From Roseibium aestuarii (GTDB lineage Bacteria; Pseudomonadota; Alphaproteobacteria; Rhizobiales; Stappiaceae): a stretch of 64,000 nucleotides of DNA. Below the pieces are notes generated by a model. That model did no database searches and was not told where the DNA came from. It was given only the letters and a program-made list of their open reading frames with translations. The position numbers and the translations under genes are program-made. The number at the start of each line of letters is the position of its first letter. Within the stretch, counting starts at the first letter, position 1. Below, one piece after another: positions 1-64,000 of this stretch. The stretch spans positions 806,001-870,000 of the forward strand of contig NZ_VORA01000001.1 of NCBI RefSeq assembly GCF_008477545.1, read 5' to 3'.

Positions 1-17
1 ATCCTTGAGGTCTGAGC

Positions 18-2438
18 CTAGCCGTGGGCGCCGAGCTCCTTGGCGGCCTTCCAGATGCGCCAGGCATCGTGCGGCATCTGGATGTGGGTCGAGCCCAGGA
101 AGCCGAAGGCGTCGTTGACCGCATTGGAGAAGGCTGGCACGCCGCCCACATTCGGGCTTTCGCCCACCCCCTTGGCCCCGATCGGGTGATGCGGGCTCGG
201 GGTCACCGTGTGGTCGGTTTCCCAGTGCGGCGTCTCGACGGCGGTGGGAATGAAGAAGTCCATGAAGGACGCCCCCAGCACGTTGCCCATCTCGTCGTAG
301 CGGATCTCCTGACCCATCGCGATGGCGAAGGCTTCCGTCAGTCCGCCATGCACCTGACCCTCGATGATCATCGGGTTGATGCGGGTGCCGCAGTCATCCA
401 GCGCGTAGAAGCGGCGGATCTTGGCGACACCCGTGTCCACGTCGATGTCCATGACGCAGAAATAGGCGCCGAACGGATAGGTCATGTTGGGCGGATCGTA
501 GTAGCTCACCGCTTCCAGCCCCGGTTCCAGATTGGGGGGCGGGGCGTTGTAGGCGGCCCAGGCGATCTCTTTCATGGACTTGCGCAGGCCCGGATTGCCC
601 TTCACCTGGAACCCGTCCACGTCCCATTCGAGATCGTATTCGGACACTTCCAGCATGTGCGCAGCGATCATCTGCGCCTTGTTGCGGATCTTGCGCGCGG
701 CGAGCGCGATGGCGGCACCGGCCACCGGCGTGGAGCGGGAGCCATAGGTGCCAAGACCATAGGGCGCCGTGTCCGTGTTGCCTTCCTCCACCATGATGTC
801 GGCGGCGGGAATGCCGATTTCCGTCGCGATGATCTGGGCCCAGGTGGTCTCGTGACCCTGACCCTGGCTCTTGGAGCCCATGCGCGAGATCACGGATCCG
901 GTAGGATGGACGCGGATTTCCGCGCTGTCGAACATGGCGACACCCAGGATGTCGCAGTTCTTGGACGGTCCCGCCCCGACGATTTCGGTGAAGAAGCACA
1001 CGCCGATCCCCATGATCTCCCGGGTCTCGCCGCGCTTGAAGGCTTCCTGCCTGGCCTTCTGCTCCTCGCGCAGGCTGCGGTAGCCGATGGTGTCCATCGC
1101 CTTCTGCATGGCCGTGTGATAGTCGCCGCTGTCATATTCCCAGCCGAGCGCCGAGTGATAGGGGAACTGTTCCGGCCGGATGAAATTCTTCATCCGCAGA
1201 TCCGCCGGATCCATGCCGAGCTTCTTGGCCAGGATGTCCATGCCCCGCTCGATGCAATAGGCGGCTTCCGTCACCCGGAACGAGCAGCGATAGGCGACCC
1301 CGCCCGGAGCCTTGTTGGTATAGACCCCGTCCACCGACAGGTGGGCGGTCGGGAAGTCGTAGGACCCGGTGACGATGTTCATGAAGCCGGCCGGCCACTT
1401 GGACGGGTCGGCGCAGGCGTCGAAACCGCCATGGTCGGCGAGCACGTGAACGCGCAGGCTAGTGACCGTGCCGTCCTTCTTGGCGGCGATTTCCGTCGTC
1501 ATGTGATAGTCGCGGGCAAAGGACGTGGTGGAGAGGTTCTCCATCCGGTCTTCCACCCACTTCACCGGCTGGCCGGTGACGATGGTCGCCACGATGGCGC
1601 AGATATAGCCCGGATAGGCGCCCACCTTGTTGCCGAAGCCGCCGCCGATGTCCGGAGCGATCACGTGGATCTTGTGTTCCGGGATCGTGGAGAGCAGGGA
1701 GGCCACCGTGCGGATGACGTGCGGCGCCTGGAAGGTGCCCCAAACCGTCAGCTCGCCCGACACCTTGTCCATCGAGGCAACGCACTGGCAGGTTTCCAGC
1801 GGCGAGGGATGGGTGCGGTGATAGGAGATCATCTCCTTGATCGACACTTCGGCCTCGGCAAAGGCCCGGTCGGTCTCTTCCCGGTCGCCCACCGACCAGT
1901 TGAAGATGTGGTTGTGGTGGTTGCGCGGGCCGTGGGCGCCCTCGGTCTTGCCTGCCAGATCCTCACGCAGGACAGGCGCATCCGCGTCCATCGCCTTGAA
2001 GGGATCGACGAGAACGGGAAGCTCCTCGTAGTCCACCTCGACCAGCTGGATCGCGTCATCGGCGATATAGCGGTTCTCCGCGATCACGAAGGCCACTTCC
2101 TGGTTCTGGTAGAGCACCTTGCCGTCGGCGAGCACCATCTGCACGTCACCGGCCAGCGTCGGCATCCAGGCGAGGTTCACGCCCTTCAGGTCTTCCGCCG
2201 TCAGCACCGCCACCACGCCCGGCAGCTCCAGTGCCTTGCTGGCATCGATGCGCGTGACCTTGGCATGGGCATAGGGCGAGCGGACGAAGTCGCCGAAGAG
2301 CATGCCGTTCAGCTTCAGGTCGTCGACGTAATTGCCCTTGCCCTGGGTGAAGCGGATGTCCTCGACGCGCTTGCGCTTGCAGCCCATGCCTTCAAGGGCG
2401 GCTTCACGCTGTTCGCGAGTGGGGGTCATGTCGTTCAT
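18..2438 (-). CDS. coxL: CO dehydrogenase large subunit, form I (CoxL)
   Basis: Molybdenum-copper catalytic subunit of aerobic carbon monoxide dehydrogenase (CO + H2O to CO2 + 2 H+ + 2 e-). The 806-residue product has the form I active-site loop AYRCSFR at residues 382-388, with Cys385 the expected ligand of the Mo-S-Cu centre. It also has the GGGFGN molybdopterin motif (about 265-270) and [10 protein letters not shown] near the C terminus, carrying the catalytic Glu. Form II relatives have AYRGAGR instead, so this is a true CO oxidiser by motif. The ATG at 2438 was chosen because AGGAGG lies 8 nt upstream and it overlaps the coxS stop as ATGA. A longer frame to 2633 would run through coxS. 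The order M-S-L is typical of form I operons. AAGGA at the window edge suggests that another cox gene follows. Confidence 0.97.
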
Positions 2439-2944
2439 TCTGCGGCCTCCTGAAACTCGCGGCCCTGCAGCTTGGCGGCTGCATACTGGATCGCTTTGAC
2501 GATGTTCTGGTAGCCGGTGCAGCGGCACAGGTTGCCGGCGATGCCGAAGCGGATTTCCTCTTCGGTCGGGTTCGGATTTTCCTGCAGCAGCCGGTGCGCG
2601 CGGGTGATCATGCCCGGCGTGCAGAAGCCGCACTGCAGGCCATGCATCTGGCGGAAGCCTTCCTGCAGGGCCGAAAGGGTGCCATCCGCATTGGCCATGC
2701 CCTCGATCGTGGTGATCTGGGCCCCGTTGGCCTGAACCGCGAACAGCGTGCAGGCCTTGATGGACTTGCCGTCCAGATCAACGGTGCAGGCCCCGCAATG
2801 GGAGGTCTCGCAGCCGATGTGCGGCCCGGTGATGTTTAGGTCTTCCCGCAGGAAGTGGATCAGAAGCGTGCGCGGATCCACGAACCGCTGCACCTTCTTG
2901 CCGTTGACGGTCATGGTCACCGGCATCTGGTCGATGTCGCTCAT
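2435..2944 (-). CDS. coxS: CO dehydrogenase small iron-sulfur subunit (CoxS)
   Basis: This 169-residue electron-transfer subunit carries two [2Fe-2S] clusters, which pass electrons from the molybdenum site of CoxL to FAD in CoxM. The N-terminal plant-ferredoxin-like half shows [13 protein letters not shown] followed by KAC. The C-terminal half shows CGFCTPG and LCRCTGYQ, giving all eight Cys ligands. ATG 2944 is preceded by GGAGGAG. The stop overlaps the coxL start by 4 bp and 13 bp separate it from coxM, so the three subunits are translationally linked. Relatives act in xanthine dehydrogenases, but the form I CoxL next door fixes the assignment. Confidence 0.96.
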
Positions 2945-2957
2945 GAAATCTCCTCCC

Positions 2958-3824
2958 TCAGGATCCGGCGCGCTCGAAGGCGCGCGCCAGCGCGCGGTGC
3001 ACCATGACGCCCGCCATCTTGGTGCGGTATTCGGCCGGTCCCCGGCCGTCGGCGGCCGGGTTGGTGATGGCTTCTGCTGCTGCGACCGCCCGGTCGACCG
3101 TCGCCGCATCCAGGCCGGATCCGGTGACGATCTCGGCGGCCTCCGAGGCCAGCAGCGGCGTGTCGCCCACATTCGTCAGCGCAATGGAGCAGCCGGTGAC
3201 GGTCGAGCCGTCGCGGGTCAGGATCACGGCAGCGGCCGCCGTGGCATAGTCGCCGACCTTGCGCTTCAGCTTTTCATAGGCAAAGCCGTGGCCGGCGGCG
3301 GGCACCGGGATGCGGATGGCCGTGACCAGCTCGTCCGGGGCCAGGGCGGTGAAATAGGCGGCCTCGTAGAAGTCGCGGGCCGCGATCTCGCGCTCGCCGC
3401 CATTCCCGGCGGCCAGATAGGTGGCATTCAGGCACTGCATCAGCGCCGGCATGTCATTGCCCGGGTCACCATTGGCCACGTTGCCCCCAAGGGTGCCCAT
3501 GTAGCGGATCTGCGGATCGGCAATGAGCAGGGAGGTTTCCCGGATGATCGGCAGCTTTGCCGCCAGAAGCTCGGAGGCGATCAGCTCGTGCTGGGTCGTC
3601 ATCGCGCCGATGACGACGCTGCCGCCCTCGTCCCGGATCCCCTTGAGGTCGGCCACGCCGCTCAGGTCGATCAGGTGTTCGGGGGCCGCCATGCGCAGCT
3701 TCATCATGGGGATCAGGCTGTGGCCACCGGCAAGAGGCCGCGCCTCGTCCCCATGGCTGGCCAGGATCGCCAGGGCTTCCGCCACGGACGATGGCCGGTG
3801 ATAGATGAATTCTCCGGGAATCAC
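2958..3824 (-). CDS. coxM: CO dehydrogenase FAD-binding medium subunit (CoxM)
   Basis: FAD-binding subunit of CO dehydrogenase, 288 residues, the usual length for CoxM. The two FAD-contact motifs are visible: AGGHS near residue 33 and [14 protein letters not shown] near residue 110. Electrons leave the enzyme here towards quinones. The start is a GTG at 3824 with GGAGGAG upstream. The frame stays open far upstream of that point but has no family similarity there. It is the first gene of the M-S-L operon, and 832 bp separate it from the regulator gene coxC. Confidence 0.95.
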
Positions 3825-4656
3825 GTCGTTCTCCTCCCTCGGTCGGTCCCATCGGGCCGCCGCCTCGAAACTGGACCGGGTCATCCGGACCGCTCGACTT
3901 CGGCCTGCCGTTCCTCTCGCCGCGACAGCGGAAGCGGACGGTCCGGGGCACCCTCGGAAGGGGGAAAAGGGACGCTTGGCCCAGAGGCGCCATGCCCTCC
4001 GCTGCCATGTTCCATGCCGGTCTCGCATCTCCCATGGCCCTGCAGGCAGGTCCACGACCGGCAATTTCTCCCAGGGCCCCTCGCGGATGCCCCCTCTTCC
4101 GGAGGCAGGTGTCCTCCGCGACGGTGGTCCGAACCAGGCGCTCTCGGCCGGATGGATCGGAACAGCAGGTCGGCGCGTCCTCCACGACGCCCGACACATC
4201 CATGCTCGGGAAGAGTGCAGTGCACAGACAATCGTCCCTGCACGGAGAACCGGAAAATTGCACGGATGACGGCCTTTTGCGCATGAATTACGACAGAGAT
4301 ACTGACGTATTTCGAGGCTGATCCGGGCCCTCAAGGCTTTGGCTTAAGGCGGAAAGACATCTTAAAATCTGCAGGTTAGGGGCGTATTGCCGGTTTTTCG
4401 CCTCTCCGATGGCGTGCAGAGGCCAGATCAGACGTCAGGACTGAGACTGCCGCCGGGAACAGGGCGTCGGGGTGCTTCTGCTGCGCTGCGAAAGCACGTT
4501 TTGGTTGTATGCGGTCCGGCGGAGGGGGAACGTTCCAAGAAGCCATCGGAGGGGCCGGACGAGCAAGGGGGGGAGGGGGGCGGTGCCTGTCGGCCCCTGC
4601 CAAAGCTGCCTGAGATCCGCCCAGCTGACGGCTTTCCGCTATGACGGTTCGGGGCG
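3825..4656. other. Long non-coding gap between coxC and coxM
   Basis: No convincing coding frame is seen in these 832 bp. The stretch must hold the coxMSL promoter and leader unless transcription reads through from coxC. It contains an AT-richer patch around 4285-4375, the most promoter-like part, and a G-rich run at about 4567-4582 (runs of seven and six G split by a single A, on the plus strand). I could not identify a sigma-70 or sigma-54 box with confidence. Confidence 0.5.
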
Positions 4657-6033
4657 CTACTCGGCCGCTGAGGACACCGCAAGCGGGGTCTGCGGCTCAA
4701 GCTCCTGGCGTGCCGGTGCCGGGTCTCTCAGGGGAGTGCGCGCCGGGTCTGCAGCGGCCGGTGCGGAAGGGGCCGGGGGCGTTTCTTTTCCCTGACCTTG
4801 ACCTTGCTTCCGGTCCTGGCCCTGCCGGGCAAGCCGCGCTTTCACATGGGACCAGCGGGCACGGCTGACTGGCACTTGCAGGTTGTCGGCCGTGGCCATG
4901 ATGAGCAACCCGGCATCGCCCACCCGCCGGCATCCGGTCACCCGGTCCATGTTGACGATGTGGCTGCGATGCACCCGGCTGAAATGGCGCGGATCGAGCT
5001 TGGCCTCCACCTCGGTGATGTTGAGCGGGCAGAAGATCGTGCGCTGGCCGTCATGCAGCTGGGTGTAATGGGCGTCTGCCTGGATCGCGACCAGCTCCAG
5101 CGGGCTGATCTGCCCCTTCATCCCGTCACGCTCCACCGGCAGGGCGTGGCGGATGGCCCCGGTCCCGCTGCGCTGGGTGGGAGCGGCCTGCAGGCCGGCC
5201 GACCCGCGTGTGGCAACGGCCTCGCGGGCTGCGGATGGGGGCTCGGCAGGGGCGGTCATCTCTTCGGAAAGCTCGGCAGGGGTTGCCGCGTCAACAGCCG
5301 CTTCCTCCGCTTCATCCTGCGCGGGAACTAGGGTGAGCAGGAACAGGCCCGAGACGAGAAAGGCGACGCAAGCGACGATGATGGCCAGCGTTCCCGCACC
5401 CACGGCCGGGGCGGTGGCAAGGGCTGCGTCGGAAGCGGTCGCATCCGGCAGGGCGGTGATCTCCATGCCTGCCATGGCCGTGTAATGCATGGCTGCCACG
5501 GCGAGCGCCTGAACCACCGCCGAAACCACCAGCGGTGGCCGGCGCCCGGTCCCGAAGCTGAGCCAGAGCGCAAGTCCTGCCGCGTTGAAGGCCACAACGA
5601 AGGCCGTGAGCACCAGCGCCGGGTCGTGGGTCATCCGGGTCGAGCCATGCAGGGCATACATGCCCAGATAATGCATGATGCAGATGCCCGCGCCCATGAC
5701 CAGCGCCGAGGAGCCGAGCCGCAGGTGCGTCAGGCGTCCGTTGCTGGCCGCCAGCACCGCAACGCCCACGACCAGGACACAGACGAGGAAGGAGAGCAGG
5801 GTGGGCAGGACGAGAAAGTCGATGGCCACCGGCAACCGGGCGGCCAGCATCCCGACGAAATGCATGGACCAGATGGCAAGCGCCAGGGTCAGGGCCGCGC
5901 TCGCTAGAAGAAAGCGCCGCCGCGTGCGCGAGGCATCCACCACCTGAACCGCCAGGCTCAGGCCGACAAAACTGCCCTGAAATGCCACGATCAGGGAAAG
6001 TGCAACGAGCCAAGGCTCGTGCGCCACCATCAT
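4657..6033 (-). CDS. coxC: MHYT-LytTR membrane regulator (CoxC-like)
   Basis: Predicted membrane sensor and DNA-binding regulator of 458 residues. The N-terminal half has about seven hydrophobic segments with three MHYT-type repeats: MHFVGM, MHYLGM and MHYTAM. These are thought to bind copper and sense CO, O2 or NO. An Ala/Glu-rich linker follows (about 250-330), then a LytTR DNA-binding domain (LELVAIQADAHYTQL to HFSRVHRSHIVN). CoxC and CoxH of Oligotropha carboxidovorans have the same architecture, and coxC lies just before coxM there, as here. ATG 6033 has GGAGG 10 nt upstream; ATG 6030 is an alternative. A C-terminal Pro/Ala-rich tail of about 50 residues follows LytTR. The symbol rests on architecture and position. 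Confidence 0.85.
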   Translation of the reverse strand: MMVAHEPWLVALSLIVAFQGSFVGLSLAVQVVDASRTRRRFLLASAALTLALAIWSMHFVGMLAARLPVAIDFLVLPTLLSFLVCVLVVGVAVLAASNGRLTHLRLGSSALVMGAGICIMHYLGMYALHGSTRMTHDPALVLTAFVVAFNAAGLALWLSFGTGRRPPLVVSAVVQALAVAAMHYTAMAGMEITALPDATASDAALATAPAVGAGTLAIIVACVAFLVSGLFLLTLVPAQDEAEEAAVDAATPAELSEEMTAPAEPPSAAREAVATRGSAGLQAAPTQRSGTGAIRHALPVERDGMKGQISPLELVAIQADAHYTQLHDGQRTIFCPLNITEVEAKLDPRHFSRVHRSHIVNMDRVTGCRRVGDAGLLIMATADNLQVPVSRARWSHVKARLARQGQDRKQGQGQGKETPPAPSAPAAADPARTPLRDPAPARQELEPQTPLAVSSAAE

Positions 6034-6343
6034 CCGTGCCGATCCTCCCGAAAAACCGTTCCTCTCCCCAGGATCGGCTCTTGCGGGCGCATGATAGAAG
6101 AAACCTTCCGGCGCGGCAAATACCCAATGCCCCATCGTCACTTGCGATCGGTTGCGGGGGCGTTGCGGGGGGGCGTTGTGATGGGCAGCGTGCCCAGGTT
6201 CCGGCAGAAGGCCAGACCGGGCGGTCATCCCCTGCGCACCGCGTGATCCGCCCGCCTTGTCCTGCAACGCAGCGCTGGCTGTCGGCGCAAACAGAAAACG
6301 CCCGAAGGGGCGACCCTGCGAGCGTTCGAACATGAACTTCAGA
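6034..6343. other. Gene-free stretch between coxC and the island
   Basis: About 310 bp of chromosomal sequence upstream of coxC and abutting the 3' end of the tRNA-Pro fragment. No gene is seen. It presumably contains the coxC promoter. Confidence 0.4.
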
Positions 6344-6402
6344 AGAAAGAATGGTCGGAGTGAGAGGATTCGAACCTCCGACCCCCTCGTCCCGAACGAG
6401 GT
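6344..6402 (-). repeat. Left att copy: 3' fragment of tRNA-Pro
   Basis: Perfect 59-bp match to 31497-31555. It contains CCA, the acceptor 3' strand, the T arm, the variable loop and the anticodon stem-loop of tRNA-Pro(CGG). It diverges exactly at 6403, so no functional tRNA can form. This is the chromosomal half-site left after integration. Confidence 0.95.
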
Positions 6403-6461
6403 ATTCTCATCTTGAAAACCTTGAAAAACCTCAGTTTTTCGTATGCCTCATGGGCGATTGT

Positions 6462-7712
6462 TCACCCTTGTTCCGCCAGTTTCATTGGCATTTCATTGGC
6501 ATGTTGTCTGTCTGTTGTCTGCCGGTTTGCCCGTTCCGCCAGCTTGTTGGCAGCGGTCTTCTGGTAGTCTGGGTGATGGTGGGCATATCGCTTTTCGAGC
6601 ACTTCGAGGGACTTCCCGAGATAGCCGGCAGCCTCGGCAAGGTCCACGCCGTCCTGCATCATCCAGGTGGCGGCAGTATGCCGAAGGGTGTGCCGGACAA
6701 TCTTCTTGTCGATTGCCGCCAGGTCGACGACACGCTTGAACGATTTCTTGCAGTCTGGAGGCTTGCCATTGCACTCGACGACGTAGCGGGCACCCGCATC
6801 CCGCCATTCCTTCATCTCCTCAACCAGAGCCTTGGCGAGGGGAATGGTCGGCTTCCGCTTGTTCTTGAACTCGATTGCTCCCGGTGGACGGCGATAGAAC
6901 AGGCCGTTTTCGAGATCGACCCAGGGGCGTCCTTCTTCCCGGACAAAGCTTGCTTCGCATACGACCGAGCTGCGCGACCCGTTCATGACCGCGACGCGAA
7001 TGAATCTTTCGACATGAGCCAGGGGCCGCTTTGATGTGGAGACCTTCTGACCTTTGCGTAGGCCCTTATGGATTGTCTGTATCTCGGTTGTGTTGCGCGC
7101 AATCTGGCAAAGCAGCTCGACTTCTGCCTCCGTTAGCCACCCTTCGCGGCCTGGATTGGCAGGCGGAAGAAAGACGGTCACAGGTTCGCTCAGGATGCCG
7201 TCTGCCATGGCCAGCCTGATGGCCGCGCGCAAGTCTTCGAGTTCGCGCCTTGCACCAGCAGGTGTGGGCGTTCGCGAGGGGAACGCGATGGCCTGCTGGC
7301 GCATCCGGGTCTCGACATAGTCCTTGCAAGTGACCGAGGAAATATAATCGCAGCTCTCGTGCCCCCAGAACGTGGCGAGCTTTTCAACGCGCTGACCGAG
7401 CTCCCGGGGGCGGGCAATCTTGCGCCCCTATACTTCCAGGTAACGGGCGAGAACCTCGGCAATGAGGAGGTTCTCTGCCGTGCGCCGGCGTGTTGAACGG
7501 GTGGTTTCCTGGCGGCTTTTCTCCGCCAGGTATGCGTTCAGTGCTGCTTCAGCTCCAGCAGCATCGTCTGCAGTACATCCGGTGCTAAGTTGCTGCTTGC
7601 CGTCGAGGATGACCCAGGTCGCCGGCCGCTGCGGGCTGCCAGCTTTTGCCTTGCGGGCAGGTCGGAGCCACAAGCGGGCCGGTTTTGATGGGCGCGACAA
7701 TTCTCTCTCCAT
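6462..7712 (-). pseudogene. Tyrosine recombinase (island integrase), interrupted by in-frame TAG
   Basis: Integrase of the island, read from 7712 down to 6462. The N-terminal part (LWLRPARKAKAG, ATWVILDGKQQLSTG) resembles the start of rhizobial island integrases. The C-terminal catalytic part has HTLRHTAATWM and the terminal Tyr region LEKRYAHHHPDY. Between them, TAG at 7428-7430 follows RYLEV. The same frame then continues GRKIARPRELGQRVEKLATF through to the Met at 7304, so this is one nonsense change, not a frameshift. A fragment starting at 7304 would lack the DNA-binding N terminus. The gene overlaps the excisionase-like frame upstream. Its last codons contain the repeat pair at 6480-6501. 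Amber read-through or a base-call error could restore a protein of about 416 residues. Confidence 0.85.
6480..6501 (+). repeat. Left pair of 11-bp putative integrase arm sites
   Basis: TTTCATTGGCA occurs twice in tandem (6480-6490 and 6491-6501), 77 bp inside the left att copy and within the 3' end of the integrase gene. The same pair recurs at 31401-31423 near the right end. Arm-type recombinase sites are the likeliest explanation. Confidence 0.6.
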
Positions 7713-7969
7713 TCGGCGATATATCTGCGAGTGACCTTGATGTAGCGGCCATGGCGCTCGCACATGAGATCTCCACGGCTCACAGCGGAACGCAGCGTGG
7801 AGACTGTCACCCATCTGCTTTTGTGAGGAGGAGTGCCGCCAAGCTCGGGAAGATAAAGAGCCGTCTCGAGCGACATCGGGGTATCAAAATTTTCGGGATA
7901 AAATAGTTCTGGAATTTCGGAATTGGCGATTTTCAGTTGTTGGTCTTGTATTCTGTTTTGGTTCACCAT
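7538..7969 (-). CDS. Excisionase-like small DNA-binding protein
   Basis: Frame of 143 residues directly upstream of the integrase and overlapping its start. Residues 32-95 (MSLETALYLPELGG to YIKVTRRYIAEWRENC) look like the helix-turn-helix directionality factor commonly encoded before rhizobial island integrases: a serine/threonine-rich helix, then RxGDLxCERHGR and a wing. The Arg/Ser-rich remainder, from about residue 96, overlaps the integrase and may be poorly constrained. Start codons at 7969 or 7876 are both possible, and neither has a strong ribosome-binding site. About 250 bp of AT-rich non-coding DNA (7970-8221) lies upstream. Confidence 0.55.
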   Translation of the reverse strand: MVNQNRIQDQQLKIANSEIPELFYPENFDTPMSLETALYLPELGGTPPHKSRWVTVSTLRSAVSRGDLMCERHGRYIKVTRRYIAEWRENCRAHQNRPACGSDLPARQKLAARSGRRPGSSSTASSNLAPDVLQTMLLELKQH

Positions 7970-8221
7970 TAATCCATCAATCGGTAGTGATGATCGAGTA
8001 TGTGCCGGTTTTTTCAGTAATTGTAAGAAGAAAAATAATTAAAATTTTAAGTATTCCGCATTTTTTGGTTGCGAGTTCAATTTGGTGTTCCGTTTTTTAC
8101 TTGGAGACGCCGCGTTGAAGTGTTCCCGCAGTGGTTCGCGAAAAGCTCATTCCCCCAAATGCAGCCAGCCCCACCTCCCGATTCACGTCTTCAGATTTCC
8201 GATTCAAAACGGAACGGTGTT

Positions 8222-8590
8222 TTAAGATGTAACGGGGGGAGGACCATCTAGTAGAGCTTTTATTTCTGGTGGCGGAGTTGGGCGGATTTTCCGATTGAGT
8301 GTCCAGCCATCCTCAATGCGATCGGTGATGGCGTCGAAAGCTTTCTCGCATTGGATTGGGTCGTAACCGCGTTTTGACAGCTCTCTGATAGTCGCGTCTG
8401 CCAAAGAATTGAGGGCCTTCCAGTTCTCGGCTTTCAGGATCTGACTGACGAGATGATGAAAAAGAGTTTCTGAGATCACCTGGAAGTCAGGTCTTTTCAG
8501 GGCCCGTTGTTTTGCCCTGTATTCTGCTTGATACGCGGCTTTCCGCTTTGATTTGTGTCTTCTCGCTATTTCCGCCTGCGAAGTTCTCAT
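8222..8590 (-). CDS. Small basic hypothetical protein
   Basis: A 122-residue protein that I do not recognise. The first 35 residues are very basic (RRHKSKRKAAYQAEYRAKQR), suggesting nucleic-acid contact. The rest is a mixed helical region ending in a Pro-rich tail. AAAGGA lies 6 nt before the ATG, which supports translation. It sits in the AT-rich left part of the island between the excisionase-like and Xre genes. A regulator or a plasmid/phage accessory protein are both possible. Confidence 0.5.
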   Translation of the reverse strand: MRTSQAEIARRHKSKRKAAYQAEYRAKQRALKRPDFQVISETLFHHLVSQILKAENWKALNSLADATIRELSKRGYDPIQCEKAFDAITDRIEDGWTLNRKIRPTPPPEIKALLDGPPPVTS

Positions 8591-8753
8591 TGCTCATCCT
8601 TTTTCCTTGATGGTGCAATGAAAAACTGTCGGCGGAAAGAGGAAGGAACGGCGTTCTATCTTGAATCGGAAAACCAGGAGACTGAATCGCAATCCCGCAA
8701 TTTGTTCAAGGTTACAGGCAGGTTGCTCAAGGTTTTCGGCAATGGATCGAGTG

Positions 8754-8984
8754 TTATTTCTCGCCCTCGCGGAGGCCAATGCCTATGGCCCCGGACATCA
8801 GAAACTCGATGCCCGCATCCTCTATCGCCCGCTTGAGATCGTGAAGCGTTCGGTCATGGGGAACCGACTTTTCCAGCTCAAAAGAGGCAATCGCCCTTTT
8901 TGAAACCAGAGAAGCCTTTGACAGGTCCTCCTGGGACCAGCCGAGCCAGGCTCTCGCCGCACGGCACTGTTTTGCATTAATCAT
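8754..8984 (-). CDS. Xre-family helix-turn-helix regulator
   Basis: A 76-residue single-domain regulator. The helix-turn-helix spans about residues 7-60: ARAWLGWSQEDLSKASLVSK forms the two helices and RAIASFELE the recognition part, followed by LHDLKRAIEDAGIEF, typical of short Xre proteins. It is divergent from the nuclease-like gene at 9074. The 90-bp gap between them holds repeated AT-rich motifs, so it probably represses itself and that operon. It resembles control proteins of restriction-modification and toxin systems. Confidence 0.8.
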   Translation of the reverse strand: MINAKQCRAARAWLGWSQEDLSKASLVSKRAIASFELEKSVPHDRTLHDLKRAIEDAGIEFLMSGAIGIGLREGEK

Positions 8985-9014
8985 ATATTTACCATGATCT
9001 TCATCTTAACTTGC

Positions 9015-9076
9015 TAAATTGCATTAAAAATGCTCTTTTGCATCTGTCGTTAAATTGCAAAAAGGCATTAAAAATG
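9015..9076. promoter_or_regulatory. Repeated operator-like motifs in the Xre/nuclease divergent region
   Basis: TAAATTGCA occurs at 9015-9023 and 9051-9059, and GCATTAAAAATG at 9021-9032 and 9065-9076. The second GCATTAAAAATG ends on the start codon of the downstream gene. The region is much more AT-rich than its surroundings. Direct repeats between an Xre gene and its divergent partner are typical operators; binding by this Xre protein is inferred. Confidence 0.5.
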
Positions 9077-9979
9077 AATATTTCAAATCTTGAGTACACC
9101 GATTCCGCCGATAAATTCCAGATCCCGGAAGAACTATGTGAGGCGGTCGATACCGCTCTGGATGAAGTGTTCTCAAAAACCTTTGCGAATGATGAGCTTT
9201 TTGGGGAGGCCCTGACGCAGGTCCGTGGGCCGCTGGACAGCCTCTGCAAAAGGCATGGGATTCTGATCGAACATGCGATCGCCGCAGCTTTTGCTAATGC
9301 CGGCGATGGTCGTTTTGAGGTGCAGACCCAGGTCCCTGTAACCGTCTCCAAATCTGTCGAAGCTTTGATCGAGGCCAATGGGGAGGCAAGCCTCGACGGC
9401 ATCCATATACCGCCAATCGATGCCAGCGGGCGTAGGGTCATCATCGACATCGTCGTATTCGACCGGGACAGTGGCGATCTGCATGTGATTTCGGTCAAGC
9501 GGGGTGGGGGCGCCCAGAGCGGTCAGGCCGCTCGGGAGGCTCGCAAGGATCTGGCTGCTGCCGGACTGCTGCTGAAGTTCTTGATGCTTAGCCAAGGCCT
9601 CCCTGTGCGAAATATTCGGCAGATCATGGTCGACTGGTATGGGAAATCCGGTGTCGTGGCGCGTAAATCCATCAATCGGCACTCGATCGATGGCCATTTC
9701 GGCATCCCGATCCGGGTCTATGTAGAAGGGATGTCCGAACGGCTGTCTACGGGGATCACGAGCCGGATGCAGCCGCTGCTGCGAGCAGCCCTTTATCCAA
9801 GTTCTCCGCAAACAGAGCCTGAAAGCAAGACTGCTGAAGAGGCCACAGTAGCTCGGTTGATCTCCGTTGATGACGCTCCCGAATTCACCAGGCCCACGGC
9901 CACCCTTGCCGATTGCCTCGCCGTCCTGCCAGCCCGCCGTCAGGGGCGCCAGATGCGGGCCGTGATTGCGGCCGCTTAG
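9074..9979 (+). CDS. Putative PD-(D/E)XK-like nuclease of unknown system
   Basis: A 301-residue protein that I do not recognise by name. The central part is nuclease-like: Glu66 in a helix (HGILIEHAIAAAF), Asp125 at the end of a strand (VIIDIVVFD), then a strand ending in VISVKRG with Lys142. This order of helix Glu, Asp and x-x-Lys is that of PD-(D/E)XK folds, but the usual acidic residue before the Lys is Ser140, so the call is tentative. The C-terminal 70 residues are low in motifs. ATG 9074 was preferred to ATG 9011 because the upstream codons lie in the regulatory repeats. The gene heads a two-gene unit with the FtsH-like gene 102 bp downstream and is divergent from the Xre gene. Confidence 0.55.
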   Translation: MNISNLEYTDSADKFQIPEELCEAVDTALDEVFSKTFANDELFGEALTQVRGPLDSLCKRHGILIEHAIAAAFANAGDGRFEVQTQVPVTVSKSVEALIEANGEASLDGIHIPPIDASGRRVIIDIVVFDRDSGDLHVISVKRGGGAQSGQAAREARKDLAAAGLLLKFLMLSQGLPVRNIRQIMVDWYGKSGVVARKSINRHSIDGHFGIPIRVYVEGMSERLSTGITSRMQPLLRAALYPSSPQTEPESKTAEEATVARLISVDDAPEFTRPTATLADCLAVLPARRQGRQMRAVIAAA

Positions 9980-10081
9980 AGCCGCAAGACGTGGGGCAGG
10001 CGGCCTCTCGCTCCGGTCCGGATCCAAGAATTTTCCGAAACCAAATTTATTTCACCGACGCCAGACCTGACGTCGGCAACC

Positions 10082-12031
10082 ATGAGCAAAGTAATGACTT
10101 CATTTTATCGCAGCTACTATCGCCGTGAGCGCCCGGATTTTCTCTTGTTTTTAGCCCATTGCATTGTGCGGCGCGCTCTTCGAACGCTACACAACACACC
10201 CCGGGGGGCGTGGCCCGTCGTCGGCATCGTTGCCGATGATCTTGGGGTGCCCGTCACGCATGTCCATACGGCGCTAGGCGTCGAGATGCTCCGGGATTAC
10301 GGTGACATTGCCGGCATGCGGCTCGACCGGAGCATCCGCCTCCTCGACTATTCCGGCGAGGGCCGCGTGGAGGATGAGGAGCTCCGGTCCGCCCTGGGGT
10401 CACGGCGGGCTGTGATCGCAATGGCTCGATGCACCGCCAATCTGCCGGAGCTGTTGGTTGCGGCCTCTGATGGAGTTTTTGTTCTCGAACGTCCGACTGT
10501 CCGGCATATCCAGGCCGCAGCACGCCATTGCAATCGGGTCCTCCTGTCCGATGCGGACGCCGAGAAGCTGAGTGATCTCCCGATCGGTGACCTGGCTCTC
10601 ATTCTCAATCGAGGCCGCAAATGGCGGTCTGTCTTCGAAGCCTATGATGCCCAGAGGAGCGAACCACAACCTCTCACTGCCCCCGCGAAACGCGAGCTGG
10701 ATCTGGACAACATACCGGGTCTGGCAGGCGCGGGCCTGTGGGGGCGTGATCTCTGTCAGGATCTCGCTGACTGGCGAGCGGGAAAGATCGGCTGGGCCGA
10801 TGTCGATGGCGGCGCGCTGCTGGTTGGAGCCCCTGGCACAGGAAAGACTACCTACGCCCAGGCTCTGGCGCGCTCTGCAGGGTGTCATCTGGAAGCGACC
10901 TCGGTGGCCCAATGGCAGTCGAGAGGGCATCTCGGAGATATGCTCAGGGCGATGAGACGAAGTTTTGCCGAGGCTAAAAAGTCCGCGCCGACCATCCTTT
11001 TTCTGGACGAGCTGGACGCCGTCGGTGCCCGCCACACGGCACGAGGCGATCACGCCCGCTATCAGATCGAGGTGATCAACGGTCTGCTGGAGTGTCTGGA
11101 TGGGGTCCAGGACCGGGAGGGTGTCGTGGTCCTCGGCGCGTGCAATCACGCGCATATGATCGATCCGGCAATCCTGAGACCGGGTCGGATGGAGCGCATT
11201 ATCGAGCTGCCGCTGCCTGATGCAGAGGCGCGAGAGAAAATCCTGCGTTTCCACCTAAACGCTGACCTCGCAGACAGCGATCTCTCCAACGTCGCCAAGA
11301 AAATGGAAGGTCGCACTGGTGCTGACATCGAGCTGATGGCCCGCGAAGCACGTCGCTCTGCCCGACGCGCGAGACGTGCCATGGACCTCGCGGATCTGCT
11401 CCAACGGCTTCCGAAAACCACAAAGTTAAGTGATGAGGATCTGCGTCGCATCGCAGTTCATGAAGCTGGACATGCTGTGGTTCATCTCGCGCTAAGACCG
11501 GAGCCGATCGGGAGCATACGGATCAATGATGAGGTTCCTGAAACGGCTAACTCTGTGTTGGCCGGTGGCGTCTCGGTTGAGATCCTCTCCCATCAATGCC
11601 GCACGAAGGGCGACTACGAGGCCATGCTTGCAGTCCGTATGGCCGGTCTGGCAGCAGAGGAGGTAGTTTTGGGAAACATCAGCGATGGTGGCGGAGGAGG
11701 TGAGGGATCAGACCTGTCCTGTGCAACCCAACTGGCCACGGAGATGGTAACCAGCATGGGCTTTGGGGAAAGCTGGCTGCATCTGGCGACGCCTGGAGAA
11801 CTCGCAGGACGTCGTATGCTCATGGGGGATGCGAGGGTCCGTGCTGAAGTTGACCAGCTTCTCAATAACGCTTTTGAACGGGCCAGGAGCCTCATCCGGC
11901 AGCAGGCGGGATTGCACCAGCGGCTGGTCGAGGAACTGTTGGAAAAGCGAGCTCTCAGGAACGTAGAGATTGCCCGGCTCATCGAGGGGTGCACGACAAG
12001 AGAGCAGGGGAGGATGGTCTGCCGGGTCTGA
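10082..12031 (+). CDS. Soluble FtsH-like AAA+ ATPase / M41 zinc metallopeptidase
   Basis: A 649-residue protein with an AAA+ module: Walker A GAPGTGKT at 249-256, Walker B ILFLDELDA at 305-313, sensor/Arg-finger region RPGRMER at 366-372. A peptidase M41 domain follows, with the zinc motif HEAGH at 460-464 and a likely third ligand, Asp544, in EGSDLSCATQLATEMV. Unlike FtsH it has no N-terminal membrane helices. Residues 1-200 form an unfamiliar domain (GIVADDLGVPVTHVHTALG and a later LVAASDGVFVLERPTV). It is likely a cytosolic ATP-dependent protease acting with the nuclease-like protein encoded 102 bp upstream, perhaps to degrade it or activate it. The chromosomal ftsH is not implied, since gene context and N terminus differ. 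The start at 10082 lacks a strong ribosome-binding site; ATG 10094 is possible. Confidence 0.85.
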   Translation: MSKVMTSFYRSYYRRERPDFLLFLAHCIVRRALRTLHNTPRGAWPVVGIVADDLGVPVTHVHTALGVEMLRDYGDIAGMRLDRSIRLLDYSGEGRVEDEELRSALGSRRAVIAMARCTANLPELLVAASDGVFVLERPTVRHIQAAARHCNRVLLSDADAEKLSDLPIGDLALILNRGRKWRSVFEAYDAQRSEPQPLTAPAKRELDLDNIPGLAGAGLWGRDLCQDLADWRAGKIGWADVDGGALLVGAPGTGKTTYAQALARSAGCHLEATSVAQWQSRGHLGDMLRAMRRSFAEAKKSAPTILFLDELDAVGARHTARGDHARYQIEVINGLLECLDGVQDREGVVVLGACNHAHMIDPAILRPGRMERIIELPLPDAEAREKILRFHLNADLADSDLSNVAKKMEGRTGADIELMAREARRSARRARRAMDLADLLQRLPKTTKLSDEDLRRIAVHEAGHAVVHLALRPEPIGSIRINDEVPETANSVLAGGVSVEILSHQCRTKGDYEAMLAVRMAGLAAEEVVLGNISDGGGGGEGSDLSCATQLATEMVTSMGFGESWLHLATPGELAGRRMLMGDARVRAEVDQLLNNAFERARSLIRQQAGLHQRLVEELLEKRALRNVEIARLIEGCTTREQGRMVCRV

Positions 12032-12040
12032 CCGGGAGCC

Positions 12041-12529
12041 TTAGGAGCCGATACCAGGAAACGGCGAGGGGCGGACTGCCACCTTTTCCTCGCCGATCGT
12101 GAGCTCCGGCTCGCCTGAGGCGAGCCACGTCTCAAGGATGTCGGCGGACCTGATGACCTGTTGCGGCTTCCTCAGGGCGCATTCCCAGACAGTGGCCACG
12201 CGCCAGCCGGCCTGTCCGAGCTGGTCGCGTACTTCGGCATCGCGCGAGATATTGCGCTCGAACTTGGCCTGCCAGAACTCCGGCCGGGTGGACGGTGTCG
12301 AGGCATAGCGACAGTCCTGATGCCGGTGCCAGAAGCAGCCATGCACGAGGATCACGGCCTTGTACCGGGCAAGAACAAGATCCGGCTTGCCGGGAAGGTC
12401 CTTCCCGTGCAGCCGGTAGCGCAGGCCGCGCGAATGCAGTTCCCGCCTCAGGGCAATCTCGGGCCTTGTGTCCTTGCTCCGGATCCCGGCCATCATGCGT
12501 GACCGCGTGGTCTTGTCTACAACGTCCAT
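12041..12529 (-). CDS. vsr: Very short patch repair endonuclease (Vsr)
   Basis: This 162-residue endonuclease nicks next to T:G mismatches produced by deamination of 5-methylcytosine at Dcm-type sites. Family landmarks are all present: RSRMMAGIRSKDTRPE, the conserved catalytic Asp in GKPDLVL, VHGCFWHRH with zinc ligands, and the downstream W-x-K-F region. It is divergent from the cytosine methyltransferase at 12598, the classic partnership, with 68 bp between them. It converges with the FtsH-like gene, whose stop lies 9 bp away. A longer upstream frame to 12925 overlaps the methyltransferase and is not used. Confidence 0.95.
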   Translation of the reverse strand: MDVVDKTTRSRMMAGIRSKDTRPEIALRRELHSRGLRYRLHGKDLPGKPDLVLARYKAVILVHGCFWHRHQDCRYASTPSTRPEFWQAKFERNISRDAEVRDQLGQAGWRVATVWECALRKPQQVIRSADILETWLASGEPELTIGEEKVAVRPSPFPGIGS

Positions 12530-12597
12530 CGTCTTCAGCCTGGCAATTGCATGGCAACACTGTATACACGTCCTGGTACATTTCTGGAGAAAGCGAA

Positions 12598-14133
12598 TTG
12601 CCTGCAAGTTTTGGAATTGTCGACCTGTTTGCGGGTCCGGGGGGGCTTGGCGAGGGCTTTGCGTCCCTGCGCGAAGGCGGTCGGAAGCCTTTCGATATCG
12701 GCATTTCAGTAGAGCGTGAAGCCTCGGCCCATCGCACGCTGACCCTCCGCGCCTTTCTGCGCAACTACAGGGACCGTCATGGGCTTCTGCCACGCCAGTT
12801 TGTCGACTTCCATGCCGGCAGGATTTCGGAACCGGACTGGGAGACCGTAGGCAAGACCGCGTGGCAGCATGCGACCGCCGAGGCCCGCTGTCTAGAGCTA
12901 GGCACCCAGCCGGCAACCGACGCAATCGATGCAGTGATCCCGTCCCTTCGCAGGAATTTCGACGATAGCATCCTGATCGGCGGGCCTCCCTGTCAGGCCT
13001 ACTCCCTGGTCGGACGAGCCCGCGCCCGTGGCAAGATCGGCTATGTGCCGGAGGAGGACGAGCGCCACTATCTTTTCCGGGAATACATCAGCGTGCTCGA
13101 CAGGTTGCGTCCGGCGGCATTTGTCATGGAAAACGTCAAGGGCATGCTCTCTTCCACGGTCGAAAGCCGGCGCGTCTTCGAGATGCTGGTGGAAGATCTC
13201 GCCTCTCTAGGCACCGGCGGACGCCATCTCTATGAACTGAAGGCTATCCGTCTGGAGGACGGTCGGGCGAGCTTGCAGGACTTTTCCAAACCATCGGACT
13301 TCATCGTCTGTGCGGAAGAGTTTGGTGTTCCCCAGCGCCGCCATCGCGTGATCATCGTCGGCATCCGCGCAGACCTTGAGTCCGGCATTTCCGGTCGCAG
13401 CATTGAGGTCGCCAGATCGCCCCGCACCGTGGCCGAGGCAATCGGCAATCTGCCTCGGCTTCGCAGCGGATTGAGCAGGGAGCTGGATGCGCTTCCCCTG
13501 TGGCGGGCGCATGCTGCGAACGCCGCAGCAACTCTTGCCGACCTGTTCAACGCAAATGGGGACAAGCACCTGGCAGGATCCTTCGGGCAACTGGAATCCG
13601 GTTTCGATCAGGTGAAGGCACTTAACAGATCTTCCCGTTCCCTGCCTGTTTCATATGGCCAATCGCGTGATGAATTGCTGAACTGGCTGGAATGTTCCGA
13701 ACTGGAGGCTGTTGCCCAGCATGAGACGCGTGCGCATATGGTCTCGGATCTCGGTCGCTACCTTTTCGCTGCCGTCTTCGGAGCGCAAAGAGGTTTCAGT
13801 CCGAAGGCGAAGGATTTCCCGGAGGAACTGAGCCCGGAACACCGGAACTGGAAAAGCGGCGTCTTCAACGACCGCTTCCGGGTCCAGATTGCAGGTGAGC
13901 CCTCCACCACGGTGACCAGCCATATTTCCAAGGATGGCCACTATTTCATCCATCCGGATGCAACCCAGTGCCGCAGTCTCACGGTGCGCGAGGCTGCACG
14001 CTTGCAGACCTTCCCGGACGACTACTATTTCCTGGGCAACAGGACACAACAGTATGTCCAGGTCGGCAATGCCGTTCCTCCGTTCCTGGCCCGACAGATT
14101 GCAAGGCTGCTTGTGCGGGCGCTAGGGAACTGA
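12598..14133 (+). CDS. DNA (cytosine-5) methyltransferase, Dcm type
   Basis: This 511-residue 5mC methyltransferase has the canonical motif order: motif I DLFAGPGGLGEGF near the start, motif IV GGPPCQAYSLVGRAR with the catalytic Cys, motif VI ENVKGM, motif VIII QRRHRVIIVG, a long variable target-recognition region, and motif X (VGNAVPPFLARQIA). The best start is TTG 12598 with GGAGA 8 nt upstream; no ATG of the frame fits as well. It presumably marks self DNA for the neighbouring MutL-Z1-DUF4420-AIPR operon. The target sequence cannot be read from the protein. The gene ends 56 bp from the convergent AIPR gene. Confidence 0.93.
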   Translation: MPASFGIVDLFAGPGGLGEGFASLREGGRKPFDIGISVEREASAHRTLTLRAFLRNYRDRHGLLPRQFVDFHAGRISEPDWETVGKTAWQHATAEARCLELGTQPATDAIDAVIPSLRRNFDDSILIGGPPCQAYSLVGRARARGKIGYVPEEDERHYLFREYISVLDRLRPAAFVMENVKGMLSSTVESRRVFEMLVEDLASLGTGGRHLYELKAIRLEDGRASLQDFSKPSDFIVCAEEFGVPQRRHRVIIVGIRADLESGISGRSIEVARSPRTVAEAIGNLPRLRSGLSRELDALPLWRAHAANAAATLADLFNANGDKHLAGSFGQLESGFDQVKALNRSSRSLPVSYGQSRDELLNWLECSELEAVAQHETRAHMVSDLGRYLFAAVFGAQRGFSPKAKDFPEELSPEHRNWKSGVFNDRFRVQIAGEPSTTVTSHISKDGHYFIHPDATQCRSLTVREAARLQTFPDDYYFLGNRTQQYVQVGNAVPPFLARQIARLLVRALGN

Positions 14134-14189
14134 GATCTGCCGTTTTCTTGAAGACGGTTGAACTCTATGCTGTTAACAATGGGATTCAG

Positions 14190-16277
14190 TTAACCGACCT
14201 TCTCAAGTGAGGGCTGGGAGAAACCTTCATTCAATAGCGCCGTAAGGGCCGTTATTGCCAGTGCGCATTGCTTGTCAGTCGGCATTCTTCGTGGGATTGC
14301 AGCACAGGTTTCGAGGATGCCGATATCCCTAGGTGTCAGGAGCCCATGTTGTCGTGCCCAGGTGACTGCACTTGCCCAATAATCCGCCCCATACTGATGA
14401 ACCAGAATTTGGGCATTGGCAGCCGCATCAACGGCTTTGCTCGCACGGGCAGCCCTTTCGGTTTCCTTCGCAATCTCGATCGGGACAAGGACATGTTCCT
14501 GCTCTTCAGGGTAGTCGAAGGACTTGCTCCGAAGCTGATTCCAGCAGGCTTGCTTTTTCGCCCATTCGCTCAGGTTTCGTACACCTGCAAGTGGATTGAG
14601 TATTGTCTCCTGAGCTTGTTCACCCGCCACGCTAAGGACGGACCTTAGGTCGTCAGAAATTTCCTGTCGTCGCCAGATTTGATCGAGATCCAGCACCATG
14701 CCTGCCTTTTCGGCATCATGAACCAGTTTTGCGATTGAATAGGTGACGATGTTGGCCCTGTATCCTCCTTCGTACCATTCGGCATTGGAGATAAGAGTTT
14801 CAGTCCGCTTGAACACGATGGCTTTTGCGATCAACCGTTTGAACCATAGCTCGTCAAAGGACGTCCCCTCTTCCCCCCACCGCTTTTCAAGGCTTTTCGC
14901 GAATTCTCCGAAGTTTTTTTGAGCCCCGCAACTTACGATGTAAGGCAAACCGGACCACGTGTTCTCAAATTTTGCCAAGTCTGTTTTGGTGAGAAATTGC
15001 GAGCGAGGAAATTCCGCGTCGAATTTCTTTTTTTCGGCGTCGGTACGGCGGCTTCTTTCATCGGCAAACTGTCCGCGTGCCCGCTCGTAGAACCACTTGG
15101 TCTCCCGATAGTTATCGGTGCGGGCCGGGGCAAGGATTCGCCGTGAAAGCTCTTCGACCTTGATATGGAAGGGGTGGTTCGCGAAAAAGTCTGCGGCATT
15201 CACTTTGTTCTGGCTGTTGGCGAACTCCGAGATCTTTGGAACAATCCTTTCGGACTGTTCCGGGGGGACAATTGTCAGTTTCATCTGGACGTGAACCTGC
15301 CCAATCTGCTCAGCCAACGTCTTTCGAGCCGCATGGATGGATGCAGTTGTTTGTCCGCCATTGACGATTTGCAGGTTTTCGGCCTGCTGGAGTTCAAGAC
15401 CGTTTTCAGTCTGCCTGATCTCTACATTGCTAGCGGTGGCACTCAGGCCGTTGTTGTACGAGAAAAACATTTTCGGCTCATCGCGTATTGTGTCACGTAT
15501 CCCGCGATTAACCTTGCCCCTCGCTTGCAGAAAACTGCGCACGTTCGCTTCGAGAAGTCGAGGACCCCACTTGTCGTAAATCTTGGAGAGCTGCTGACCT
15601 GGTATGACGGCGAGATAGCTTTCCAGGGAGCCGTCCCCACCTGAGGCGCGGAGTAAAGGAATGCCGCCGCCGAAGTCTTTCTCGAAATTGATAGACAGGT
15701 TGGCGCGTGCCTGGCCTTGATCCATGTATTTCTTAATGCGTTTGAGATCCCAGAGACTGAAGGTTACAGGCACTCCATTGATCTCAGAAATCTTGATCGC
15801 ATCTGCATTGCCGCGCGCATCTGCATTCGAAATGATTAGAAGTTGAACTTTCTCGACCTGCTTCCAAGTTGATGCGATGAGATCTGCAACTCCAAAGGCA
15901 GCGCTTGTCTCCTCAAGCTCCTCTCGAAAGTTATGTTTCCGTGACATTTCCAGGAAACGATAGACGCGGTTTACAAGTCTTTCGATCTTTGCCTTGTCAA
16001 TGGTCCGTATTTGTTTGCCTAGCTCAAAGTCGCATAATATTAGGCTCAAAATACCGTCGCAGTCCCTAGGATCGCCACCATAGCCATCAAGTTGGATCCG
16101 CTTTTGAAGGGCATTGTTATCGAAGTAGGCACGCGAGGCGCTGTCGATCTCACCAGCTTCCGTAATGAGCTCTCCGATCTTCTCGAAAAAGGCTTCCGAA
16201 GTTATCAGTCCAAATGCATCTGCATCTCCCTGAATGTCGGCAATCAGTTGGTGGTGAAATTCTTCCAGCTCGCTCAT
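14190..16277 (-). CDS. AIPR-family protein (Mza-type defence operon)
   Basis: A 695-residue protein of the abortive-infection phage resistance (AIPR) family. Recognition rests on the central FFSYNNGLSATASNVEI followed by IVNGGQTTASIHAARK, a conserved AIPR block. The biochemical role of the family is not settled; many members sit next to DNA methyltransferases. It is the last gene of a four-gene minus-strand operon, and its ATG overlaps the preceding stop as ATGA. The base composition is more AT-rich than the chromosomal flanks. Gao et al. (2020) described a defence set with MutL-like, Z1, DUF4420 and AIPR proteins, which fits this neighbourhood. Confidence 0.88.
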   Translation of the reverse strand: MSELEEFHHQLIADIQGDADAFGLITSEAFFEKIGELITEAGEIDSASRAYFDNNALQKRIQLDGYGGDPRDCDGILSLILCDFELGKQIRTIDKAKIERLVNRVYRFLEMSRKHNFREELEETSAAFGVADLIASTWKQVEKVQLLIISNADARGNADAIKISEINGVPVTFSLWDLKRIKKYMDQGQARANLSINFEKDFGGGIPLLRASGGDGSLESYLAVIPGQQLSKIYDKWGPRLLEANVRSFLQARGKVNRGIRDTIRDEPKMFFSYNNGLSATASNVEIRQTENGLELQQAENLQIVNGGQTTASIHAARKTLAEQIGQVHVQMKLTIVPPEQSERIVPKISEFANSQNKVNAADFFANHPFHIKVEELSRRILAPARTDNYRETKWFYERARGQFADERSRRTDAEKKKFDAEFPRSQFLTKTDLAKFENTWSGLPYIVSCGAQKNFGEFAKSLEKRWGEEGTSFDELWFKRLIAKAIVFKRTETLISNAEWYEGGYRANIVTYSIAKLVHDAEKAGMVLDLDQIWRRQEISDDLRSVLSVAGEQAQETILNPLAGVRNLSEWAKKQACWNQLRSKSFDYPEEQEHVLVPIEIAKETERAARASKAVDAAANAQILVHQYGADYWASAVTWARQHGLLTPRDIGILETCAAIPRRMPTDKQCALAITALTALLNEGFSQPSLEKVG

Positions 16278-17260
16278 TGCTCAGGCCCCTCCCGGACCAG
16301 TTCTGTCAGGCTTTGGCTAATTTCAAAAGGCGTGCAGGCATCAAGTGCGAGTTGGTACCTTACGTTCTCTATCCCGTGTGGCAGATCGGCGGCAATTCGG
16401 GGAAAGCCATCTCTGACCTCGTAGACAGTTGTATTGCCGACTACCCAGCGTCGCTCGTCATAGGCGTCGTCTGGGTCGTATCCCGTCGAAAACAGGGTTT
16501 CTTCCCACATGTCAAAAATGGAGCCCGGGTTCTCAAACAACTTCGAAGTTGCGCGAACATGGTCGTGAAGGTTCTCGCCTTCGGGTGATACAACTGACGT
16601 TATATTGGTAACTCTCAAATACAGTCGGCAGCCGGGTACATCCGCAAGCTGATGCTCGGAGGAAATGGAGACAAAGGGGCGGGCGGCCGCACGCTTCGTC
16701 TTGATCTCGACACATGATGTTGTGAATTCGAAATCCTTTGGCGCTCCCCTGGGGCCTGTCCATGCGTTGATAGCTATCTGAGGTCCAAGTGACAAAGCGA
16801 CTTCACGGAGGAACGTGAGCTCTCCGACAAGTCCTTGTTGTTCCTCCAGCGTAAGGCTAGACGCTCTTCCTCCTCGCATTAGCCGGTGCCAACGAAGCAG
16901 CCGGCGTATTGTTCGGGAAAGCGCATCCTCCAGACTGACACCCACTTCTCCCGCGGCAACGACATCCCGGCAGAGTATCTGGAAAACTTCTAGCTGGCTC
17001 AGATCCTTGAGACCGACGAAAAGTGCTGCACCTCCGGTCAGGGACCTGAAGGATATTTGCAGATCCTTGAGTTTCGGCAGTTGGGGGAGAGGCCGAGGAA
17101 GGGAGGCCAAGCGTAGCATCAACCCCGGCATGCCCAATTCTGGCAGGGCCCAGAAGAAGTCGAATTTTCCGGCACTGTCCACTCGACGAGCATCGCCGGG
17201 TTCGAGTTTTTCCCATGGATCAAGAGGCTTCAAGTTCGGCCTCCAAATCTTCGTCTTCAT
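16274..17260 (-). CDS. PD-(D/E)XK motif protein, DUF4420-like
   Basis: A protein of about 328 residues, third in the MutL-Z1-DUF4420-AIPR operon. A nuclease-like core is visible: GLVGELTFL (Glu in a helix), then PKDFEFTTSCVEIKTKRA, giving Asp, Glu-x-Lys in the PD-(D/E)XK arrangement. DUF4420 proteins in this context are predicted nucleases that accompany Z1 ATPases. ATG 17260 was chosen; the frame also has a TTG at 17272. Either start overlaps the 3' end of the Z1 gene by 41-53 bp, and the stop overlaps the AIPR start by 4 bp, so translation is probably coupled. Confidence 0.8.
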   Translation of the reverse strand: MKTKIWRPNLKPLDPWEKLEPGDARRVDSAGKFDFFWALPELGMPGLMLRLASLPRPLPQLPKLKDLQISFRSLTGGAALFVGLKDLSQLEVFQILCRDVVAAGEVGVSLEDALSRTIRRLLRWHRLMRGGRASSLTLEEQQGLVGELTFLREVALSLGPQIAINAWTGPRGAPKDFEFTTSCVEIKTKRAAARPFVSISSEHQLADVPGCRLYLRVTNITSVVSPEGENLHDHVRATSKLFENPGSIFDMWEETLFSTGYDPDDAYDERRWVVGNTTVYEVRDGFPRIAADLPHGIENVRYQLALDACTPFEISQSLTELVREGPEQ

Positions 17261-19961
17261 CCTCTTCGCCAAACAGCTCCAGGTACCGAACCGTATTGAC
17301 GATATATTCCACCCGTTCCTGAGGTCGGGCTGAAATCGGAAGGCTCATACCCCAGGCTACTACGGAATCCTCGGAAACCTGTTCCGGACTTTCCAAATCC
17401 AGCTCTTCCGCATCCGGATACTGCAATTTGACAAGCATGATGATGAGGAGTGGACGGGCCCGTTTCTCTCGATAGATCCTGCCGGGGAAGTTGGGTTTTT
17501 TATCGCTGGCTTCAAACCCGGCCAGATAGTCTTCCTCGGCTAACGCGATTTCACCCTGCCCGAGACCTGCCTTTTCGAAACTAGAATCGGCTATGCGCAT
17601 TCGTTTGCCACCAAATGCGATGAAGCCTTTTCGCAAATCCTTAGGGGCGATCGTTCTGGTAATCGGTTTGATTGGAAGACCTATCGACTCCTCGGTTTCG
17701 GTATTGCCGCTCTTGCTGGTTATCAGAACATCCCAGCTTTTAAGCTCGTCGAGCTTCCTGGAATCTATGTACTTTCTAATTGGACCGGGGTTAGTCGTGA
17801 CGCTTTCCTCTGCATTTCGCCAACCAGCAAGAAACTGGTCGACAATCTCGACCGGGACGTGGGTGAAGCAGAAGCCGGCTGAGGCAGGAATTTCGTTGAA
17901 GGCGCCATTGGAAACGGTATTCACAAGGCGAATTGCCAGTTCCTTGTTTGCCTTAAGATCAGCTTCGCTGGAACTGACCCTTGAGGTTTCAACGAACTTG
18001 TTCGAAAGGCCGACAAGCGTTGTCACCTTCTTGCCTGAACCAAGCTTGTTCCTCGCTGTTACAAGCAATGATGCAGGATGGCTCCGTACTGCGAGTCCGA
18101 ACATTTTGGGTGTAGCCTTTGCCTTTTCCATAGTCCGAAGCTCGCGATGGAGTTCTTCGGCTGCCGTGGCAATGTAGGAATACCAGCCTATGGCATCATC
18201 TGGCATCCAGATGCGGCAGAGATCTTCATAACCACCTCGATACCCGAACCACCGGCCCATCTGGAGCAGCGTGTCGTACATCATGGAGTTTCGAAGGAAC
18301 CACGTGATTGTGAGGCCTTCCAGTGTGAGGCCCCGCGAGAGGGAGAACCCGCCGACAGCGATAACTGTCTGGCCGTTGTCCCCTGAAGCGGAATAGTCCA
18401 GATCATTTACCCGGCTATTGACCTCGACAACTCGTGCGGATGCGCAGGCGTCGAGAAGCATGTTCTGAATAGGCTCCCAATTGGGTTCATCCTGGGAGTA
18501 CTCTTCTTCCCAAACGGATTTGAGAGCTCGTATTTCGGGGTCAGCCAGTGCCGCGCTGCCTTTGCTCCCATTAATCCTAATTGAATCAAGGATTTGATCC
18601 AGTGCATCGTGCAGCCGGTTTCGAAGATGGCTTTGAACAGCAGTGAAGCGGCTGGCATTGACGAGCATCGAACAATGAGAGGCCTTTTGACCTCGGAGAT
18701 TTCGGATTGTTCGCGCAAGGAGAAAACATTGAAGGGCCCTTAGGAGCGATTCCGGAAGCACCTCTGGTACATGGGTTATTTTGTGAGTAATTGGCAGTAC
18801 GTCTTGATTGTCCTCAATGTAACGTAGCCATGTTGGCATGCCGTCTTCGGGAAGCCCATCGATAAAAATCTTCTTGGCGCCAAAGTAGTTGGTAGGTGCA
18901 TCTAGACCAATGATGAAGTCGCGCGGGAATAGGTCCTCGCTGTACATCTCATCGTCCTGATCAGGATCGATGAAGATATTCGCGAACGGCGTCGCAGTGT
19001 ATCCAACATAGCAGCTCCGATGAAACATGTTCAGGAGATCGCGAATCTGGCCATTGATCGTTGTGACGAGCTTCTTGCCATACTTGGTGTTGATGGACGC
19101 ATTGTCGGCCTCATCATCGATCAGCAACATGGGCTGATCGATCATCTCCATATCCCCACGGGCGCTGTTATCGCGAAGCCAGTCAAGTAGATTCGCAAGG
19201 GTGCGATGGTTTTTCTTGATCACCAGAACGACCGGGACCTTGTAGGATTCGATCTCGCTCGTATTGGTGGATGCCGTAGATTTGTTGAAGTCCCGAAGTG
19301 TATTTGTCAGACTGACAGGGGTGTTGTTGGGATCAAAATGTCCGACTCCAATGACATGTTTGGCGCCGTTCTTTTTCCTGTCCTGAGACTTGGCGGTATC
19401 CCGGCCTATGAAGCCTTCATCGATCCGGGCTTGTGTCTGATTGCGAAGGTTGTTGTGAATACCCGCAATCACGATGATCAGGCGGTAACCGGCATCGGCT
19501 GCCTTGCAGATAAGGCCAGTATAGTTTGCAGTCTTTCCACTTTGGACATGGCCAACGACCATGCCTCGCCGGTCCCAGGGAACATGCTTGTTCGGATTTC
19601 CAAGTCGCCCGAGAATCTTGTCTGTAACCGTATCGGTTGCGAGCACAACATCTTTCGGAAGTCCATTCTGTAGGAGAAGCTTTCTGTAGCGGCTCCAGTA
19701 AAATGGATCGATAGAGGGTTTGGCATCATCAAGCCAGGGTTCGAAGTCCTCGGCATCAACGACAGCTCCCAGTCCGGCCTTGATTCCCTGCTTAACCTCG
19801 ATTTCACGGGCAAGGGCTTCGAGGGTTTCTTCATCAAGCCCTGGTGCGATAATCCCAGCGAGTTGTCCTATCATCGCTCGAAGTTCGGCTTCGGTTTTGC
19901 GCGGCTGGTCGAACAGGGCGGATTCCACAACGCTTCGCAACTGATCGTATGAATTGGTCAC
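17220..19961 (-). CDS. Z1-domain ATPase/helicase-like protein
   Basis: A 913-residue Z1-domain protein. Residues 136-150 contain the P-loop-like VGHVQSGKTANYTGL, and LLIDDEADNASIN (about 280) is the Walker B/DExx equivalent. Later blocks such as VGGFSLSRGLTLEGLTITWF, LLQMGRWFGYRGGYEDL and the C-terminal acidic tail are typical Z1 features. The family is a superfamily-2-like NTPase expected to move on or remodel DNA. It starts with GTG at 19961, which shares one base with the TAG stop of the MutL-like gene (TAGTG), a strong coupling signal. Confidence 0.9.
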   Translation of the reverse strand: MTNSYDQLRSVVESALFDQPRKTEAELRAMIGQLAGIIAPGLDEETLEALAREIEVKQGIKAGLGAVVDAEDFEPWLDDAKPSIDPFYWSRYRKLLLQNGLPKDVVLATDTVTDKILGRLGNPNKHVPWDRRGMVVGHVQSGKTANYTGLICKAADAGYRLIIVIAGIHNNLRNQTQARIDEGFIGRDTAKSQDRKKNGAKHVIGVGHFDPNNTPVSLTNTLRDFNKSTASTNTSEIESYKVPVVLVIKKNHRTLANLLDWLRDNSARGDMEMIDQPMLLIDDEADNASINTKYGKKLVTTINGQIRDLLNMFHRSCYVGYTATPFANIFIDPDQDDEMYSEDLFPRDFIIGLDAPTNYFGAKKIFIDGLPEDGMPTWLRYIEDNQDVLPITHKITHVPEVLPESLLRALQCFLLARTIRNLRGQKASHCSMLVNASRFTAVQSHLRNRLHDALDQILDSIRINGSKGSAALADPEIRALKSVWEEEYSQDEPNWEPIQNMLLDACASARVVEVNSRVNDLDYSASGDNGQTVIAVGGFSLSRGLTLEGLTITWFLRNSMMYDTLLQMGRWFGYRGGYEDLCRIWMPDDAIGWYSYIATAAEELHRELRTMEKAKATPKMFGLAVRSHPASLLVTARNKLGSGKKVTTLVGLSNKFVETSRVSSSEADLKANKELAIRLVNTVSNGAFNEIPASAGFCFTHVPVEIVDQFLAGWRNAEESVTTNPGPIRKYIDSRKLDELKSWDVLITSKSGNTETEESIGLPIKPITRTIAPKDLRKGFIAFGGKRMRIADSSFEKAGLGQGEIALAEEDYLAGFEASDKKPNFPGRIYREKRARPLLIIMLVKLQYPDAEELDLESPEQVSEDSVVAWGMSLPISARPQERVEYIVNTVRYLELFGEEDEDEDLEAELEAS

Positions 19962-21478
19962 TATGATATTTCCCGGATGAACTCTTTAATAATGGGTTCT
20001 GCTGCGGCCCAATTGTCGCGCAGAAGTTGATGACTTTGCATGATTTCCGAGAGGCTTTCAGGCGATGCGCCGCCTGCAGTGAGCGCCTCTCCTATGGCGC
20101 GAACGAGCAGCTCGAGATCTGCCTTGTCTGCCGCATCGGCGACGACAGCTTCGGCGTTTCCTACAAGTTCCGCATGCAGTGTCTCGATCGGAAGAGACGA
20201 ACCAATCAGGCGCAGACAACGCTGGAAGTCTATATGCAACTCCTCGGGTAACTGCGCGGAGAATGTCTGAAAAACCGGATGCTCGAGGTTCGGTCGAAAA
20301 ATGACATGGCCGTCTTTGAGTACCCGGTTCCAGACAGGAAGTCTGGTTTCATCAACAAGCTTCTGTCCTCTTCGCTGGTATGTTCTCTTGGACGTTCCGA
20401 CAAAGCGCTCGATAACTTTTTTCAGTCGTTCACGCACCACGGGAGGAAGCTGGGCTGAGGCCTTTTTGACGTCGATCTTCCAGTCCGCGTCCATTGTATT
20501 TGGTATATCGACAGAAATCCTGCAGAGCTTGGTTAGCTCGGTCTGTTTCGCGAGGCCGAGCCAGCTACCGGCAATAATTAGTCTGTCTTCACGATAGACA
20601 TAAAGACCCTGGGATTTTAGGTGACCTTCGGGACCACCAAGTTCGTTCCACTGTTCTTTTGAGACCATCTTGTGGTGCGGGAGCGTCCTGCAGCGAACTT
20701 TCACAACACCTTGCTCTAGAACAATCTCGTCCGGCGGGTCCCATTGCCCAGATGTTGAATCCTTTGCCATTGGATCGATCGGCGTCAACCGTCTTCCATT
20801 CAGGAAGAGCTTGAGCCGGGGGTTGTTTCCCTCAAGAAAGCGATGAAACACCAACCTGAGGTGTCGTTCAGCGCGCGACAGTTCAGAATTGAGGGTGGCC
20901 GTACGTTTGACCGGATCATCGGCGTGACCGCCCATCATCCGGTCCAGGTTGTCCCAAAACACAACGGTACCACTAGATGCCAGAAGGTAGCTTCTTCCCA
21001 AGGGGTCCGGGTCATCTATGAGTTCGAGAGTCCAGTCGTTTTCTCTCGCGATCCTGTCGAGATTCCATTGGGCACATGCCAAAGCGTCACGATGACGTGT
21101 CATAACGGTTAGACATCGGCATTGCGAGAAACTCGCACTTTTCATCCCGAGGCCGAACCGTCCAAGGTCGCGGGGCGTGCGCATCGAGGTAGGGTTCTTG
21201 GCGCCCAGTCTCATTGCCTCAACGAGATCATGCTCGGTCATACCGCAGCCATCATCGATGATTGCAAGCCAAGGAGTTTCTGAAGTTGTTTCTGCAACCA
21301 ACTTAACCTCGGAAGCATTGGCGGAAATCGAGTTATCGATAATATCTGCCAATGCTGTCTCCAGGTTGTATCCAAAGTCGCGATGGCCCTCGATGAGGGC
21401 GGAAGCATACGGCGTTGCATCAACCTTTCTGGTTTGCAATACCTTGTTTGAGTTTGACGAAATGGATGTTGGCAGCAT
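19961..21478 (-). CDS. MutL-like GHKL ATPase (Mza-type defence operon)
   Basis: First gene of the operon. The protein has about 505 residues with a GHKL ATPase domain: N-box ADIIDNSISANA (about 44-55), DDGCGMTEHDL (75-85) and GRFGLGMKSAS (106-116). These are the motifs shared by MutL, Hsp90 and MORC proteins. A transducer-like region follows, then an alpha-helical C terminus without the MutL endonuclease motif. It is expected to act as an ATP-driven clamp or sensor for the Z1/nuclease partners. The start is uncertain: ATG 21478 is used, and an in-frame TTG lies at 21505. The 165 bp upstream are AT-rich and should hold the operon promoter. Confidence 0.88.
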   Translation of the reverse strand: MLPTSISSNSNKVLQTRKVDATPYASALIEGHRDFGYNLETALADIIDNSISANASEVKLVAETTSETPWLAIIDDGCGMTEHDLVEAMRLGAKNPTSMRTPRDLGRFGLGMKSASFSQCRCLTVMTRHRDALACAQWNLDRIARENDWTLELIDDPDPLGRSYLLASSGTVVFWDNLDRMMGGHADDPVKRTATLNSELSRAERHLRLVFHRFLEGNNPRLKLFLNGRRLTPIDPMAKDSTSGQWDPPDEIVLEQGVVKVRCRTLPHHKMVSKEQWNELGGPEGHLKSQGLYVYREDRLIIAGSWLGLAKQTELTKLCRISVDIPNTMDADWKIDVKKASAQLPPVVRERLKKVIERFVGTSKRTYQRRGQKLVDETRLPVWNRVLKDGHVIFRPNLEHPVFQTFSAQLPEELHIDFQRCLRLIGSSLPIETLHAELVGNAEAVVADAADKADLELLVRAIGEALTAGGASPESLSEIMQSHQLLRDNWAAAEPIIKEFIREIS

Positions 21479-21672
21479 TGAATTTGTCACACGAGGAATC
21501 CGCAAATATTAAATATATCAGAGCCTAATGGTAGCCGTCTCGCAAGGTCCGCATTGGCCTCTGGTATTGGAACGGCGGCGCATCCAGACGGGGCCCGGCT
21601 AAGCCTAAAAAACTTTGATTAGATACGCGTATAAGTAGGCGGACACCAAATTGATAAGTATTGCTGTTGAAC

Positions 21673-22041
21673 TCAAACACGGGCCTGTTCTTCGATCAAT
21701 ACAGCCACCGCCTCCACCGCAGCCGGCACCATCGTCAGTTCATACTCGCGCCCCGGTGGTGTCCATCCCTCTGCAAGCAGCGACATCCAGATCGGTGAGC
21801 CGTCGGCCCGCTTGTCCGGCACCCAGTCTAGGAGCGCCGTCAGGCGCCGGGCAAGGCTGCCGTAGATCAGGTTGGCCGTCTTCGGCTGGTCGCTCGTGAG
21901 AGCGAGGTCTGCAAGGGTCCGCATGCTGGCGGTCCGTTTCGGTGCGTGCGCATGGACCTTCAGCAGGCTTGCCTCCTTGTCGCTCAGGCCGGCTTTGCGG
22001 AAAGCCCTCGCATAGGCTTCGGGGCTCGGTCTGGGCCGCAA
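21673..22041 (-). CDS. Small protein resembling the N-terminal domain of some HNH nucleases
   Basis: About 122 residues from a TTG start (22041), 15 bp after the HNH-like gene. The pattern YARAFRKAGLSDKEASLLKVHAHAP, then TANLIYGSLARRL and EYELTMVPAAVEAVAVL, resembles a domain that precedes HNH domains in some restriction-like proteins. That is from memory and not a computed match. It may therefore be the recognition partner of the neighbouring HNH-like protein. The start is uncertain because no ribosome-binding site stands out. Confidence 0.5.
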   Translation of the reverse strand: MRPRPSPEAYARAFRKAGLSDKEASLLKVHAHAPKRTASMRTLADLALTSDQPKTANLIYGSLARRLTALLDWVPDKRADGSPIWMSLLAEGWTPPGREYELTMVPAAVEAVAVLIEEQARV

Positions 22042-22056
22042 GGGGCGCGGTCGCGC

Positions 22057-22515
22057 TTAGGGGGCTTCAAGCGACTCCCTGTCCAGCGTCAGCTTCAGCC
22101 ACCATGCGGGCAGGGCCTCCCGGTCTCGCCCCCTTGCGAGTGAGATGGATCGCCCTGCGGCAATGTCCGCACACAGGCGCATCCGCTCGGCAATGCTGAA
22201 CAGCGCAACGAATTCGCGGCCATACCCGCCACTGGCGAGGTGTCGGCAGAAAAGATCCCATTCTCCCGGCAGGGCATTGAAGCGCTTGTGCAACCGGCTG
22301 TGACAGGGCTTGCAGATCGGGCAGGTCCCGGTGAGCGTGAAGTCGAAGGGTTCCGAATAGTCTTCGGCATGCCATTCATTGGGCGCCCGGTCGGGATCGC
22401 CGCAGATTGCACAGGGCTCGCCTTCGAAGGGAGCAGGTCTGCCGGTCAGTCTTCTGAAGGCGGGTGCGATCTTTCCCCGTTGCCGGGGGCTGTAGCCGTT
22501 ATAGTACCCGGTCAT
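22057..22515 (-). CDS. HNH-type zinc-finger protein
   Basis: A 152-residue protein. It has a CAICGDPD knuckle (about residue 36) followed some 30 residues later by CPICKPCHSRLHKRF. Together these give paired CxxC motifs and CHxxLH as in HNH endonucleases with structural zinc. Residues 45-58 (NEWHAEDYSEPF) could carry the first active-site His (the motif is WHAEDY). The N terminus is basic. It is encoded next to the 122-residue gene with 15 bp between them, suggesting a two-gene unit lying between the Mza-like and McrBC-like modules. Nuclease function is inferred. Confidence 0.65.
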   Translation of the reverse strand: MTGYYNGYSPRQRGKIAPAFRRLTGRPAPFEGEPCAICGDPDRAPNEWHAEDYSEPFDFTLTGTCPICKPCHSRLHKRFNALPGEWDLFCRHLASGGYGREFVALFSIAERMRLCADIAAGRSISLARGRDREALPAWWLKLTLDRESLEAP

Positions 22516-22603
22516 GCCCGATCACCTGTGGCGGCCATCAAGCCGTGTTCAGTGACGCCAGTCGTCCTGCTCGCTCCCATGACTGCGCTGCCGGTCCGTC
22601 TGC

Positions 22604-22786
22604 TCATCGAGCCGGCACGCTGAAGAAGCTCTTCAGCGCCGCGATCAGCCAGAACAGGAAGGCGAGGTCGCGCTCCTTTCGAAACGCGCGGCAGGACAGG
22701 ATGCCGAAGAGCATCGCGCAGGGGAGGGAGAGGGAAATCCAGTCCCTGATCTGGTCTGCCAGTCCATATGTGATCGGATCGGTCAT
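22604..22786 (-). CDS. Small putative membrane protein
   Basis: A 60-residue protein with AGGAG 5 nt before the ATG. It has two hydrophobic segments (WISLSLPCAMLFGILSC and LAFLFWLIAALKSFF) separated by a charged loop, RAFRKERD. I do not recognise it. Its position between the HNH-like and HEPN genes, on the same strand, leaves open a role as a membrane-acting effector or anchor in the HEPN/McrBC group, but nothing proves this. Confidence 0.5.
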   Translation of the reverse strand: MTDPITYGLADQIRDWISLSLPCAMLFGILSCRAFRKERDLAFLFWLIAALKSFFSVPAR

Positions 22787-22924
22787 GGGGCTCCTGCCGC
22801 AAGGTCTCTGGTCCGGGAAGACGTGGCGGCGTGTGGGGCCGATGTCTCTCACGCCAGAGATAAGCGAGCAGGGTGACAAATCCTGTCATGGTCATTTCGG
22901 CGGGCAAAACCGGCATGTCTCCAC

Positions 22925-23590
22925 TCACTCCACAACCGGATAGAAAGCCCGGCCCCAGTCGCGGTCGGGAGTGTCCATCATCAGGTCGATGAAGACCGGC
23001 ATGAGGAAGGCCAGGATGGCGCTGCCGTCTCGCACCTGGGTGCGGTTGACGGAACTCGCCCATGTGGTGCCGCCATGCATCATCTGGTTGCGGAGAACAT
23101 AGAGCCGGTCGAAGACCATGCTGAGAATCTGCGCCGTGTCGCTTGCCGCAAGCGCCCGGGCGAAAGTCGCCCGGTCCCGGTCAAGTCGCGCCTGCCAGTC
23201 CTCGAAGCCTTCGACGCCATTCTGGTGCATCCAGAACGGGCTGAAGACATAGCGGTTGTCCATCAGCATCCGGATCGGTCCGGAAAACCGCTGCCAGATG
23301 GCGTCATAGATGCGCCGTCCCGCATCGAGCTTCACCAGCTTGCGGAAGAACTCCTGAAACCGGCTGCGCTCGCTGGGAGCAATCGCGCCGAAATCCCGTT
23401 CCTCAGCATAGGCCGCGTTGAAGGCGATCCAGAGGAAGAGAAAGCGTGCATCCTCGTCGTCGCCGCAGGCTTCAGCCCGCCCGATCCAGCTTATCGAGCG
23501 ATGGACGCGCAGACCCATGGTTTCGGGAAAGCCGGAGCGGACAGCGCGCTGTTTCGCCTTCAGCGTGTCGAAATCCAGTATTCCGGTCAT
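22925..23590 (-). CDS. HEPN-domain protein
   Basis: A 221-residue, mostly helical protein. The HEPN signature is at 167-172, RNQMMH (R-x4-H), followed by GG, as in HEPN RNases. An Apea-like arrangement is suggested by RFLFLWIAFNAAY (about 49-61), frequent in this subgroup. HEPN proteins cut RNA in toxin-antitoxin and abortive-infection systems. ATG 23590 is preceded by AAGGATC. It lies 22 bp after the WYL regulator on the same strand. Those two are divergent from the helicase-McrBC genes, so it is probably an effector or accessory subunit of that system. Confidence 0.75.
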   Translation of the reverse strand: MTGILDFDTLKAKQRAVRSGFPETMGLRVHRSISWIGRAEACGDDEDARFLFLWIAFNAAYAEERDFGAIAPSERSRFQEFFRKLVKLDAGRRIYDAIWQRFSGPIRMLMDNRYVFSPFWMHQNGVEGFEDWQARLDRDRATFARALAASDTAQILSMVFDRLYVLRNQMMHGGTTWASSVNRTQVRDGSAILAFLMPVFIDLMMDTPDRDWGRAFYPVVE

Positions 23591-23612
23591 GATCCTTGCC
23601 CCCAACGCTTGC

Positions 23613-24596
23613 TCATGGCAGCCCCGTAAAGTCGTCGCGCTGGTGGCCCCGGACCATCTCGCGCATTTCGTCTGGTGCCAGCACCTCCACCTTGTCGCCC
23701 CACTGGTAGAGGTGCCAGACCATCTCGTTCCAGCCGCCGGCGGTGAAACGCACGGAAAGGCTGCCGTCGGGCTCGCGGGTCAGGCTCTGGTCCGGGTGGA
23801 AGATGAATTCGGCCGCCCGATCCGCCACTTCCGGCGCAAAGCGCCAGACATTCTCCCGGTACTGCGCCGGGTCCTGCCAGATCCCGAAGGAGCGGGCCGC
23901 ATAAGTCTCCAGATCGAAGTCTTCAGCCATCGGGAAGCTGGTTTCCTGGCATTCCGCTTCCCGGATCAGATCCATCCGGAAATTCAGGATTGTCTCAGGC
24001 CGCTTCGGGTCACGGGCAACGAGATAGGTGCGGTGGCCGAGCAGAACCCCATGCGGCTCCAGAATGCGGTCGCATTTCTCCGCACGGCCATATCGAACCT
24101 TGATCTGAAAGGGGCCCTTCAGTGCTTCCGCAACGGTTTCAAAGACACCGCTTGCGAGCGCGACCTTCGGGCCTGGCCGCATGATCCTTCCCATGCCGGC
24201 CAGCACGGCGTCGGCGTCAGCTTCGCTGCGAGAGGCATCCTTGGGTGTCAGCCGCGCAAGCAGCTCGTCCTGCAGGTCGGTGAGAACCTGCGAGTGGCGG
24301 GTCCGTCCCTGTTCGGCAGCATTTCGAGCGGCGATTTCCAGTGCTTCGAGGGTTGTTTCCTGACGTGTGGCGAGCGGATCGAGAATATTGCCGGTGATCC
24401 GCCAGCGGCGTTTGCGGTCGTCGCCATCCTCGCTGATCACATTGTTGAAGGTAGTCTCCAGCGCCTCGGTCATGCGCTGGGCCGTGCGGTGCGACACGTC
24501 GAATTCCTCGCAGATTTCCTCAAGACTGATGCCGCGCCGCCGGTTCTGGGCGAGCCTTGCCAAACGGATCAGTTCTTGTGCTTTCGAGAATGACAT
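23613..24596 (-). CDS. WYL-domain transcriptional regulator
   Basis: About 327 residues. The N-terminal winged helix (ISLEEICEEFDVSHRTAQRMTEALE) is followed by a WYL domain (LEPHGVLLGHRTYLVARDP to NFRMDLIREAE) and a C-terminal extension (SFGIWQDPAQYR). Regulators of this build, such as BrxR and CapW, repress defence operons and may sense nucleic-acid ligands. It is divergent from the nuclease/helicase gene and shares its promoter region. ATG 24596 is used; an in-frame GTG at 24620 would add eight residues. It likely controls both directions. Confidence 0.85.
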   Translation of the reverse strand: MSFSKAQELIRLARLAQNRRRGISLEEICEEFDVSHRTAQRMTEALETTFNNVISEDGDDRKRRWRITGNILDPLATRQETTLEALEIAARNAAEQGRTRHSQVLTDLQDELLARLTPKDASRSEADADAVLAGMGRIMRPGPKVALASGVFETVAEALKGPFQIKVRYGRAEKCDRILEPHGVLLGHRTYLVARDPKRPETILNFRMDLIREAECQETSFPMAEDFDLETYAARSFGIWQDPAQYRENVWRFAPEVADRAAEFIFHPDQSLTREPDGSLSVRFTAGGWNEMVWHLYQWGDKVEVLAPDEMREMVRGHQRDDFTGLP

Positions 24597-24613
24597 CCGC
24601 AGCCTGTCAGAAA

Positions 24614-24643
24614 TTGACACCCTTCTAACCTATTGAAGATTAT
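24614..24643 (+). promoter_or_regulatory. Sigma-70-like promoter for the helicase-mcrBC operon
   Basis: TTGACA at 24614-24619 and GATTAT at 24638-24643 are separated by 18 bp, about 50 bp before the helicase start. It overlaps the 5' end of the divergent WYL gene. CTATTGAAG and CTTATTGAGG nearby form an imperfect repeat that could be a WYL operator. Confidence 0.5.
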
Positions 24644-24693
24644 GCCTCTTATTGAGGTGATTCGCATTCTGGTTGTAGAATTTTGGTGTGCAT

Positions 24694-27600
24694 ATGAAAA
24701 TGTCGGGCGAAGAAATCCTGCTTTCCGCTACGGATCTCATGCGTTTCATGGGGTGTCGCCACGCGACTGCTCTGGATCTCGCTTATGGTGGCGGCGCAGA
24801 TCTCGTCCCTTGTGCCGACAGCGAGGATGCCGAGCTCCTGCAACGCCATGGCGATGCCCATGAGGCCGCCCATCTGGCGAAACTCAAGACCCGCCATGTG
24901 GACGTCATCGAGATCGAGCGAGGAAACCTTGCCGACAAGGCGGAAGAGACGAAGGCAGCTCTTCGCACGGGTGCAAGTGTCATCTTCCAGGGCGCTTTCT
25001 TTGGCGCTGCCGACCTGCCGGGGATTTCCTGGGGCGGCTGGTCCGACTTTCTGGAGCGGGTAGAGACGCCTTCGAATCTCGGTGCTTTCAGCTATGAGGT
25101 CAGCGACACCAAGCTGAAGCGCCGCGCTCACCCGAAGCATGTGCTGCAGCTTGTCCTCTATTCCGATCTCCTGACCGATCTTCAGGGCCGGGCACCCGAC
25201 TTCGCCCATGTGGAGCTCGGCGACGCCAGCCGCGCCACCCTGCGCCTTGCCGACTATCGCTACTATGCCCGCCGCGCCCGCAAGCGGCTGGAAGCCTTCG
25301 TGCGAGAGCCGTCCGCCACGCGGCCGATCCCCTGCAGCGATTGCGGCCTCTGCCGCTGGCGCGACCACTGTGCGGCAACCTGGAAGGCCGAAGACAGCCT
25401 GTTCCAGGTCGCCAACATCATGAAGACCCAAGTCAAGAAGCTCGAGCGCGCCGACATCCGCACCCTTGAACAATTGTCGGAAGTGACCGGCCGGGTGCGC
25501 GGCATCGGCGAGGGGACCCTGGACCGGCTGAAGGGGCAGGCGCGCCTGCAGCAGGCCCGCAAGACCGGCGAGCCGGCCTTCGAGCTGCGCCCCCGCCAGT
25601 TGGGCAAGGGCTTTGCGCTCCTGCCGCATCCCCAGCCGGGCGATCTCTTCTATGATATCGAGGGCGATCCGCACTATGAGGGCGGACTGGAATACCTGCA
25701 CGGCCTCTGGTTCGACGGCACCTTCAAGCCCTTCTGGGCCCATGATCACAAGGCCGAAGCCGAAGCCCTGCGCGATTTGCTGGAATTCTTCCGAAAGCGG
25801 CTGGAGCAGTACCCGCAGGCCCGCATCTATCACTATGCCCCTTACGAGGTGACGGCACTCCGCCGCCTCACCACAAAATACGGCATTGGCGAAGCCTTCC
25901 TGGATCGCCTGCAGCGGGAAAGCCGCTTTGTCGATCTCTATGCGGTGGTGCGCGGCGGCATCCAGATTTCCGAGCCGAACTATTCCATCAAGTCGCTGGA
26001 GGTCTTCTATGGCATCGAGCGTTCCGGCGAGGTGAAGACCGCCGGTGGCTCCGTCGTCGCCTACGAGGCCTGGCGCGAGAACGCCGACCAGCAGATCCTC
26101 GACGAGATCGAGGACTACAACCGCATCGATTGTGTCTCAACGGAAGCCTTGCGCGACTGGCTGGTCGGCATCCGCCCGGACGAGGACTGGTCGGTTCTGG
26201 AGGCGAATGCCGCCCCGAAACAGGCCGAGGAAGATGAGAAGGTGGCAGCCTTGCGGGCCCGCCTCGAAGCCTCGGATCTATCACCCGAGCGCCAGGAGCT
26301 TCTGTTCAATCTCGGCCTCTTCCATGGGCGCGAGCAGAAGCCTGCGCAATGGGCGGTGTTCGACAGCACCAGCCGGGAGGAGGATGAACTGATCGAAGAC
26401 CTCAACACCCTCGGTGGCCTGCGGGCCTGGGGCGAGGCGATCCCGGTCAAGCGTTCTTTCGCTCGCACCTATCAATATCCGGAACAGGACACCAAGCTGC
26501 GCAAGGGCGATCAGGCCACTGTACCGGTGATCGATGGCGCTCCGGCTCGGGTCACGATCGAGGACATGGACCCCGAGCGGCGACTGGTGACCGTGAAGGG
26601 CGGTCCGAAGCTGGCGCATCTTCTGGAAGACACCCTGTCTCTGCATCCGGACTGGCCGCTGGAAACCGATGTGATCGCCTCGGCCCTCCGCAATGTCATT
26701 GCCGATCAGTGTGACGACAAGGCCTATCGCGCGGTCGAGGATCTGCTCTCCCGCTCCAACCCCCGACTGAAGGGTTGGACAGGCGACATCTTCAAGGGCG
26801 AGGACACGGTTGCCGGAACCATTGCTGCGGTGACACGAATGGACGAGACCGTCCTGCCTATCCAGGGGCCTCCGGGCACCGGCAAGACCCATGTCAGCGC
26901 CCGCGCCATCCTGTCTCTGGTGCAGGCTGGCTACCGGGTCGGCGTTGCCTCCAACAGCCACGAGGCCATCCGCAATGTTCTCCTGGGCTGTGAAACGGCC
27001 ATGGGAGAATTCTCGTTCCCGCGCAAGCCTAAAATTCTGCACAAGGTCGGAAGGGGCAGCCAAGGATATCCCGATGAAAGCGTCATTTGGGCGGTGACCG
27101 ACAACGAGGAAGCGGAGGAAAATGGCGCCATCGTCGGCGGCACGGCCTTCTTCTTTGCCAGACCCAACAACATCCAGGCCTTCGACTGGCTCTTTGTCGA
27201 TGAAGCCGGGCAGGTCAGCCTTGCCAACATGCTGGCCATGGGCCGGGCGGCACGCAACATCGTGCTGGTTGGCGATCCCTGCCAGTTGCCGCAGGTCATT
27301 CAGGGCTCTCATCCGGAACCGGCCAATCTCTCCTGCCTCGAATACATGCTCGGCGACCATCAGACAGTCCCGCCCGAGCAGGGCATCTTCCTCCCCATCA
27401 GCCGCCGCATGCATCCGGACGTCTGTTCCTTCATTTCCGAGCAGGTCTATGAGGATCGCCTGACGAGCCACCACGACACCGCCCTGCAGGACGTGGTTGC
27501 GGACGGTCTGCCCGAGGCCGGGGCCTGGTGGGTTCCGGTCGAGCATGAGGGCAATGCCCAGGTCGCCCGCGAGGAAGTGGCGGAGATCAGGCAGATCATC

Positions 27601-27993
27601 TCCACGCTGGTGGACGGAATCTGGACCGGCAAGGACGGTCGCACGCGGCCCCTGACCCACGAGGACATCATCATTGTCGCGCCCTTCAGCGCCCAGGTGA
27701 ATGCCCTGCGCGAGGCACTGCCGGAAGGTATCCGGGTTGGCACGGTCGACAAGTTCCAGGGCCAGGAAGCCCCGGTCTGCATCGTCTCCATGACGGCATC
27801 CTCCGCCGAGGACGCACCGCGCGGCATGGATTTTCTTTATTCGCTCAACCGCATCAACGTCGCCGTCTCCCGCGCCAAGGGCCTGGCGCTGGTGGTCGGC
27901 AGTGATCGGCTGTGCGAGGCCAAATGCGAGACCATCGCACAGATGAAACAGGTGAACACGCTCTGTGCGTTGAAGGAATGGGGTGGGGAATGA
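24694..27993 (+). CDS. RecB-like nuclease / RNase H-like / SF1 helicase fusion (TM0106-type)
   Basis: A multidomain protein of about 1099 residues. The N-terminal part looks like a TM0106/RecB-type PD-(D/E)XK nuclease (SDTKLKRRAHPKHVLQLVLYS) with a Cys cluster, CSDCGLCRWRDHC, that could bind an Fe-S cluster or zinc. A YprB-like RNase H fold follows (FYDIEGDPHYEGGLEYLHG). The C-terminal half is a DNA2/Upf1-like SF1 helicase: Walker A QGPPGTGKTH (about 724), VDEAGQVS, GDPCQLPQV, VGTVDKFQGQEAP and NVAVSRAKG. Starts at GTG 24688, ATG 24694 or ATG 24700 are possible. Its stop overlaps the mcrB start as ATGA, so it is translated together with McrBC. Confidence 0.88.
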   Translation: MKMSGEEILLSATDLMRFMGCRHATALDLAYGGGADLVPCADSEDAELLQRHGDAHEAAHLAKLKTRHVDVIEIERGNLADKAEETKAALRTGASVIFQGAFFGAADLPGISWGGWSDFLERVETPSNLGAFSYEVSDTKLKRRAHPKHVLQLVLYSDLLTDLQGRAPDFAHVELGDASRATLRLADYRYYARRARKRLEAFVREPSATRPIPCSDCGLCRWRDHCAATWKAEDSLFQVANIMKTQVKKLERADIRTLEQLSEVTGRVRGIGEGTLDRLKGQARLQQARKTGEPAFELRPRQLGKGFALLPHPQPGDLFYDIEGDPHYEGGLEYLHGLWFDGTFKPFWAHDHKAEAEALRDLLEFFRKRLEQYPQARIYHYAPYEVTALRRLTTKYGIGEAFLDRLQRESRFVDLYAVVRGGIQISEPNYSIKSLEVFYGIERSGEVKTAGGSVVAYEAWRENADQQILDEIEDYNRIDCVSTEALRDWLVGIRPDEDWSVLEANAAPKQAEEDEKVAALRARLEASDLSPERQELLFNLGLFHGREQKPAQWAVFDSTSREEDELIEDLNTLGGLRAWGEAIPVKRSFARTYQYPEQDTKLRKGDQATVPVIDGAPARVTIEDMDPERRLVTVKGGPKLAHLLEDTLSLHPDWPLETDVIASALRNVIADQCDDKAYRAVEDLLSRSNPRLKGWTGDIFKGEDTVAGTIAAVTRMDETVLPIQGPPGTGKTHVSARAILSLVQAGYRVGVASNSHEAIRNVLLGCETAMGEFSFPRKPKILHKVGRGSQGYPDESVIWAVTDNEEAEENGAIVGGTAFFFARPNNIQAFDWLFVDEAGQVSLANMLAMGRAARNIVLVGDPCQLPQVIQGSHPEPANLSCLEYMLGDHQTVPPEQGIFLPISRRMHPDVCSFISEQVYEDRLTSHHDTALQDVVADGLPEAGAWWVPVEHEGNAQVAREEVAEIRQIISTLVDGIWTGKDGRTRPLTHEDIIIVAPFSAQVNALREALPEGIRVGTVDKFQGQEAPVCIVSMTASSAEDAPRGMDFLYSLNRINVAVSRAKGLALVVGSDRLCEAKCETIAQMKQVNTLCALKEWGGE

Positions 27994-29972
27994 ACGGACA
28001 ACAAGTGGAAACAGTTCTGGACGTACTCGTGGCGGAAAAGAAGCTGGAGCGTCTAAGTAAACCGGGCAGGACCAAAGCGGTTATCTATCGGTGTCCGAAC
28101 AGGCGTATCTTTGGTGTCATTCCCGAGGCGGCGACTGGAAAGTTGGTTTTTGAGAATGAACCGAATGGGCAGCCGCTTGACTGGAACATGATCCTCTCCG
28201 AATTGAGGCTTACCGTTTCGGATCAGCAATTGGGTACTTCAGGGTTCACCACCCAGGACACACGGGCACTATCGTACGGGCGCCAGAGGGTCGTAGAGGT
28301 CAATTCAGAAGAAATACTTCGAAGGCTCGTAGATATATACATGCTTGAAAGCTCCGCTGGATTGAACTCTCGCCAAAATGTGCCAACAGAAGCATTGGGA
28401 GCTCCGAATGCCACCCAAGAGCCTACCAACCTGATCCTTTTTGGTCCTCCCGGCACCGGCAAGACTTATGCGACGGCCTTTGAAGCGGTCCGTCTCTGCC
28501 TCGGCGAAATGGAGGCCCAGGATCTGGACGCCCAAGGCCGCAGCGAACTGATGCAGGCCTATCATGAGCTTTGCAAGAAAGGTCGCATCGAGTTCGTCAC
28601 CTTCCACCAGTCCTTTTCCTACGAGGACTTTGTCGAGGGCCTGCGCCCGACCACCAGCGACGATGGGGAGGAAACCTCTTCAGGCGGTTTCTCGCTCCAG
28701 CCCCACGACGGCGTCTTCAAGCGCATCAGTGAAAGGGCACGCCTTGATGCGGGAGAGGGCGCAGAGGGTTTGCGCCTGGATCGGGATCAACTCCTGTTCA
28801 AACTGCAGGTCTCCAATGACGAGGCGGGGCGCAATTGGGCGCAGCAGATGATCGACGGTGGCTTCATGGCAACCGCCTGTGGAGGCGACCTTGATTGGTC
28901 GAGCAACGAATTTGATCTGGCGCCCGGTTCCATATTTGCCGTTCGCCAAAAAGTGCTGATGGCGATTAAGGATCACTGGAATGAGGAGCGCGATCCAGAG
29001 GCAACAGGCAAGGATCCAAACATCGAGCTGACTTATTCCTTCAGATCCCGGACCCAGATTGGCAACTATGTCCTCCTTGCGGACGCAAGCGACCGGTTCA
29101 TCGCCATAGGGCGGGTAATAAGCGATTATGAGTTCGATCCCCTCATGGAGGAAACGCCGCACAAGCGTCAGATCGAATGGTTTGGAACCGGTGTCGAGAA
29201 TGGATCATGGAAAGCCGTTTCTGGCAAAAGGTTCAGCCATCATCCCTATTGCCGACTTTCAAGCGCCTTCGATTGGGAGGCCCTGGAGGCCATCGTCTTT
29301 GGTGATAAGGCAGTCCGCATAGATACTGTGGGACGCCCCCACGTTCTGATCGTCGACGAGATCAACCGCGCCAATATCTCCAAGGTCTTTGGCGAGCTGA
29401 TCACCCTGCTGGAAGGGGACAAGCGCATCGGCATGGAGAACGAGATCCGCCTCAAGCTGCCCTATTCAGGCCAGCGCTTCGGCGTGCCGGCAAACCTCCA
29501 TGTCATCGGCACCATGAACACCGCCGACCGCTCGATTGCGCTTCTCGACACAGCCTTGCGCCGCCGTTTCACGTTCCGCGAGCTCATGCCGCGCCCGGAA
29601 GTGCTGCCGACAAATCTGGATGGCCTCAACCTGCGCAAGCTGCTCAAGACGATAAACGACCGCATCGAATATCTCTTCGACCGGGAACACCAGATTGGTC
29701 ACGCCTATTTCACTGGCTGCCGCACCCGGGCGGACGTTGAAGCGGTGATCCGCGAAAAGGTCATCCCGCTGCTCGCCGAATATTTCTACGAGGACTGGTC
29801 CAGGGTTGCGATGGTGCTTGGCGACAGCTTTGAAAACAGCGTCGGGGAGGGCAGGTTCCTCACGGCCGAAGTTCTCACCCCGCCTCCGGGCCTCGAAGCC
29901 GATGACCTCGATGCCCCCCGCCTGCGCTGGAGAGTGAACGAAAACTTCGATCTTTCGGAGTTCGCCGCATGA
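27990..29972 (+). CDS. mcrB: McrB-like AAA+ GTPase with inserted EVE-like domain
   Basis: A 660-residue McrB-type motor. Walker A FGPPGTGKTY is at 151-160, FVTFHQSFSYEDFVEGLRP at 202-220, Walker B LIVDEINRANISKVFGEL at 453-470, and IGTMNTADRSIALLDTALRR follows. Residues 1-145 are an unfamiliar N-terminal region where McrB proteins keep their DNA-recognition domain. About 180 residues (260-440) are inserted between the Walker motifs, including IGNYVLLADASDRFIAIGRV and TPHKRQIEWF, which resemble EVE/PUA-like modules. ATG 27990 overlaps the helicase stop, and the stop overlaps the mcrC start, both as ATGA. It is expected to recognise modified DNA, or possibly RNA, and drive McrC cutting. Confidence 0.88.
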   Translation: MNGQQVETVLDVLVAEKKLERLSKPGRTKAVIYRCPNRRIFGVIPEAATGKLVFENEPNGQPLDWNMILSELRLTVSDQQLGTSGFTTQDTRALSYGRQRVVEVNSEEILRRLVDIYMLESSAGLNSRQNVPTEALGAPNATQEPTNLILFGPPGTGKTYATAFEAVRLCLGEMEAQDLDAQGRSELMQAYHELCKKGRIEFVTFHQSFSYEDFVEGLRPTTSDDGEETSSGGFSLQPHDGVFKRISERARLDAGEGAEGLRLDRDQLLFKLQVSNDEAGRNWAQQMIDGGFMATACGGDLDWSSNEFDLAPGSIFAVRQKVLMAIKDHWNEERDPEATGKDPNIELTYSFRSRTQIGNYVLLADASDRFIAIGRVISDYEFDPLMEETPHKRQIEWFGTGVENGSWKAVSGKRFSHHPYCRLSSAFDWEALEAIVFGDKAVRIDTVGRPHVLIVDEINRANISKVFGELITLLEGDKRIGMENEIRLKLPYSGQRFGVPANLHVIGTMNTADRSIALLDTALRRRFTFRELMPRPEVLPTNLDGLNLRKLLKTINDRIEYLFDREHQIGHAYFTGCRTRADVEAVIREKVIPLLAEYFYEDWSRVAMVLGDSFENSVGEGRFLTAEVLTPPPGLEADDLDAPRLRWRVNENFDLSEFAA

Positions 29973-31288
29973 CCATCCGCCGCACCATGCTGGAGTGGAG
30001 CAAGCTCCCCTATGGCGAGGATCCGGACAATCCGCGCACGATCCCCGAAGCGGCCGCAGACCGGCTGGCGGCGGTTGCCGCCGGCTCCGCCCTGGCCAAA
30101 CAGGGGGATGGTGTCCTCTATCATGGCCGAAAGTCGCTTCAGTCAAAGGGCATTGTCGGGGTGGTCGCTGCCGAGGGGGCAGTTCTCGAAATCCTGCCCA
30201 AGATCGATGTGCCGCATACGGATGGTCAGGATGACAACGCCGCCATCCGCAAGCATCTGGTGCGCATGCTGGCCGTTGCCCTGAACGTGCAGATTGATGT
30301 CGGCGCCCTGACCGAGCTGCACTGGCAGCGAGATACGCTGCTCGACATCCTGATCCGCATCTTCTGCGAGAAGCTGGAGGAGGCGGTTCGGCGCGGAAGG
30401 CCCCGTCTTTATGTCCGGCAGGAGGAGGACCTGCCGGCCCTGCGCGGTCGCCTCGATGTCACCCGCCAGTTCACGGTGCATGCCGCCAATCCGTCCCGCC
30501 TTGCCTGCCGCTTCGACGAGCTGTCGGAGGATATCCCGCTCAACCGCATCATGAAGGCGGCCGTCGTCTACCTGCGCAAGGCAACGCGCAACAGCGGCCT
30601 CGCCCGGCGTCTGCAGGAATTGAGCTTCGTCTATGGCGATGTCGGCGACTGTCCGGTCTCCATGCTGCCCTGGGATCAGGTCCGGCTCGACCGCACCAAC
30701 CGGCGCTGGCAGGGGCTTCTGGAGATGGCGCGGCTGTTCCTGACAAGCCGCTATCAGACCACCACGTCGGGCCAGGGCTCCGGCTTCTGCCTGCTGTTCG
30801 AGATGAGCGCCCTGTTCGAGGACTATGTCGGCCGCCGTCTTCAGCGGGAACTTGCGGGCACGGGCCTCAACGTGTCCCTGCAGGGCGGGCGCCTGTTCTG
30901 CCTGGAGCACGACGAAACCGGCAAGGGGCGGTTCCAGACCAGGCCGGACATTCTCGTCAAACGGGGCAGGGAAGTGGTGCATATCCTCGACACCAAGTGG
31001 AAGCGTATCAGTCCGGCAGCTTCAGAGCCGACCCACGGCGTCTCCCAGGCCGATGTCTATCAGATGATGGCCTATGCCCAGCTCTATCGCGCCCCGAAGG
31101 TGACGTTGCTCTACCCCCATCATTTCGGGCTTGGAGAGGCAAGCGGACTGCAGACGTCCTTCCGGATTTCGGAGAATGTCAGCCGGATCGAAGTCGCGAC
31201 CGTTGACCTTCTTGATCGCAAGTCGGGTCAGCTAGCAGCGTTGATGACCGTTGGAAACGCATCTGTCACAGAGATGGCCGGGGCTTAA
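29969..31288 (+). CDS. mcrC: McrC-like nuclease subunit
   Basis: A 439-residue McrC-family protein. The N-terminal half contacts McrB. The C-terminal PD-(D/E)XK nuclease shows RPDILVKR, VHILDTKWKRI and then ADVYQMMAYAQLYRAPKVTLLYP, with Asp, Asp-x-Lys and the conserved Gln-containing helix in place. It is coupled to mcrB by an ATGA overlap and is the last cargo gene of the island. A C-terminal Thr/Ala-rich stretch follows the nuclease core. No clear rho-independent terminator is seen before the right att site. Confidence 0.92.
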   Translation: MTIRRTMLEWSKLPYGEDPDNPRTIPEAAADRLAAVAAGSALAKQGDGVLYHGRKSLQSKGIVGVVAAEGAVLEILPKIDVPHTDGQDDNAAIRKHLVRMLAVALNVQIDVGALTELHWQRDTLLDILIRIFCEKLEEAVRRGRPRLYVRQEEDLPALRGRLDVTRQFTVHAANPSRLACRFDELSEDIPLNRIMKAAVVYLRKATRNSGLARRLQELSFVYGDVGDCPVSMLPWDQVRLDRTNRRWQGLLEMARLFLTSRYQTTTSGQGSGFCLLFEMSALFEDYVGRRLQRELAGTGLNVSLQGGRLFCLEHDETGKGRFQTRPDILVKRGREVVHILDTKWKRISPAASEPTHGVSQADVYQMMAYAQLYRAPKVTLLYPHHFGLGEASGLQTSFRISENVSRIEVATVDLLDRKSGQLAALMTVGNASVTEMAGA

Positions 31289-31400
31289 GAGATGACAGGA
31301 TTGGGACGGTGATTTCGCATTGCCGTCCTTCGCTCGTGCCGAGCGATGAGCCTTGTCCGGACGGAAGGATCGGCCAGCTCAAGTCAACAAATCCGCCGGG

Positions 31401-31423
31401 TTTCATTGGCAGTTTCATTGGCA
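31401..31423 (+). repeat. Right pair of 11-bp putative integrase arm sites
   Basis: TTTCATTGGCA occurs at 31401-31411 and 31413-31423, 73 bp inside the right att copy, in the same orientation as the left pair at 6480-6501. It lies in the non-coding tail of the island (31289-31496). Confidence 0.6.
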
Positions 31424-31496
31424 CCTGAAAAATTGGCGAAAGCGCCGCATCTCGCCACAAGGCGAAAGGCTCTTTCAGATCAGTGATTTATGAGAG

Positions 31497-31555
31497 AGAA
31501 AGAATGGTCGGAGTGAGAGGATTCGAACCTCCGACCCCCTCGTCCCGAACGAGGT
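31497..31555 (-). repeat. Right att copy within intact tRNA-Pro
   Basis: This 59-bp sequence is identical to 6344-6402. It runs from 8 bp beyond the CCA end to the 5' side of the anticodon stem, a common crossover zone for tyrosine recombinases. The island therefore supplied the 3' half of the present tRNA gene. Confidence 0.95.
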
Positions 31556-31581
31556 GCGCTACCAGGCTGCGCTACACTCCG
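31505..31581 (-). tRNA. tRNA-Pro (CGG)
   Basis: A 77-nt tRNA including the encoded CCA. The acceptor stem pairs CGGAGTG with CACTCCG. The anticodon stem CCTCG/CGAGG closes the loop TTCGGGA with anticodon CGG. The T arm contains GGTTCGAATCC. It serves as the island's integration site, and its 3' half is duplicated at 6352-6402. Confidence 0.97.
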
Positions 31582-32211
31582 ACACAATATTTACAAGCAC
31601 TTGAGAGCTTGTCGGGAACAGCGGTGAGGCGTTGCCGCCGCTGATGTGGCGCTCTATTAGCACCGCTCCCCGGACCCCGCAAGAGGATTTGTCACCCTGT
31701 CTGTGGAAAGTTTCAGGCGCTGGAAAGTCATCCACAGGCCGCCGCCGGCCCATTTCCGCAAGCGGGATCCGAAAGCTGGCGGAAGCCCTTGCGGCAACCG
31801 GATGTCCCGCTTTTTGGTGCCTCGCCGCAGCATTTTTTGCAGCGCGAGCGCGGGGAGGGATCTATGTCCCGGCAAACCTCCCGTGCTGCTTTGAAAAAAA
31901 TGAGCCGGCTGATCGAAAGGAGCTCGGGAGGCCCGTTCAGCACGCGGTGCGGGGAGAGGCTGCGTCATCGCGATGCCAAGCGCGTGGGGGCGGGGTTGAT
32001 GGCGCGCCGATCCCCAAGCAGAGGCAGGCCATGGGCTCAAGCCACGGGCGTGCTTCTGGGGGAAGCCTTCTCCTGGCCACGCATCCTCTGGGGATAACGG
32101 AGGAAAGCGCCGCAAGACCTGTCCAGTCCCGGTCTTGAAACTTCTCAAGCCCTTGGCTATACACCCTTCCCATCGACGCGGTTCGAGGGCTTTGCCTCCC
32201 GCGTGGGTTAT
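31582..32211. other. Gene-free stretch between tRNA-Pro and tRNA-Gln
   Basis: About 630 bp with no coding frame that looks real. Frames here are short and Arg/Pro-rich with no motifs. The promoters of the two tRNA genes should lie at the two ends. No structured RNA was recognised. Confidence 0.4.
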
Positions 32212-32286
32212 TGGGGTGTCGCCAAGCGGTAAGGCAGCGGTTTTTGGTACCGCCATTCCCAGGTTCGAATCCTGGCACCCCAGCCA
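32212..32286 (+). tRNA. tRNA-Gln (TTG)
   Basis: A 75-nt tRNA with CCA. The acceptor stem pairs TGGGGTG with CACCCCA. The anticodon stem GCGGT/ACCGC has loop TTTTGGT with anticodon TTG. The T arm contains AGGTTCGAATCCT. Confidence 0.97.
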
Positions 32287-32391
32287 CCCCCTCTTCCTGA
32301 CAGCTTTCGACGACGGCATGAGACCGTCGGCGCGATGGCTCAGCGGTGCTGATCCCTCGTGTACGGAAGCCTGTCTGCGCGCAGGGCGCGG

Positions 32392-33108
32392 TCAGTCGGT
32401 TGACTGCAGCCGGCGCTTGCGCGAGGGCGTCTGGGGACCCAGCGCCAGAGTGCTGAAATGCAGACCCGTCAGGGTCTCTGCCCGCACGACGATTTCCGCC
32501 GAGGCGCGGGCATCTTCCTCCCCGTCGTGATGGCGGAAATCGAGCCCTAGATGGGACTTGAGCGAGGCCAGCCCATGGCCGCCATTGCCCTTGAGCTCCG
32601 GCCAGGCCACCCGGGCGACCTTGACGCTGTCCTGCCATTGCCATGCGGGCGCATCGAGCTGGTGCAGGGCACAGGCCGCACTGAAGGCGCTGCGGTCGAA
32701 GGTGGAATGCTGGAAGATCGTGTGGCCGTACAGAAGCGGGTCGAGCAGGGCAAGCACGGAGGGGAAATCCGGTGCGCCGCGCACCGTGCGCGCGGTGATT
32801 CCATGCACCCAGGTGCAGCTCCAGTCGCTGGTGCAAGGGTCGATGTAGCTCGACCAGGTGCTGATGCGATGGGTCTCGTCCACGCAGGCAATGCCCACCT
32901 GACAGATGCTCGAGCGGTCCGAATTGGCCGTTTCTACATCCAGCGCGATGAAGCGGAAGGGGCCCTGGGGAAGGTCGCGCTGCCCGTGGGCCATGCTCCC
33001 CGTCGACGGACCTGACGTCCAATTCGCCCCTTCGCGCTCGAGACCGGCCTGATTGTCGCCAAGGGCGCGGAGGAGGGAGGAGCGGCGGATATCGTGATCT
33101 TCGGACAT
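32392..33108 (-). CDS. DEDDh 3'-5' exonuclease (DnaQ/epsilon-like)
   Basis: A 238-residue protein with an exonuclease core starting near residue 52. Exo I is FIALDVETAN (Asp and Glu), Exo II lies in FQHSTFDRSAF, and Exo III is RHHDGEEDARASAE with the His and final Asp. This gives the DEDDh set of DNA polymerase III epsilon-like exonucleases. The first 50 residues are polar and probably flexible. A housekeeping role in DNA or RNA end processing is likely, but the specific substrate is unknown. It stands alone on the minus strand. Confidence 0.85.
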   Translation of the reverse strand: MSEDHDIRRSSLLRALGDNQAGLEREGANWTSGPSTGSMAHGQRDLPQGPFRFIALDVETANSDRSSICQVGIACVDETHRISTWSSYIDPCTSDWSCTWVHGITARTVRGAPDFPSVLALLDPLLYGHTIFQHSTFDRSAFSAACALHQLDAPAWQWQDSVKVARVAWPELKGNGGHGLASLKSHLGLDFRHHDGEEDARASAEIVVRAETLTGLHFSTLALGPQTPSRKRRLQSTD

Positions 33109-33393
33109 GGGCGGGCTTTGCGGTTGAGGAACAGGCGGAACCCGATCCGGTTAGCGAGTGATTCCCGCAGCGGGATCGGAGAGAGACAGGTCTGAAACCG
33201 CTCACTCTGGGGCAGAGCAGCTCAAGATGGAGGTCCCGGTTGCCGTGCCATCCTAGCAGGCGTTGCCTGCGGTCGCGCCCCCTTGCGATCAGTTTACACG
33301 CCCTCTTCAGGTATTTTTTCGCCGCCCCGCCCTTGTCAGAGCTGACGAGGAATGATCCTCTGCAGGGGAAACAGGGTTTTGGTGAGCCGAATT

Positions 33394-33407
33394 GAGGTAC
33401 GTACCTC
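33394..33407. promoter_or_regulatory. Perfect palindrome upstream of the TRAP operon
   Basis: GAGGTACGTACCTC is a perfect 14-bp palindrome 60 bp before the dctP start, in a 359-bp gene-free gap (33109-33467). A dimeric repressor site (for example GntR-type) is plausible; the regulator is not encoded nearby. Confidence 0.4.
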
Positions 33408-33467
33408 CATGTCGGTGGGAGGCGCTGAAACCTGTCTCACCATGTATTTCTCGGGAGGAAATCTTTC

Positions 33468-34487
33468 ATGTTCAAGTCAATGTTGAAAGCCGTTGCCACC
33501 TCGGCATCGGTGCTGGTGCTTTGCGCGGCCGCGAATGCTGCCGATTACAACTGGACATTCCAGACCTCGGAAACCGCCGGCGAACCGGGCTTCGTCAACA
33601 AGCAGAAGTGGGCGGAAGCGGTGAAGGACATGTCCGGCGGCCGGATCGAGATCGAGATCCTGCCGCTCGGCGCAGTGGTGCCGCACACGGATACGCTGGA
33701 GGCTGTCGGCGCCGGTATTCTTCAGGGCCATCTCACGGACCCGAGCTATTTTGCCGGGAAGGATCCCGCCTTCGCCATGATGGGCAATCTGGTGGGCGCC
33801 TGGTCCGACCCCTTCGAGCTTCTGGGCTTCATGCAGTCCGGCGGCGGCAATGATCTCTATGCCGAGCTGGTGGCGCCCTACGGCGTGCAGTTCCTTGGCG
33901 CAGCGGCAACCGAGCCGGAAGCCTTCGTTGCCAAGGTGCCGATCCGCTCGGTCGAGGATCTCAAGGGCGTGAAGCTGCGCGCGCCGGAAGGCATGGTCTA
34001 CGAGATTTTCCAGAAGGCCGGTGCCGCGCCGGTGGCGCTGCCGGGATCGGAAGTCTTCACGGCTCTCGACAAGGGCGTGGTGGATGCGGCCGACTACACG
34101 GTCTTTGCCACCAACCAGGCCCAGGGCATGAACGACATTGCCCATTATCCGCTCTATCCGGGCTTCCACTCCCTGCCGCTCATCGACATCTCGATGAACA
34201 AGGCGATCTGGGACGGCCTGCCGGACGATCTGAAGGCCGTCCTCAAGGCCTCCGTCGATGTCTTCATCTTCCAGCACGTCTATTCCGTGCGCAAGCTTGA
34301 CGCCGAGGCCGTGACCAAGGCGAAGGCCAATCCGGAGATCGAGATCATCAACTGGTCGGGCGACGAACGGGCCAAGTTCCGCCGCATCGCGCAAGCCGAA
34401 TGGGAAACCTGGGCTGCCAAGAACGACATGACCCAGCGCTACTATGATGCGGTCGTTGCCTATCTGAAGGGCCGCAACCTGCTCTGA
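33468..34487 (+). CDS. TRAP transporter periplasmic solute-binding protein (DctP/TakP type)
   Basis: A 339-residue binding protein that begins with a Sec signal peptide (cleavage probably after ANAA, about residue 24). The fold markers RAPEGMVYEIFQKAGAAPVALPGSEVFTALDKGVVDAADY are typical of DctP proteins. The later DIAHYPLYPGFHSLPLIDISMNK matches the TakP-like subgroup, which binds 2-oxo acids or lactate. The substrate here is inferred only at that level. GGGAGG lies before the ATG. It is followed by dctQ and dctM in the usual P-Q-M order. Confidence 0.92.
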   Translation: MFKSMLKAVATSASVLVLCAAANAADYNWTFQTSETAGEPGFVNKQKWAEAVKDMSGGRIEIEILPLGAVVPHTDTLEAVGAGILQGHLTDPSYFAGKDPAFAMMGNLVGAWSDPFELLGFMQSGGGNDLYAELVAPYGVQFLGAAATEPEAFVAKVPIRSVEDLKGVKLRAPEGMVYEIFQKAGAAPVALPGSEVFTALDKGVVDAADYTVFATNQAQGMNDIAHYPLYPGFHSLPLIDISMNKAIWDGLPDDLKAVLKASVDVFIFQHVYSVRKLDAEAVTKAKANPEIEIINWSGDERAKFRRIAQAEWETWAAKNDMTQRYYDAVVAYLKGRNLL

Positions 34488-34580
34488 AGCCCTGCTTCCC
34501 CCGCATTCTGCGCCCGGCGGTCTCCGCCGGGCGTTCGCTTCTGCACGAGAGTGTCGCATCCCGGGGAGGGGAACCGACCA

Positions 34581-35189
34581 ATGACCGACCTTCAACGTCC
34601 AGGGGATCCATCAGTGCCCCAGGCGCGCGATCCGCTTCACGAACCGCACGGAGAGGGGGGCGAGATCCGCTCGCCGCTCGATGCCGCCATCGCCATGACC
34701 GCGCGGGCCTTTTCCTGGATCATCTTTCTGGCCTTCGCGATCAGCGTCTACGAGGTGATCGCGCGTTACGTCTTCGACAGCCCGACCTACTGGGCCCATG
34801 AATCGACCACGTTCCTGATTGCCGCCGTCTTTCTCATCGGTGGGCCGATCGCACTATCCCGCGACAAGCACATCCGCGTCCGGGTGCTCTATGACGCCGT
34901 CTCCGACCGCACCCGCCGCTGGCTCGACATCGTGAACTCGATCATCGCCATGATCTTTTTCGCCGGGCTCGGCCACGCCGGCTGGACCATCGCCTGGAAG
35001 GCCACCCACACGCCGACCGGGGCGATCCATTTCGAGGGGACGGGAACCTCCTGGAACCCGCCGACCCCGGCGCTGCTCAAGATCATCATCTTTCTCTGCG
35101 TCTGCCTGATGTTCGTGCAGTCGCTCCTGCATCTGCTCGAGGCGATCCGCCGCCGGGTGCCGGTGGAACCGGTCAGGGGAGGGCGCTGA
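34581..35189 (+). CDS. TRAP transporter small membrane subunit (DctQ)
   Basis: A 202-residue protein with four hydrophobic helices (for example FSWIIFLAFAISVYEVIARYVF, TTFLIAAVFLIGGPI, and LLKIIIFLCVCLMFVQSLLHLL), the DctQ pattern. The start at 34581 follows GGGAGGGG; ATG 34551 lies upstream of that site. A polar N terminus of about 40 residues precedes helix 1. The stop lies just before dctM. Confidence 0.9.
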   Translation: MTDLQRPGDPSVPQARDPLHEPHGEGGEIRSPLDAAIAMTARAFSWIIFLAFAISVYEVIARYVFDSPTYWAHESTTFLIAAVFLIGGPIALSRDKHIRVRVLYDAVSDRTRRWLDIVNSIIAMIFFAGLGHAGWTIAWKATHTPTGAIHFEGTGTSWNPPTPALLKIIIFLCVCLMFVQSLLHLLEAIRRRVPVEPVRGGR

Positions 35190-35190
35190 C

Positions 35191-36501
35191 ATGGGACTGA
35201 ACGCTCTCGGCATCGAATACGGCACCTATGTGCTGGTCGGTGCGATCTTCATGCTTCTGGTCACCGGCCTGCCGCTCGCCTGGGTCACCGGCCTGGTGGC
35301 CCTCGTCTTCACCTACGGCTGGTTCGGCGAAATGGCCCTGCCGCTGGTCACCTCGCGCATCTTCGGCTTCATCACCGAATATTCCCTGGTGGCCATTCCC
35401 ATGTTCGTCTTCATGGCGGCCCTGCTGGATCGCTCCGGCATCGCCAGGGACCTGTTCAACGGCATGAGGATCCTCGCCGGCCGCCTTCCCGGCGGCGTGG
35501 CGGTGCAGACGCTGATCGTCGCCACCCTGATGGCCGCCATGTCCGGGGTCATCGGCGGCGAGATCGTGCTGCTCGGCATCCTGGCCCTGCCGCACATGCT
35601 GCGTCTGGGTTACGACCGCAACCTCTCCATCGGGGTGGTCTGCGCGGGGGGATCGCTCGGCACCATGATGCCGCCGTCCATCGTGCTGATCATCTACGGG
35701 CTGGTGGCGGGCGTATCCATTGCCGATCTCTTCGTGGCCGCCGTCACGCCGGCCCTGCTTCTGCTGGGCGCCTATATCGCCTATGTGCTCTTCCGTTGCC
35801 TCAGGAACCCGGACATGGGGCCGCCCATGTCGGCGGAAGAGCGAGCGCAGGAAACCGTGCTCGGCGCATTGAGGGCCCTGTTCCAGCCCTTCCTGATCAT
35901 CCTCGTGGTGCTCGGGTCGATCTATGGCGGTGTCGCCTCGGTGACGGAAGCGGCCGCGCTCGGTGTCTCGGCCGTGCTGGTGCTGTCCCTGCTCCGGCGC
36001 GAATTGAACCTCCGGATGCTGCAGGACAGTCTGGTGCACACGCTGGAGACCTGCGGCATGATCATCTGGATCGGCATTGCCGCCGCCGTCCTTGTCGGGG
36101 TCTACAACCTGATGGGCGGCAATCGCTTCGTCTCTTCGGCCATTCTCGGCCTCGATGCGGCGCCGGTGGTGATCATCCTGGTGATGATGCTGATCCTGAT
36201 CGTGCTCGGCATGTTCCTCGACTGGATCGGCATCGCCCTGCTGACCTTGCCGATCTTCGTGCCGATCGTGCGCCAGCTTGGCTACGACCCGATCTGGTTC
36301 GGCATTCTCTTCGCGGTGAACATGCAGGTGTCCTACCTGACGCCCCCCTTCGGGCCGGCGGCCTTCTATCTGAAGAGCGTCGCGCCACGGGACATCACCC
36401 TCGGCCAGATCTATCAGTCCCTGCTGCCCTTCATCGTGCTGCAGATCATGGTTCTGGCATTGCTGCTCTTCTTCCCTCAGCTCTCCATCTGGATGCTCTA
36501 G
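35191..36501 (+). CDS. TRAP transporter large membrane subunit (DctM)
   Basis: A 436-residue permease with about 12 hydrophobic segments and DctM landmarks: GGSLGTMMPPSIVLIIYGLVAGVSIADLF in the middle and FLDWIGIALLTLPIFVPI later. It imports substrate with Na+ together with DctP and DctQ. GGGAGG precedes ATG 35191, 1 bp after the dctQ stop. The operon ends at the terminator at 36538. Confidence 0.95.
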   Translation: MGLNALGIEYGTYVLVGAIFMLLVTGLPLAWVTGLVALVFTYGWFGEMALPLVTSRIFGFITEYSLVAIPMFVFMAALLDRSGIARDLFNGMRILAGRLPGGVAVQTLIVATLMAAMSGVIGGEIVLLGILALPHMLRLGYDRNLSIGVVCAGGSLGTMMPPSIVLIIYGLVAGVSIADLFVAAVTPALLLLGAYIAYVLFRCLRNPDMGPPMSAEERAQETVLGALRALFQPFLIILVVLGSIYGGVASVTEAAALGVSAVLVLSLLRRELNLRMLQDSLVHTLETCGMIIWIGIAAAVLVGVYNLMGGNRFVSSAILGLDAAPVVIILVMMLILIVLGMFLDWIGIALLTLPIFVPIVRQLGYDPIWFGILFAVNMQVSYLTPPFGPAAFYLKSVAPRDITLGQIYQSLLPFIVLQIMVLALLLFFPQLSIWML

Positions 36502-36537
36502 GCTGGATGCACTGAGGAAGACGGATCCGCTCACGAC

Positions 36538-36568
36538 AAGGCCCCGGGCATCGGCTCCGGGGCCTTTT
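36538..36568 (+). terminator. Rho-independent terminator of the TRAP operon
   Basis: The stem AAGGCCCCGG/CCGGGGCCTT has a 9-nt loop and is followed by TTTT. The flanking GACA and TGTC extend the symmetry, so it could also serve the convergent gene. Confidence 0.85.
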
Positions 36569-36680
36569 GTCGTTGATCTCAGCGGTCATCCCCGCTCGGG
36601 GGCGGGGATGACCGTTGTGGTGAGGGCGCGGCCGGGGCGAAGTGCGTCCTCAGGATCTGGTCACTGTCAGGCATCAAGCC

Positions 36681-37154
36681 TCAGGCCGCCGCCGGTTCCT
36701 GGCACACGTCCACCCAGGTGGCGTTGGTGATCTCGGCCATCCGGTCCGGGGCGATGCGCACGGCGGCGTTGATGGCGCCGGCGGCGGGGATCACCTCGGC
36801 GAAGGCCTTCAGGCTCTCGTCGCAATAGACCCGCAGCGGCGTGGCAAGGCCGAAGGGGCAAACGCCGCCGACCGGATGGCCTGTCAGCTCCAGCACCTCG
36901 TCCAGCGCCAGCATCTTCACCTTGGTGCCGAAGGCGGCCTTGGCCTTCTTGTTGTCCAGGCGCGCGTCCCCGCGGGCCACCAGCAGGCAGACCTCATCCC
37001 CCACCCGGAAGGACAGCGTCTTGGCGATCTGGGCGGGCTCCACCAGATGGGCGAGGGCGGCCTCGGCCACGGTGGCGCTGCTCTCTTGCGTGATCAGGAT
37101 GGTCAGGTCGGGGGCGGCGGCTGCCAGATGGGCGCGTACGCTGTCCAGGCTCAT
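36681..37154 (-). CDS. YbaK/EbsC-family aminoacyl-tRNA deacylase
   Basis: A 157-residue YbaK/ProX-like editing domain. Markers are AQIAKTLSFRVGDEVCLLVARGDARLDNKK (invariant Lys in KTL), GHPVGGVCPFG and the C-terminal AITNA-like region MAEITNATW. Members hydrolyse mischarged tRNA-Pro (Cys or Ala). Whether this one acts on Cys-tRNA-Pro or Ala-tRNA-Pro cannot be seen. It is a single gene, convergent with the TRAP operon. Confidence 0.88.
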   Translation of the reverse strand: MSLDSVRAHLAAAAPDLTILITQESSATVAEAALAHLVEPAQIAKTLSFRVGDEVCLLVARGDARLDNKKAKAAFGTKVKMLALDEVLELTGHPVGGVCPFGLATPLRVYCDESLKAFAEVIPAAGAINAAVRIAPDRMAEITNATWVDVCQEPAAA

Positions 37155-37387
37155 GGGAATTCCCGGTATCGGTTTCAGGCAGGGCGAAAGGGGAGCCGTG
37201 GCCTGCCCAGGCGGAGGGGCCTGACCAGGGCGGATCCTGAAAGGGACTTAGGAAAAAACGCGTGATGGGGCAAGGCCATTGGCAAATCGTGCAGATGCCT
37301 AGAATTGGAAGAATTGTCTTAACCGGCGGGAAAGGACTCCCGGTCACGATGGCCTCAGATGTCCGTGCAATTCGGGAGCGCCGCAAG

Positions 37388-37540
37388 ATGGCCACAGGCA
37401 CCCAGGAAGCCGCAACGCGCGCTTCTGCCCGCCGTCAGTCCGGTCTGGCCGGGCTGATCCTCAAGAATGTCCTTTTCTGGGGCTCCATCGCCCTCAGCCT
37501 CTATGGTCTCTATGCCCTGGGGTCCTGGCTTCTCGGCTAG
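37388..37540 (+). CDS. Small single-span membrane protein
   Basis: A 50-residue product from ATG 37388, which has GGGAG 9 nt upstream; longer starts (37349, 37262) exist. The N terminus is polar and basic (TRASARRQ). One hydrophobic segment, ILKNVLFWGSIALSLYGLYA, ends the protein. I do not recognise the family. It lies between ybaK and the divergent FAD oxidoreductase. Confidence 0.5.
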   Translation: MATGTQEAATRASARRQSGLAGLILKNVLFWGSIALSLYGLYALGSWLLG

Positions 37541-37569
37541 GCTTTCAGGCGCGCGAGCCCGCTTGTCCT

Positions 37570-38742
37570 TCACGCGAAATGATGTTCAGGACGGAAACTG
37601 TCCGGCAGGGTGATCCGGCCGGAGCGCCCCGTTGCCGTGTCCACCAGCGCCTCGGCGATCCGGTGGGCGATGCCGAAGGAAATCTTGAAGCCACCGGTCG
37701 CCACCAGCATCCGCTCCTGCCCCGGTACCCGGCCCACCAGCGGATCGCGCTTGTTGCAGCGCGGCCGCACCCCCGCCCAGCGTTCCAGAACCTGCCGCCC
37801 TTCGAGCGCCGGGCAGAAAGCCCTTGCCCGCGTCAGCAGATCGTCGGTCGCGGCCATGTCCACATGCGTGGTCTCTTCGTGCCGCTCTGACGTGCTGCCC
37901 ACGGCAACCGTGCCATCGTCATGGGGCACCACATAGAGACCGTCGCAATAGACGGCCGGGCGGTCCTCAAGTCCCTGGCCGTCAAGCAGCAGCGCCTGAC
38001 CCTTCTCTCCCCGTCCGATTGCCTGGCCGGTGACCTGCTGCAACAGGTGGAAGCTGCGGAACCCCGCTGTGAGCACGATCTGCTCCGCAACAATGCCGCT
38101 CTCCCGACCGTCGACGAGAATTTGCCCGTTCGCCGGATCGAACCCGGTGACCGCATGATCTTCCAGAAGCATCGCTGCCGTCAGCGGCACACCACCCGTC
38201 GACTGGGGGGCGGGATGGCGCAGCGCCTCGGCGAGGGCGGCCAGATAGGCGCGCGGCGCCACGCGGGCGGCCAGGGTCTCGTGCACCAGACCGAAGGGCG
38301 CGGCCTCCGGCGCCAGCCAGTCGGCCCGCGCCCCGCAGGGCTCCAGATCATAGCGCAGCTCCCGGCCCTGCAGCACCCAGCGCTCCGCGGCTTCCGCCGA
38401 TCTCTCCCGGTGATGGTCCAGGCGCTCCTCGCTGACGATGGGCAGAATGCGGCCGCAGGCGCGGTATCCCGCGGACAGGCCCGTCTCCGCTTCGAGACGC
38501 GCCAGGTGGCCACCGATGGAGGTCAGGGCGTCGAACTGGAACTGTTTCTTCGGGTTCCAGCGGGCCGGCATGTGGGGCATGAGAGCGCCGAGCAGTCCGC
38601 CCGAGGCTCCCGAGCCGAGGGTTCCGGCCTCCAGAACCACCACCCGCAGGCCTGCCTCCATGGCCTCGCGGGCAATCGACAGGCCGAAGATGCCCGCGCC
38701 CACCACGGCAAGGTCGAAGGTGCGGGACGAGGAAGCGAGCAT
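37570..38742 (-). CDS. FAD-dependent oxidoreductase (DAO family)
   Basis: A 390-residue D-amino-acid-oxidase-like flavoprotein. The FAD motif LAVVGAGIFGLSIAREAMEAG is at residues 10-30, with ASGGLLGALMPHMP after it and RPRCNKRDPLVGRVPG in the C-terminal half. It is divergent from an MnmD-type tRNA methyltransferase (gap 136 bp). In enterobacterial MnmC the same two activities are fused, so this may be the MnmC oxidoreductase half that removes carboxymethyl from cmnm5s2U34. A glycine oxidase or D-amino-acid dehydrogenase is the alternative. Confidence 0.8.
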   Translation of the reverse strand: MLASSSRTFDLAVVGAGIFGLSIAREAMEAGLRVVVLEAGTLGSGASGGLLGALMPHMPARWNPKKQFQFDALTSIGGHLARLEAETGLSAGYRACGRILPIVSEERLDHHRERSAEAAERWVLQGRELRYDLEPCGARADWLAPEAAPFGLVHETLAARVAPRAYLAALAEALRHPAPQSTGGVPLTAAMLLEDHAVTGFDPANGQILVDGRESGIVAEQIVLTAGFRSFHLLQQVTGQAIGRGEKGQALLLDGQGLEDRPAVYCDGLYVVPHDDGTVAVGSTSERHEETTHVDMAATDDLLTRARAFCPALEGRQVLERWAGVRPRCNKRDPLVGRVPGQERMLVATGGFKISFGIAHRIAEALVDTATGRSGRITLPDSFRPEHHFA

Positions 38743-38878
38743 GATCGGGATCCGTCTGGGCGTGAGGGGCGGGGAGGCTTGGCAGAGCGCTCCGGCCCGG
38801 GTAAAGCGGCACGCGAGGGGCGCGCATGTCGGCGTCCGGGATAGCCCCATCGCGGGGCAAGCTCAAGGGGGCGCGACG

Positions 38879-39634
38879 ATGTGCGACGGACCGGACGCAG
38901 CCGATCGGGAGGACGGGACCGCGCAGGCTCTTCCACAGGCGCCGGAGCTTGAGTGGCTGGAGGGCGGCATCCCCCGGTCGACGCGCTTTTCGGACACCTA
39001 TTTCTCCAAGGCGGGAGGACTTGCGGAGACCCGTCATGTCTTCCTGGCCGGCAACGGTCTGCCGGAGCGCTGGCACGGCCGCAGCCGCTTTGTCATCGGC
39101 GAACTCGGCTTTGGCACCGGCCTGAACTTCCTGACGACCCTGCACGCGCTGGGAGACATCGTCTCGCCACCGGCCCTGACCTTTCTCTCCTTCGAGCTCT
39201 ATCCCCTCGACCGCGACCAGCTCGCCACGGCTCTTGCCGCCTGGCCCGAGCTTGCCGATGAGGCGGCCAGTCTGCTGGAATGCTGGGTCCCGGAGCCCGG
39301 CTGGAACCGCCTGTCCTTCGGTGCGCATGAGCTGCTCCTCGGCATCGGGGACGCGCGCGAGCTGATCCGGCAGGCCAGTACCCAAACCAGTGCCCAGGCC
39401 GGTGCGGCGGTGGATGCCTGGTTCCTCGACGGCTTCGCCCCCTCGCGCAATCCGGAGCTCTGGGATGCGGGCCTTCTCGCCCATGTGGCAGAGCTCACCG
39501 CCGACGGCGGAACGCTCGCCACCTACACGTCCGCCGGATGGGTGCGGCGCAATCTGGCGGCAGCAGGCTTTGCCATCGAGAAGACCCGTGGCTTTGCGGG
39601 CAAGCGGGAAATGGTGGTCGGCCGCAAGGCCTGA
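38879..39634 (+). CDS. MnmD-like tRNA methylaminomethyl-2-thiouridine methyltransferase
   Basis: A 251-residue protein with DUF752/MnmC N-terminal domain features: ELEWLEGGIPRSTRFSDTYFS at the start, IGELGFGTGLNFL (SAM-binding), AWFLDGFAPSRNPELW and TYTSAGWVRRNLAAAGF. It methylates nm5s2U34 to mnm5s2U34 in tRNAs. ATG 38879 follows AAGGGGG by 7 nt. It is the stand-alone methyltransferase form; the partner oxidoreductase may be the divergent FAD protein. Confidence 0.9.
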   Translation: MCDGPDAADREDGTAQALPQAPELEWLEGGIPRSTRFSDTYFSKAGGLAETRHVFLAGNGLPERWHGRSRFVIGELGFGTGLNFLTTLHALGDIVSPPALTFLSFELYPLDRDQLATALAAWPELADEAASLLECWVPEPGWNRLSFGAHELLLGIGDARELIRQASTQTSAQAGAAVDAWFLDGFAPSRNPELWDAGLLAHVAELTADGGTLATYTSAGWVRRNLAAAGFAIEKTRGFAGKREMVVGRKA

Positions 39635-39801
39635 GCGGGTTCCTGAAGCGCCGCAAGACCCTGCTCTTCATCCTTGTCCTGGGGATTGGTGCAATCAGAG
39701 GCACCATTCGACCAACGTTAACTTGACCGTGGGGCGCGAACCCGTTCGACTGGGCGTACGCTCCGGTTCGGTAACCGGACAGGGAAGGGGAGGAAGCCGC
39801 C

Positions 39802-40110
39802 GTGGCCATCACGTTGCAGGTCATCTATCCGGCCGTTGAAGGCGGTCGATTCGATTTCGACTATTACACGACCCGGCACATGGCCATCGTGGACGAGCAC
39901 ATGGGCCCGTTCCTGAAGCAGCGCCTGATCGTGCGCGGCGTCTCCGGTGGTCCCGACACCCCGGCTCCCTATGTCGCGGTGGCGACGCTCGTCTTCGAGA
40001 ACGAGGACATGTACCGGCAGGGCATGGCCGCCGCCGCGCCCGCTCTGGCCGACATCACCCATTTCACCGACATCACGCCGAACATGCTGATCGGCGAGAT
40101 CATCGCCTGA
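39802..40110 (+). CDS. EthD-domain small protein
   Basis: A 102-residue ferredoxin-like dimeric alpha/beta protein of the EthD family. FDYYTTRHMAIVDEHMGP is the conserved first block and ADITHFTDITPNMLIGEI the end. The start is GTG 39802 with GGAGG upstream. EthD members assist cytochrome P450 or monooxygenase pathways, but many are of unknown role. 127 bp separate it from the CoxG-like gene on the same strand. Confidence 0.8.
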   Translation: MAITLQVIYPAVEGGRFDFDYYTTRHMAIVDEHMGPFLKQRLIVRGVSGGPDTPAPYVAVATLVFENEDMYRQGMAAAAPALADITHFTDITPNMLIGEIIA

Positions 40111-40237
40111 CCCGACCCGGGCAACGGGACTGACCGGCAGCGGGGCGAAGGATACGGGCGGACGGGCCCTCATCCTTCGAAGGCCCCGCCGGAAGAGCCG
40201 TTCCCGGACAGGAATAGACACGAGAAGGAGGCATGCC

Positions 40238-40783
40238 ATGAAGATGGCGGACAGCCAGAGGATCGTCGCTCCGCGAGAGACGGTCTGGGCCGCACTCAAC
40301 GACCCGGAGGTGCTGCGCCTCTCCATTCCCGGCTGCGAGGCCCTGGAAAAGACGTCCGACACCGAGATGGAGGCGACGGTGCGCCTCAAGGTGGGGCCGG
40401 TGAAGGCGAGCTTTGCGGGCAAGGTGACCCTTGAGGATCTGAACCCGCCCGAAAGCTATCGCATCGTCGGCGAGGGGAGCGGCGGCGTCGCCGGCTTTGC
40501 ACGGGGCGGGGCCTTCGTCCGGCTGGAGGAAGAGGGGCCCGATATCACCCTCCTTCACTATGAGGTCGATGCCCAGGTCGGCGGCAAGATTGCTCAGCTC
40601 GGATCGCGGCTCATCGACAGCACGGCCAAGCGGCTGGCCGGCGAGTTCTTCAAGACCTTTTCCGAAACCGTCAGCGCCGAGGGGGAGACGGAAGGCGAGG
40701 AGCTTGCGGCGAAGACCGGGCGCGGCTGGCTGAGTGGCATGTTCGGCCGCAAGGAAGATGCAACCGACAAGGCGGATGCCTGA
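40238..40783 (+). CDS. CoxG-family SRPBCC protein
   Basis: A 181-residue START/SRPBCC-fold protein of the CO dehydrogenase subunit G family. Diagnostic blocks are RETVWAALNDPEVLRLSIPGCEAL and VGPVKASFAGKVTLEDLNPPESYRI, then QLGSRLIDSTAKRLAGEFF. CoxG recruits CO dehydrogenase to the membrane in Oligotropha and Mycobacterium. It is encoded 36 kb from coxMSL, so it is either the CoxG of that enzyme or a paralogue serving another molybdoenzyme. AAGGAGG precedes the ATG. Confidence 0.85.
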   Translation: MKMADSQRIVAPRETVWAALNDPEVLRLSIPGCEALEKTSDTEMEATVRLKVGPVKASFAGKVTLEDLNPPESYRIVGEGSGGVAGFARGGAFVRLEEEGPDITLLHYEVDAQVGGKIAQLGSRLIDSTAKRLAGEFFKTFSETVSAEGETEGEELAAKTGRGWLSGMFGRKEDATDKADA

Positions 40784-40844
40784 CGGTTCGCTCCGGGGCC
40801 GGGCTGCCGGACGCGGTCTTCGGAGCCTTTAAGCGGATCTCTCC

Positions 40845-43502
40845 TCAGGAGGGCTCCGCCGTCACCTTCGGCCGGTCCGGATCCGCATCGCCTTCCGGGG
40901 AAACCGCAGCCTCTTCCATAGCGTCTGTGCCTTGGGAGAGCTCCTGGCTTAGCAGCGGCGTGTTCGCCGAAGTGCTGTCTTGAGACGTGCCGACCTCGGG
41001 GGTTTCATCCTCGGCCGTGCCGTTGGCATTCATGCTCTCGCGCCGGCTCGACATGTCGTCCATCTGGGCCTTGATGTCCGGGGCGGTTTCCACCAGACGC
41101 AGATAATCGGCCGCAGAGAGCACGAGCAGCTGGCAATAGCCGAGCGCCACCACATCCGCCGTGCGCGGCTTGCCGGTGATGAGCGCGATCTCGCCGAACA
41201 TGTCGCCACGGCCCAGACGGAACACGTCGGTGCCCGTGCGCACTTCCACCGCGCCAGAGGAGATGAAGAAGGCGGCATCGCCCTTTTCGCCACGGGTGAT
41301 GAGCCGTTCGCCGGGCGTGGCAAACCGTGGCTTCATCAGCTTGGCGAGCTGGCGCTTGCGGTCGTCGGGCATGTCCGCGAAGAGCGCGTGCTTGGTGATC
41401 AGATCGGTCGTGTTGAGGCCGAGATCGAGGCTGGGGCGCACGGTGGTGCGGCGGCGGGTCGCGTCGATCTCCTCACGCAGGGAAGAAAACACCTCCGACC
41501 CGATCAGCGTGTGGTCATGGGCTTCCTGATAGGCCGTATCCTCCAGCCGCAGGGCGGTGCGATGAAGGAACATGCGCTCCTGGGTCTCGGCATAGTCGGG
41601 ATACTGCAGGCGCAACGCCTCCAGCGCGGCCTTGATCTCGTCCCGCCGGTTGACCAGCGTGTCATGCAGGATGTCGCCGATCCGGTCGCCCACCAGCGGA
41701 CGCACCCGGCGCCGGTTGAAGGCGACCAGCTCGTCCGCAATGATGTCGGACACCAGAAGATATTCGAACCGGTCCGCGATCAGCCGCGCCAGGAAGCTCT
41801 GGATCCTGAGCGTCCGCTGCAGGCGCTGGGCGACGCGGTAACGCAGGCCGAAGCGCAAGGGCGCGCGCGAGGCCCGGTTATAGCCGATGCGCCCATCCTG
41901 GCGCGTGGCGTCGCCGATGCGGCCGGCGACCGCCAGATGCAGGGCGACGGAGCGGCCGGAAATCGTCTTCTCGCGGAAGTGCTCCAGCACCAGTTCCCGT
42001 TCCCGCTCGGCCAGCGCGATGAGGCCGAGGGTGACCCGCTCCCGGTCCTTCAGGTCCTCGATGGACGTGGTGCGCGCGTTCACTTCCTCGATCCGCGCCT
42101 CATAGTCCGCCATCACCTCGCGGGCGACCTTCGGTGGAATGTTGTAGGCCCGGGCCGTGTCGGCGATCTCCTGGCGCACATCGGCCAGCACGAGGGCGAG
42201 GAACTGGTTGGAGAGCGCCTGGTCGCGGGCACTGAGCTGATCGAGCCGCAAGACCTTGATCAGCGGCTTGAGGCTCGGGCCGTAGACCAGCAGGGTGAAA
42301 AGCACGAAACCGGTGGCCAGCTTGGTGACAAAGCCGACGACCTCATCGTCCAGCAACAGGTGTTCGGAAACGGACAGGGCCAGCACGAGGGTGATCGCGC
42401 CGCGCATGCCGCCCCAGAGCATCACGGTCTTGTAGCGGAAGTCGACCGCCTGCCCCATGCGCATGGCTGTCAGCAAGGGCAAGAGGCCGAAGATCACCAC
42501 GGCGCGCGCCGCAAGGGCGGCGACCACCAGAACCACCAGCAGCAGGATGTCGATGGGTTCGAACCCCTGCACGAGCTGGGGGATCAGGATGGCGGCGAGA
42601 ATGAAGATGAGGGACGAGGCCCAGTAGGCGATCTGTTCCCAGATGTCCTGCAGGAAGGTCCAGGCCTCCGGCGAGATCCGGGCCGGGCCATAGAGGTTGA
42701 ACACGATCCCGGCCATGACCACCGCCACGACCGCCGACACATCCGCCACCTGATCGGCGATCACATAGAGCAGATAGGGCAGGGCCAGCGACAGGGTGAC
42801 CTGTGCCAGTCGCATGCCCCGCAGCAGCGGCAGCAGCAGCACGAAGAGCCGGCCGATGATGATGCCCGTCAGCATGCCGCCGGTGAAGGCGCGGAAGAAG
42901 GCAATCACCGCATCGCCCATGGTCATGTCGCGCGTGCCCGTCAGAAGCCCGAGCAGCAGCACGAAGAGCACGACGGCCGCCGCATCGTTCAGCAGGCTTT
43001 CCCCCTCGACGATGCGCACCAGCCGGGCAGGCGCGCCGATGTCGCGGAAGATCGCGACCACCGCGACCGGATCCGTGGTCGCCACGATGGCCCCAAGCAG
43101 CAGGCAGGCCATCAGCGGCACGTCGCTCAAGGGGTAAAGCGCCAGGCCGATGAAGGCGGTGGCGAAGAACACCGCTACGACCGCCATGACGAGGATCGGC
43201 CCCACGTCCTCCAGACTGCGGCGCACGTCGAGCGTCAGGCTGGTCTGGAACAGCAGCAGGGGCAGGAAGATGTAGAGGATCTGCTGGGCGTCGAGGGGAA
43301 CGTCGACGAAGACCACGGCGATCTCGTTGAAGACGTCCGTGCGCGGCGTGTAGAGCAGATAGGTCGCGCCAATGCCGATCAGCGTGCCGAAGGTCGCCAG
43401 AAGAACGGTCGGCGACAGATCGAGCCGTCGCGCCAGGGGCTGGACCAGGGCGATGACGACGAGCAATCCGGCAAATGCGGCAAGGACGAAGGGTGTTTCC
43501 AT
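40845..43502 (-). CDS. CPA1-type Na+/H+ antiporter with cyclic-nucleotide-binding domain
   Basis: An 885-residue protein. The first 410 residues hold about 12 hydrophobic helices with the antiporter block GAIVATTDPVAVVAIFRDIG and EGESLLNDAAAVVLFVLLLG. A long cytosolic region follows, including HFREKTISGRSVALHLAVAG. A cNMP-binding fold lies near 720-830 (GERLITRGEKGDAAFFISSG and GDMFGEIALITGKPRTADV). The C-terminal tail is acidic and Ser/Thr-rich. The protein should exchange Na+ or K+ for H+ under nucleotide control. Confidence 0.9.
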   Translation of the reverse strand: METPFVLAAFAGLLVVIALVQPLARRLDLSPTVLLATFGTLIGIGATYLLYTPRTDVFNEIAVVFVDVPLDAQQILYIFLPLLLFQTSLTLDVRRSLEDVGPILVMAVVAVFFATAFIGLALYPLSDVPLMACLLLGAIVATTDPVAVVAIFRDIGAPARLVRIVEGESLLNDAAAVVLFVLLLGLLTGTRDMTMGDAVIAFFRAFTGGMLTGIIIGRLFVLLLPLLRGMRLAQVTLSLALPYLLYVIADQVADVSAVVAVVMAGIVFNLYGPARISPEAWTFLQDIWEQIAYWASSLIFILAAILIPQLVQGFEPIDILLLVVLVVAALAARAVVIFGLLPLLTAMRMGQAVDFRYKTVMLWGGMRGAITLVLALSVSEHLLLDDEVVGFVTKLATGFVLFTLLVYGPSLKPLIKVLRLDQLSARDQALSNQFLALVLADVRQEIADTARAYNIPPKVAREVMADYEARIEEVNARTTSIEDLKDRERVTLGLIALAERERELVLEHFREKTISGRSVALHLAVAGRIGDATRQDGRIGYNRASRAPLRFGLRYRVAQRLQRTLRIQSFLARLIADRFEYLLVSDIIADELVAFNRRRVRPLVGDRIGDILHDTLVNRRDEIKAALEALRLQYPDYAETQERMFLHRTALRLEDTAYQEAHDHTLIGSEVFSSLREEIDATRRRTTVRPSLDLGLNTTDLITKHALFADMPDDRKRQLAKLMKPRFATPGERLITRGEKGDAAFFISSGAVEVRTGTDVFRLGRGDMFGEIALITGKPRTADVVALGYCQLLVLSAADYLRLVETAPDIKAQMDDMSSRRESMNANGTAEDETPEVGTSQDSTSANTPLLSQELSQGTDAMEEAAVSPEGDADPDRPKVTAEPS

Positions 43503-43613
43503 TCTGCCGATCTTACAAGGCTCTAAGGCATTGCCAAGGTCTTGCCCGGGCAGAAGCTTGGCAAGGTGTTGACGAGTTCGGGAAAGGGGTGGGGAAGCGG
43601 CGCTCCCCCGGCC

Positions 43614-44531
43614 TCAACCGGTCGCCTTGAACCGCTCCGAAAGCCAGATCCCGCCCAGCACCAGCCCCATGGCGATGCCGTGGAAGAGCTGGAAATCCTC
43701 GCCCAGGATCAGCACCGCCAGAATGGCTGCAAAGACCGGAACCAGGTTGATGAAGACCCCGGCTCGGGCCGGTCCGATCATTTCCACGCCCCGGATGAAG
43801 AAGATCTGCGCCAGGCACGAGGGGAAGAGCGAAATATAGAGCACCACGAGCCAGCCGGTGGGCGTCGGCCACTGCACGGTGCCGGTGACGATCTCATAGG
43901 CAATCAGCGGCAGGGTGCCGATGGCGGCGAAGATCGACAGCACGGTGAAGAACACCAGCCCGGAGATCGGCGGCCGGTTGCGCAGGGCGAGCGTGTAGCC
44001 CGTGTAGAAGATGCAGGCGATGAGCATGATGCCGTCGCCCGGGTTCAGCGCCAGGCTGGCCAGGCTCGACAGGTCCCCGTGCGAGGCGACCAGCGCCACG
44101 CCGCCGAGGGTCGCAAGAATGCCGAGCCCCTGAAGTGCGGCGACCCTGGTGTGGAACACCGCGACCGACCCCAGCAGCACGAGCACCGGGATCGAGCCCT
44201 GAATGATGCCCATGTTGACCGCGTTGGTGTAGCGCGCCGAGACGTAGAACAGCGAATTGAAGCCGACGAAGCCGACGATCGCCATCGCGGCCATGACCCA
44301 GAGATGCCGGCGGATGAGAGGCCATTCCCGGGCGATCCGCTTGCGCAGGGCGATGGTCAGGACACCGGAGACGATGATCCAGCGCAGCATCACGACCGCC
44401 ATCGGCGACACTTCGCCGAGCGCCAGCTTGCCCGCCACCGTGTTGCCGCCGAAGAAGAGCGCGGTCAGGATGAGGAGGACATAGGCATTGCCGTAAGCGC
44501 GGCCGCCCTGTCGGAGGCTTGCTGCAATCAT
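43614..44531 (-). CDS. EamA/DMT-family transporter
   Basis: A 305-residue membrane protein with ten predicted helices in two EamA repeats. ALFFGGNTVAGKLALGEVSPMAVVMLRW opens the first. The second ends with GVFINLVPVFAAILAVLILGEDFQLFH, the conserved end of helices 8-9. Members export amino acids or other metabolites; the substrate is unknown. ATG 44531 was chosen because the first helix starts about 15 residues later. It is divergent from glcB. Confidence 0.88.
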   Translation of the reverse strand: MIAASLRQGGRAYGNAYVLLILTALFFGGNTVAGKLALGEVSPMAVVMLRWIIVSGVLTIALRKRIAREWPLIRRHLWVMAAMAIVGFVGFNSLFYVSARYTNAVNMGIIQGSIPVLVLLGSVAVFHTRVAALQGLGILATLGGVALVASHGDLSSLASLALNPGDGIMLIACIFYTGYTLALRNRPPISGLVFFTVLSIFAAIGTLPLIAYEIVTGTVQWPTPTGWLVVLYISLFPSCLAQIFFIRGVEMIGPARAGVFINLVPVFAAILAVLILGEDFQLFHGIAMGLVLGGIWLSERFKATG

Positions 44532-44901
44532 GAAAGGGTCCTGGACTGGCGCGGCCGGGGAAACCGCGTGGAGCGCGGCTTGCGGCTCCGGGTGAGTGAA
44601 CGGGACCGGCGTGCCTCCACGGTGAACCGGTCGCACGCCTGTCTTGTCAGTTGGTTGTGGCGCATGGCTTGCCCGCTGGCAAGGACGGTTTGGGCCTGGA
44701 TCGTAAGTCTTGCTTACTTATACGCGTTGAAAGTTTCTGAGATTATTTCCGTTTTGGAAAAAGTAATTGTGGCAGCGACGAATTGACCCGCGGGCCGCAA
44801 CCCGCGACAAGGAAAGGGACAATCGACACCCTTGCGCCCGCAGGCCGCCGCGAGAGCGGGGCTGCGCCATCCGGGCCCGGGGACAGACAGGAGTTGAGAC
44901 A
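44532..44901. promoter_or_regulatory. Upstream region of glcB and the EamA gene
   Basis: A 370-bp gap without a gene. It holds the inverted repeat GTAAG-tcttg-CTTAC (44703-44717) and an AT-rich patch at 44715-44775, likely the glcB promoter zone. No exact boxes can be assigned. Confidence 0.35.
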
Positions 44902-47067
44902 ATGGGAACGCGAGTGAGCACGCACGGCCTTCAGGTGGCCAAGGAGCTCCATGACTTCGTGAACGACAAGGCCCTGCCGGGAACCGGCGTGACCCAGGAA
45001 GCCTTCTGGGCCGGTCTGGCCGCCCTTGTCCGCGATCTCGCGCCCCGCAATCGCGAGCTTCTGGCCCGTCGTGACCAGCTGCAGGAGCAGATCGACGCCT
45101 GGCACCGCGCCAATCCGGGCACGCCGGACATGGTCACCTACAAGGCCTTCCTGACCGAGATCGGCTATCTGACGCCGGAAGGCGAGGACTTCGCCGTCGC
45201 CACCGCCAATGTGGACCCGGAGATTTCCACCGTCGCCGGGCCCCAGCTCGTCGTGCCGGTGATGAACGCCCGCTACGCGCTGAACGCGGCCAATGCCCGC
45301 TGGGGCTCGCTCTATGATGCGCTCTATGGCACCGATGCCATGGGCTCTCTGCCGGCCGGCGGCGGCTTTGACGCTGCCCGTGGCGCGGAGGTGATCGCCC
45401 ATGCGCGCAAGGTGCTGGACGAGAGCGCCCCGCTTGCCTCCGGCTCCTGGGCCGATGCGGAAGGCCTCGCCGTCGTCGATGGCGCCCTCGCCGTGACCGT
45501 TTCCGGTCAGCCGGTCGCGCTCAAGGACGCCGCCCAGTTCGCCGGTTACCGGGGGGAGGCGAGCGCGCCGACCAACGTGCTGCTGGTGAAGAACGGCCTG
45601 CATCTGGACATCGTTGTCGATGCCGCGCATCCGATCGGCAAGACCGACAAGGCCCACATCGCCGACGTGATCCTGGAATCCGCGCTCTCCACCATCATGG
45701 ACTGCGAGGACTCTGTTGCCGCCGTCGACGCCGAGGACAAGGTTGTCGTCTATGGCAACTGGCTGGGCCTGCTGAAGGGCGATCTGGTCGAGAGCTTCGA
45801 GAAGGGCGGCAAGACCGTGACCCGCAAGCTCAACGGGGACCGCAGCTACACCGCGCCGGATGGACAGGGCTCCGTCTCCCTGCATGGTCGCTCGCTGCTG
45901 CTGGTGCGCAATGTCGGTCACCTGATGACCATCGACGCGGTGCTGGACGAAGCGGGCAACGAGATCCCGGAAGGCATCCTTGACGGTCTGGTGACCTCTC
46001 TCATCGGCCTGCATGACATCGGCCCGAACGGCAAGCGCCTGAATTCGCGCGCCGGATCGATCTACATCGTGAAGCCCAAGATGCACGGCCCGGAGGAAGT
46101 GGCCTTCGCTAACGAGCTCTTCGGTCGCATCGAGCAGATCCTGGGGATGGACGCCAACACCCTCAAGATGGGCATCATGGACGAGGAACGCCGCACCACG
46201 GTCAACCTCAAGCAGTGCATCCGTGCTGCCAAGGACCGGGTGTTCTTCATCAACACCGGCTTCCTGGACCGCACCGGCGACGAGATGCACACCTCCATGG
46301 AAGCGGGCCCGATGATCCGCAAGGGCGACATGAAGGCGGCTCCCTGGATCGCGGCTTACGAGAACAACAACGTGGACGTGGGCCTCGCCTGCGGTCTGCC
46401 CGGCCACGCCCAGATCGGCAAGGGCATGTGGGCCATGCCCGACCTGATGCAGGCCATGCTGGAGCAGAAGATCGGCCATCCGAAGGCCGGCGCCAACACC
46501 GCCTGGGTGCCGTCCCCCACCGCCGCCACGCTTCATGCGCTGCATTACCATCAGGTTTCGGTGAAGGATCGTCAGGCCGAGCTGAAGACCCGCGCCAAGG
46601 CGAAGCTCGAGGATATTCTGTCCATCCCGGTGGCGGAGCGTCCGAACTGGGCCCCCGCCGACATTCAGGCCGAGCTCGACAACAATGCGCAGGGCATCCT
46701 GGGCTATGTGGTGCGCTGGGTCGAACAGGGCGTCGGCTGTTCCAAGGTGCCCGACATCAACAATGTCGGCCTGATGGAAGACCGTGCCACCCTGCGCATC
46801 TCCTCCCAGCACATTGCCAACTGGCTGCGCCATGGCGTCTGCTCGAAGGAGCAGGTGATGGAAACCCTGAAGCGCATGGCAAGTCTGGTGGACGAGCAGA
46901 ACGCCGGCGACCCGGCCTATCGCGCCATGTCCGCCGATTTCGACGCCTCCATCGGCTTCCAGGCGGCCTGCGATTTGGTCTTCGAGGGTACCAGCCAGCC
47001 CAACGGCTACACCGAGCCGGTCCTCCATGCCCGCCGCCGCGAGTTCAAGGCCCGCGCGGCCAGCTGA
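44902..47067 (+). CDS. glcB: Malate synthase G
   Basis: A 721-residue enzyme that condenses glyoxylate with acetyl-CoA to malate in the glyoxylate shunt. Active-site blocks are visible: [18 protein letters not shown] (catalytic Arg), [14 protein letters not shown] (Mg-binding Glu), [20 protein letters not shown] (Asp) and [12 protein letters not shown] (catalytic Asp). ATG 44902 follows AGGAG at 8 nt. It is a single gene ending in a terminator at 47091. Isocitrate lyase is not in this window. Confidence 0.97.
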
Positions 47068-47090
47068 GACTGGCTAGCTGACTGAGACTG

Positions 47091-47122
47091 AAACCCCCGG
47101 GGCGCAGGCTCCGGGGGTTTTT
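47091..47122 (+). terminator. Rho-independent terminator after glcB
   Basis: The stem AAACCCCCGG/CCGGGGGTTT has a 10-nt loop, followed by further T residues, 24 bp after the glcB stop. Confidence 0.88.
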
Positions 47123-47251
47123 ACTTGTGCCGCAGCAACCCGGATCGCGCCCGAGCAGGACAACCGAGGAGCATTCTCATGTCGGTGGGCTCGGCTCAAA
47201 AATGACGTAGGGGAAAATTAGAGTTTTTGCGTCAATCTGAAGAATGAGGTC

Positions 47252-47279
47252 TTGAAAGGCGCACTGGGTGCGCTAAATT
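47252..47279 (+). promoter_or_regulatory. Sigma-70-like promoter before the 41-residue gene
   Basis: TTGAAA (47252-47257) and TAAATT (47274-47279) are spaced 16 bp, 42 bp before the ATG at 47322. The sequence upstream is AT-richer than the region average. Confidence 0.4.
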
Positions 47280-47321
47280 CTAAGCATCGACTTTCAACGC
47301 AGATGTCATCGGAGATCCCCC

Positions 47322-47447
47322 ATGAATGTCTTCGTCGCCCGCACCCTCCTTGTCCGGCACCGGCAGGATTTCAACCGTGACCGGTTGCCCTGGCTGCCAG
47401 GCTCCCTCTATCGCCTCCTGAGCGAGGTGAAGAAGGTCTATTCCTAA
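47322..47447 (+). CDS. 41-residue small protein
   Basis: ATG 47322 to TAA 47447 encodes 41 residues (begins MNVFVARTLLVRH, ends SEVKKVYS), basic with a Pro/Trp centre. GGAG lies 8 nt upstream, a promoter-like pair lies further up, and a terminator follows at 47553, so it looks like an independent transcription unit. It faintly recalls DUF1127-type small regulatory proteins, but the match is weak. No hydrophobic segment long enough for the membrane. Confidence 0.45.
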   Translation: MNVFVARTLLVRHRQDFNRDRLPWLPGSLYRLLSEVKKVYS

Positions 47448-47552
47448 CCGACCCCATTCGAGAAAAGGCCCCCGCTGGCCTCACCGGCGACCACGGGCCT
47501 TCCGAATAAGGAGCACCAAAAAAGACTCCGATCTGTGCACGACCTGTAAAAG

Positions 47553-47578
47553 AACCCGGCCCCACCGCCGGGTTTTTT
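47553..47578 (+). terminator. Rho-independent terminator after the 41-residue gene
   Basis: The stem AACCCGGC/GCCGGGTT has a 6-nt loop and is followed by TTTT. Confidence 0.85.
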
Positions 47579-47738
47579 GTTGCCCGAAAGCCGTGCTGCG
47601 CCGTCCTGGGGCAAGCGTCTTTGCCATCCGTTGAGCATGGCGCGGGTCCAGGCGTCCCCTCTTGCGCCGAATTGCAGTATATTTCCCGGAGCGAACCGGG
47701 AGGAGATCCGGTCCGCCAGACCACGGAGGATCACCTTC

Positions 47739-48569
47739 ATGCGCAGCCGTCTGATGATCTTCGACATGGCCAGTGGCGACAGTCGGGAGGTTCTGGCCAC
47801 CGATCGCCTGATCGAGGCCCCGAACTGGATGCCGGATGGCTCGGCGCTCATCGTCAATGGCGACGGCCTGCTCTTCCGGGTGGACCTGCACGAGGATGCG
47901 GTGGCCGAGCTCGACCCGATCAACACGGAATTCGCCCTTCGCTGCAACAATGACCACGGGATTTCCCCCTGCGGCCGGGAGATCCTGCTCTCCGATCAGA
48001 GCGAGACCGGCGCCTCGCGCATCTACCGCCTGCCCATCGAGGGCGGGACGCCGGTGGAGGTGACGCCGCTCGAGCCCTCCTACTGGCATGGCATCTCGCC
48101 CGATGGCAGCACCTTGGCCTACTGTGCCGAGCGGGGCGGGCGCTTCGACATTTACACCTGTCCCCGCGACGGGGGCCCCGAACGCCGGCTCACCGATGGC
48201 TCCGGCCATGCGGATGGTCCCGACTACAGCGCCTGCGGCCGCTACATCTGGTTCAACTCCGACCGGGACGGCCACGCCCAGCTCTGGCGCATGACGACAG
48301 CGGGAACCGGCCTGACCCGCATGACCGACGACGAGCGGGTCAACTGGTTTCCCCATCCCTCGCCCTGTGGCGACTGGGTGGTCTATCTCTCCTATGAGCC
48401 CGGAACCCTCGGCCATCCCCGCGACCGTGAGGTCGAACTGCGGCTGATCGATCCGGAAGGCGGAGAAAAGCAGTCCCTTGTCCGTCTGTTCGGCGGGCAG
48501 GGAACGATCAACGTGCCCTCCTGGGCACCCGACGGGGCGGCCTTCGCCTATGTGGCCTATGAGCGCTGA
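47739..48569 (+). CDS. TolB-like WD40 beta-propeller protein
   Basis: A 276-residue protein built of repeated WD40-like/TolB blades: NWMPDGSALIV, GISPDGSTLAYC, DYSACGRYIWFNSDRDGHAQLWRM, WFPHPSPCGDWVVYLS and SWAPDGAAFAYV. No signal peptide is seen, so unlike TolB it should be cytoplasmic. ATG 47739 has GGAGG 9 nt upstream. The role is unknown; homologues are often annotated as transporters or biopolymer proteins without evidence. It is followed 130 bp later by a monooxygenase-like gene. Confidence 0.82.
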   Translation: MRSRLMIFDMASGDSREVLATDRLIEAPNWMPDGSALIVNGDGLLFRVDLHEDAVAELDPINTEFALRCNNDHGISPCGREILLSDQSETGASRIYRLPIEGGTPVEVTPLEPSYWHGISPDGSTLAYCAERGGRFDIYTCPRDGGPERRLTDGSGHADGPDYSACGRYIWFNSDRDGHAQLWRMTTAGTGLTRMTDDERVNWFPHPSPCGDWVVYLSYEPGTLGHPRDREVELRLIDPEGGEKQSLVRLFGGQGTINVPSWAPDGAAFAYVAYER

Positions 48570-48698
48570 GGACCGCGTGCAAACCGTGGATCGCGCCGGG
48601 ATCCGCGCGATCTGCCCTTGAGAAACCCGCCGCACTCCGGTCACTCTGGGGCGGAGGACAAGGGCTCGCCGAGGCGAGCCGCAAGGGGAGGGTGCCGG

Positions 48699-49034
48699 AT
48701 GATTGCCGTGATCTTCGAGGTCTGGCCGAAGGCCGAACACAAGCAGGACTATCTGGACATGGCCGCGCGCCTGCGGCCCCATCTGGCAGAGATTGACGGC
48801 TTTCTCTCCGTCGAGCGCTTCCAGAGCCTGACCGACCCGGACAAGCTGCTCTCCGTGTCCTTCTTCCGTGACGAGGCCGCCCTCGACCAGTGGCGCAACC
48901 TGATGGAGCACCGCCGCGCCCAGTCTGCCGGCCGCGCCAGCTTCTTTGCCGACTACCGCCTGCGTGTTGCCCATGTCCTGCGTGACTACGGCCTCACCGA
49001 CCGGGACGAGGCCCCGGCGGACAGCAAGGCCTAG
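48699..49034 (+). CDS. Antibiotic biosynthesis monooxygenase (ABM) domain protein
   Basis: A 111-residue dimeric alpha/beta-barrel protein of the ABM type (IAVIFEVWPKAEHKQDYLDMAARLRPHL, then IDGFLSVERFQSL, LLSVSFFRDEAALDQWRN). Members act as small cofactor-free oxygenases or quinol sensors. ATG 48699 is preceded by GGGAGGG. It may be co-transcribed with the propeller protein and converges with the sensor kinase gene. Confidence 0.85.
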   Translation: MIAVIFEVWPKAEHKQDYLDMAARLRPHLAEIDGFLSVERFQSLTDPDKLLSVSFFRDEAALDQWRNLMEHRRAQSAGRASFFADYRLRVAHVLRDYGLTDRDEAPADSKA

Positions 49035-49046
49035 AGGCGCCCTCCC

Positions 49047-50606
49047 TCACCCCCCCAGCGGCAGGCGCACTTCCACGTCCAGCCCGCCGTCCGGGTGGTT
49101 GGCCAGGGTCACCGTGCCGCCATGGGCGTGGATGATCGAGCGGGTGATGGAGAGCCCGAGGCCGATGCCGCCGGTTTCCTCCGAGCGGCTTTCCTCCAGC
49201 CGGACAAAGGGCTCGAACACGTCGCGCAGCCGGTCCTCCGGGATCCCGGGGCCCTTGTCGCGCACATGGATCACCGCATTGCCGGCATCCTGAGCGTAGG
49301 ACAGGCAGACAGACGCGCCGTAGCGCACCCCGTTCTCGATCAGGTTGCGCAGGGCCCGCTTCAGGGCCAGAGGCCGGCAACGCACCACCAGACGGCCGTG
49401 GTCCTCCGCCTTCACGTCATGGCCCATGTCCTGCTGGTCGTCGGCCAGCGATTGCAGCAGGGAGCCGAGGTCCAGCTTCTGCGCCTCCTCGCGGGTCGCC
49501 TCGTCCCGGGCGAAGGCAAGGGTGGCCTCGGTCATCTGGCTCATCTCGTCCAGCGTGGCGATCATCTTCTCCCGGTTCTCGTCATCGTCGATGAACTCCG
49601 CCCGCAGGCGCAGGGACGTGATGGGCGTGCGCAGGTCATGGCTGATGGCGGCCAGCATGCGGGTCCGGTCCTGCACGAAGCGGGTCAGACGGTCCTGCAT
49701 GTCGTTGAAGGCGCGGGTCAGGGCCTGCACCTCGCCCGGTCCGCTCTCCGGCAGGGCCTCGACGGTCTCGCCCCGGCCGAGCCGCTCGGCCGCGCCGGCC
49801 AGATCCCGCAAGGGGCGCGAGAGCCGCCGCATCAGGAAGGCGACGATGACGCTGGTCGCCACGATGGTCAGGAGAAGCTGCACCAGGAAGGGGATGATGG
49901 AGCGGTCCGGCGGACGATAATCCGTCGTCATATTGAACCAGCGCCCGTCCTTGAGCCGGATCGACAGCGCCACATCCTTGTGCCACTTGCGCGGCCGGAA
50001 GTCCTCGTCCAGATCCTTGGCGACGTCGCCCTTGCCGGACAGGGCCTTTTCAAGGGAGGTCTTCCGCTCGTGCTCGTCGTCCGAGTGCTCGCGCATCTGC
50101 CGCTCGCGCCAGCTCTGCACCTGCTGGTCCTTGAAGCTGCGCTCCTCCGCGCTCATGTCCTCGCGCTTGCGGTTGATGTCGAGGCGGATGTCGCGCGCTT
50201 CGTCGAACTCGCCCTGAAGCCAAGCGACGACACGCCGTTCCGTCTTGCTCGGCTCGCGCGGATCGGCAGCCGGCGCATCGGCGATCCAGAAATTGGAGAA
50301 GCGGCTGCGGCCGGCCTCCAGCACCCGTGCCTGAAAATCCTTCGGCATGTCTTCCACCAGCCGCGCCATGGCGACCGAGCGCGACAGGATGTTGTCCCGC
50401 GCCACTTCCGCCAGCGCCAGGCGCCGCTCGTCGTGGAAGATCCAGATGCTGATGCCCTGGGCGACCAGGATCGCGAGGACCAGAAGGGTGATCAGCTGAC
50501 CGGACAGGCTCGCCGGCCAGAGCCGCGCGGGGCTCCAGCGCGAGCGGGAAGCGGGGGGCGGCGTCGCCTCGGGCGCGCCGCCATCAGGAGGGGAGGTGAA
50601 GTGCAC
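49047..50606 (-). CDS. Two-component sensor histidine kinase
   Basis: A 519-residue EnvZ-type kinase. A transmembrane helix lies near residue 40 (LITLLVLAILVAQGISIWIF). A periplasmic domain of about 170 residues, rich in Asp, Glu, Lys and Arg, follows. The second helix (FLVQLLLTIVATSVIVAFL) and a HAMP linker come next. The phosphoacceptor region is AAISHDLRTPITSLRLRAEF, and the ATPase shows NLIENGVRYGA, VRDKGPGIPEDRL and GGIGLGLSI. The start is GTG 50606, directly after the response-regulator stop, so they form one operon. The charged sensing domain and the divergent EF-hand gene suggest cations as a possible signal. Confidence 0.92.
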   Translation of the reverse strand: MHFTSPPDGGAPEATPPPASRSRWSPARLWPASLSGQLITLLVLAILVAQGISIWIFHDERRLALAEVARDNILSRSVAMARLVEDMPKDFQARVLEAGRSRFSNFWIADAPAADPREPSKTERRVVAWLQGEFDEARDIRLDINRKREDMSAEERSFKDQQVQSWRERQMREHSDDEHERKTSLEKALSGKGDVAKDLDEDFRPRKWHKDVALSIRLKDGRWFNMTTDYRPPDRSIIPFLVQLLLTIVATSVIVAFLMRRLSRPLRDLAGAAERLGRGETVEALPESGPGEVQALTRAFNDMQDRLTRFVQDRTRMLAAISHDLRTPITSLRLRAEFIDDDENREKMIATLDEMSQMTEATLAFARDEATREEAQKLDLGSLLQSLADDQQDMGHDVKAEDHGRLVVRCRPLALKRALRNLIENGVRYGASVCLSYAQDAGNAVIHVRDKGPGIPEDRLRDVFEPFVRLEESRSEETGGIGLGLSITRSIIHAHGGTVTLANHPDGGLDVEVRLPLGG

Positions 50607-50607
50607 G

Positions 50608-51333
50608 TCAGGCCTCCGTCGCCACGTCGGCGGTGAACATGTAGCCGCCGCCCCAGACGGTCTTGATCAATTTCGGGTCCTTGCTGTCGACCTCGATCTT
50701 GCGGCGCAGGCGCGAGACCTGGTTGTCGATCGACCGGTCGAAGACCGTCGGCGCCCGGCCGGTGGTCAGGTCCAGCAGCTGATCCCGGTTCAGCACCATC
50801 TTCGGGCGCTTCAGAAAGGCGCAGAGCAGGGTGAACTCGCCGCTCGACAGGGGCACGGCCACCCCGTCCGGGTCGGTCAGCTCGCGCTTGGGCACGCTCA
50901 GCTCCCAGCCCTCGAAGCGCAGCACTTCCTGTTCCACCGGATCGCGCTCTTTCGGCTGGGATCCGGTGCGCCGCAGGACGGCGCGGATGCGGGCCAGCAG
51001 CTCACGCGGATTGAAGGGCTTGGTCACGTAATCATCGGCGCCGATCTCCAGCCCGATCACCCGGTCCGTGTCATCCGCCATGGCGGTCAGCAGGATCACC
51101 GGGGTTGAGCCGGTTTCCACCAGATGCCGGCACAGGGAAAGCCCGTCCTCGCCGGGCATCATGATGTCGAGCACCACCAGATCGATGGCAGCCGCCTTCA
51201 TGGCCTTGCGGGCATGGGCGGCATTTTCCGCCGTGGTGGCCCGCAGCCCGTTCTTGACCAGATAGCGGGCGAGCGTCTCGCGAATGTCGCGATGGTCGTC
51301 AACGATCAGGATATGGGGGCTCGGCACGTTCAC
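50608..51333 (-). CDS. OmpR-family response regulator
   Basis: A 241-residue regulator. The receiver domain has ILIVDDHRD, the phosphorylated Asp in LVVLDIMMPGEDG, LLTA and DYVTKPF. The C-terminal winged helix ends with DRSIDNQVSRLRRKIE and KTVWGGGYMF. The start is GTG 51333 with GGAGA upstream. The long in-frame extension to 51723 lacks domain features. It forms an operon with the kinase and is divergent from the EF-hand gene at 51617, its likely target. Confidence 0.93.
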   Translation of the reverse strand: MNVPSPHILIVDDHRDIRETLARYLVKNGLRATTAENAAHARKAMKAAAIDLVVLDIMMPGEDGLSLCRHLVETGSTPVILLTAMADDTDRVIGLEIGADDYVTKPFNPRELLARIRAVLRRTGSQPKERDPVEQEVLRFEGWELSVPKRELTDPDGVAVPLSSGEFTLLCAFLKRPKMVLNRDQLLDLTTGRAPTVFDRSIDNQVSRLRRKIEVDSKDPKLIKTVWGGGYMFTADVATEA

Positions 51334-51616
51334 GGGGAAGGTCTCCGTCTTTGGGGGGGCAGGCTCTTGCGGCCGCTCCGGGGGGCTGGGATCGGGTACC
51401 GGGACGGCGCCGATCCATCGTCTTCCCCAAGGGTGACGATCCGCATCATCTTTGTACAGATCGGGAAACACCGCGCAATCGGCTGAAACTGTAACAGGGT
51501 GTAACGGCCGCCGAGAAGCGGGACAGACGATCACACTTCCGGCGATTCCCGGCGTAGTTCTGAGACAGGTGCTTCCTATCTTCAGGCCATCGCAACGATG
51601 CCCAAAGGAGACTGGC

Positions 51617-52762
51617 ATGAAACCGATCAAGACCCTGACCATGGCACTTCTGGCTGCTGGAGTGGCCGGGGGCGCGGTGACTGCACACGCCGAGGGGGGC
51701 AAGTTCTGGCGCGGTGGGGACAAGGACCCGGGTCAGATGGAAATGGCACATGGATACGGTCATGGCTTCGGCCAGGGCTTCGGCCAAGGCTTCGGAAAGA
51801 AGGGCATGGGCCCCGGCCGAGGTGCTCACGCCAAGCACATGTTCCAGACGTTCGACACCAACAAGGACGGGGTCATCACCCAGTCCGAGATCGACGCCGT
51901 CATCGCGGAGAAATTCGCCAAGGCCGATGCGGACAAGAGCTCCGAGGTGAGCCTTGCCGAGTTCAAGGCCGGCTTTGCCGAAATGAGCAAGCCGATGCAG
52001 GTGCGTGCCTTCCAGCGGCTGGATGCCGATGGCGACGGCACGGTGACCCAGGCCGAATATGACAAGATCGCCGAGCGGATTTTCGACCGGATGGACCGGG
52101 ACGGCGATGGCGAGCTGACCCCGCGCGGCCCGAAGGGCGAAAAGCGCGGTGAAGGCATGGGCCAGGGCCAGGGCATGAGCAAGGGCCCGGGCGCAGGCAA
52201 GCCCGGCGACGAGCGTCAGGCCCGCAAGGGACAGGACGACGACCGCGAGCATGGACCGCGTGGCATGGGGCATCCCGGTGAAGGCCCGATGGGCGGCCGC
52301 ATGGGCATGATGCAGATGTTCGCAGACATGGATGGTGACGACGACGGCAAGGTGACCCGCGCCGAATTCGATGCCAAGCGTGCCGAGATGTTTGCCAAGG
52401 CCGATGCGGACAAGTCCGGCGGCGTCTCTCTGGACGAGTTCGGCTCCATCTGGATGGACCTCAACGACGGCCGAGTCGTGCGGATCTTCCAGCACATGGA
52501 CGAGGACGGAAGCCTCGGCCTGACGGTCAGCGAGTTCAATGCCCGCGAAGCCGAACTGATGAAGCATCTAGACCGCAACGACGACGGTGTGATCACCAAG
52601 GCCGATTTCGGCAAGGGCAAGCACGGCGGTGAGAAGCATGGCATGAAGGGCCATCACGGTGACCACGAGCGCGGCGAAGGCCGCCATGGCCATGACGATG
52701 AGGACGACGGTCGCGGTGAAGGCCGCGGCGAGGGCCATGGTCCCCGCTGGTTCCGCGGCTGA
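51617..52762 (+). CDS. Exported EF-hand calcium-binding protein with internal duplication
   Basis: A 381-residue protein with a signal peptide (ALLAAGVAGGAVTAHA). It has two blocks of EF-hand loops: DTNKDGVITQSE, DADKSSEVSLAE, DADGDGTVTQAE and DRDGDGELTPRG, then after a Gly/Lys-rich linker DGDDDGKVTRAE, DADKSGGVSLDE, DEDGSLGLTVSE and DRNDDGVITKAD. The two halves align, implying a tandem duplication. The C terminus is His/Gly/Glu-rich and could bind metal. AAAGGAG precedes ATG 51617. It is divergent from a two-component operon, so calcium- or metal-dependent expression is likely. Confidence 0.9.
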   Translation: MKPIKTLTMALLAAGVAGGAVTAHAEGGKFWRGGDKDPGQMEMAHGYGHGFGQGFGQGFGKKGMGPGRGAHAKHMFQTFDTNKDGVITQSEIDAVIAEKFAKADADKSSEVSLAEFKAGFAEMSKPMQVRAFQRLDADGDGTVTQAEYDKIAERIFDRMDRDGDGELTPRGPKGEKRGEGMGQGQGMSKGPGAGKPGDERQARKGQDDDREHGPRGMGHPGEGPMGGRMGMMQMFADMDGDDDGKVTRAEFDAKRAEMFAKADADKSGGVSLDEFGSIWMDLNDGRVVRIFQHMDEDGSLGLTVSEFNAREAELMKHLDRNDDGVITKADFGKGKHGGEKHGMKGHHGDHERGEGRHGHDDEDDGRGEGRGEGHGPRWFRG

Positions 52763-53531
52763 CCCTCTGAGGGTCTTGACCCCGGCAGGAGCGCCGGGGT
52801 CCGCAAAACACCTGCCTAGGGTTGTCCCCAATGGCGGGTGCCTGATGACAGGCGCATATTGAGTTTAATCAGACGCAGATCTGATCTTAATGCGAGTGCA
52901 CGAAGCGCAGGCGGGCCCCATCGACCAAGAGCCCCCTGCGCACGCTCCGCCAAGTCCTCGCCGCGCCTCTGCGCCGCCTGCTGGACAGCCTCTCTCCCCG
53001 ACGCGATTTGTGATCACATAAAGGCACGAAAACCCCAGGGAAAGCCTTGTGTTAACTGCATTTCCGCCTTGCCCGAAAAAAGCTCGGACGGGGTCAAAAA
53101 AATTCTTGATCTGCACCCCGAATGAGAGCAAATACGCACTAGCCCAAATTCGCACGTGCCCGTGGTCGTCCACCATCTGTAGACGGGGCCGCTGCCGATA
53201 TTCACCTCCGGATCTCCGGAGCGGTCGCAGCAAACCGGACGACTTAAAGCAACGACGTAAGAGGGCCTTTCTGGTCTCTGCCGGGGTTCCATCCTCCGGG
53301 GTTACTGACGAGGCACTTGTTACATCATTGCCCGACGTGCGGTTCGGTTCTCCCGATCCAATCAACGGCATTCCCTTGCGGGAAAGCTTTGACGTGTCCG
53401 CCTGAGCGCGGTCGCCACTGCCCAACCGTCGCCTGATTTGCTCTTCCGCCTTCCGGTTCCACCCGGGGGAACGAGGATCTGCATCTCCGGCTTCCTGCGA
53501 CGTGTGTTGAGACTTGATTGGGAGCCTCCCG
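52763..53531. other. Long gene-free leader before the decarboxylase
   Basis: About 770 bp with no convincing gene. Near its start, GACCCCGGC/GCCGGGGTC (about 52779-52802) forms a strong hairpin without a T run. Closer to the decarboxylase, TTCCCTTGCGGGAA (53370-53383) and GTTCCACCCGGGGGAAC (53456-53472) are local hairpins. A structured leader RNA such as the alphaproteobacterial speF motif would fit the position, but I cannot match it by eye. Confidence 0.35.
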
Positions 53532-54662
53532 ATGAGCGATCGAATTCTTGACTTCCTCCGCCGCCGCAAAAGCGATGGCCCCTGCGTGGTGGTTGACCTG
53601 GACATTGTGCGCGAGAACTACGCCGCCTTTGCCGGAGCCCTGCCCGACACCTCCGTCTTCTATGCGGCGAAGGCCAATCCGGCCCCTGAGATCCTGAACC
53701 TGCTCGCCGAGCTGGGCTCCTCCTTCGACTGCGCCTCCGTCGGCGAGATCGAAATGGTGCTCGCCACCGGCGCCGATGCTTCCCGCATTTCTTATGGCAA
53801 CACCATCAAGAAGGAACGTGACATTGCCCGCGCGTATGCCCTTGGAGTTCGTCTCTTCGCCGTGGACAGCGTCGAAGAAGTCGAAAAAATTGCCCGTGCC
53901 GCAGCCGGCGCCCGTGTCTTCTGCCGCGTTCTCTGCGACGGTGTTGGGGCCGAATGGCCGCTCTCCCGCAAGTTCGGCTGCGAACCGGCCATGGCGTCCG
54001 ACGTGCTTGAGCACGCCCACCGCCTCGGCCTCGAAGCCTATGGTGTCTCGTTCCATGTCGGCTCCCAGCAAGCCAACCTCGGCGCCTGGGACCTCGCGCT
54101 TGCCATGGCTGCCGACGTCTTCGGCGAAATGTCCCGACGCGGCATCGAGCTGAAGATGGTCAACATGGGGGGCGGGTTCCCGACCCGCTACCTCAAGGAC
54201 GTCCCCGGCGTGCCGAGCTATGGCGAGGCGATCTTCCAGTCGCTGACCCGCCATTTCGGCAACCGCCTGCCAGCCACCATCATCGAGCCGGGCCGCGGCA
54301 TGGTCGGCAATGCCGGCGTGATCGAGGCCGAAGTGGTGCTGATCTCCCGCAAGTCGGCGGAAGATCCGATCCGCTGGGTCTACCTGGATATCGGCAAGTT
54401 CCACGGTCTCGCCGAGACCATGGACGAGGCGATCCGCTATCCGATCCGCACCCCGAAGGACGGTGACCAGACCGCGCCCTGCGTTCTGGCCGGCCCGACC
54501 TGCGACAGTGTCGACGTGCTTTACGAGAAGACGCCCTACGAGCTGCCCCTGTCCCTCGCCATCGGCGACAAGGTGCTGATCGAGGCTTGCGGCGCCTACA
54601 CGACGACCTATTCCACCGTGGGCTTCAACGGCTTCGCGCCGCTCGCCTCCCATGTCATCTGA
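53532..54662 (+). CDS. Ornithine/lysine decarboxylase, fold type III
   Basis: A 376-residue PLP enzyme of the eukaryotic-type ODC family, making putrescine (or cadaverine). The PLP lysine is Lys47 in VFYAAKANPAPE. HVGSQQ, MGGGFPTRY and EPGRGMVGNAG bind the cofactor, and GPTCDSVD carries the catalytic Cys supplied to the partner subunit. The specificity loop FHGLAETMDEAIRYP fits ornithine, but many alphaproteobacterial members also use lysine. GGGAG lies 7 nt before ATG 53532. It is followed by an acetyltransferase gene, probably co-transcribed, and ends in a shared terminator. Confidence 0.93.
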   Translation: MSDRILDFLRRRKSDGPCVVVDLDIVRENYAAFAGALPDTSVFYAAKANPAPEILNLLAELGSSFDCASVGEIEMVLATGADASRISYGNTIKKERDIARAYALGVRLFAVDSVEEVEKIARAAAGARVFCRVLCDGVGAEWPLSRKFGCEPAMASDVLEHAHRLGLEAYGVSFHVGSQQANLGAWDLALAMAADVFGEMSRRGIELKMVNMGGGFPTRYLKDVPGVPSYGEAIFQSLTRHFGNRLPATIIEPGRGMVGNAGVIEAEVVLISRKSAEDPIRWVYLDIGKFHGLAETMDEAIRYPIRTPKDGDQTAPCVLAGPTCDSVDVLYEKTPYELPLSLAIGDKVLIEACGAYTTTYSTVGFNGFAPLASHVI

Positions 54663-54693
54663 GTTCCGCGCGAACTCTTCGGGACTGACGACA

Positions 54694-55245
54694 ATGATCG
54701 ATATCGTTGACGAAGCACCGACCCATGTCGGCGCCCGCGAGGCCCTGCTCGACCTCGCCTTTGGTCCGGACCGGTTTCTCAAGACCTCCGAACGTCTGCG
54801 CACCGGCCGTCTTCCGGCCTTCGCCTATGTGGCGCTGGACGACGAGGGCACTCTCGTCGGCACCGTGCGCCTGTGGCATGTCACCGACGAGGCCGGCCGC
54901 CCGGCCCTCCTGCTCGGCCCGCTTGCGGTCGATTCCAGCTGCCGGTCCCAGGCTGTCGGCGGCCGCCTGATGCGCCATGCGCTGAACCAGGCCGCTCTCG
55001 CCGGTCACGGCTGCGTGCTGCTTGTCGGCGATCTGCCCTATTACCAGCGTTTCGGCTTCGAGGCCGACCGCCTCGACGACGTCTGCCTGCCGGGCCCGGT
55101 GGATTACGCGCGCTTCCTGGCGCTCGAATTCCGCCCCGGCGTGGTGGCGGAGCTCTCCGGTTGCCTCCATGCCACCGGCGACATCGACTTCGGCGCCTGC
55201 ATGGTCGAAGACGATGCCTCCGACTGGGTCAAGATGGTCGCCTGA
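54694..55245 (+). CDS. GNAT N-acetyltransferase
   Basis: About 183 residues of GNAT fold. LLLGPLAVDSSCRSQAVGGRLMRHAL is the acetyl-CoA-binding motif A region, and YYQRFGFEA is the conserved end. Orthologues commonly follow the ornithine decarboxylase gene in this class and could acetylate a polyamine or amino acid; the substrate is unproven. ATG 54694 is used; an earlier ATG at 54652 would overlap the decarboxylase by 11 bp. Confidence 0.85.
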   Translation: MIDIVDEAPTHVGAREALLDLAFGPDRFLKTSERLRTGRLPAFAYVALDDEGTLVGTVRLWHVTDEAGRPALLLGPLAVDSSCRSQAVGGRLMRHALNQAALAGHGCVLLVGDLPYYQRFGFEADRLDDVCLPGPVDYARFLALEFRPGVVAELSGCLHATGDIDFGACMVEDDASDWVKMVA

Positions 55246-55276
55246 AGACGCGGCATAAGCTCCAGTTCAACGCAGA

Positions 55277-55317
55277 CAAGGGCTCCGCGACCGACCGGTC
55301 CGGAGCCCTTGCATTTT
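55277..55317 (+). terminator. Rho-independent terminator after the decarboxylase-acetyltransferase pair
   Basis: The stem CAAGGGCTCCG/CGGAGCCCTTG has a 12-nt loop and is followed by CATTTT. Confidence 0.8.
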
Positions 55318-55459
55318 GGCGGCGGGTTTTCGTCACTCTTCTCCATCCCACAAAGGGATCCATTTCGTCAGATGGGGTTGGTCCTCAACACCGAGTGGAT
55401 TTCTACCGAAAGCATAGCTATATTGTATTTCATCAGAAATCTCTGACTGGAGATCTGGG

Positions 55460-55837
55460 ATGCTTGAACCAAAGGAAGCCGTAGCGGTCGAGCCGGATGC
55501 TGTGGTCAGCAAGGCTGTGGTCCGCGCCGCCGTGAAACTGGGCTTGACCCAGGCAGCACTTGCCCGTGTGCTGGGACTTTCGGAAGCGTCCGTGTCACGG
55601 CTCTATCATGGTGAGTTGAAGCTCAGCGGTAAGGACAAGGCCTTCGAGCTGTCGCTGCTTCTCATTCGCCTGTTCCGCTCACTGGATGCATTGGTGGGAG
55701 GAGACGAGCGGGTGTTGCGCCGGTGGATGGAAACACCGAACACCGCCTTAGGGGGCGTCCCTCGGGATCTCATTGCCAAAATCTCCGGATTGACGAATGC
55801 CCTTGCCTATGTGGACAGTCGACGCGCTCGCCTCTGA
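55460..55837 (+). CDS. Xre/MbcA-ParS antitoxin
   Basis: A 125-residue antitoxin. The N-terminal helix-turn-helix is AAVKLGLTQAALARVLGLSEASVSRLYHG. The C-terminal MbcA/ParS toxin-binding domain shows RLFRSLDALVGGDERVLRRWMETPNTALGGVPRDLI. GGAGA precedes the ATG. The upstream 60 bp are AT-rich with TAGCTATATTGTA, likely promoter and operator. Its 3' end overlaps the toxin gene by 41 bp. Confidence 0.93.
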   Translation: MLEPKEAVAVEPDAVVSKAVVRAAVKLGLTQAALARVLGLSEASVSRLYHGELKLSGKDKAFELSLLLIRLFRSLDALVGGDERVLRRWMETPNTALGGVPRDLIAKISGLTNALAYVDSRRARL

Positions 55838-56573
55838 GCTTTCCCCGTATGAGGGATCGGGCTGGCGTGTCGTGGAGGCTCAGCACAGGGTCTCTACCCT
55901 CAAGCTCGTGGATGATCTTGAGGAACAGGCACTGCTGGAGGGGCTGCTGGAGGCCAGCAAGCCTCCGGTTCCGGCTGACTGTTCAGGGCTGAACTACCTT
56001 CTGTCCACTCCGTTTCGCTATGACGCGCCATACCCCCACGGATCACGATTTCGCCGGGCCGGTTTTACCGAGGGCGTCTTCTATGCGTCCGAGAATCTCC
56101 GAACGGCCTTCGCAGAAACAGCCTTCTACCGCCTTCTCTTCTTTCATGACGCTCCCGGTCTGCCATGGCCGGTCAATCCACAGGAGCTGACGGCGTTTCG
56201 GGTTGAGATTGCCACTTCCTCGGCCCTTGATCTGACGGTATCGCCCCTGGCCGGGAGCAGGTCTGAGTGGACGGACCTCACCGACTATTCTTCGACACAG
56301 GATCTTGCGGAAAAGGCGCGCGGGGCAGGAAGCCAGGTGATCCGCTATGAATCCGTCCGGGACCCTGCGCAGGGTGCAAACCTTGCTGTCCTTGCTTGTG
56401 CCGCCTTCGCAAGGCCTGCACCGACGGACCGTCAGAGTTGGCGTCTGCATCTTTCTGCTGCCGGTGTGATCGCCTTCTCCGATCATGGGGCTGAGAATTA
56501 TGCCTTCGGGCAGGATAGCTTCGCCGCCGATCCGCGGCTTTCAGACTTCCAATGGGAGAGGCCCGAGGTCTGA
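55797..56573 (+). CDS. RES-domain toxin
   Basis: A 258-residue RES-family toxin, a type II system that depletes NAD+. Key residues lie in FRRAGFTEGVFYASENLRTAFAET (the Arg, the Tyr and Glu region) and later RYESVRDPAQGANLAVL with the Ser/Arg part of the R-E-S triad. It is translationally linked with the Xre antitoxin in the order antitoxin-toxin. ATG 55797 gives the overlap; ATG 55809 is an alternative. At 258 residues it is on the longer side for the family, with a polar N terminus of about 70. Confidence 0.9.
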   Translation: MPLPMWTVDALASELSPYEGSGWRVVEAQHRVSTLKLVDDLEEQALLEGLLEASKPPVPADCSGLNYLLSTPFRYDAPYPHGSRFRRAGFTEGVFYASENLRTAFAETAFYRLLFFHDAPGLPWPVNPQELTAFRVEIATSSALDLTVSPLAGSRSEWTDLTDYSSTQDLAEKARGAGSQVIRYESVRDPAQGANLAVLACAAFARPAPTDRQSWRLHLSAAGVIAFSDHGAENYAFGQDSFAADPRLSDFQWERPEV

Positions 56574-56605
56574 GCCTCACCGCCTTTCTCGTCCCCTGAA
56601 CGCAA

Positions 56606-56629
56606 GAGGGGCAGCCGAAGCCGCCCCTC
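56606..56629. terminator. Hairpin between convergent RES and SulP genes
   Basis: GAGGGGC/GCCCCTC stem with an inner GC pair and 10-nt spacer. The T run is absent on both strands, so terminator activity is uncertain. Confidence 0.35.
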
Positions 56630-56652
56630 ATGATCGTCCATACGCCGGTCCC

Positions 56653-58254
56653 TCAGCCCTTGGCGGGCGTCGGGCCGTCGAGTTTCGAGCCATCCAGTTT
56701 CTGGCCGTCGAACTTGTGGCCATAGTCCACGGCGACCTCGTAATCCGGGTCTTCCAGAACTGAGACCTCGACCAGGCTGCCGGCCTTGTCCAGCAGGCGC
56801 TGGCAGTCCTTGGACAGGTGGCGCAGATGCAGGCGCTTGCCGGCGGCCTCGTATTTGGAGGCGAGCGAGTCGATGGCTTCCAGTCCCGAATGATCCACCA
56901 CCCGACTGTCGATGAAGTCGATCACCACGTCTTCCGGGTCGTTGTCGACGTCGAAGAGATCGGCAAAGCCGGAAGTGGAGCCGAAGAACAGCGGTCCCGA
57001 CAAACGATAGACCTTCCAGCCCTCCTTGGAGGTGCCGATGCGGGCACTGATGCGCGCCGCAGCGTTCCAGGCATAGGTCAGCGCCGAGATGATCACGCCT
57101 ACGACCACTGCCACGGCGAGATCCGAATAGACCGTCACGCAGGTCACGATCACGATCACCAGCGCGTCGGTGAGCGGGATCTTGTGCATGATCTTCAGGC
57201 TGGCCCAGGCGAAGGTGCCGATCACAACCATGAACATCACGCCGACCAGGGCGGCCACCGGGATGCGCTCGATCAGCGGCGAGGCGAAGAGGATGAAGGA
57301 CAGCAGGAAGAGCGCGGCGACGATGCCGGAAATGCGGGTGCGCGCACCCGACTTCACGTTGATCATCGACTGGCCGATCATGGCGCAGCCGCCCATGCCG
57401 CCGAAGAAGCCGGTCACCACATTGGCAATGCCTTGTGCCATGCATTCCTTCGAGGCGCCCCCCTTGGTGCCGGTCATGTCGGAGACCAGGTTCAGGGTCA
57501 GCAGGCTTTCGATCAGGCCGATGGCCGACAGGATCACCGCATAGGGCAGGATGATCTCGACGGTTTCCCAGGTCAGCGGCACCATGGGAATGTGAAATTC
57601 CGGCAGGCCGCCTGCGATGGAGGCCAGGTCACCCACCGACCTTGTGTCGATGCCCAGACCCAGCACCAGGGCCGAGCAGACGAGGATGCCGGCTAGCGGT
57701 GCGGGGAAGGCGGTGGTCACCTTCGGCAAGAGCCAGATCACCGCCATGGTCATGGCGACCAGCGCCAGCATGACGAAGAGGTCGGCGCCTGCGAGCCACG
57801 AGCCGTCCGCCAGCTTGAACTGGCCGAGCTGGGCCAGGAAGATGACGATGGCCAGACCGTTGACGAAGCCGAGCATCACCGGATGGGGCACCATGCGGAT
57901 GAACTTGCCCCAGCGCAGCACGCCCACGCCGATCTGGATCAGCCCCATGAGCACCACGGTGGCGAAGAGATATTCCACCCCGTGCTGGGCAACCAGCGTC
58001 ACCATGACCACGGCCAGCGCCCCGGTGGCGCCCGAGATCATGCCCGGCCGACCGCCGAGGCAGGCGGTGATGATGCCGATGAAGAAGGCGGCGTAGAGGC
58101 CCACCAGCGGATTGACCCCGGCCACGAAGGCAAAGGCGACCGCCTCGGGAACGAGGGCGAGCGCCACGGTCAGACCGGCCAGCAGCTCGGTCTTGATCCG
58201 CGACGGGGTGAGTTGAACGGAAACAGGCGCAAGCGCCTCGGCACGTCCGGACAA
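56653..58254 (-). CDS. SulP-family anion transporter with STAS domain
   Basis: A 533-residue transporter with about 12 helices. SulP landmarks are LLAGLTVALALVPEAVAFAFVAGVNPLVGLYAAF and GGRPGMISGATGALAVVM at the N terminus. A cytosolic STAS domain (VYRLSGPLFFGSTSGFADLF and VIDFIDSRVVDHSGLEAIDSL) ends it. It probably carries bicarbonate or sulfate with Na+. The best start is TTG 58254 (GGAGA 5 nt upstream); TTG 58266 is an alternative. The KLDG-repeat tail (KFDGQKLDGSKLDG) is unusual. Confidence 0.9.
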   Translation of the reverse strand: MSGRAEALAPVSVQLTPSRIKTELLAGLTVALALVPEAVAFAFVAGVNPLVGLYAAFFIGIITACLGGRPGMISGATGALAVVMVTLVAQHGVEYLFATVVLMGLIQIGVGVLRWGKFIRMVPHPVMLGFVNGLAIVIFLAQLGQFKLADGSWLAGADLFVMLALVAMTMAVIWLLPKVTTAFPAPLAGILVCSALVLGLGIDTRSVGDLASIAGGLPEFHIPMVPLTWETVEIILPYAVILSAIGLIESLLTLNLVSDMTGTKGGASKECMAQGIANVVTGFFGGMGGCAMIGQSMINVKSGARTRISGIVAALFLLSFILFASPLIERIPVAALVGVMFMVVIGTFAWASLKIMHKIPLTDALVIVIVTCVTVYSDLAVAVVVGVIISALTYAWNAAARISARIGTSKEGWKVYRLSGPLFFGSTSGFADLFDVDNDPEDVVIDFIDSRVVDHSGLEAIDSLASKYEAAGKRLHLRHLSKDCQRLLDKAGSLVEVSVLEDPDYEVAVDYGHKFDGQKLDGSKLDGPTPAKG

Positions 58255-58444
58255 GGATGTCTCCAATTTGTCTGGCGTCGAAATGACTGGGATTGAGGTT
58301 GCAAGGTCTGCCGCTTCGCCAAACGGGAGGGGCGCACGACGCAGACCTTTTCGCGGAACTGGCCGTGTTTTAGCCGCATTTGACCCGCGCGGCAACCGCA
58401 GGCCCGGAGGGTCCGGCTCATCGAGCGCCGTCCGGCCCTGCGGG

Positions 58445-58645
58445 CTACCGGCTGGCAGGGCGACAGAGGCGCCGGCGCCATCTGCGCCAGGCTCGAATTC
58501 CGGCACCTAGCAGCCAGCGTTTCCTTCGGACGCGGGCCGCAGCTGCCATCCGCTGTTCGATGATCTCGGCCTCCGTCAGTGTGGTGTCGTTCCAGGGAGG
58601 GTGATACCGAAGGTCCGGATGGAGCCGGGATGGCTGGACATGCAT
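58445..58645 (-). CDS. Small basic protein divergent from LysR gene
   Basis: A 66-residue product with AAAGGA 6 nt before ATG 58645. The N terminus is polar (HPDLRYHPPWNDTTLTEAE) and the C-terminal half very rich in Arg and Trp (RVRRKRWLLGAGIRAWRRWRRR). I do not recognise the family. It is divergent from a LysR regulator 93 bp away, a common regulator-target arrangement. Confidence 0.55.
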   Translation of the reverse strand: MHVQPSRLHPDLRYHPPWNDTTLTEAEIIEQRMAAAARVRRKRWLLGAGIRAWRRWRRRLCRPASR

Positions 58646-58738
58646 CGTCAGTCCTTTCATTTTTAACGTGATAAGCTCAATGTGCACCGAACCCGAAGCC
58701 GCGTTTAAGTTGGTAAGGTCGAAGGGCGTGTTTCAAGA

Positions 58739-59590
58739 ATGAAACGAAGACTCTCCCTGGATGACGCATCTCTCTTTCTGGCCGTTGCCGATGCCGGAGG
58801 GCTTGCGGGCGCGGCGCGCAGGACCGGTGTCAGCGTGCCAACCCTGGGTCGCCGCATGGGCGAACTGGAAAGGGTTCTCGGTGAGAAACTCTTCCAGCGT
58901 GGAGCACGGGGTTACAGTCTGACGGCGCGCGGACGTCAGTTTCTGGCGGAAGCAGAGGACTTGCGGCGGCTTTCGGCCCGCCTGGGGAGCTTTGCGCAGC
59001 AGGACCGGCAGGTGAGGGTGCGGGTGACCACGGGACACTGGACCGCTCGGTTTCTCGTGGATGCGATCAAGAGCTACTGGTCGCCGGACGCCACCTGGGT
59101 GCCCGAATTTGTCGAGGGGGTGCGCACCGTGGATATTGCCCGCCGGGAGGCCGATATCGGAATCCGCAGCCGCCGGCCGGATCAGCCCTGGCTTGCGGGG
59201 CGACAGACCCATGTGCTGAATTTCGCCGAATTCGCTGTCTCACCTGATATCGCCGGTTATGTCTTGAGATCGGAAAGCGGCAACGAGACGCCGGCCGGCA
59301 GCGAGCGATGGGTTTTGGACAACCGCTCGGACGCGATCGTCACCACGGCCAGCAGCGCCCGCTTGGCTGCCGATCTGGCGCTGGCGGGCGTCGGCCGTAT
59401 CGTGCTGCCGGTTTTCGCCGGAGCGAGCCTCCCCGGGCTGCAGCAAGTCGGTCCCGTCATCGACGAGCTGACCCGCGGGGAGTGGCTTGTCTGCCATCAT
59501 GACGGGCGTCACGATCCACCGGTTCGTGCCGCACTGGATGCCATTGCCGCTATTCTGACCGACCGTCGCCTTCGGCCTTCTTCAGTGTGA
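58739..59590 (+). CDS. LysR-family transcriptional regulator
   Basis: A 283-residue regulator. The N-terminal helix-turn-helix is SLFLAVADAGGLAGAARRTGVSVPTLGRRMGELERVLGEKLFQRG. The substrate-binding half is typical in length. It likely controls the small divergent gene at 58445. The effector is unknown. Confidence 0.92.
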   Translation: MKRRLSLDDASLFLAVADAGGLAGAARRTGVSVPTLGRRMGELERVLGEKLFQRGARGYSLTARGRQFLAEAEDLRRLSARLGSFAQQDRQVRVRVTTGHWTARFLVDAIKSYWSPDATWVPEFVEGVRTVDIARREADIGIRSRRPDQPWLAGRQTHVLNFAEFAVSPDIAGYVLRSESGNETPAGSERWVLDNRSDAIVTTASSARLAADLALAGVGRIVLPVFAGASLPGLQQVGPVIDELTRGEWLVCHHDGRHDPPVRAALDAIAAILTDRRLRPSSV

Positions 59591-59725
59591 CGAGCGAAAG
59601 CATTTCCCATCCCTGAGCCAGCTTGGGAAAAACGATCTCGACGCCGACCATGCGGAGGGCTAGAAGTCGGTTTCAACATGCGTTTTCCCTGAAAGGCGGA
59701 GCCTGCTTCGCCGCTGGAGCCTCCC

Positions 59726-60952
59726 TTGAAGCCGACCAATCCCGTCTTTACCGGTCTGGAAACCACCATCTTCGAGACCATGTCCCGTCTGGCCATGGCC
59801 CATGGCGCGGTCAATCTCGGCCAGGGCTTTCCCGATGTGGACGGGCCGGAGGATATCCGCCAGGAAGCCGCACGCGGCCTGATCGACGGGCCGAACCAGT
59901 ACCCGCCCATGCTCGGCGTCCCGGCCCTGCGCCAGGCGGTGGCCGAGGCGAACAAGCGCTTCTACGGGCTCGACGTCGACTGGCAGACCCAGGTGATCGT
60001 AACCTCGGGCGCAACGGAAGCTCTGGCCGACTGCATCTTCGCTCTCGTCCAGCCGGGCGACGAGGTGATCCTCATCGAGCCGCTCTATGACTGCTACCTG
60101 CCGCTGGTCCAGCGGGCGGGCGGCACCCCGGTGCGCCTGCGGGTGACGCCGCCGGAGTGGAAGCTGGATCTCGACGCGCTCGCGGCGGCCTTCACCCCGA
60201 AGACCAAGGCCGTCCTGCTCAACAACCCCATGAACCCGGCCGCCAAGGTCTTCTCCGACGAGGAGCTGTCCGAGCTGGCGCGGCTCTGTGTCGAACATGA
60301 CGTCTATGCCATCTGCGACGAGGTCTACGAGCATCTGGTCTTTGAAGGCCTGAAGCATCGCCCGCTCATGACCTATCCGGGCATGGACACCCGCACCCTG
60401 CGCATCGGATCGGCCGGCAAGACCTTCTCGCTCACCGGCTGGAAGATCGGCTACATCACCGGGGCACCGAACCTGATCGAGCCGGTGGCCAAGGCCCATC
60501 AGTTCGTCACCTTCACCACGCCGCCCAACCTGCAGCGCGCCGTGGCCTTTGGTCTCGCCAAGGACGACAGCTATTACGACTGGCTGGCGGGCGATCTCCA
60601 GTCCAAGCGCGACCGCATGGGCAACGGCCTGCGGGCGCTCGGTTTCAACGTGCTGCCCTGTGATGCGACCTATTTCCTCACCGTCGACATCTCCGACATG
60701 GGGCTGGGCGCAACGGACGTGGAGGTCTGCCGTCGGCTGGTGGAAGAGGCCGGTGTCGCCACCGTGCCCGTTTCCGCCTTCTACGGGGCGGATGCCCCGG
60801 TCAACTTCATCCGCTTCTGCTTCTGCAAGCAGGATCACGTGCTGGAAGAGGCCATCGCCCGTCTGGCCGTCTGGCTGCAGCATCCCGAACAGCGACAGGC
60901 TCAGGCCCAGATGATGGCTGCCGCCCAGGCGCGCGGCCAGATGCAGGGCTGA
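59726..60952 (+). CDS. Class I/II pyridoxal-phosphate aminotransferase
   Basis: A 408-residue fold-type I aminotransferase. VNLGQGFPDVDGPEDIRQ binds substrate near the start. VTSGATEALADCIFAL, NNPMNPAAKVFSDEEL and SAGKTFSLTGWKIGY (PLP lysine) are in order. The set resembles the YbdL/kynurenine aminotransferase group, which uses aromatic or sulfur amino acids. The start is TTG 59726 with TGGAG upstream. It is followed by asparaginase and DDAH genes, suggesting amino-acid scavenging. Confidence 0.9.
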   Translation: MKPTNPVFTGLETTIFETMSRLAMAHGAVNLGQGFPDVDGPEDIRQEAARGLIDGPNQYPPMLGVPALRQAVAEANKRFYGLDVDWQTQVIVTSGATEALADCIFALVQPGDEVILIEPLYDCYLPLVQRAGGTPVRLRVTPPEWKLDLDALAAAFTPKTKAVLLNNPMNPAAKVFSDEELSELARLCVEHDVYAICDEVYEHLVFEGLKHRPLMTYPGMDTRTLRIGSAGKTFSLTGWKIGYITGAPNLIEPVAKAHQFVTFTTPPNLQRAVAFGLAKDDSYYDWLAGDLQSKRDRMGNGLRALGFNVLPCDATYFLTVDISDMGLGATDVEVCRRLVEEAGVATVPVSAFYGADAPVNFIRFCFCKQDHVLEEAIARLAVWLQHPEQRQAQAQMMAAAQARGQMQG

Positions 60953-61009
60953 AGCACGGGCCGATCCTGACCGGTAGCATTGCGCCGGTCGCAATTCCCT
61001 TCGGAAAAC

Positions 61010-61037
61010 CCTCGGGCAGTCTTGCCGCCCGGGGCTT
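61010..61037 (+). terminator. Weak terminator-like hairpin after the aminotransferase
   Basis: CCTCGGGC pairs with GCCCGGGG (one G-T), followed by CTTTGCCTTT. The interrupted T tract lowers confidence. Confidence 0.35.
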
Positions 61038-61117
61038 TGCCTTTCTAAATGACCCCCACGCGCCTTGCCCCCTTCGGGCCGGGCCCTTTCACTGTTTCAG
61101 GAACGAAGGGACGAACA

Positions 61118-62161
61118 ATGTCCGACACTGTCACGGCGCCCATCACCGTCGAAGTCACCCGTGGCGATCTGGTGGAAAGCTTCCACCGGGGCCTCGTCTC
61201 CGTGGTCAACGCCCAGGGCGAGGAAGTCTGCGCCATCGGCGACACCTCGACCCGCGTCTTCCCCCGTTCCGCCATCAAGGTGCTTCAGGCCCTGCCGCTG
61301 GTCGAAAGCGGCGCGGCCGATGCGCTGGATCTCGATGACGCCGAGCTGGCGCTGGCCTGCGCCTCCCACAACGGCGAGGACACCCATGTGAAGACCGCAA
61401 GGGTCATGCTGATCAAGGCGGGCCTGAGCGTCGAGGACATGGAGTGCGGCAGCCATTGGCCCAAGCGCATGGAAGACATCGCGGCCCTCGTGCGGGCCGA
61501 GGAGGAACCGAGCGCCCTGCACAACAACTGCTCCGGCAAGCACGCCGGCTTCCTCGGTCTGGCCCGCGCCCTCGGCGCCCCGACCAAGGGCTACGTGCTG
61601 CCCGAACATCCGGTGCAGCAGGAGATCAAGGCCGTAATCGAGGCCTTCACCTGCGAGGAAGTCACCACCGATGTCTGCGGCACCGATGGCTGCTCGATCC
61701 CGACCTATGCGGTGCCGCTGAAGGCCTGGGCCCGCGCCTTCGCCATCTTCGGCACGGGCGAGGGGCTGGACGAAGATCGTCTCGCCGCCTGCGACAAGCT
61801 CTATGAGGCCTGCGTCAGCGAACCCTTCATGGTGGCCGGCACCGACCGCTTCTGCTCCGACGTGATGGCGGCCTTCGAGGGCCGTGTCTTCGTCAAGACC
61901 GGAGCCGAGGGCGTCTTCTGCGCCGCGATCCCCGAGCTGGAGCTGGGCATCGCCCTGAAGGCGGAAGACGGAGCCAACCGCGCCGCCGAAAGCATGATGG
62001 GCGCGCTGCTGGAGGTCCTGATGCAGGACCGCAACGACGAACAGTCGAAGGTGCTCCAGCGCTACACCAATCCTCCCGTTCTGACCCGTCGCGACGTGAC
62101 TGCGGGCGAGGTGCGCCCGGCGGCCGATTTCGTCGCCGACCTCTACGCCCAGCTCTCCTGA
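61118..62161 (+). CDS. Rhizobial-type L-asparaginase (Asparaginase II family)
   Basis: A 347-residue enzyme hydrolysing L-asparagine, unrelated to E. coli AnsB. The family's Ser-x-x-Lys pair is in FPRSAIKVLQ (Ser51, Lys54). Zinc and catalytic Cys lie in HNNCSGKHAGF and CGTDGCSIPTY. These match Rhizobium etli ReAIV/ReAV-type enzymes. ATG 61118 follows AAGGGA. 36 bp separate it from the DDAH gene, likely co-transcribed. Confidence 0.92.
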   Translation: MSDTVTAPITVEVTRGDLVESFHRGLVSVVNAQGEEVCAIGDTSTRVFPRSAIKVLQALPLVESGAADALDLDDAELALACASHNGEDTHVKTARVMLIKAGLSVEDMECGSHWPKRMEDIAALVRAEEEPSALHNNCSGKHAGFLGLARALGAPTKGYVLPEHPVQQEIKAVIEAFTCEEVTTDVCGTDGCSIPTYAVPLKAWARAFAIFGTGEGLDEDRLAACDKLYEACVSEPFMVAGTDRFCSDVMAAFEGRVFVKTGAEGVFCAAIPELELGIALKAEDGANRAAESMMGALLEVLMQDRNDEQSKVLQRYTNPPVLTRRDVTAGEVRPAADFVADLYAQLS

Positions 62162-62197
62162 GACCGGACGCAAGCCGAAAGACGAGAGGCAGCATTC

Positions 62198-62998
62198 ATG
62201 TCGAAACATCCCGGCCTGTCCTGGAGGTTCACCCACGCCATCACCCGGGTTCCGGCCGAAAGCGTGGCCCATGGCCTCAGGGCAGAGGACACCGGCAACC
62301 CGGATCCGCAGGAGTTCCGCGTCCAGCACGCGGCCTATGTCTCGGCGCTGGAAGAGGCGGGGCTGATGGTGGACGTTCTACCCTCGCTGGAGGCCTTCCC
62401 CGACAGCTGCTTCGTCGAGGATCCCGCCTTCTGCCTGCCGGAAGGGGCCATCCTACTGCGGCCGGGCCATCCCACCCGCATGGACGAACCGGACGAGATC
62501 CGCTTTGCGCTCGAGAAGCGGTTCCGCAAGGTTCTCGATCTGCCAGGCACCGGCCATGTGGACGGCGGTGACATCCTCACCCTCGATGACGAGATCCTGA
62601 TCGGCCTGTCCGCCCGGACCGACAGGGATGGGGCCGAGGCCTTCGCGACCCTGCTGGCCGAATGGGGCTATTCGGTACGGATCGTCGAAACACCGGCGGG
62701 CGTCCTGCATTTCAAGACGGCCTGCTCCACCCTCGGCGAAGATGTCATTCTCGCGACCCGGCCGATGATCGAGAGCGGTCTCTTCGGCGATCGCAAGGTC
62801 GTGGCCGTGGCCGATGGGGAGGACTATTGCGCCAATGTCATCCGGGTGAATGACGTGGTGCTGGTGCCCGAGGGCTATCCCGCAACGCTTGCCAACATTC
62901 AGGCCGCCGGCTTCCGCACCCGCCTCATGCCGGTCAGCGAGCCGCGCAAGGTGGACGGCGGTCTCTCCTGTCTCTCCCTGCGGTTCAGTCTGAACTGA
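62198..62998 (+). CDS. Dimethylarginine dimethylaminohydrolase (DDAH)
   Basis: A 266-residue amidinotransferase-fold enzyme that hydrolyses N-omega-methylated arginines to citrulline. DSCFVEDPAF, GTGHVDGGD (catalytic His) and the C-terminal GGLSCLSLR (catalytic Cys) are present. A DDAH assignment rests on length and these motifs; arginine deiminase is longer. It follows the asparaginase in a probable operon. Confidence 0.9.
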   Translation: MSKHPGLSWRFTHAITRVPAESVAHGLRAEDTGNPDPQEFRVQHAAYVSALEEAGLMVDVLPSLEAFPDSCFVEDPAFCLPEGAILLRPGHPTRMDEPDEIRFALEKRFRKVLDLPGTGHVDGGDILTLDDEILIGLSARTDRDGAEAFATLLAEWGYSVRIVETPAGVLHFKTACSTLGEDVILATRPMIESGLFGDRKVVAVADGEDYCANVIRVNDVVLVPEGYPATLANIQAAGFRTRLMPVSEPRKVDGGLSCLSLRFSLN

Positions 62999-63022
62999 GC
63001 CGCGCCAGAAGCGTGATGGCGA

Positions 63023-64000
63023 TCAGCGGACGATGTTGCCGCTGATTGCCAGATGCGCCCAGTCGCTTGCCTCAGCCAGATCTTGCGTGACCTGATCGGT
63101 CCAGCGGTAACCGGCAATTGCCTTGTCCCGCGATGCCTCGATGATGTTGCCCTGAAGCACGGCGCTGCCGGCCTCCTCCACCACCGTGACGGCGATCCCG
63201 GTGCCACAGGCGCGCAGCACATTCTGGGACGCGACCACATTGCGCAGATACGGCCCCCAGCCGAGCATCAGGCCGAACTGCGGCGCGGCTTCCACCACAT
63301 TGCCCGTGACCGTCGTGTCGGCTTCCACCGAGATGCCGATGCCGAAGCCCGCTATTTCCGCCGGATAGGGCCCAATGGACGACAGGTTGCGCACGATGTT
63401 GCCGGACACCACGGCCATGCGTCCGCCGTCCAGGAAATTGGCGATGGAGATGCCGGTGGTCGCGCCGTCGACGATGTTGTTCGCGACAATCGCTCCCTCG
63501 AAGGCGAATTCCGAATAGATCCCGACCTCGCCCGAGCGCAGGCACGAGTTGCCGATGATCTGCACATTGGAGCCGGAATTGGCGCGGATGGCGGAAAAGG
63601 CGCAGTCGGCGATGCGATTGCCGCTGATGACCACCCCATGGGCGCGGAAGACATTGATGCCATTGCCCCACTGGCCGGTGCCGCCATGGCGCGAGGCGAT
63701 GCGCTCGACCCGGTTTCCCGACACCAGCGTGCCGTCCTCGCCGTCGGACCAGCGGTGGATCCAGATGCCGCCGGCAGCGCAATCCTCCACCACATTGTCG
63801 GTGAGCGACAGGCCGGTCGCCTCGCGGGACCAGATCCCCGCTTCCGCCGCGCCGCTGAAGCGGCAGTTGCGGATCGCACCGGAACTGCGGGTGAGGACGA
63901 GCGCCGATTTCGCCGAGCCGGAGACGGCGCAGTCGGTCATGGTCAGCCCGGTGACCGAGGAAAAGTCGAGCAGCCCGTCGGCCTGATCCCCGATCGACCG
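63023..64000 (-). CDS. Beta-helix repeat protein (TIGR03808-like), 5' truncated by window
   Basis: At least 325 residues, and the frame stays open to the right edge (the start lies beyond 64000). The sequence is a run of right-handed beta-helix coils of about 22-25 residues (VVISGNRIADCAFSAIRANSGSNVQIIG, then AVVSGNIVRN and VTGNVVEAAPQFGLMLGWGP). This matches the Tat-exported repeat family known mainly from Rhizobiales. The Tat signal would be in the missing N terminus. The function is unknown. Confidence 0.75.
   Translation of the reverse strand, partial: RSIGDQADGLLDFSSVTGLTMTDCAVSGSAKSALVLTRSSGAIRNCRFSGAAEAGIWSREATGLSLTDNVVEDCAAGGIWIHRWSDGEDGTLVSGNRVERIASRHGGTGQWGNGINVFRAHGVVISGNRIADCAFSAIRANSGSNVQIIGNSCLRSGEVGIYSEFAFEGAIVANNIVDGATTGISIANFLDGGRMAVVSGNIVRNLSSIGPYPAEIAGFGIGISVEADTTVTGNVVEAAPQFGLMLGWGPYLRNVVASQNVLRACGTGIAVTVVEEAGSAVLQGNIIEASRDKAIAGYRWTDQVTQDLAEASDWAHLAISGNIVR

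What the first reader, a model, noticed from the sequence alone, without database searches (positions are those of the whole stretch)
8754..12031. Candidate new system: Xre regulator, nuclease-like protein and soluble FtsH-like protease
A divergent Xre gene faces a nuclease-like protein (Glu66, Asp125, Lys142) and an AAA-M41 protease with no membrane helices and a novel 200-residue N-terminal domain. I recall no named defence system with an FtsH-type protease of this form. A possible logic is that the protease senses infection through its N domain and cleaves or releases the nuclease or a host target.
Basis: inference. Interest (0 to 1): 0.8.

Follow-up and report, generated by a model that had tools for sequence, protein, structure and literature searches.

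The report
Nuclease–protease cassette in a defence island
A mobile stretch of bacterial DNA rich in anti-virus genes carries a conserved three-gene unit, made of a small DNA-binding switch, a probable DNA-cutting enzyme and an unusual soluble protein-shredding machine, that looks like an undescribed defence module in which the shredder controls the cutter.

Summary
An Xre gene (8754-8984, -) diverges from a nuclease-like gene (9074-9979, +), followed by a soluble AAA-M41 protease (10082-12031, +). The five strong outside homologues first found carry all three genes; a broader profile found two more nucleases, both beside the protease. The nuclease matches no Pfam, PADLOC or NCBIfam model, but its predicted fold is PD-(D/E)XK-like (weak matches). 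The protease's 'novel' N-domain is probably a degenerate AAA domain. The cassette lies in a 25.2-kb element in tRNA-Pro with MZA-like, McrC and Dcm/Vsr genes; three relatives lie beside Lamassu, DISARM or Cas6 genes. The nuclease's C-terminal tail is its most conserved part (73% against 54% core, 10% linker), suggesting that the protease recognises it. Best reading: an effector nuclease restrained by a dedicated protease; mechanism and defence are untested. Against a strict pair: at least 8 of 83 protease places have the nuclease, 0 of 40 others examined, and nuclease relatives also pair with a protease-less Lon-like ATPase or a putative phage methyltransferase.

The parts
6344..6402 (.). left end repeat of the integrated element (copy of the 3' part of tRNA-Pro)
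   Evidence: 59-bp exact direct repeat with 31497-31555
6462..7304 (-). tyrosine integrase of the element
   Evidence: Phage_integrase PF00589 E 3.3e-12
8754..8984 (-). Xre/HTH_3 regulator, 76 aa, similar in sequence to restriction-modification control proteins
   Evidence: HTH_3 E 4.8e-6; PADLOC Control_protein E 1.9e-6; homologue at the same place in 5 of 5 first cassettes
9021..9033 (.). operator-like element GCATTAAAAATGC in the divergent promoter region (inferred)
   Evidence: GCATTAAA shared with L012, L013 and L042, a one-base variant (GCATCAAA) in L011; function not tested
9074..9979 (+). nuclease-like protein P0003, 301 aa, PD-(D/E)XK-type core with D125 and S140-V-K142
9899..9958 (+). 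conserved C-terminal tail of the nuclease (residues 276-295)
   Evidence: mean pairwise identity 0.73, against 0.10 for the linker and 0.54 for the core, over 7 rows
10082..12031 (+). soluble AAA-M41 (FtsH-type) protease P0001, 649 aa
10199..10681 (+). N-terminal domain of the protease: probable degenerate AAA domain without a Walker A motif (residues 40-200)
   Evidence: model secondary structure; hhalign with its own AAA domain E 2.2e-4 and 4.5e-4 in register
10787..11407 (+). active AAA ATPase domain (residues 236-442)
   Evidence: PF00004 E 2.3e-30
11426..11986 (+). M41 zinc protease domain (residues 449-635), HEAGH intact
   Evidence: PF01434 E 4.8e-19; ligands invariant in 13 of 13 rows
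31497..31555 (.). right end repeat of the element, overlapping tRNA-Pro(CGG) 31505-31581

Best explanation
It is a mobile defence cassette. Shown: an Xre gene divergent from a gene for a PD-(D/E)XK-like protein, which is followed by a soluble AAA-M41 protease with intact catalytic motifs; the three are kept together in related genomes and, in several of them, lie among defence genes. Inferred: the Xre protein represses the divergent promoter, much as restriction-modification control proteins do. The protease, a ring with one active and one degenerate AAA domain, continuously captures the nuclease by its conserved C-terminal tail, unfolds and degrades it, so that free nuclease stays low. Infection blocks, occupies or overwhelms the protease (or derepresses the operon), the nuclease accumulates and cuts DNA of the phage or of the infected cell. 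The protease would thus act as the antitoxin.
For: Conservation of the unit: 5 of 5 strong outside homologues carry Xre and protease; nuclease and protease identities between 9 cassettes correlate at r 0.90, reached by 0 of 2000 permutations. Nuclease: predicted alpha-beta-beta-beta-alpha-beta core; many of the leading Foldseek matches are restriction-like or other nucleases (R2 endonuclease, Bax1, RecB, MunI, Bse634I), all weak. Tail: more conserved than the catalytic core, behind a poorly conserved linker. A divergent protease-linked nuclease group has its own shared ending (FARR in L230 and L072, YARR in L231), while seven short-form relatives in whose fetched stretch neither the M41 nor the Lon-like ATPase was found end within 0-3 residues of the core (L048, L050, L051, L055, L056, L058, L059). 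FtsH recognises a C-terminal degron of nonpolar residues in LpxC (PMC12444477, passages seen), and in type VI toxin-antitoxin systems an ATP-dependent protease is the constitutive brake on the toxin (PMC5812544, passages seen). Defence context.
Against: No experiment. No interface prediction between the two proteins was run. Two protease-linked nucleases (L060, L061) have only 10 and 18 residues after the core and no comparable tail. One linked nuclease (L053) lacks the catalytic lysine. Relatives without the M41 protease in the fetched stretch (L016, L044-L047) also have long C-terminal extensions, with other endings. In L045, L047 and L054 the AAA partner is Lon-like and shows no protease domain, so proteolysis is not always part of the partnership. 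The protease often occurs without this nuclease: 0 of 40 further protease loci have it. Fold matches did not reach E 0.001.
Confidence: 0.4

Rival explanations
1. Proteolytic activation: the nuclease is made inactive, and infection switches the protease on, which removes or remodels the C-terminal tail and frees the nuclease. This is closest to the first reader's proposal.
For: Same anatomy: conserved tail behind a variable linker, co-conserved protease, defence neighbourhood.
Against: FtsH-type proteases are processive and degrade rather than trim as a rule (recalled); no conserved cleavage-like site was sought; the tail is a short linear motif rather than an inhibitory domain.
Confidence: 0.2
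2. Motor model: the AAA ring acts mainly as an unfoldase or remodeller that loads or activates the nuclease on DNA or attacks phage complexes, in the manner of AAA plus nuclease pairs such as McrBC; the protease activity is secondary.
For: Some nuclease relatives pair with a Lon-like AAA ATPase without a protease domain (L045, L047, L054); in L230 and L231 the M41 domain is encoded apart from the AAA gene.
Against: The HEXXH residues and D544 are invariant in 13 of 13 rows, so proteolysis is under selection in that set; no DNA-binding domain was found in the protease.
Confidence: 0.2
3. Not defence as such: an addiction or maintenance module of integrative elements and plasmids, or a weapon between mobile elements, in which the nuclease punishes loss of the protease.
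For: Patchy presence (own genome plus 4 of 36 same-genus genomes); integrase and end repeats; related M41 proteases on 38 plasmid records at E 1e-45 or better, some of which may be other FtsH-type proteins, one of them near Tn7-like genes.
Against: Placement near several unrelated defence systems.
Confidence: 0.15

Closest known systems
FtsH, ATP-dependent zinc protease (TIGR01241)
   Same: AAA plus M41 order, HEXXH and third ligand; phmmer to solved FtsH structures such as 2ce7 E 1.3e-46
   Different: No apparent membrane segment, probable degenerate AAA domain in front, FtsH_fam score 195 against a curated cut-off of 600
IetAS defence system
   Same: AAA ATPase plus protease in defence islands; P0001's AAA domain matches IetA profiles (E 9.1e-28); a paper reports an FtsH extracellular domain profile in ietA (PMC10924106, passage seen)
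   Different: IetS is a subtilisin-type protease (recalled; the search for it found no paper). Here the protease is M41 on the same chain and the partner is a nuclease-like protein
Type VI toxin-antitoxin (SocAB with ClpXP)
   Same: Works like it in the best reading: a toxin held down by an ATP-dependent protease (PMC5812544, passages seen)
   Different: SocB targets DnaN and is not described as a nuclease there; it is degraded by ClpXP with SocA as adaptor; here the protease itself is encoded in the cassette
Restriction endonucleases with a (S/T)xK motif (Bse634I, SgrAI, Cfr10I; motif recalled)
   Same: Weak fold matches to Bse634I and SgrAI; S140-V-K142 in the window's clade
   Different: No sequence match among solved structures beyond chance; 16 of 24 relatives have E, N or D at position 140; no cognate methyltransferase shown for this gene
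McrBC
   Same: AAA motor plus PD-(D/E)XK nuclease (recalled); an McrC gene is in the same element
   Different: Different AAA class, M41 protease present, no family match

Membership tests
PD-(D/E)XK nuclease superfamily | alpha-beta-beta-beta-alpha-beta core | tested here: met
   Predicted order of elements H44-75, E81-91, (H93-102), E120-130, E135-141, H150-173, E180-186; block pLDDT 68-95 over residues 41-190; a prediction, not a solved structure
PD-(D/E)XK nuclease superfamily | catalytic Asp and (D/E)xK lysine | tested here: met
   D125 24 of 24, K142 23 of 24; position 140 is E in 9, S in 8 (window included), N in 4, D in 3 of 24, so the window's own clade departs from (D/E)xK at that position
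PD-(D/E)XK nuclease superfamily | significant match to a known member | tested here: inconclusive
   Foldseek best E 6.7e-3, none at 0.001 or below; best Pfam hit among 24 members E 0.016 to an unrelated family
PD-(D/E)XK nuclease superfamily | DNA cleavage activity | not testable with these tools
   needs a bench assay
FtsH / M41 family | AAA domain with Walker A and B and M41 zinc site | tested here: met
FtsH / M41 family | N-terminal membrane anchoring (canonical FtsH) | tested here: not met
   maximum 19-residue hydropathy 1.35; FtsH_fam equivalog cut-off not reached
IetAS | IetA family membership | tested here: not met
   only the AAA part matches; NCBIfam IteA_antiphage 90 bits against a cut-off of 510
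IetAS | subtilisin partner IetS | tested here: not met
   the adjacent partner matches no Pfam or PADLOC family
Type VI toxin-antitoxin | toxin is degraded by an ATP-dependent protease | not testable with these tools
   tail conservation is indirect
Type II restriction-modification | cognate methyltransferase next to the nuclease | tested here: inconclusive
   The window has Dcm and Vsr on the far side of the protease; six nuclease relatives lie next to a phage-type putative methyltransferase (L048, L055, L057, L058, L059, L128), a name given by eye, with no Pfam match

The most novel reading that the evidence does not exclude
A new kind of defence module in which a dedicated, cassette-encoded soluble protease with an active and a degenerate AAA domain is the antitoxin of an effector nuclease, gating its abundance through a C-terminal tail. 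It would be one branch of a larger modular family in alphaproteobacterial mobile DNA that mixes soluble FtsH-type proteases, Lon-like ATPases, DUF6634 proteins, metallophosphoesterases and PD-(D/E)XK-like nucleases.
Probability: 0.3. Interest if true: 0.85.

Novelty: new variant of a known kind. Interest (0 to 1): 0.66.

Why it matters
If true, it adds direct proteolysis by a cassette-encoded AAA protease to the ways in which bacteria keep a lethal immune nuclease off until infection, and gives a compact three-gene unit in which this can be tested. It also describes a nuclease-like family for which the Pfam and PADLOC copies used here gave no model, and a soluble FtsH-type family that is widespread (51 of 397 genomes of the order match the N-domain/AAA profile, some over the AAA start only) and was found near defence genes several times.

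Tried and rejected
Rejected: that the protease is the housekeeping FtsH (a separate FtsH-like gene exists in the genome). Rejected: that the N-domain is unrelated to known folds (moderate evidence). Considered and dropped: E155 as part of a permuted (S/T)xK...E site, because it is E in only 2 of 24 rows. D159 is D in 18 and E in 3 of 24, and D in all 7 rows of the closest set, so it could supply the missing acidic residue; not tested. Rejected: a strict obligate pair from the protease side (0 of 40 further protease loci have the nuclease).

Led nowhere: nuclease homologues in phage records (no match); two viral-contig scans with single proteins (no relative); PDB sequence search with the nuclease profile (four chance-level hits); PHROGs (chance-level only). 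Literature: searches for 'FtsH-like' with 'anti-phage defense', 'peptidase M41' with 'defense island', 'ATP-dependent zinc protease' with 'antiphage' and 'nuclease', 'FtsH-like protease' with 'phage resistance', DUF6634, and two wider sets listed no description of such a system; of their hits I opened a passage of one paper and saw the rest as listings. Only open-licence papers are held, so this is not proof of absence from print.
Full report
What is there. Three genes lie at 8754-12031: a 76-residue Xre regulator on the minus strand (HTH_3 E 4.8e-6), a 301-residue protein starting at ATG 9074 on the plus strand, and a 649-residue AAA-M41 protein at 10082-12031. The gap between the two plus-strand genes is 102 bases, so they are probably co-transcribed (inference). 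The Xre protein's best PADLOC match is to restriction-modification control proteins (E 1.9e-6). The divergent promoter region holds the near-palindrome GCATTAAAAATGC at 9021-9033; GCATTAAA recurs in L012, L013 and L042 and a one-base variant in L011; L014 shows neither.

Conservation of the unit. A search of 61 genomes gave the nuclease in 6: the own genome, four of 36 others of the genus, and one from another family (one weak second hit in that last genome was not pursued). All five outside loci carry both the Xre gene and the protease. A search of 397 genomes of the order gave 15 with the nuclease, and of 385 of the class 10, the own genome counted in both. Of 26 outside nuclease loci whose surroundings I examined (L011-L016, L042-L061), 10 hold the protease nearby; several of these stretches are cut by contig ends, so absence is not always firm. 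Two hits of the class search (L040, with a stop inside, and L041) were not followed. A broader profile on 357 genomes of the order found 12, two of them new, and both new ones lie upstream of a soluble M41 system. Nuclease and protease identities across nine cassettes correlate at r 0.90, a value reached by none of 2000 permutations (L013 and L060 were not in that set); shared ancestry of the hosts contributes to this.

The nuclease. No Pfam, PADLOC or NCBIfam model matches it, and among 24 family members only chance-level Pfam and PHROGs hits appear. The AlphaFold2 model (mean pLDDT 74.7, 13 sequences) has the element order of a PD-(D/E)XK core. Foldseek against the PDB gives no match at E 0.001 or below, but many of the 50 matches shown are nucleases of this kind (R2 retrotransposon endonuclease, Bax1, RecB, MunI, Bse634I, SgrAI, Can2; best E 6.7e-3; their class is recalled). 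Some lower matches are not nucleases (phage neck, V-ATPase). D125 is in 24 and K142 in 23 of 24 rows; L053 lacks the lysine. Position 140 is E in 9, S in 8, N in 4 and D in 3 of 24; the window's clade has S. E66 is kept in 16 of 24 and position 159 is acidic in 21 of 24.

The C-terminal tail. After the core comes a variable linker and then a tail of the type LAxCLSxLPxRRQGRQM. Over seven rows mean pairwise identity is 0.54 for the core, 0.10 for the linker and 0.73 for the tail. Of 24 rows, 13 have 50 or more residues after the core, seven short forms have 0-3 (L048, L050, L051, L055, L056, L058, L059), and four others 5-19 (L049, L054, L060, L061). A divergent protease-linked group (L072, L230, L231) has a different shared ending (FARR or YARR). 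I read the tail as a recognition motif for the protease. Against this, L060 and L061 are protease-linked without such a tail, and L016 and L044-L047 have long extensions although no M41 protease was found beside them.

The protease. Walker-A K255, Walker-B D309/E310, the HEAGH residues and D544 are invariant in 13 of 13 rows. It has no apparent membrane segment and scores far below the FtsH equivalog cut-off (195 against 600). In a larger, looser set 45 of 68 rows met all three motif patterns of a strict text search; I did not resolve the rest, some of which are split genes. The model (mean pLDDT 75.6, pTM 0.43; N-domain lower) shows in residues 40-195 an alternating strand-helix unit followed by four helices. 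Profile comparison aligns this region in register with the sensor-1 to lid part of the protein's own AAA domain (E 2.2e-4 and 4.5e-4 as single comparisons, probability 45 and 33%; controls against the M41 domain 0.18 and 0.21). I therefore take it as a degenerate AAA domain, which would make the enzyme a tandem-AAA protease. This is moderately supported, not proved.

A larger family. With a profile of the N-domain and AAA start, 51 of 397 genomes of the order have at least one match, 83 places in all, some over the AAA start only. At least 8 of the 83 places lie beside the nuclease. I fetched 40 of the other 75: none has the nuclease; 39 show a long M41-family ORF; 13 have a DUF6634-like small gene, 9 a metallophosphoesterase (two of these distant or fragmentary) and 8 an Xre gene (families named). 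The remaining 35 were not examined. Some nuclease relatives instead adjoin a Lon-like AAA ATPase without a protease domain (L045, L047, L054; 'Lon-like' is my reading of the sequence), and two protease loci, L071 and L210, hold both ATPase types. Six relatives adjoin a phage-type putative methyltransferase (L048, L055, L057, L058, L059, L128), named by eye and without a Pfam match.

Defence context. The window cassette lies in a 25.2-kb element at tRNA-Pro(CGG), bounded by an exact 59-bp direct repeat (6344-6402 and 31497-31555), with an integrase beside the left end. Other cargo: Vsr and Dcm, MZA-like MzaB-E (all below the NCBIfam cut-offs), a WYL regulator, an RNase H-like/helicase protein, an AAA_5 protein and McrC. 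Of the other cassettes, L012 adjoins Lamassu LmuA and LmuB and has a PDC-S32 gene nearby, L015 has a DISARM DrmD gene about 2.7 kb away, and L043 adjoins a Cas6 gene; I tested ten chosen neighbours only, from L011-L015 and L043, and found no defence match in L011, L013 or L014; L042 was not tested. The Methylobacterium nuclease relative without the protease lies next to type II CBASS genes. Proteases without the nuclease lie within a few kilobases of CBASS genes or of an S8 peptidase, an ATPase and a Kiwa-like gene. No background rate of defence genes was measured.

How it probably works. I favour restraint: the protease degrades the nuclease through its tail, and infection relieves this. FtsH is reported to recognise a C-terminal degron in LpxC (PMC12444477, passages seen), and SocB is held down by ClpXP (PMC5812544, passages seen). 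Proteolytic activation and a motor role are live rivals, and the Lon-like variants favour the motor view. No step after gene content, motif conservation and predicted fold is shown.

Novelty. The parts are of known kinds; the nuclease has no match in PADLOC-DB 2.0.0 or the Pfam copy used, the protease matches PADLOC only through its AAA domain, and seven literature searches listed no description of the combination. I rate it a new variant of a known kind, with a minority chance of being a new class of protease-controlled immune nuclease.

Noticed in passing
6344-31555: The whole stretch is a 25.2-kb integrative element at the 3' end of tRNA-Pro(CGG) with exact 59-bp end repeats; the cargo that could be named is largely defence-related.
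   Followed up: partly
14190-21505: MZA-like genes (MzaE, D, C, B profiles) near Dcm and Vsr; all score below the NCBIfam equivalog cut-offs and no MzaA was identified among the ORFs tested, so probably a divergent relative.
   Followed up: partly
24688-31288: An RNase H-like/helicase protein, an AAA_5 protein and McrC (PF10117 E 1.5e-71) at the right end of the element.
   Followed up: no
L230 5446-8288 and L231 5559-8640: The AAA part and the M41 protease domain are separate genes; in L231 a DUF6634-like gene lies between them.
   Followed up: partly
L045 4830-9385 and L047 4162-9619: Related nuclease with Xre, Lon-like AAA ATPase without protease domain, metallophosphoesterase and DUF6634-like gene: a possible sister system.
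   Followed up: partly
L048, L055, L057, L058, L059, L128: Short forms of the nuclease next to a phage-type putative methyltransferase, possibly a restriction-modification-like pair.
   Followed up: partly
L053 8265-9266: A protease-linked nuclease relative that lacks the catalytic lysine (ECIRG).
   Followed up: no
L136 and L137 (Rhizobium plasmids): Soluble M41 protease followed by a metallophosphoesterase, within a few kilobases of CBASS genes or of S8 peptidase, ATPase and Kiwa-like genes.
   Followed up: no
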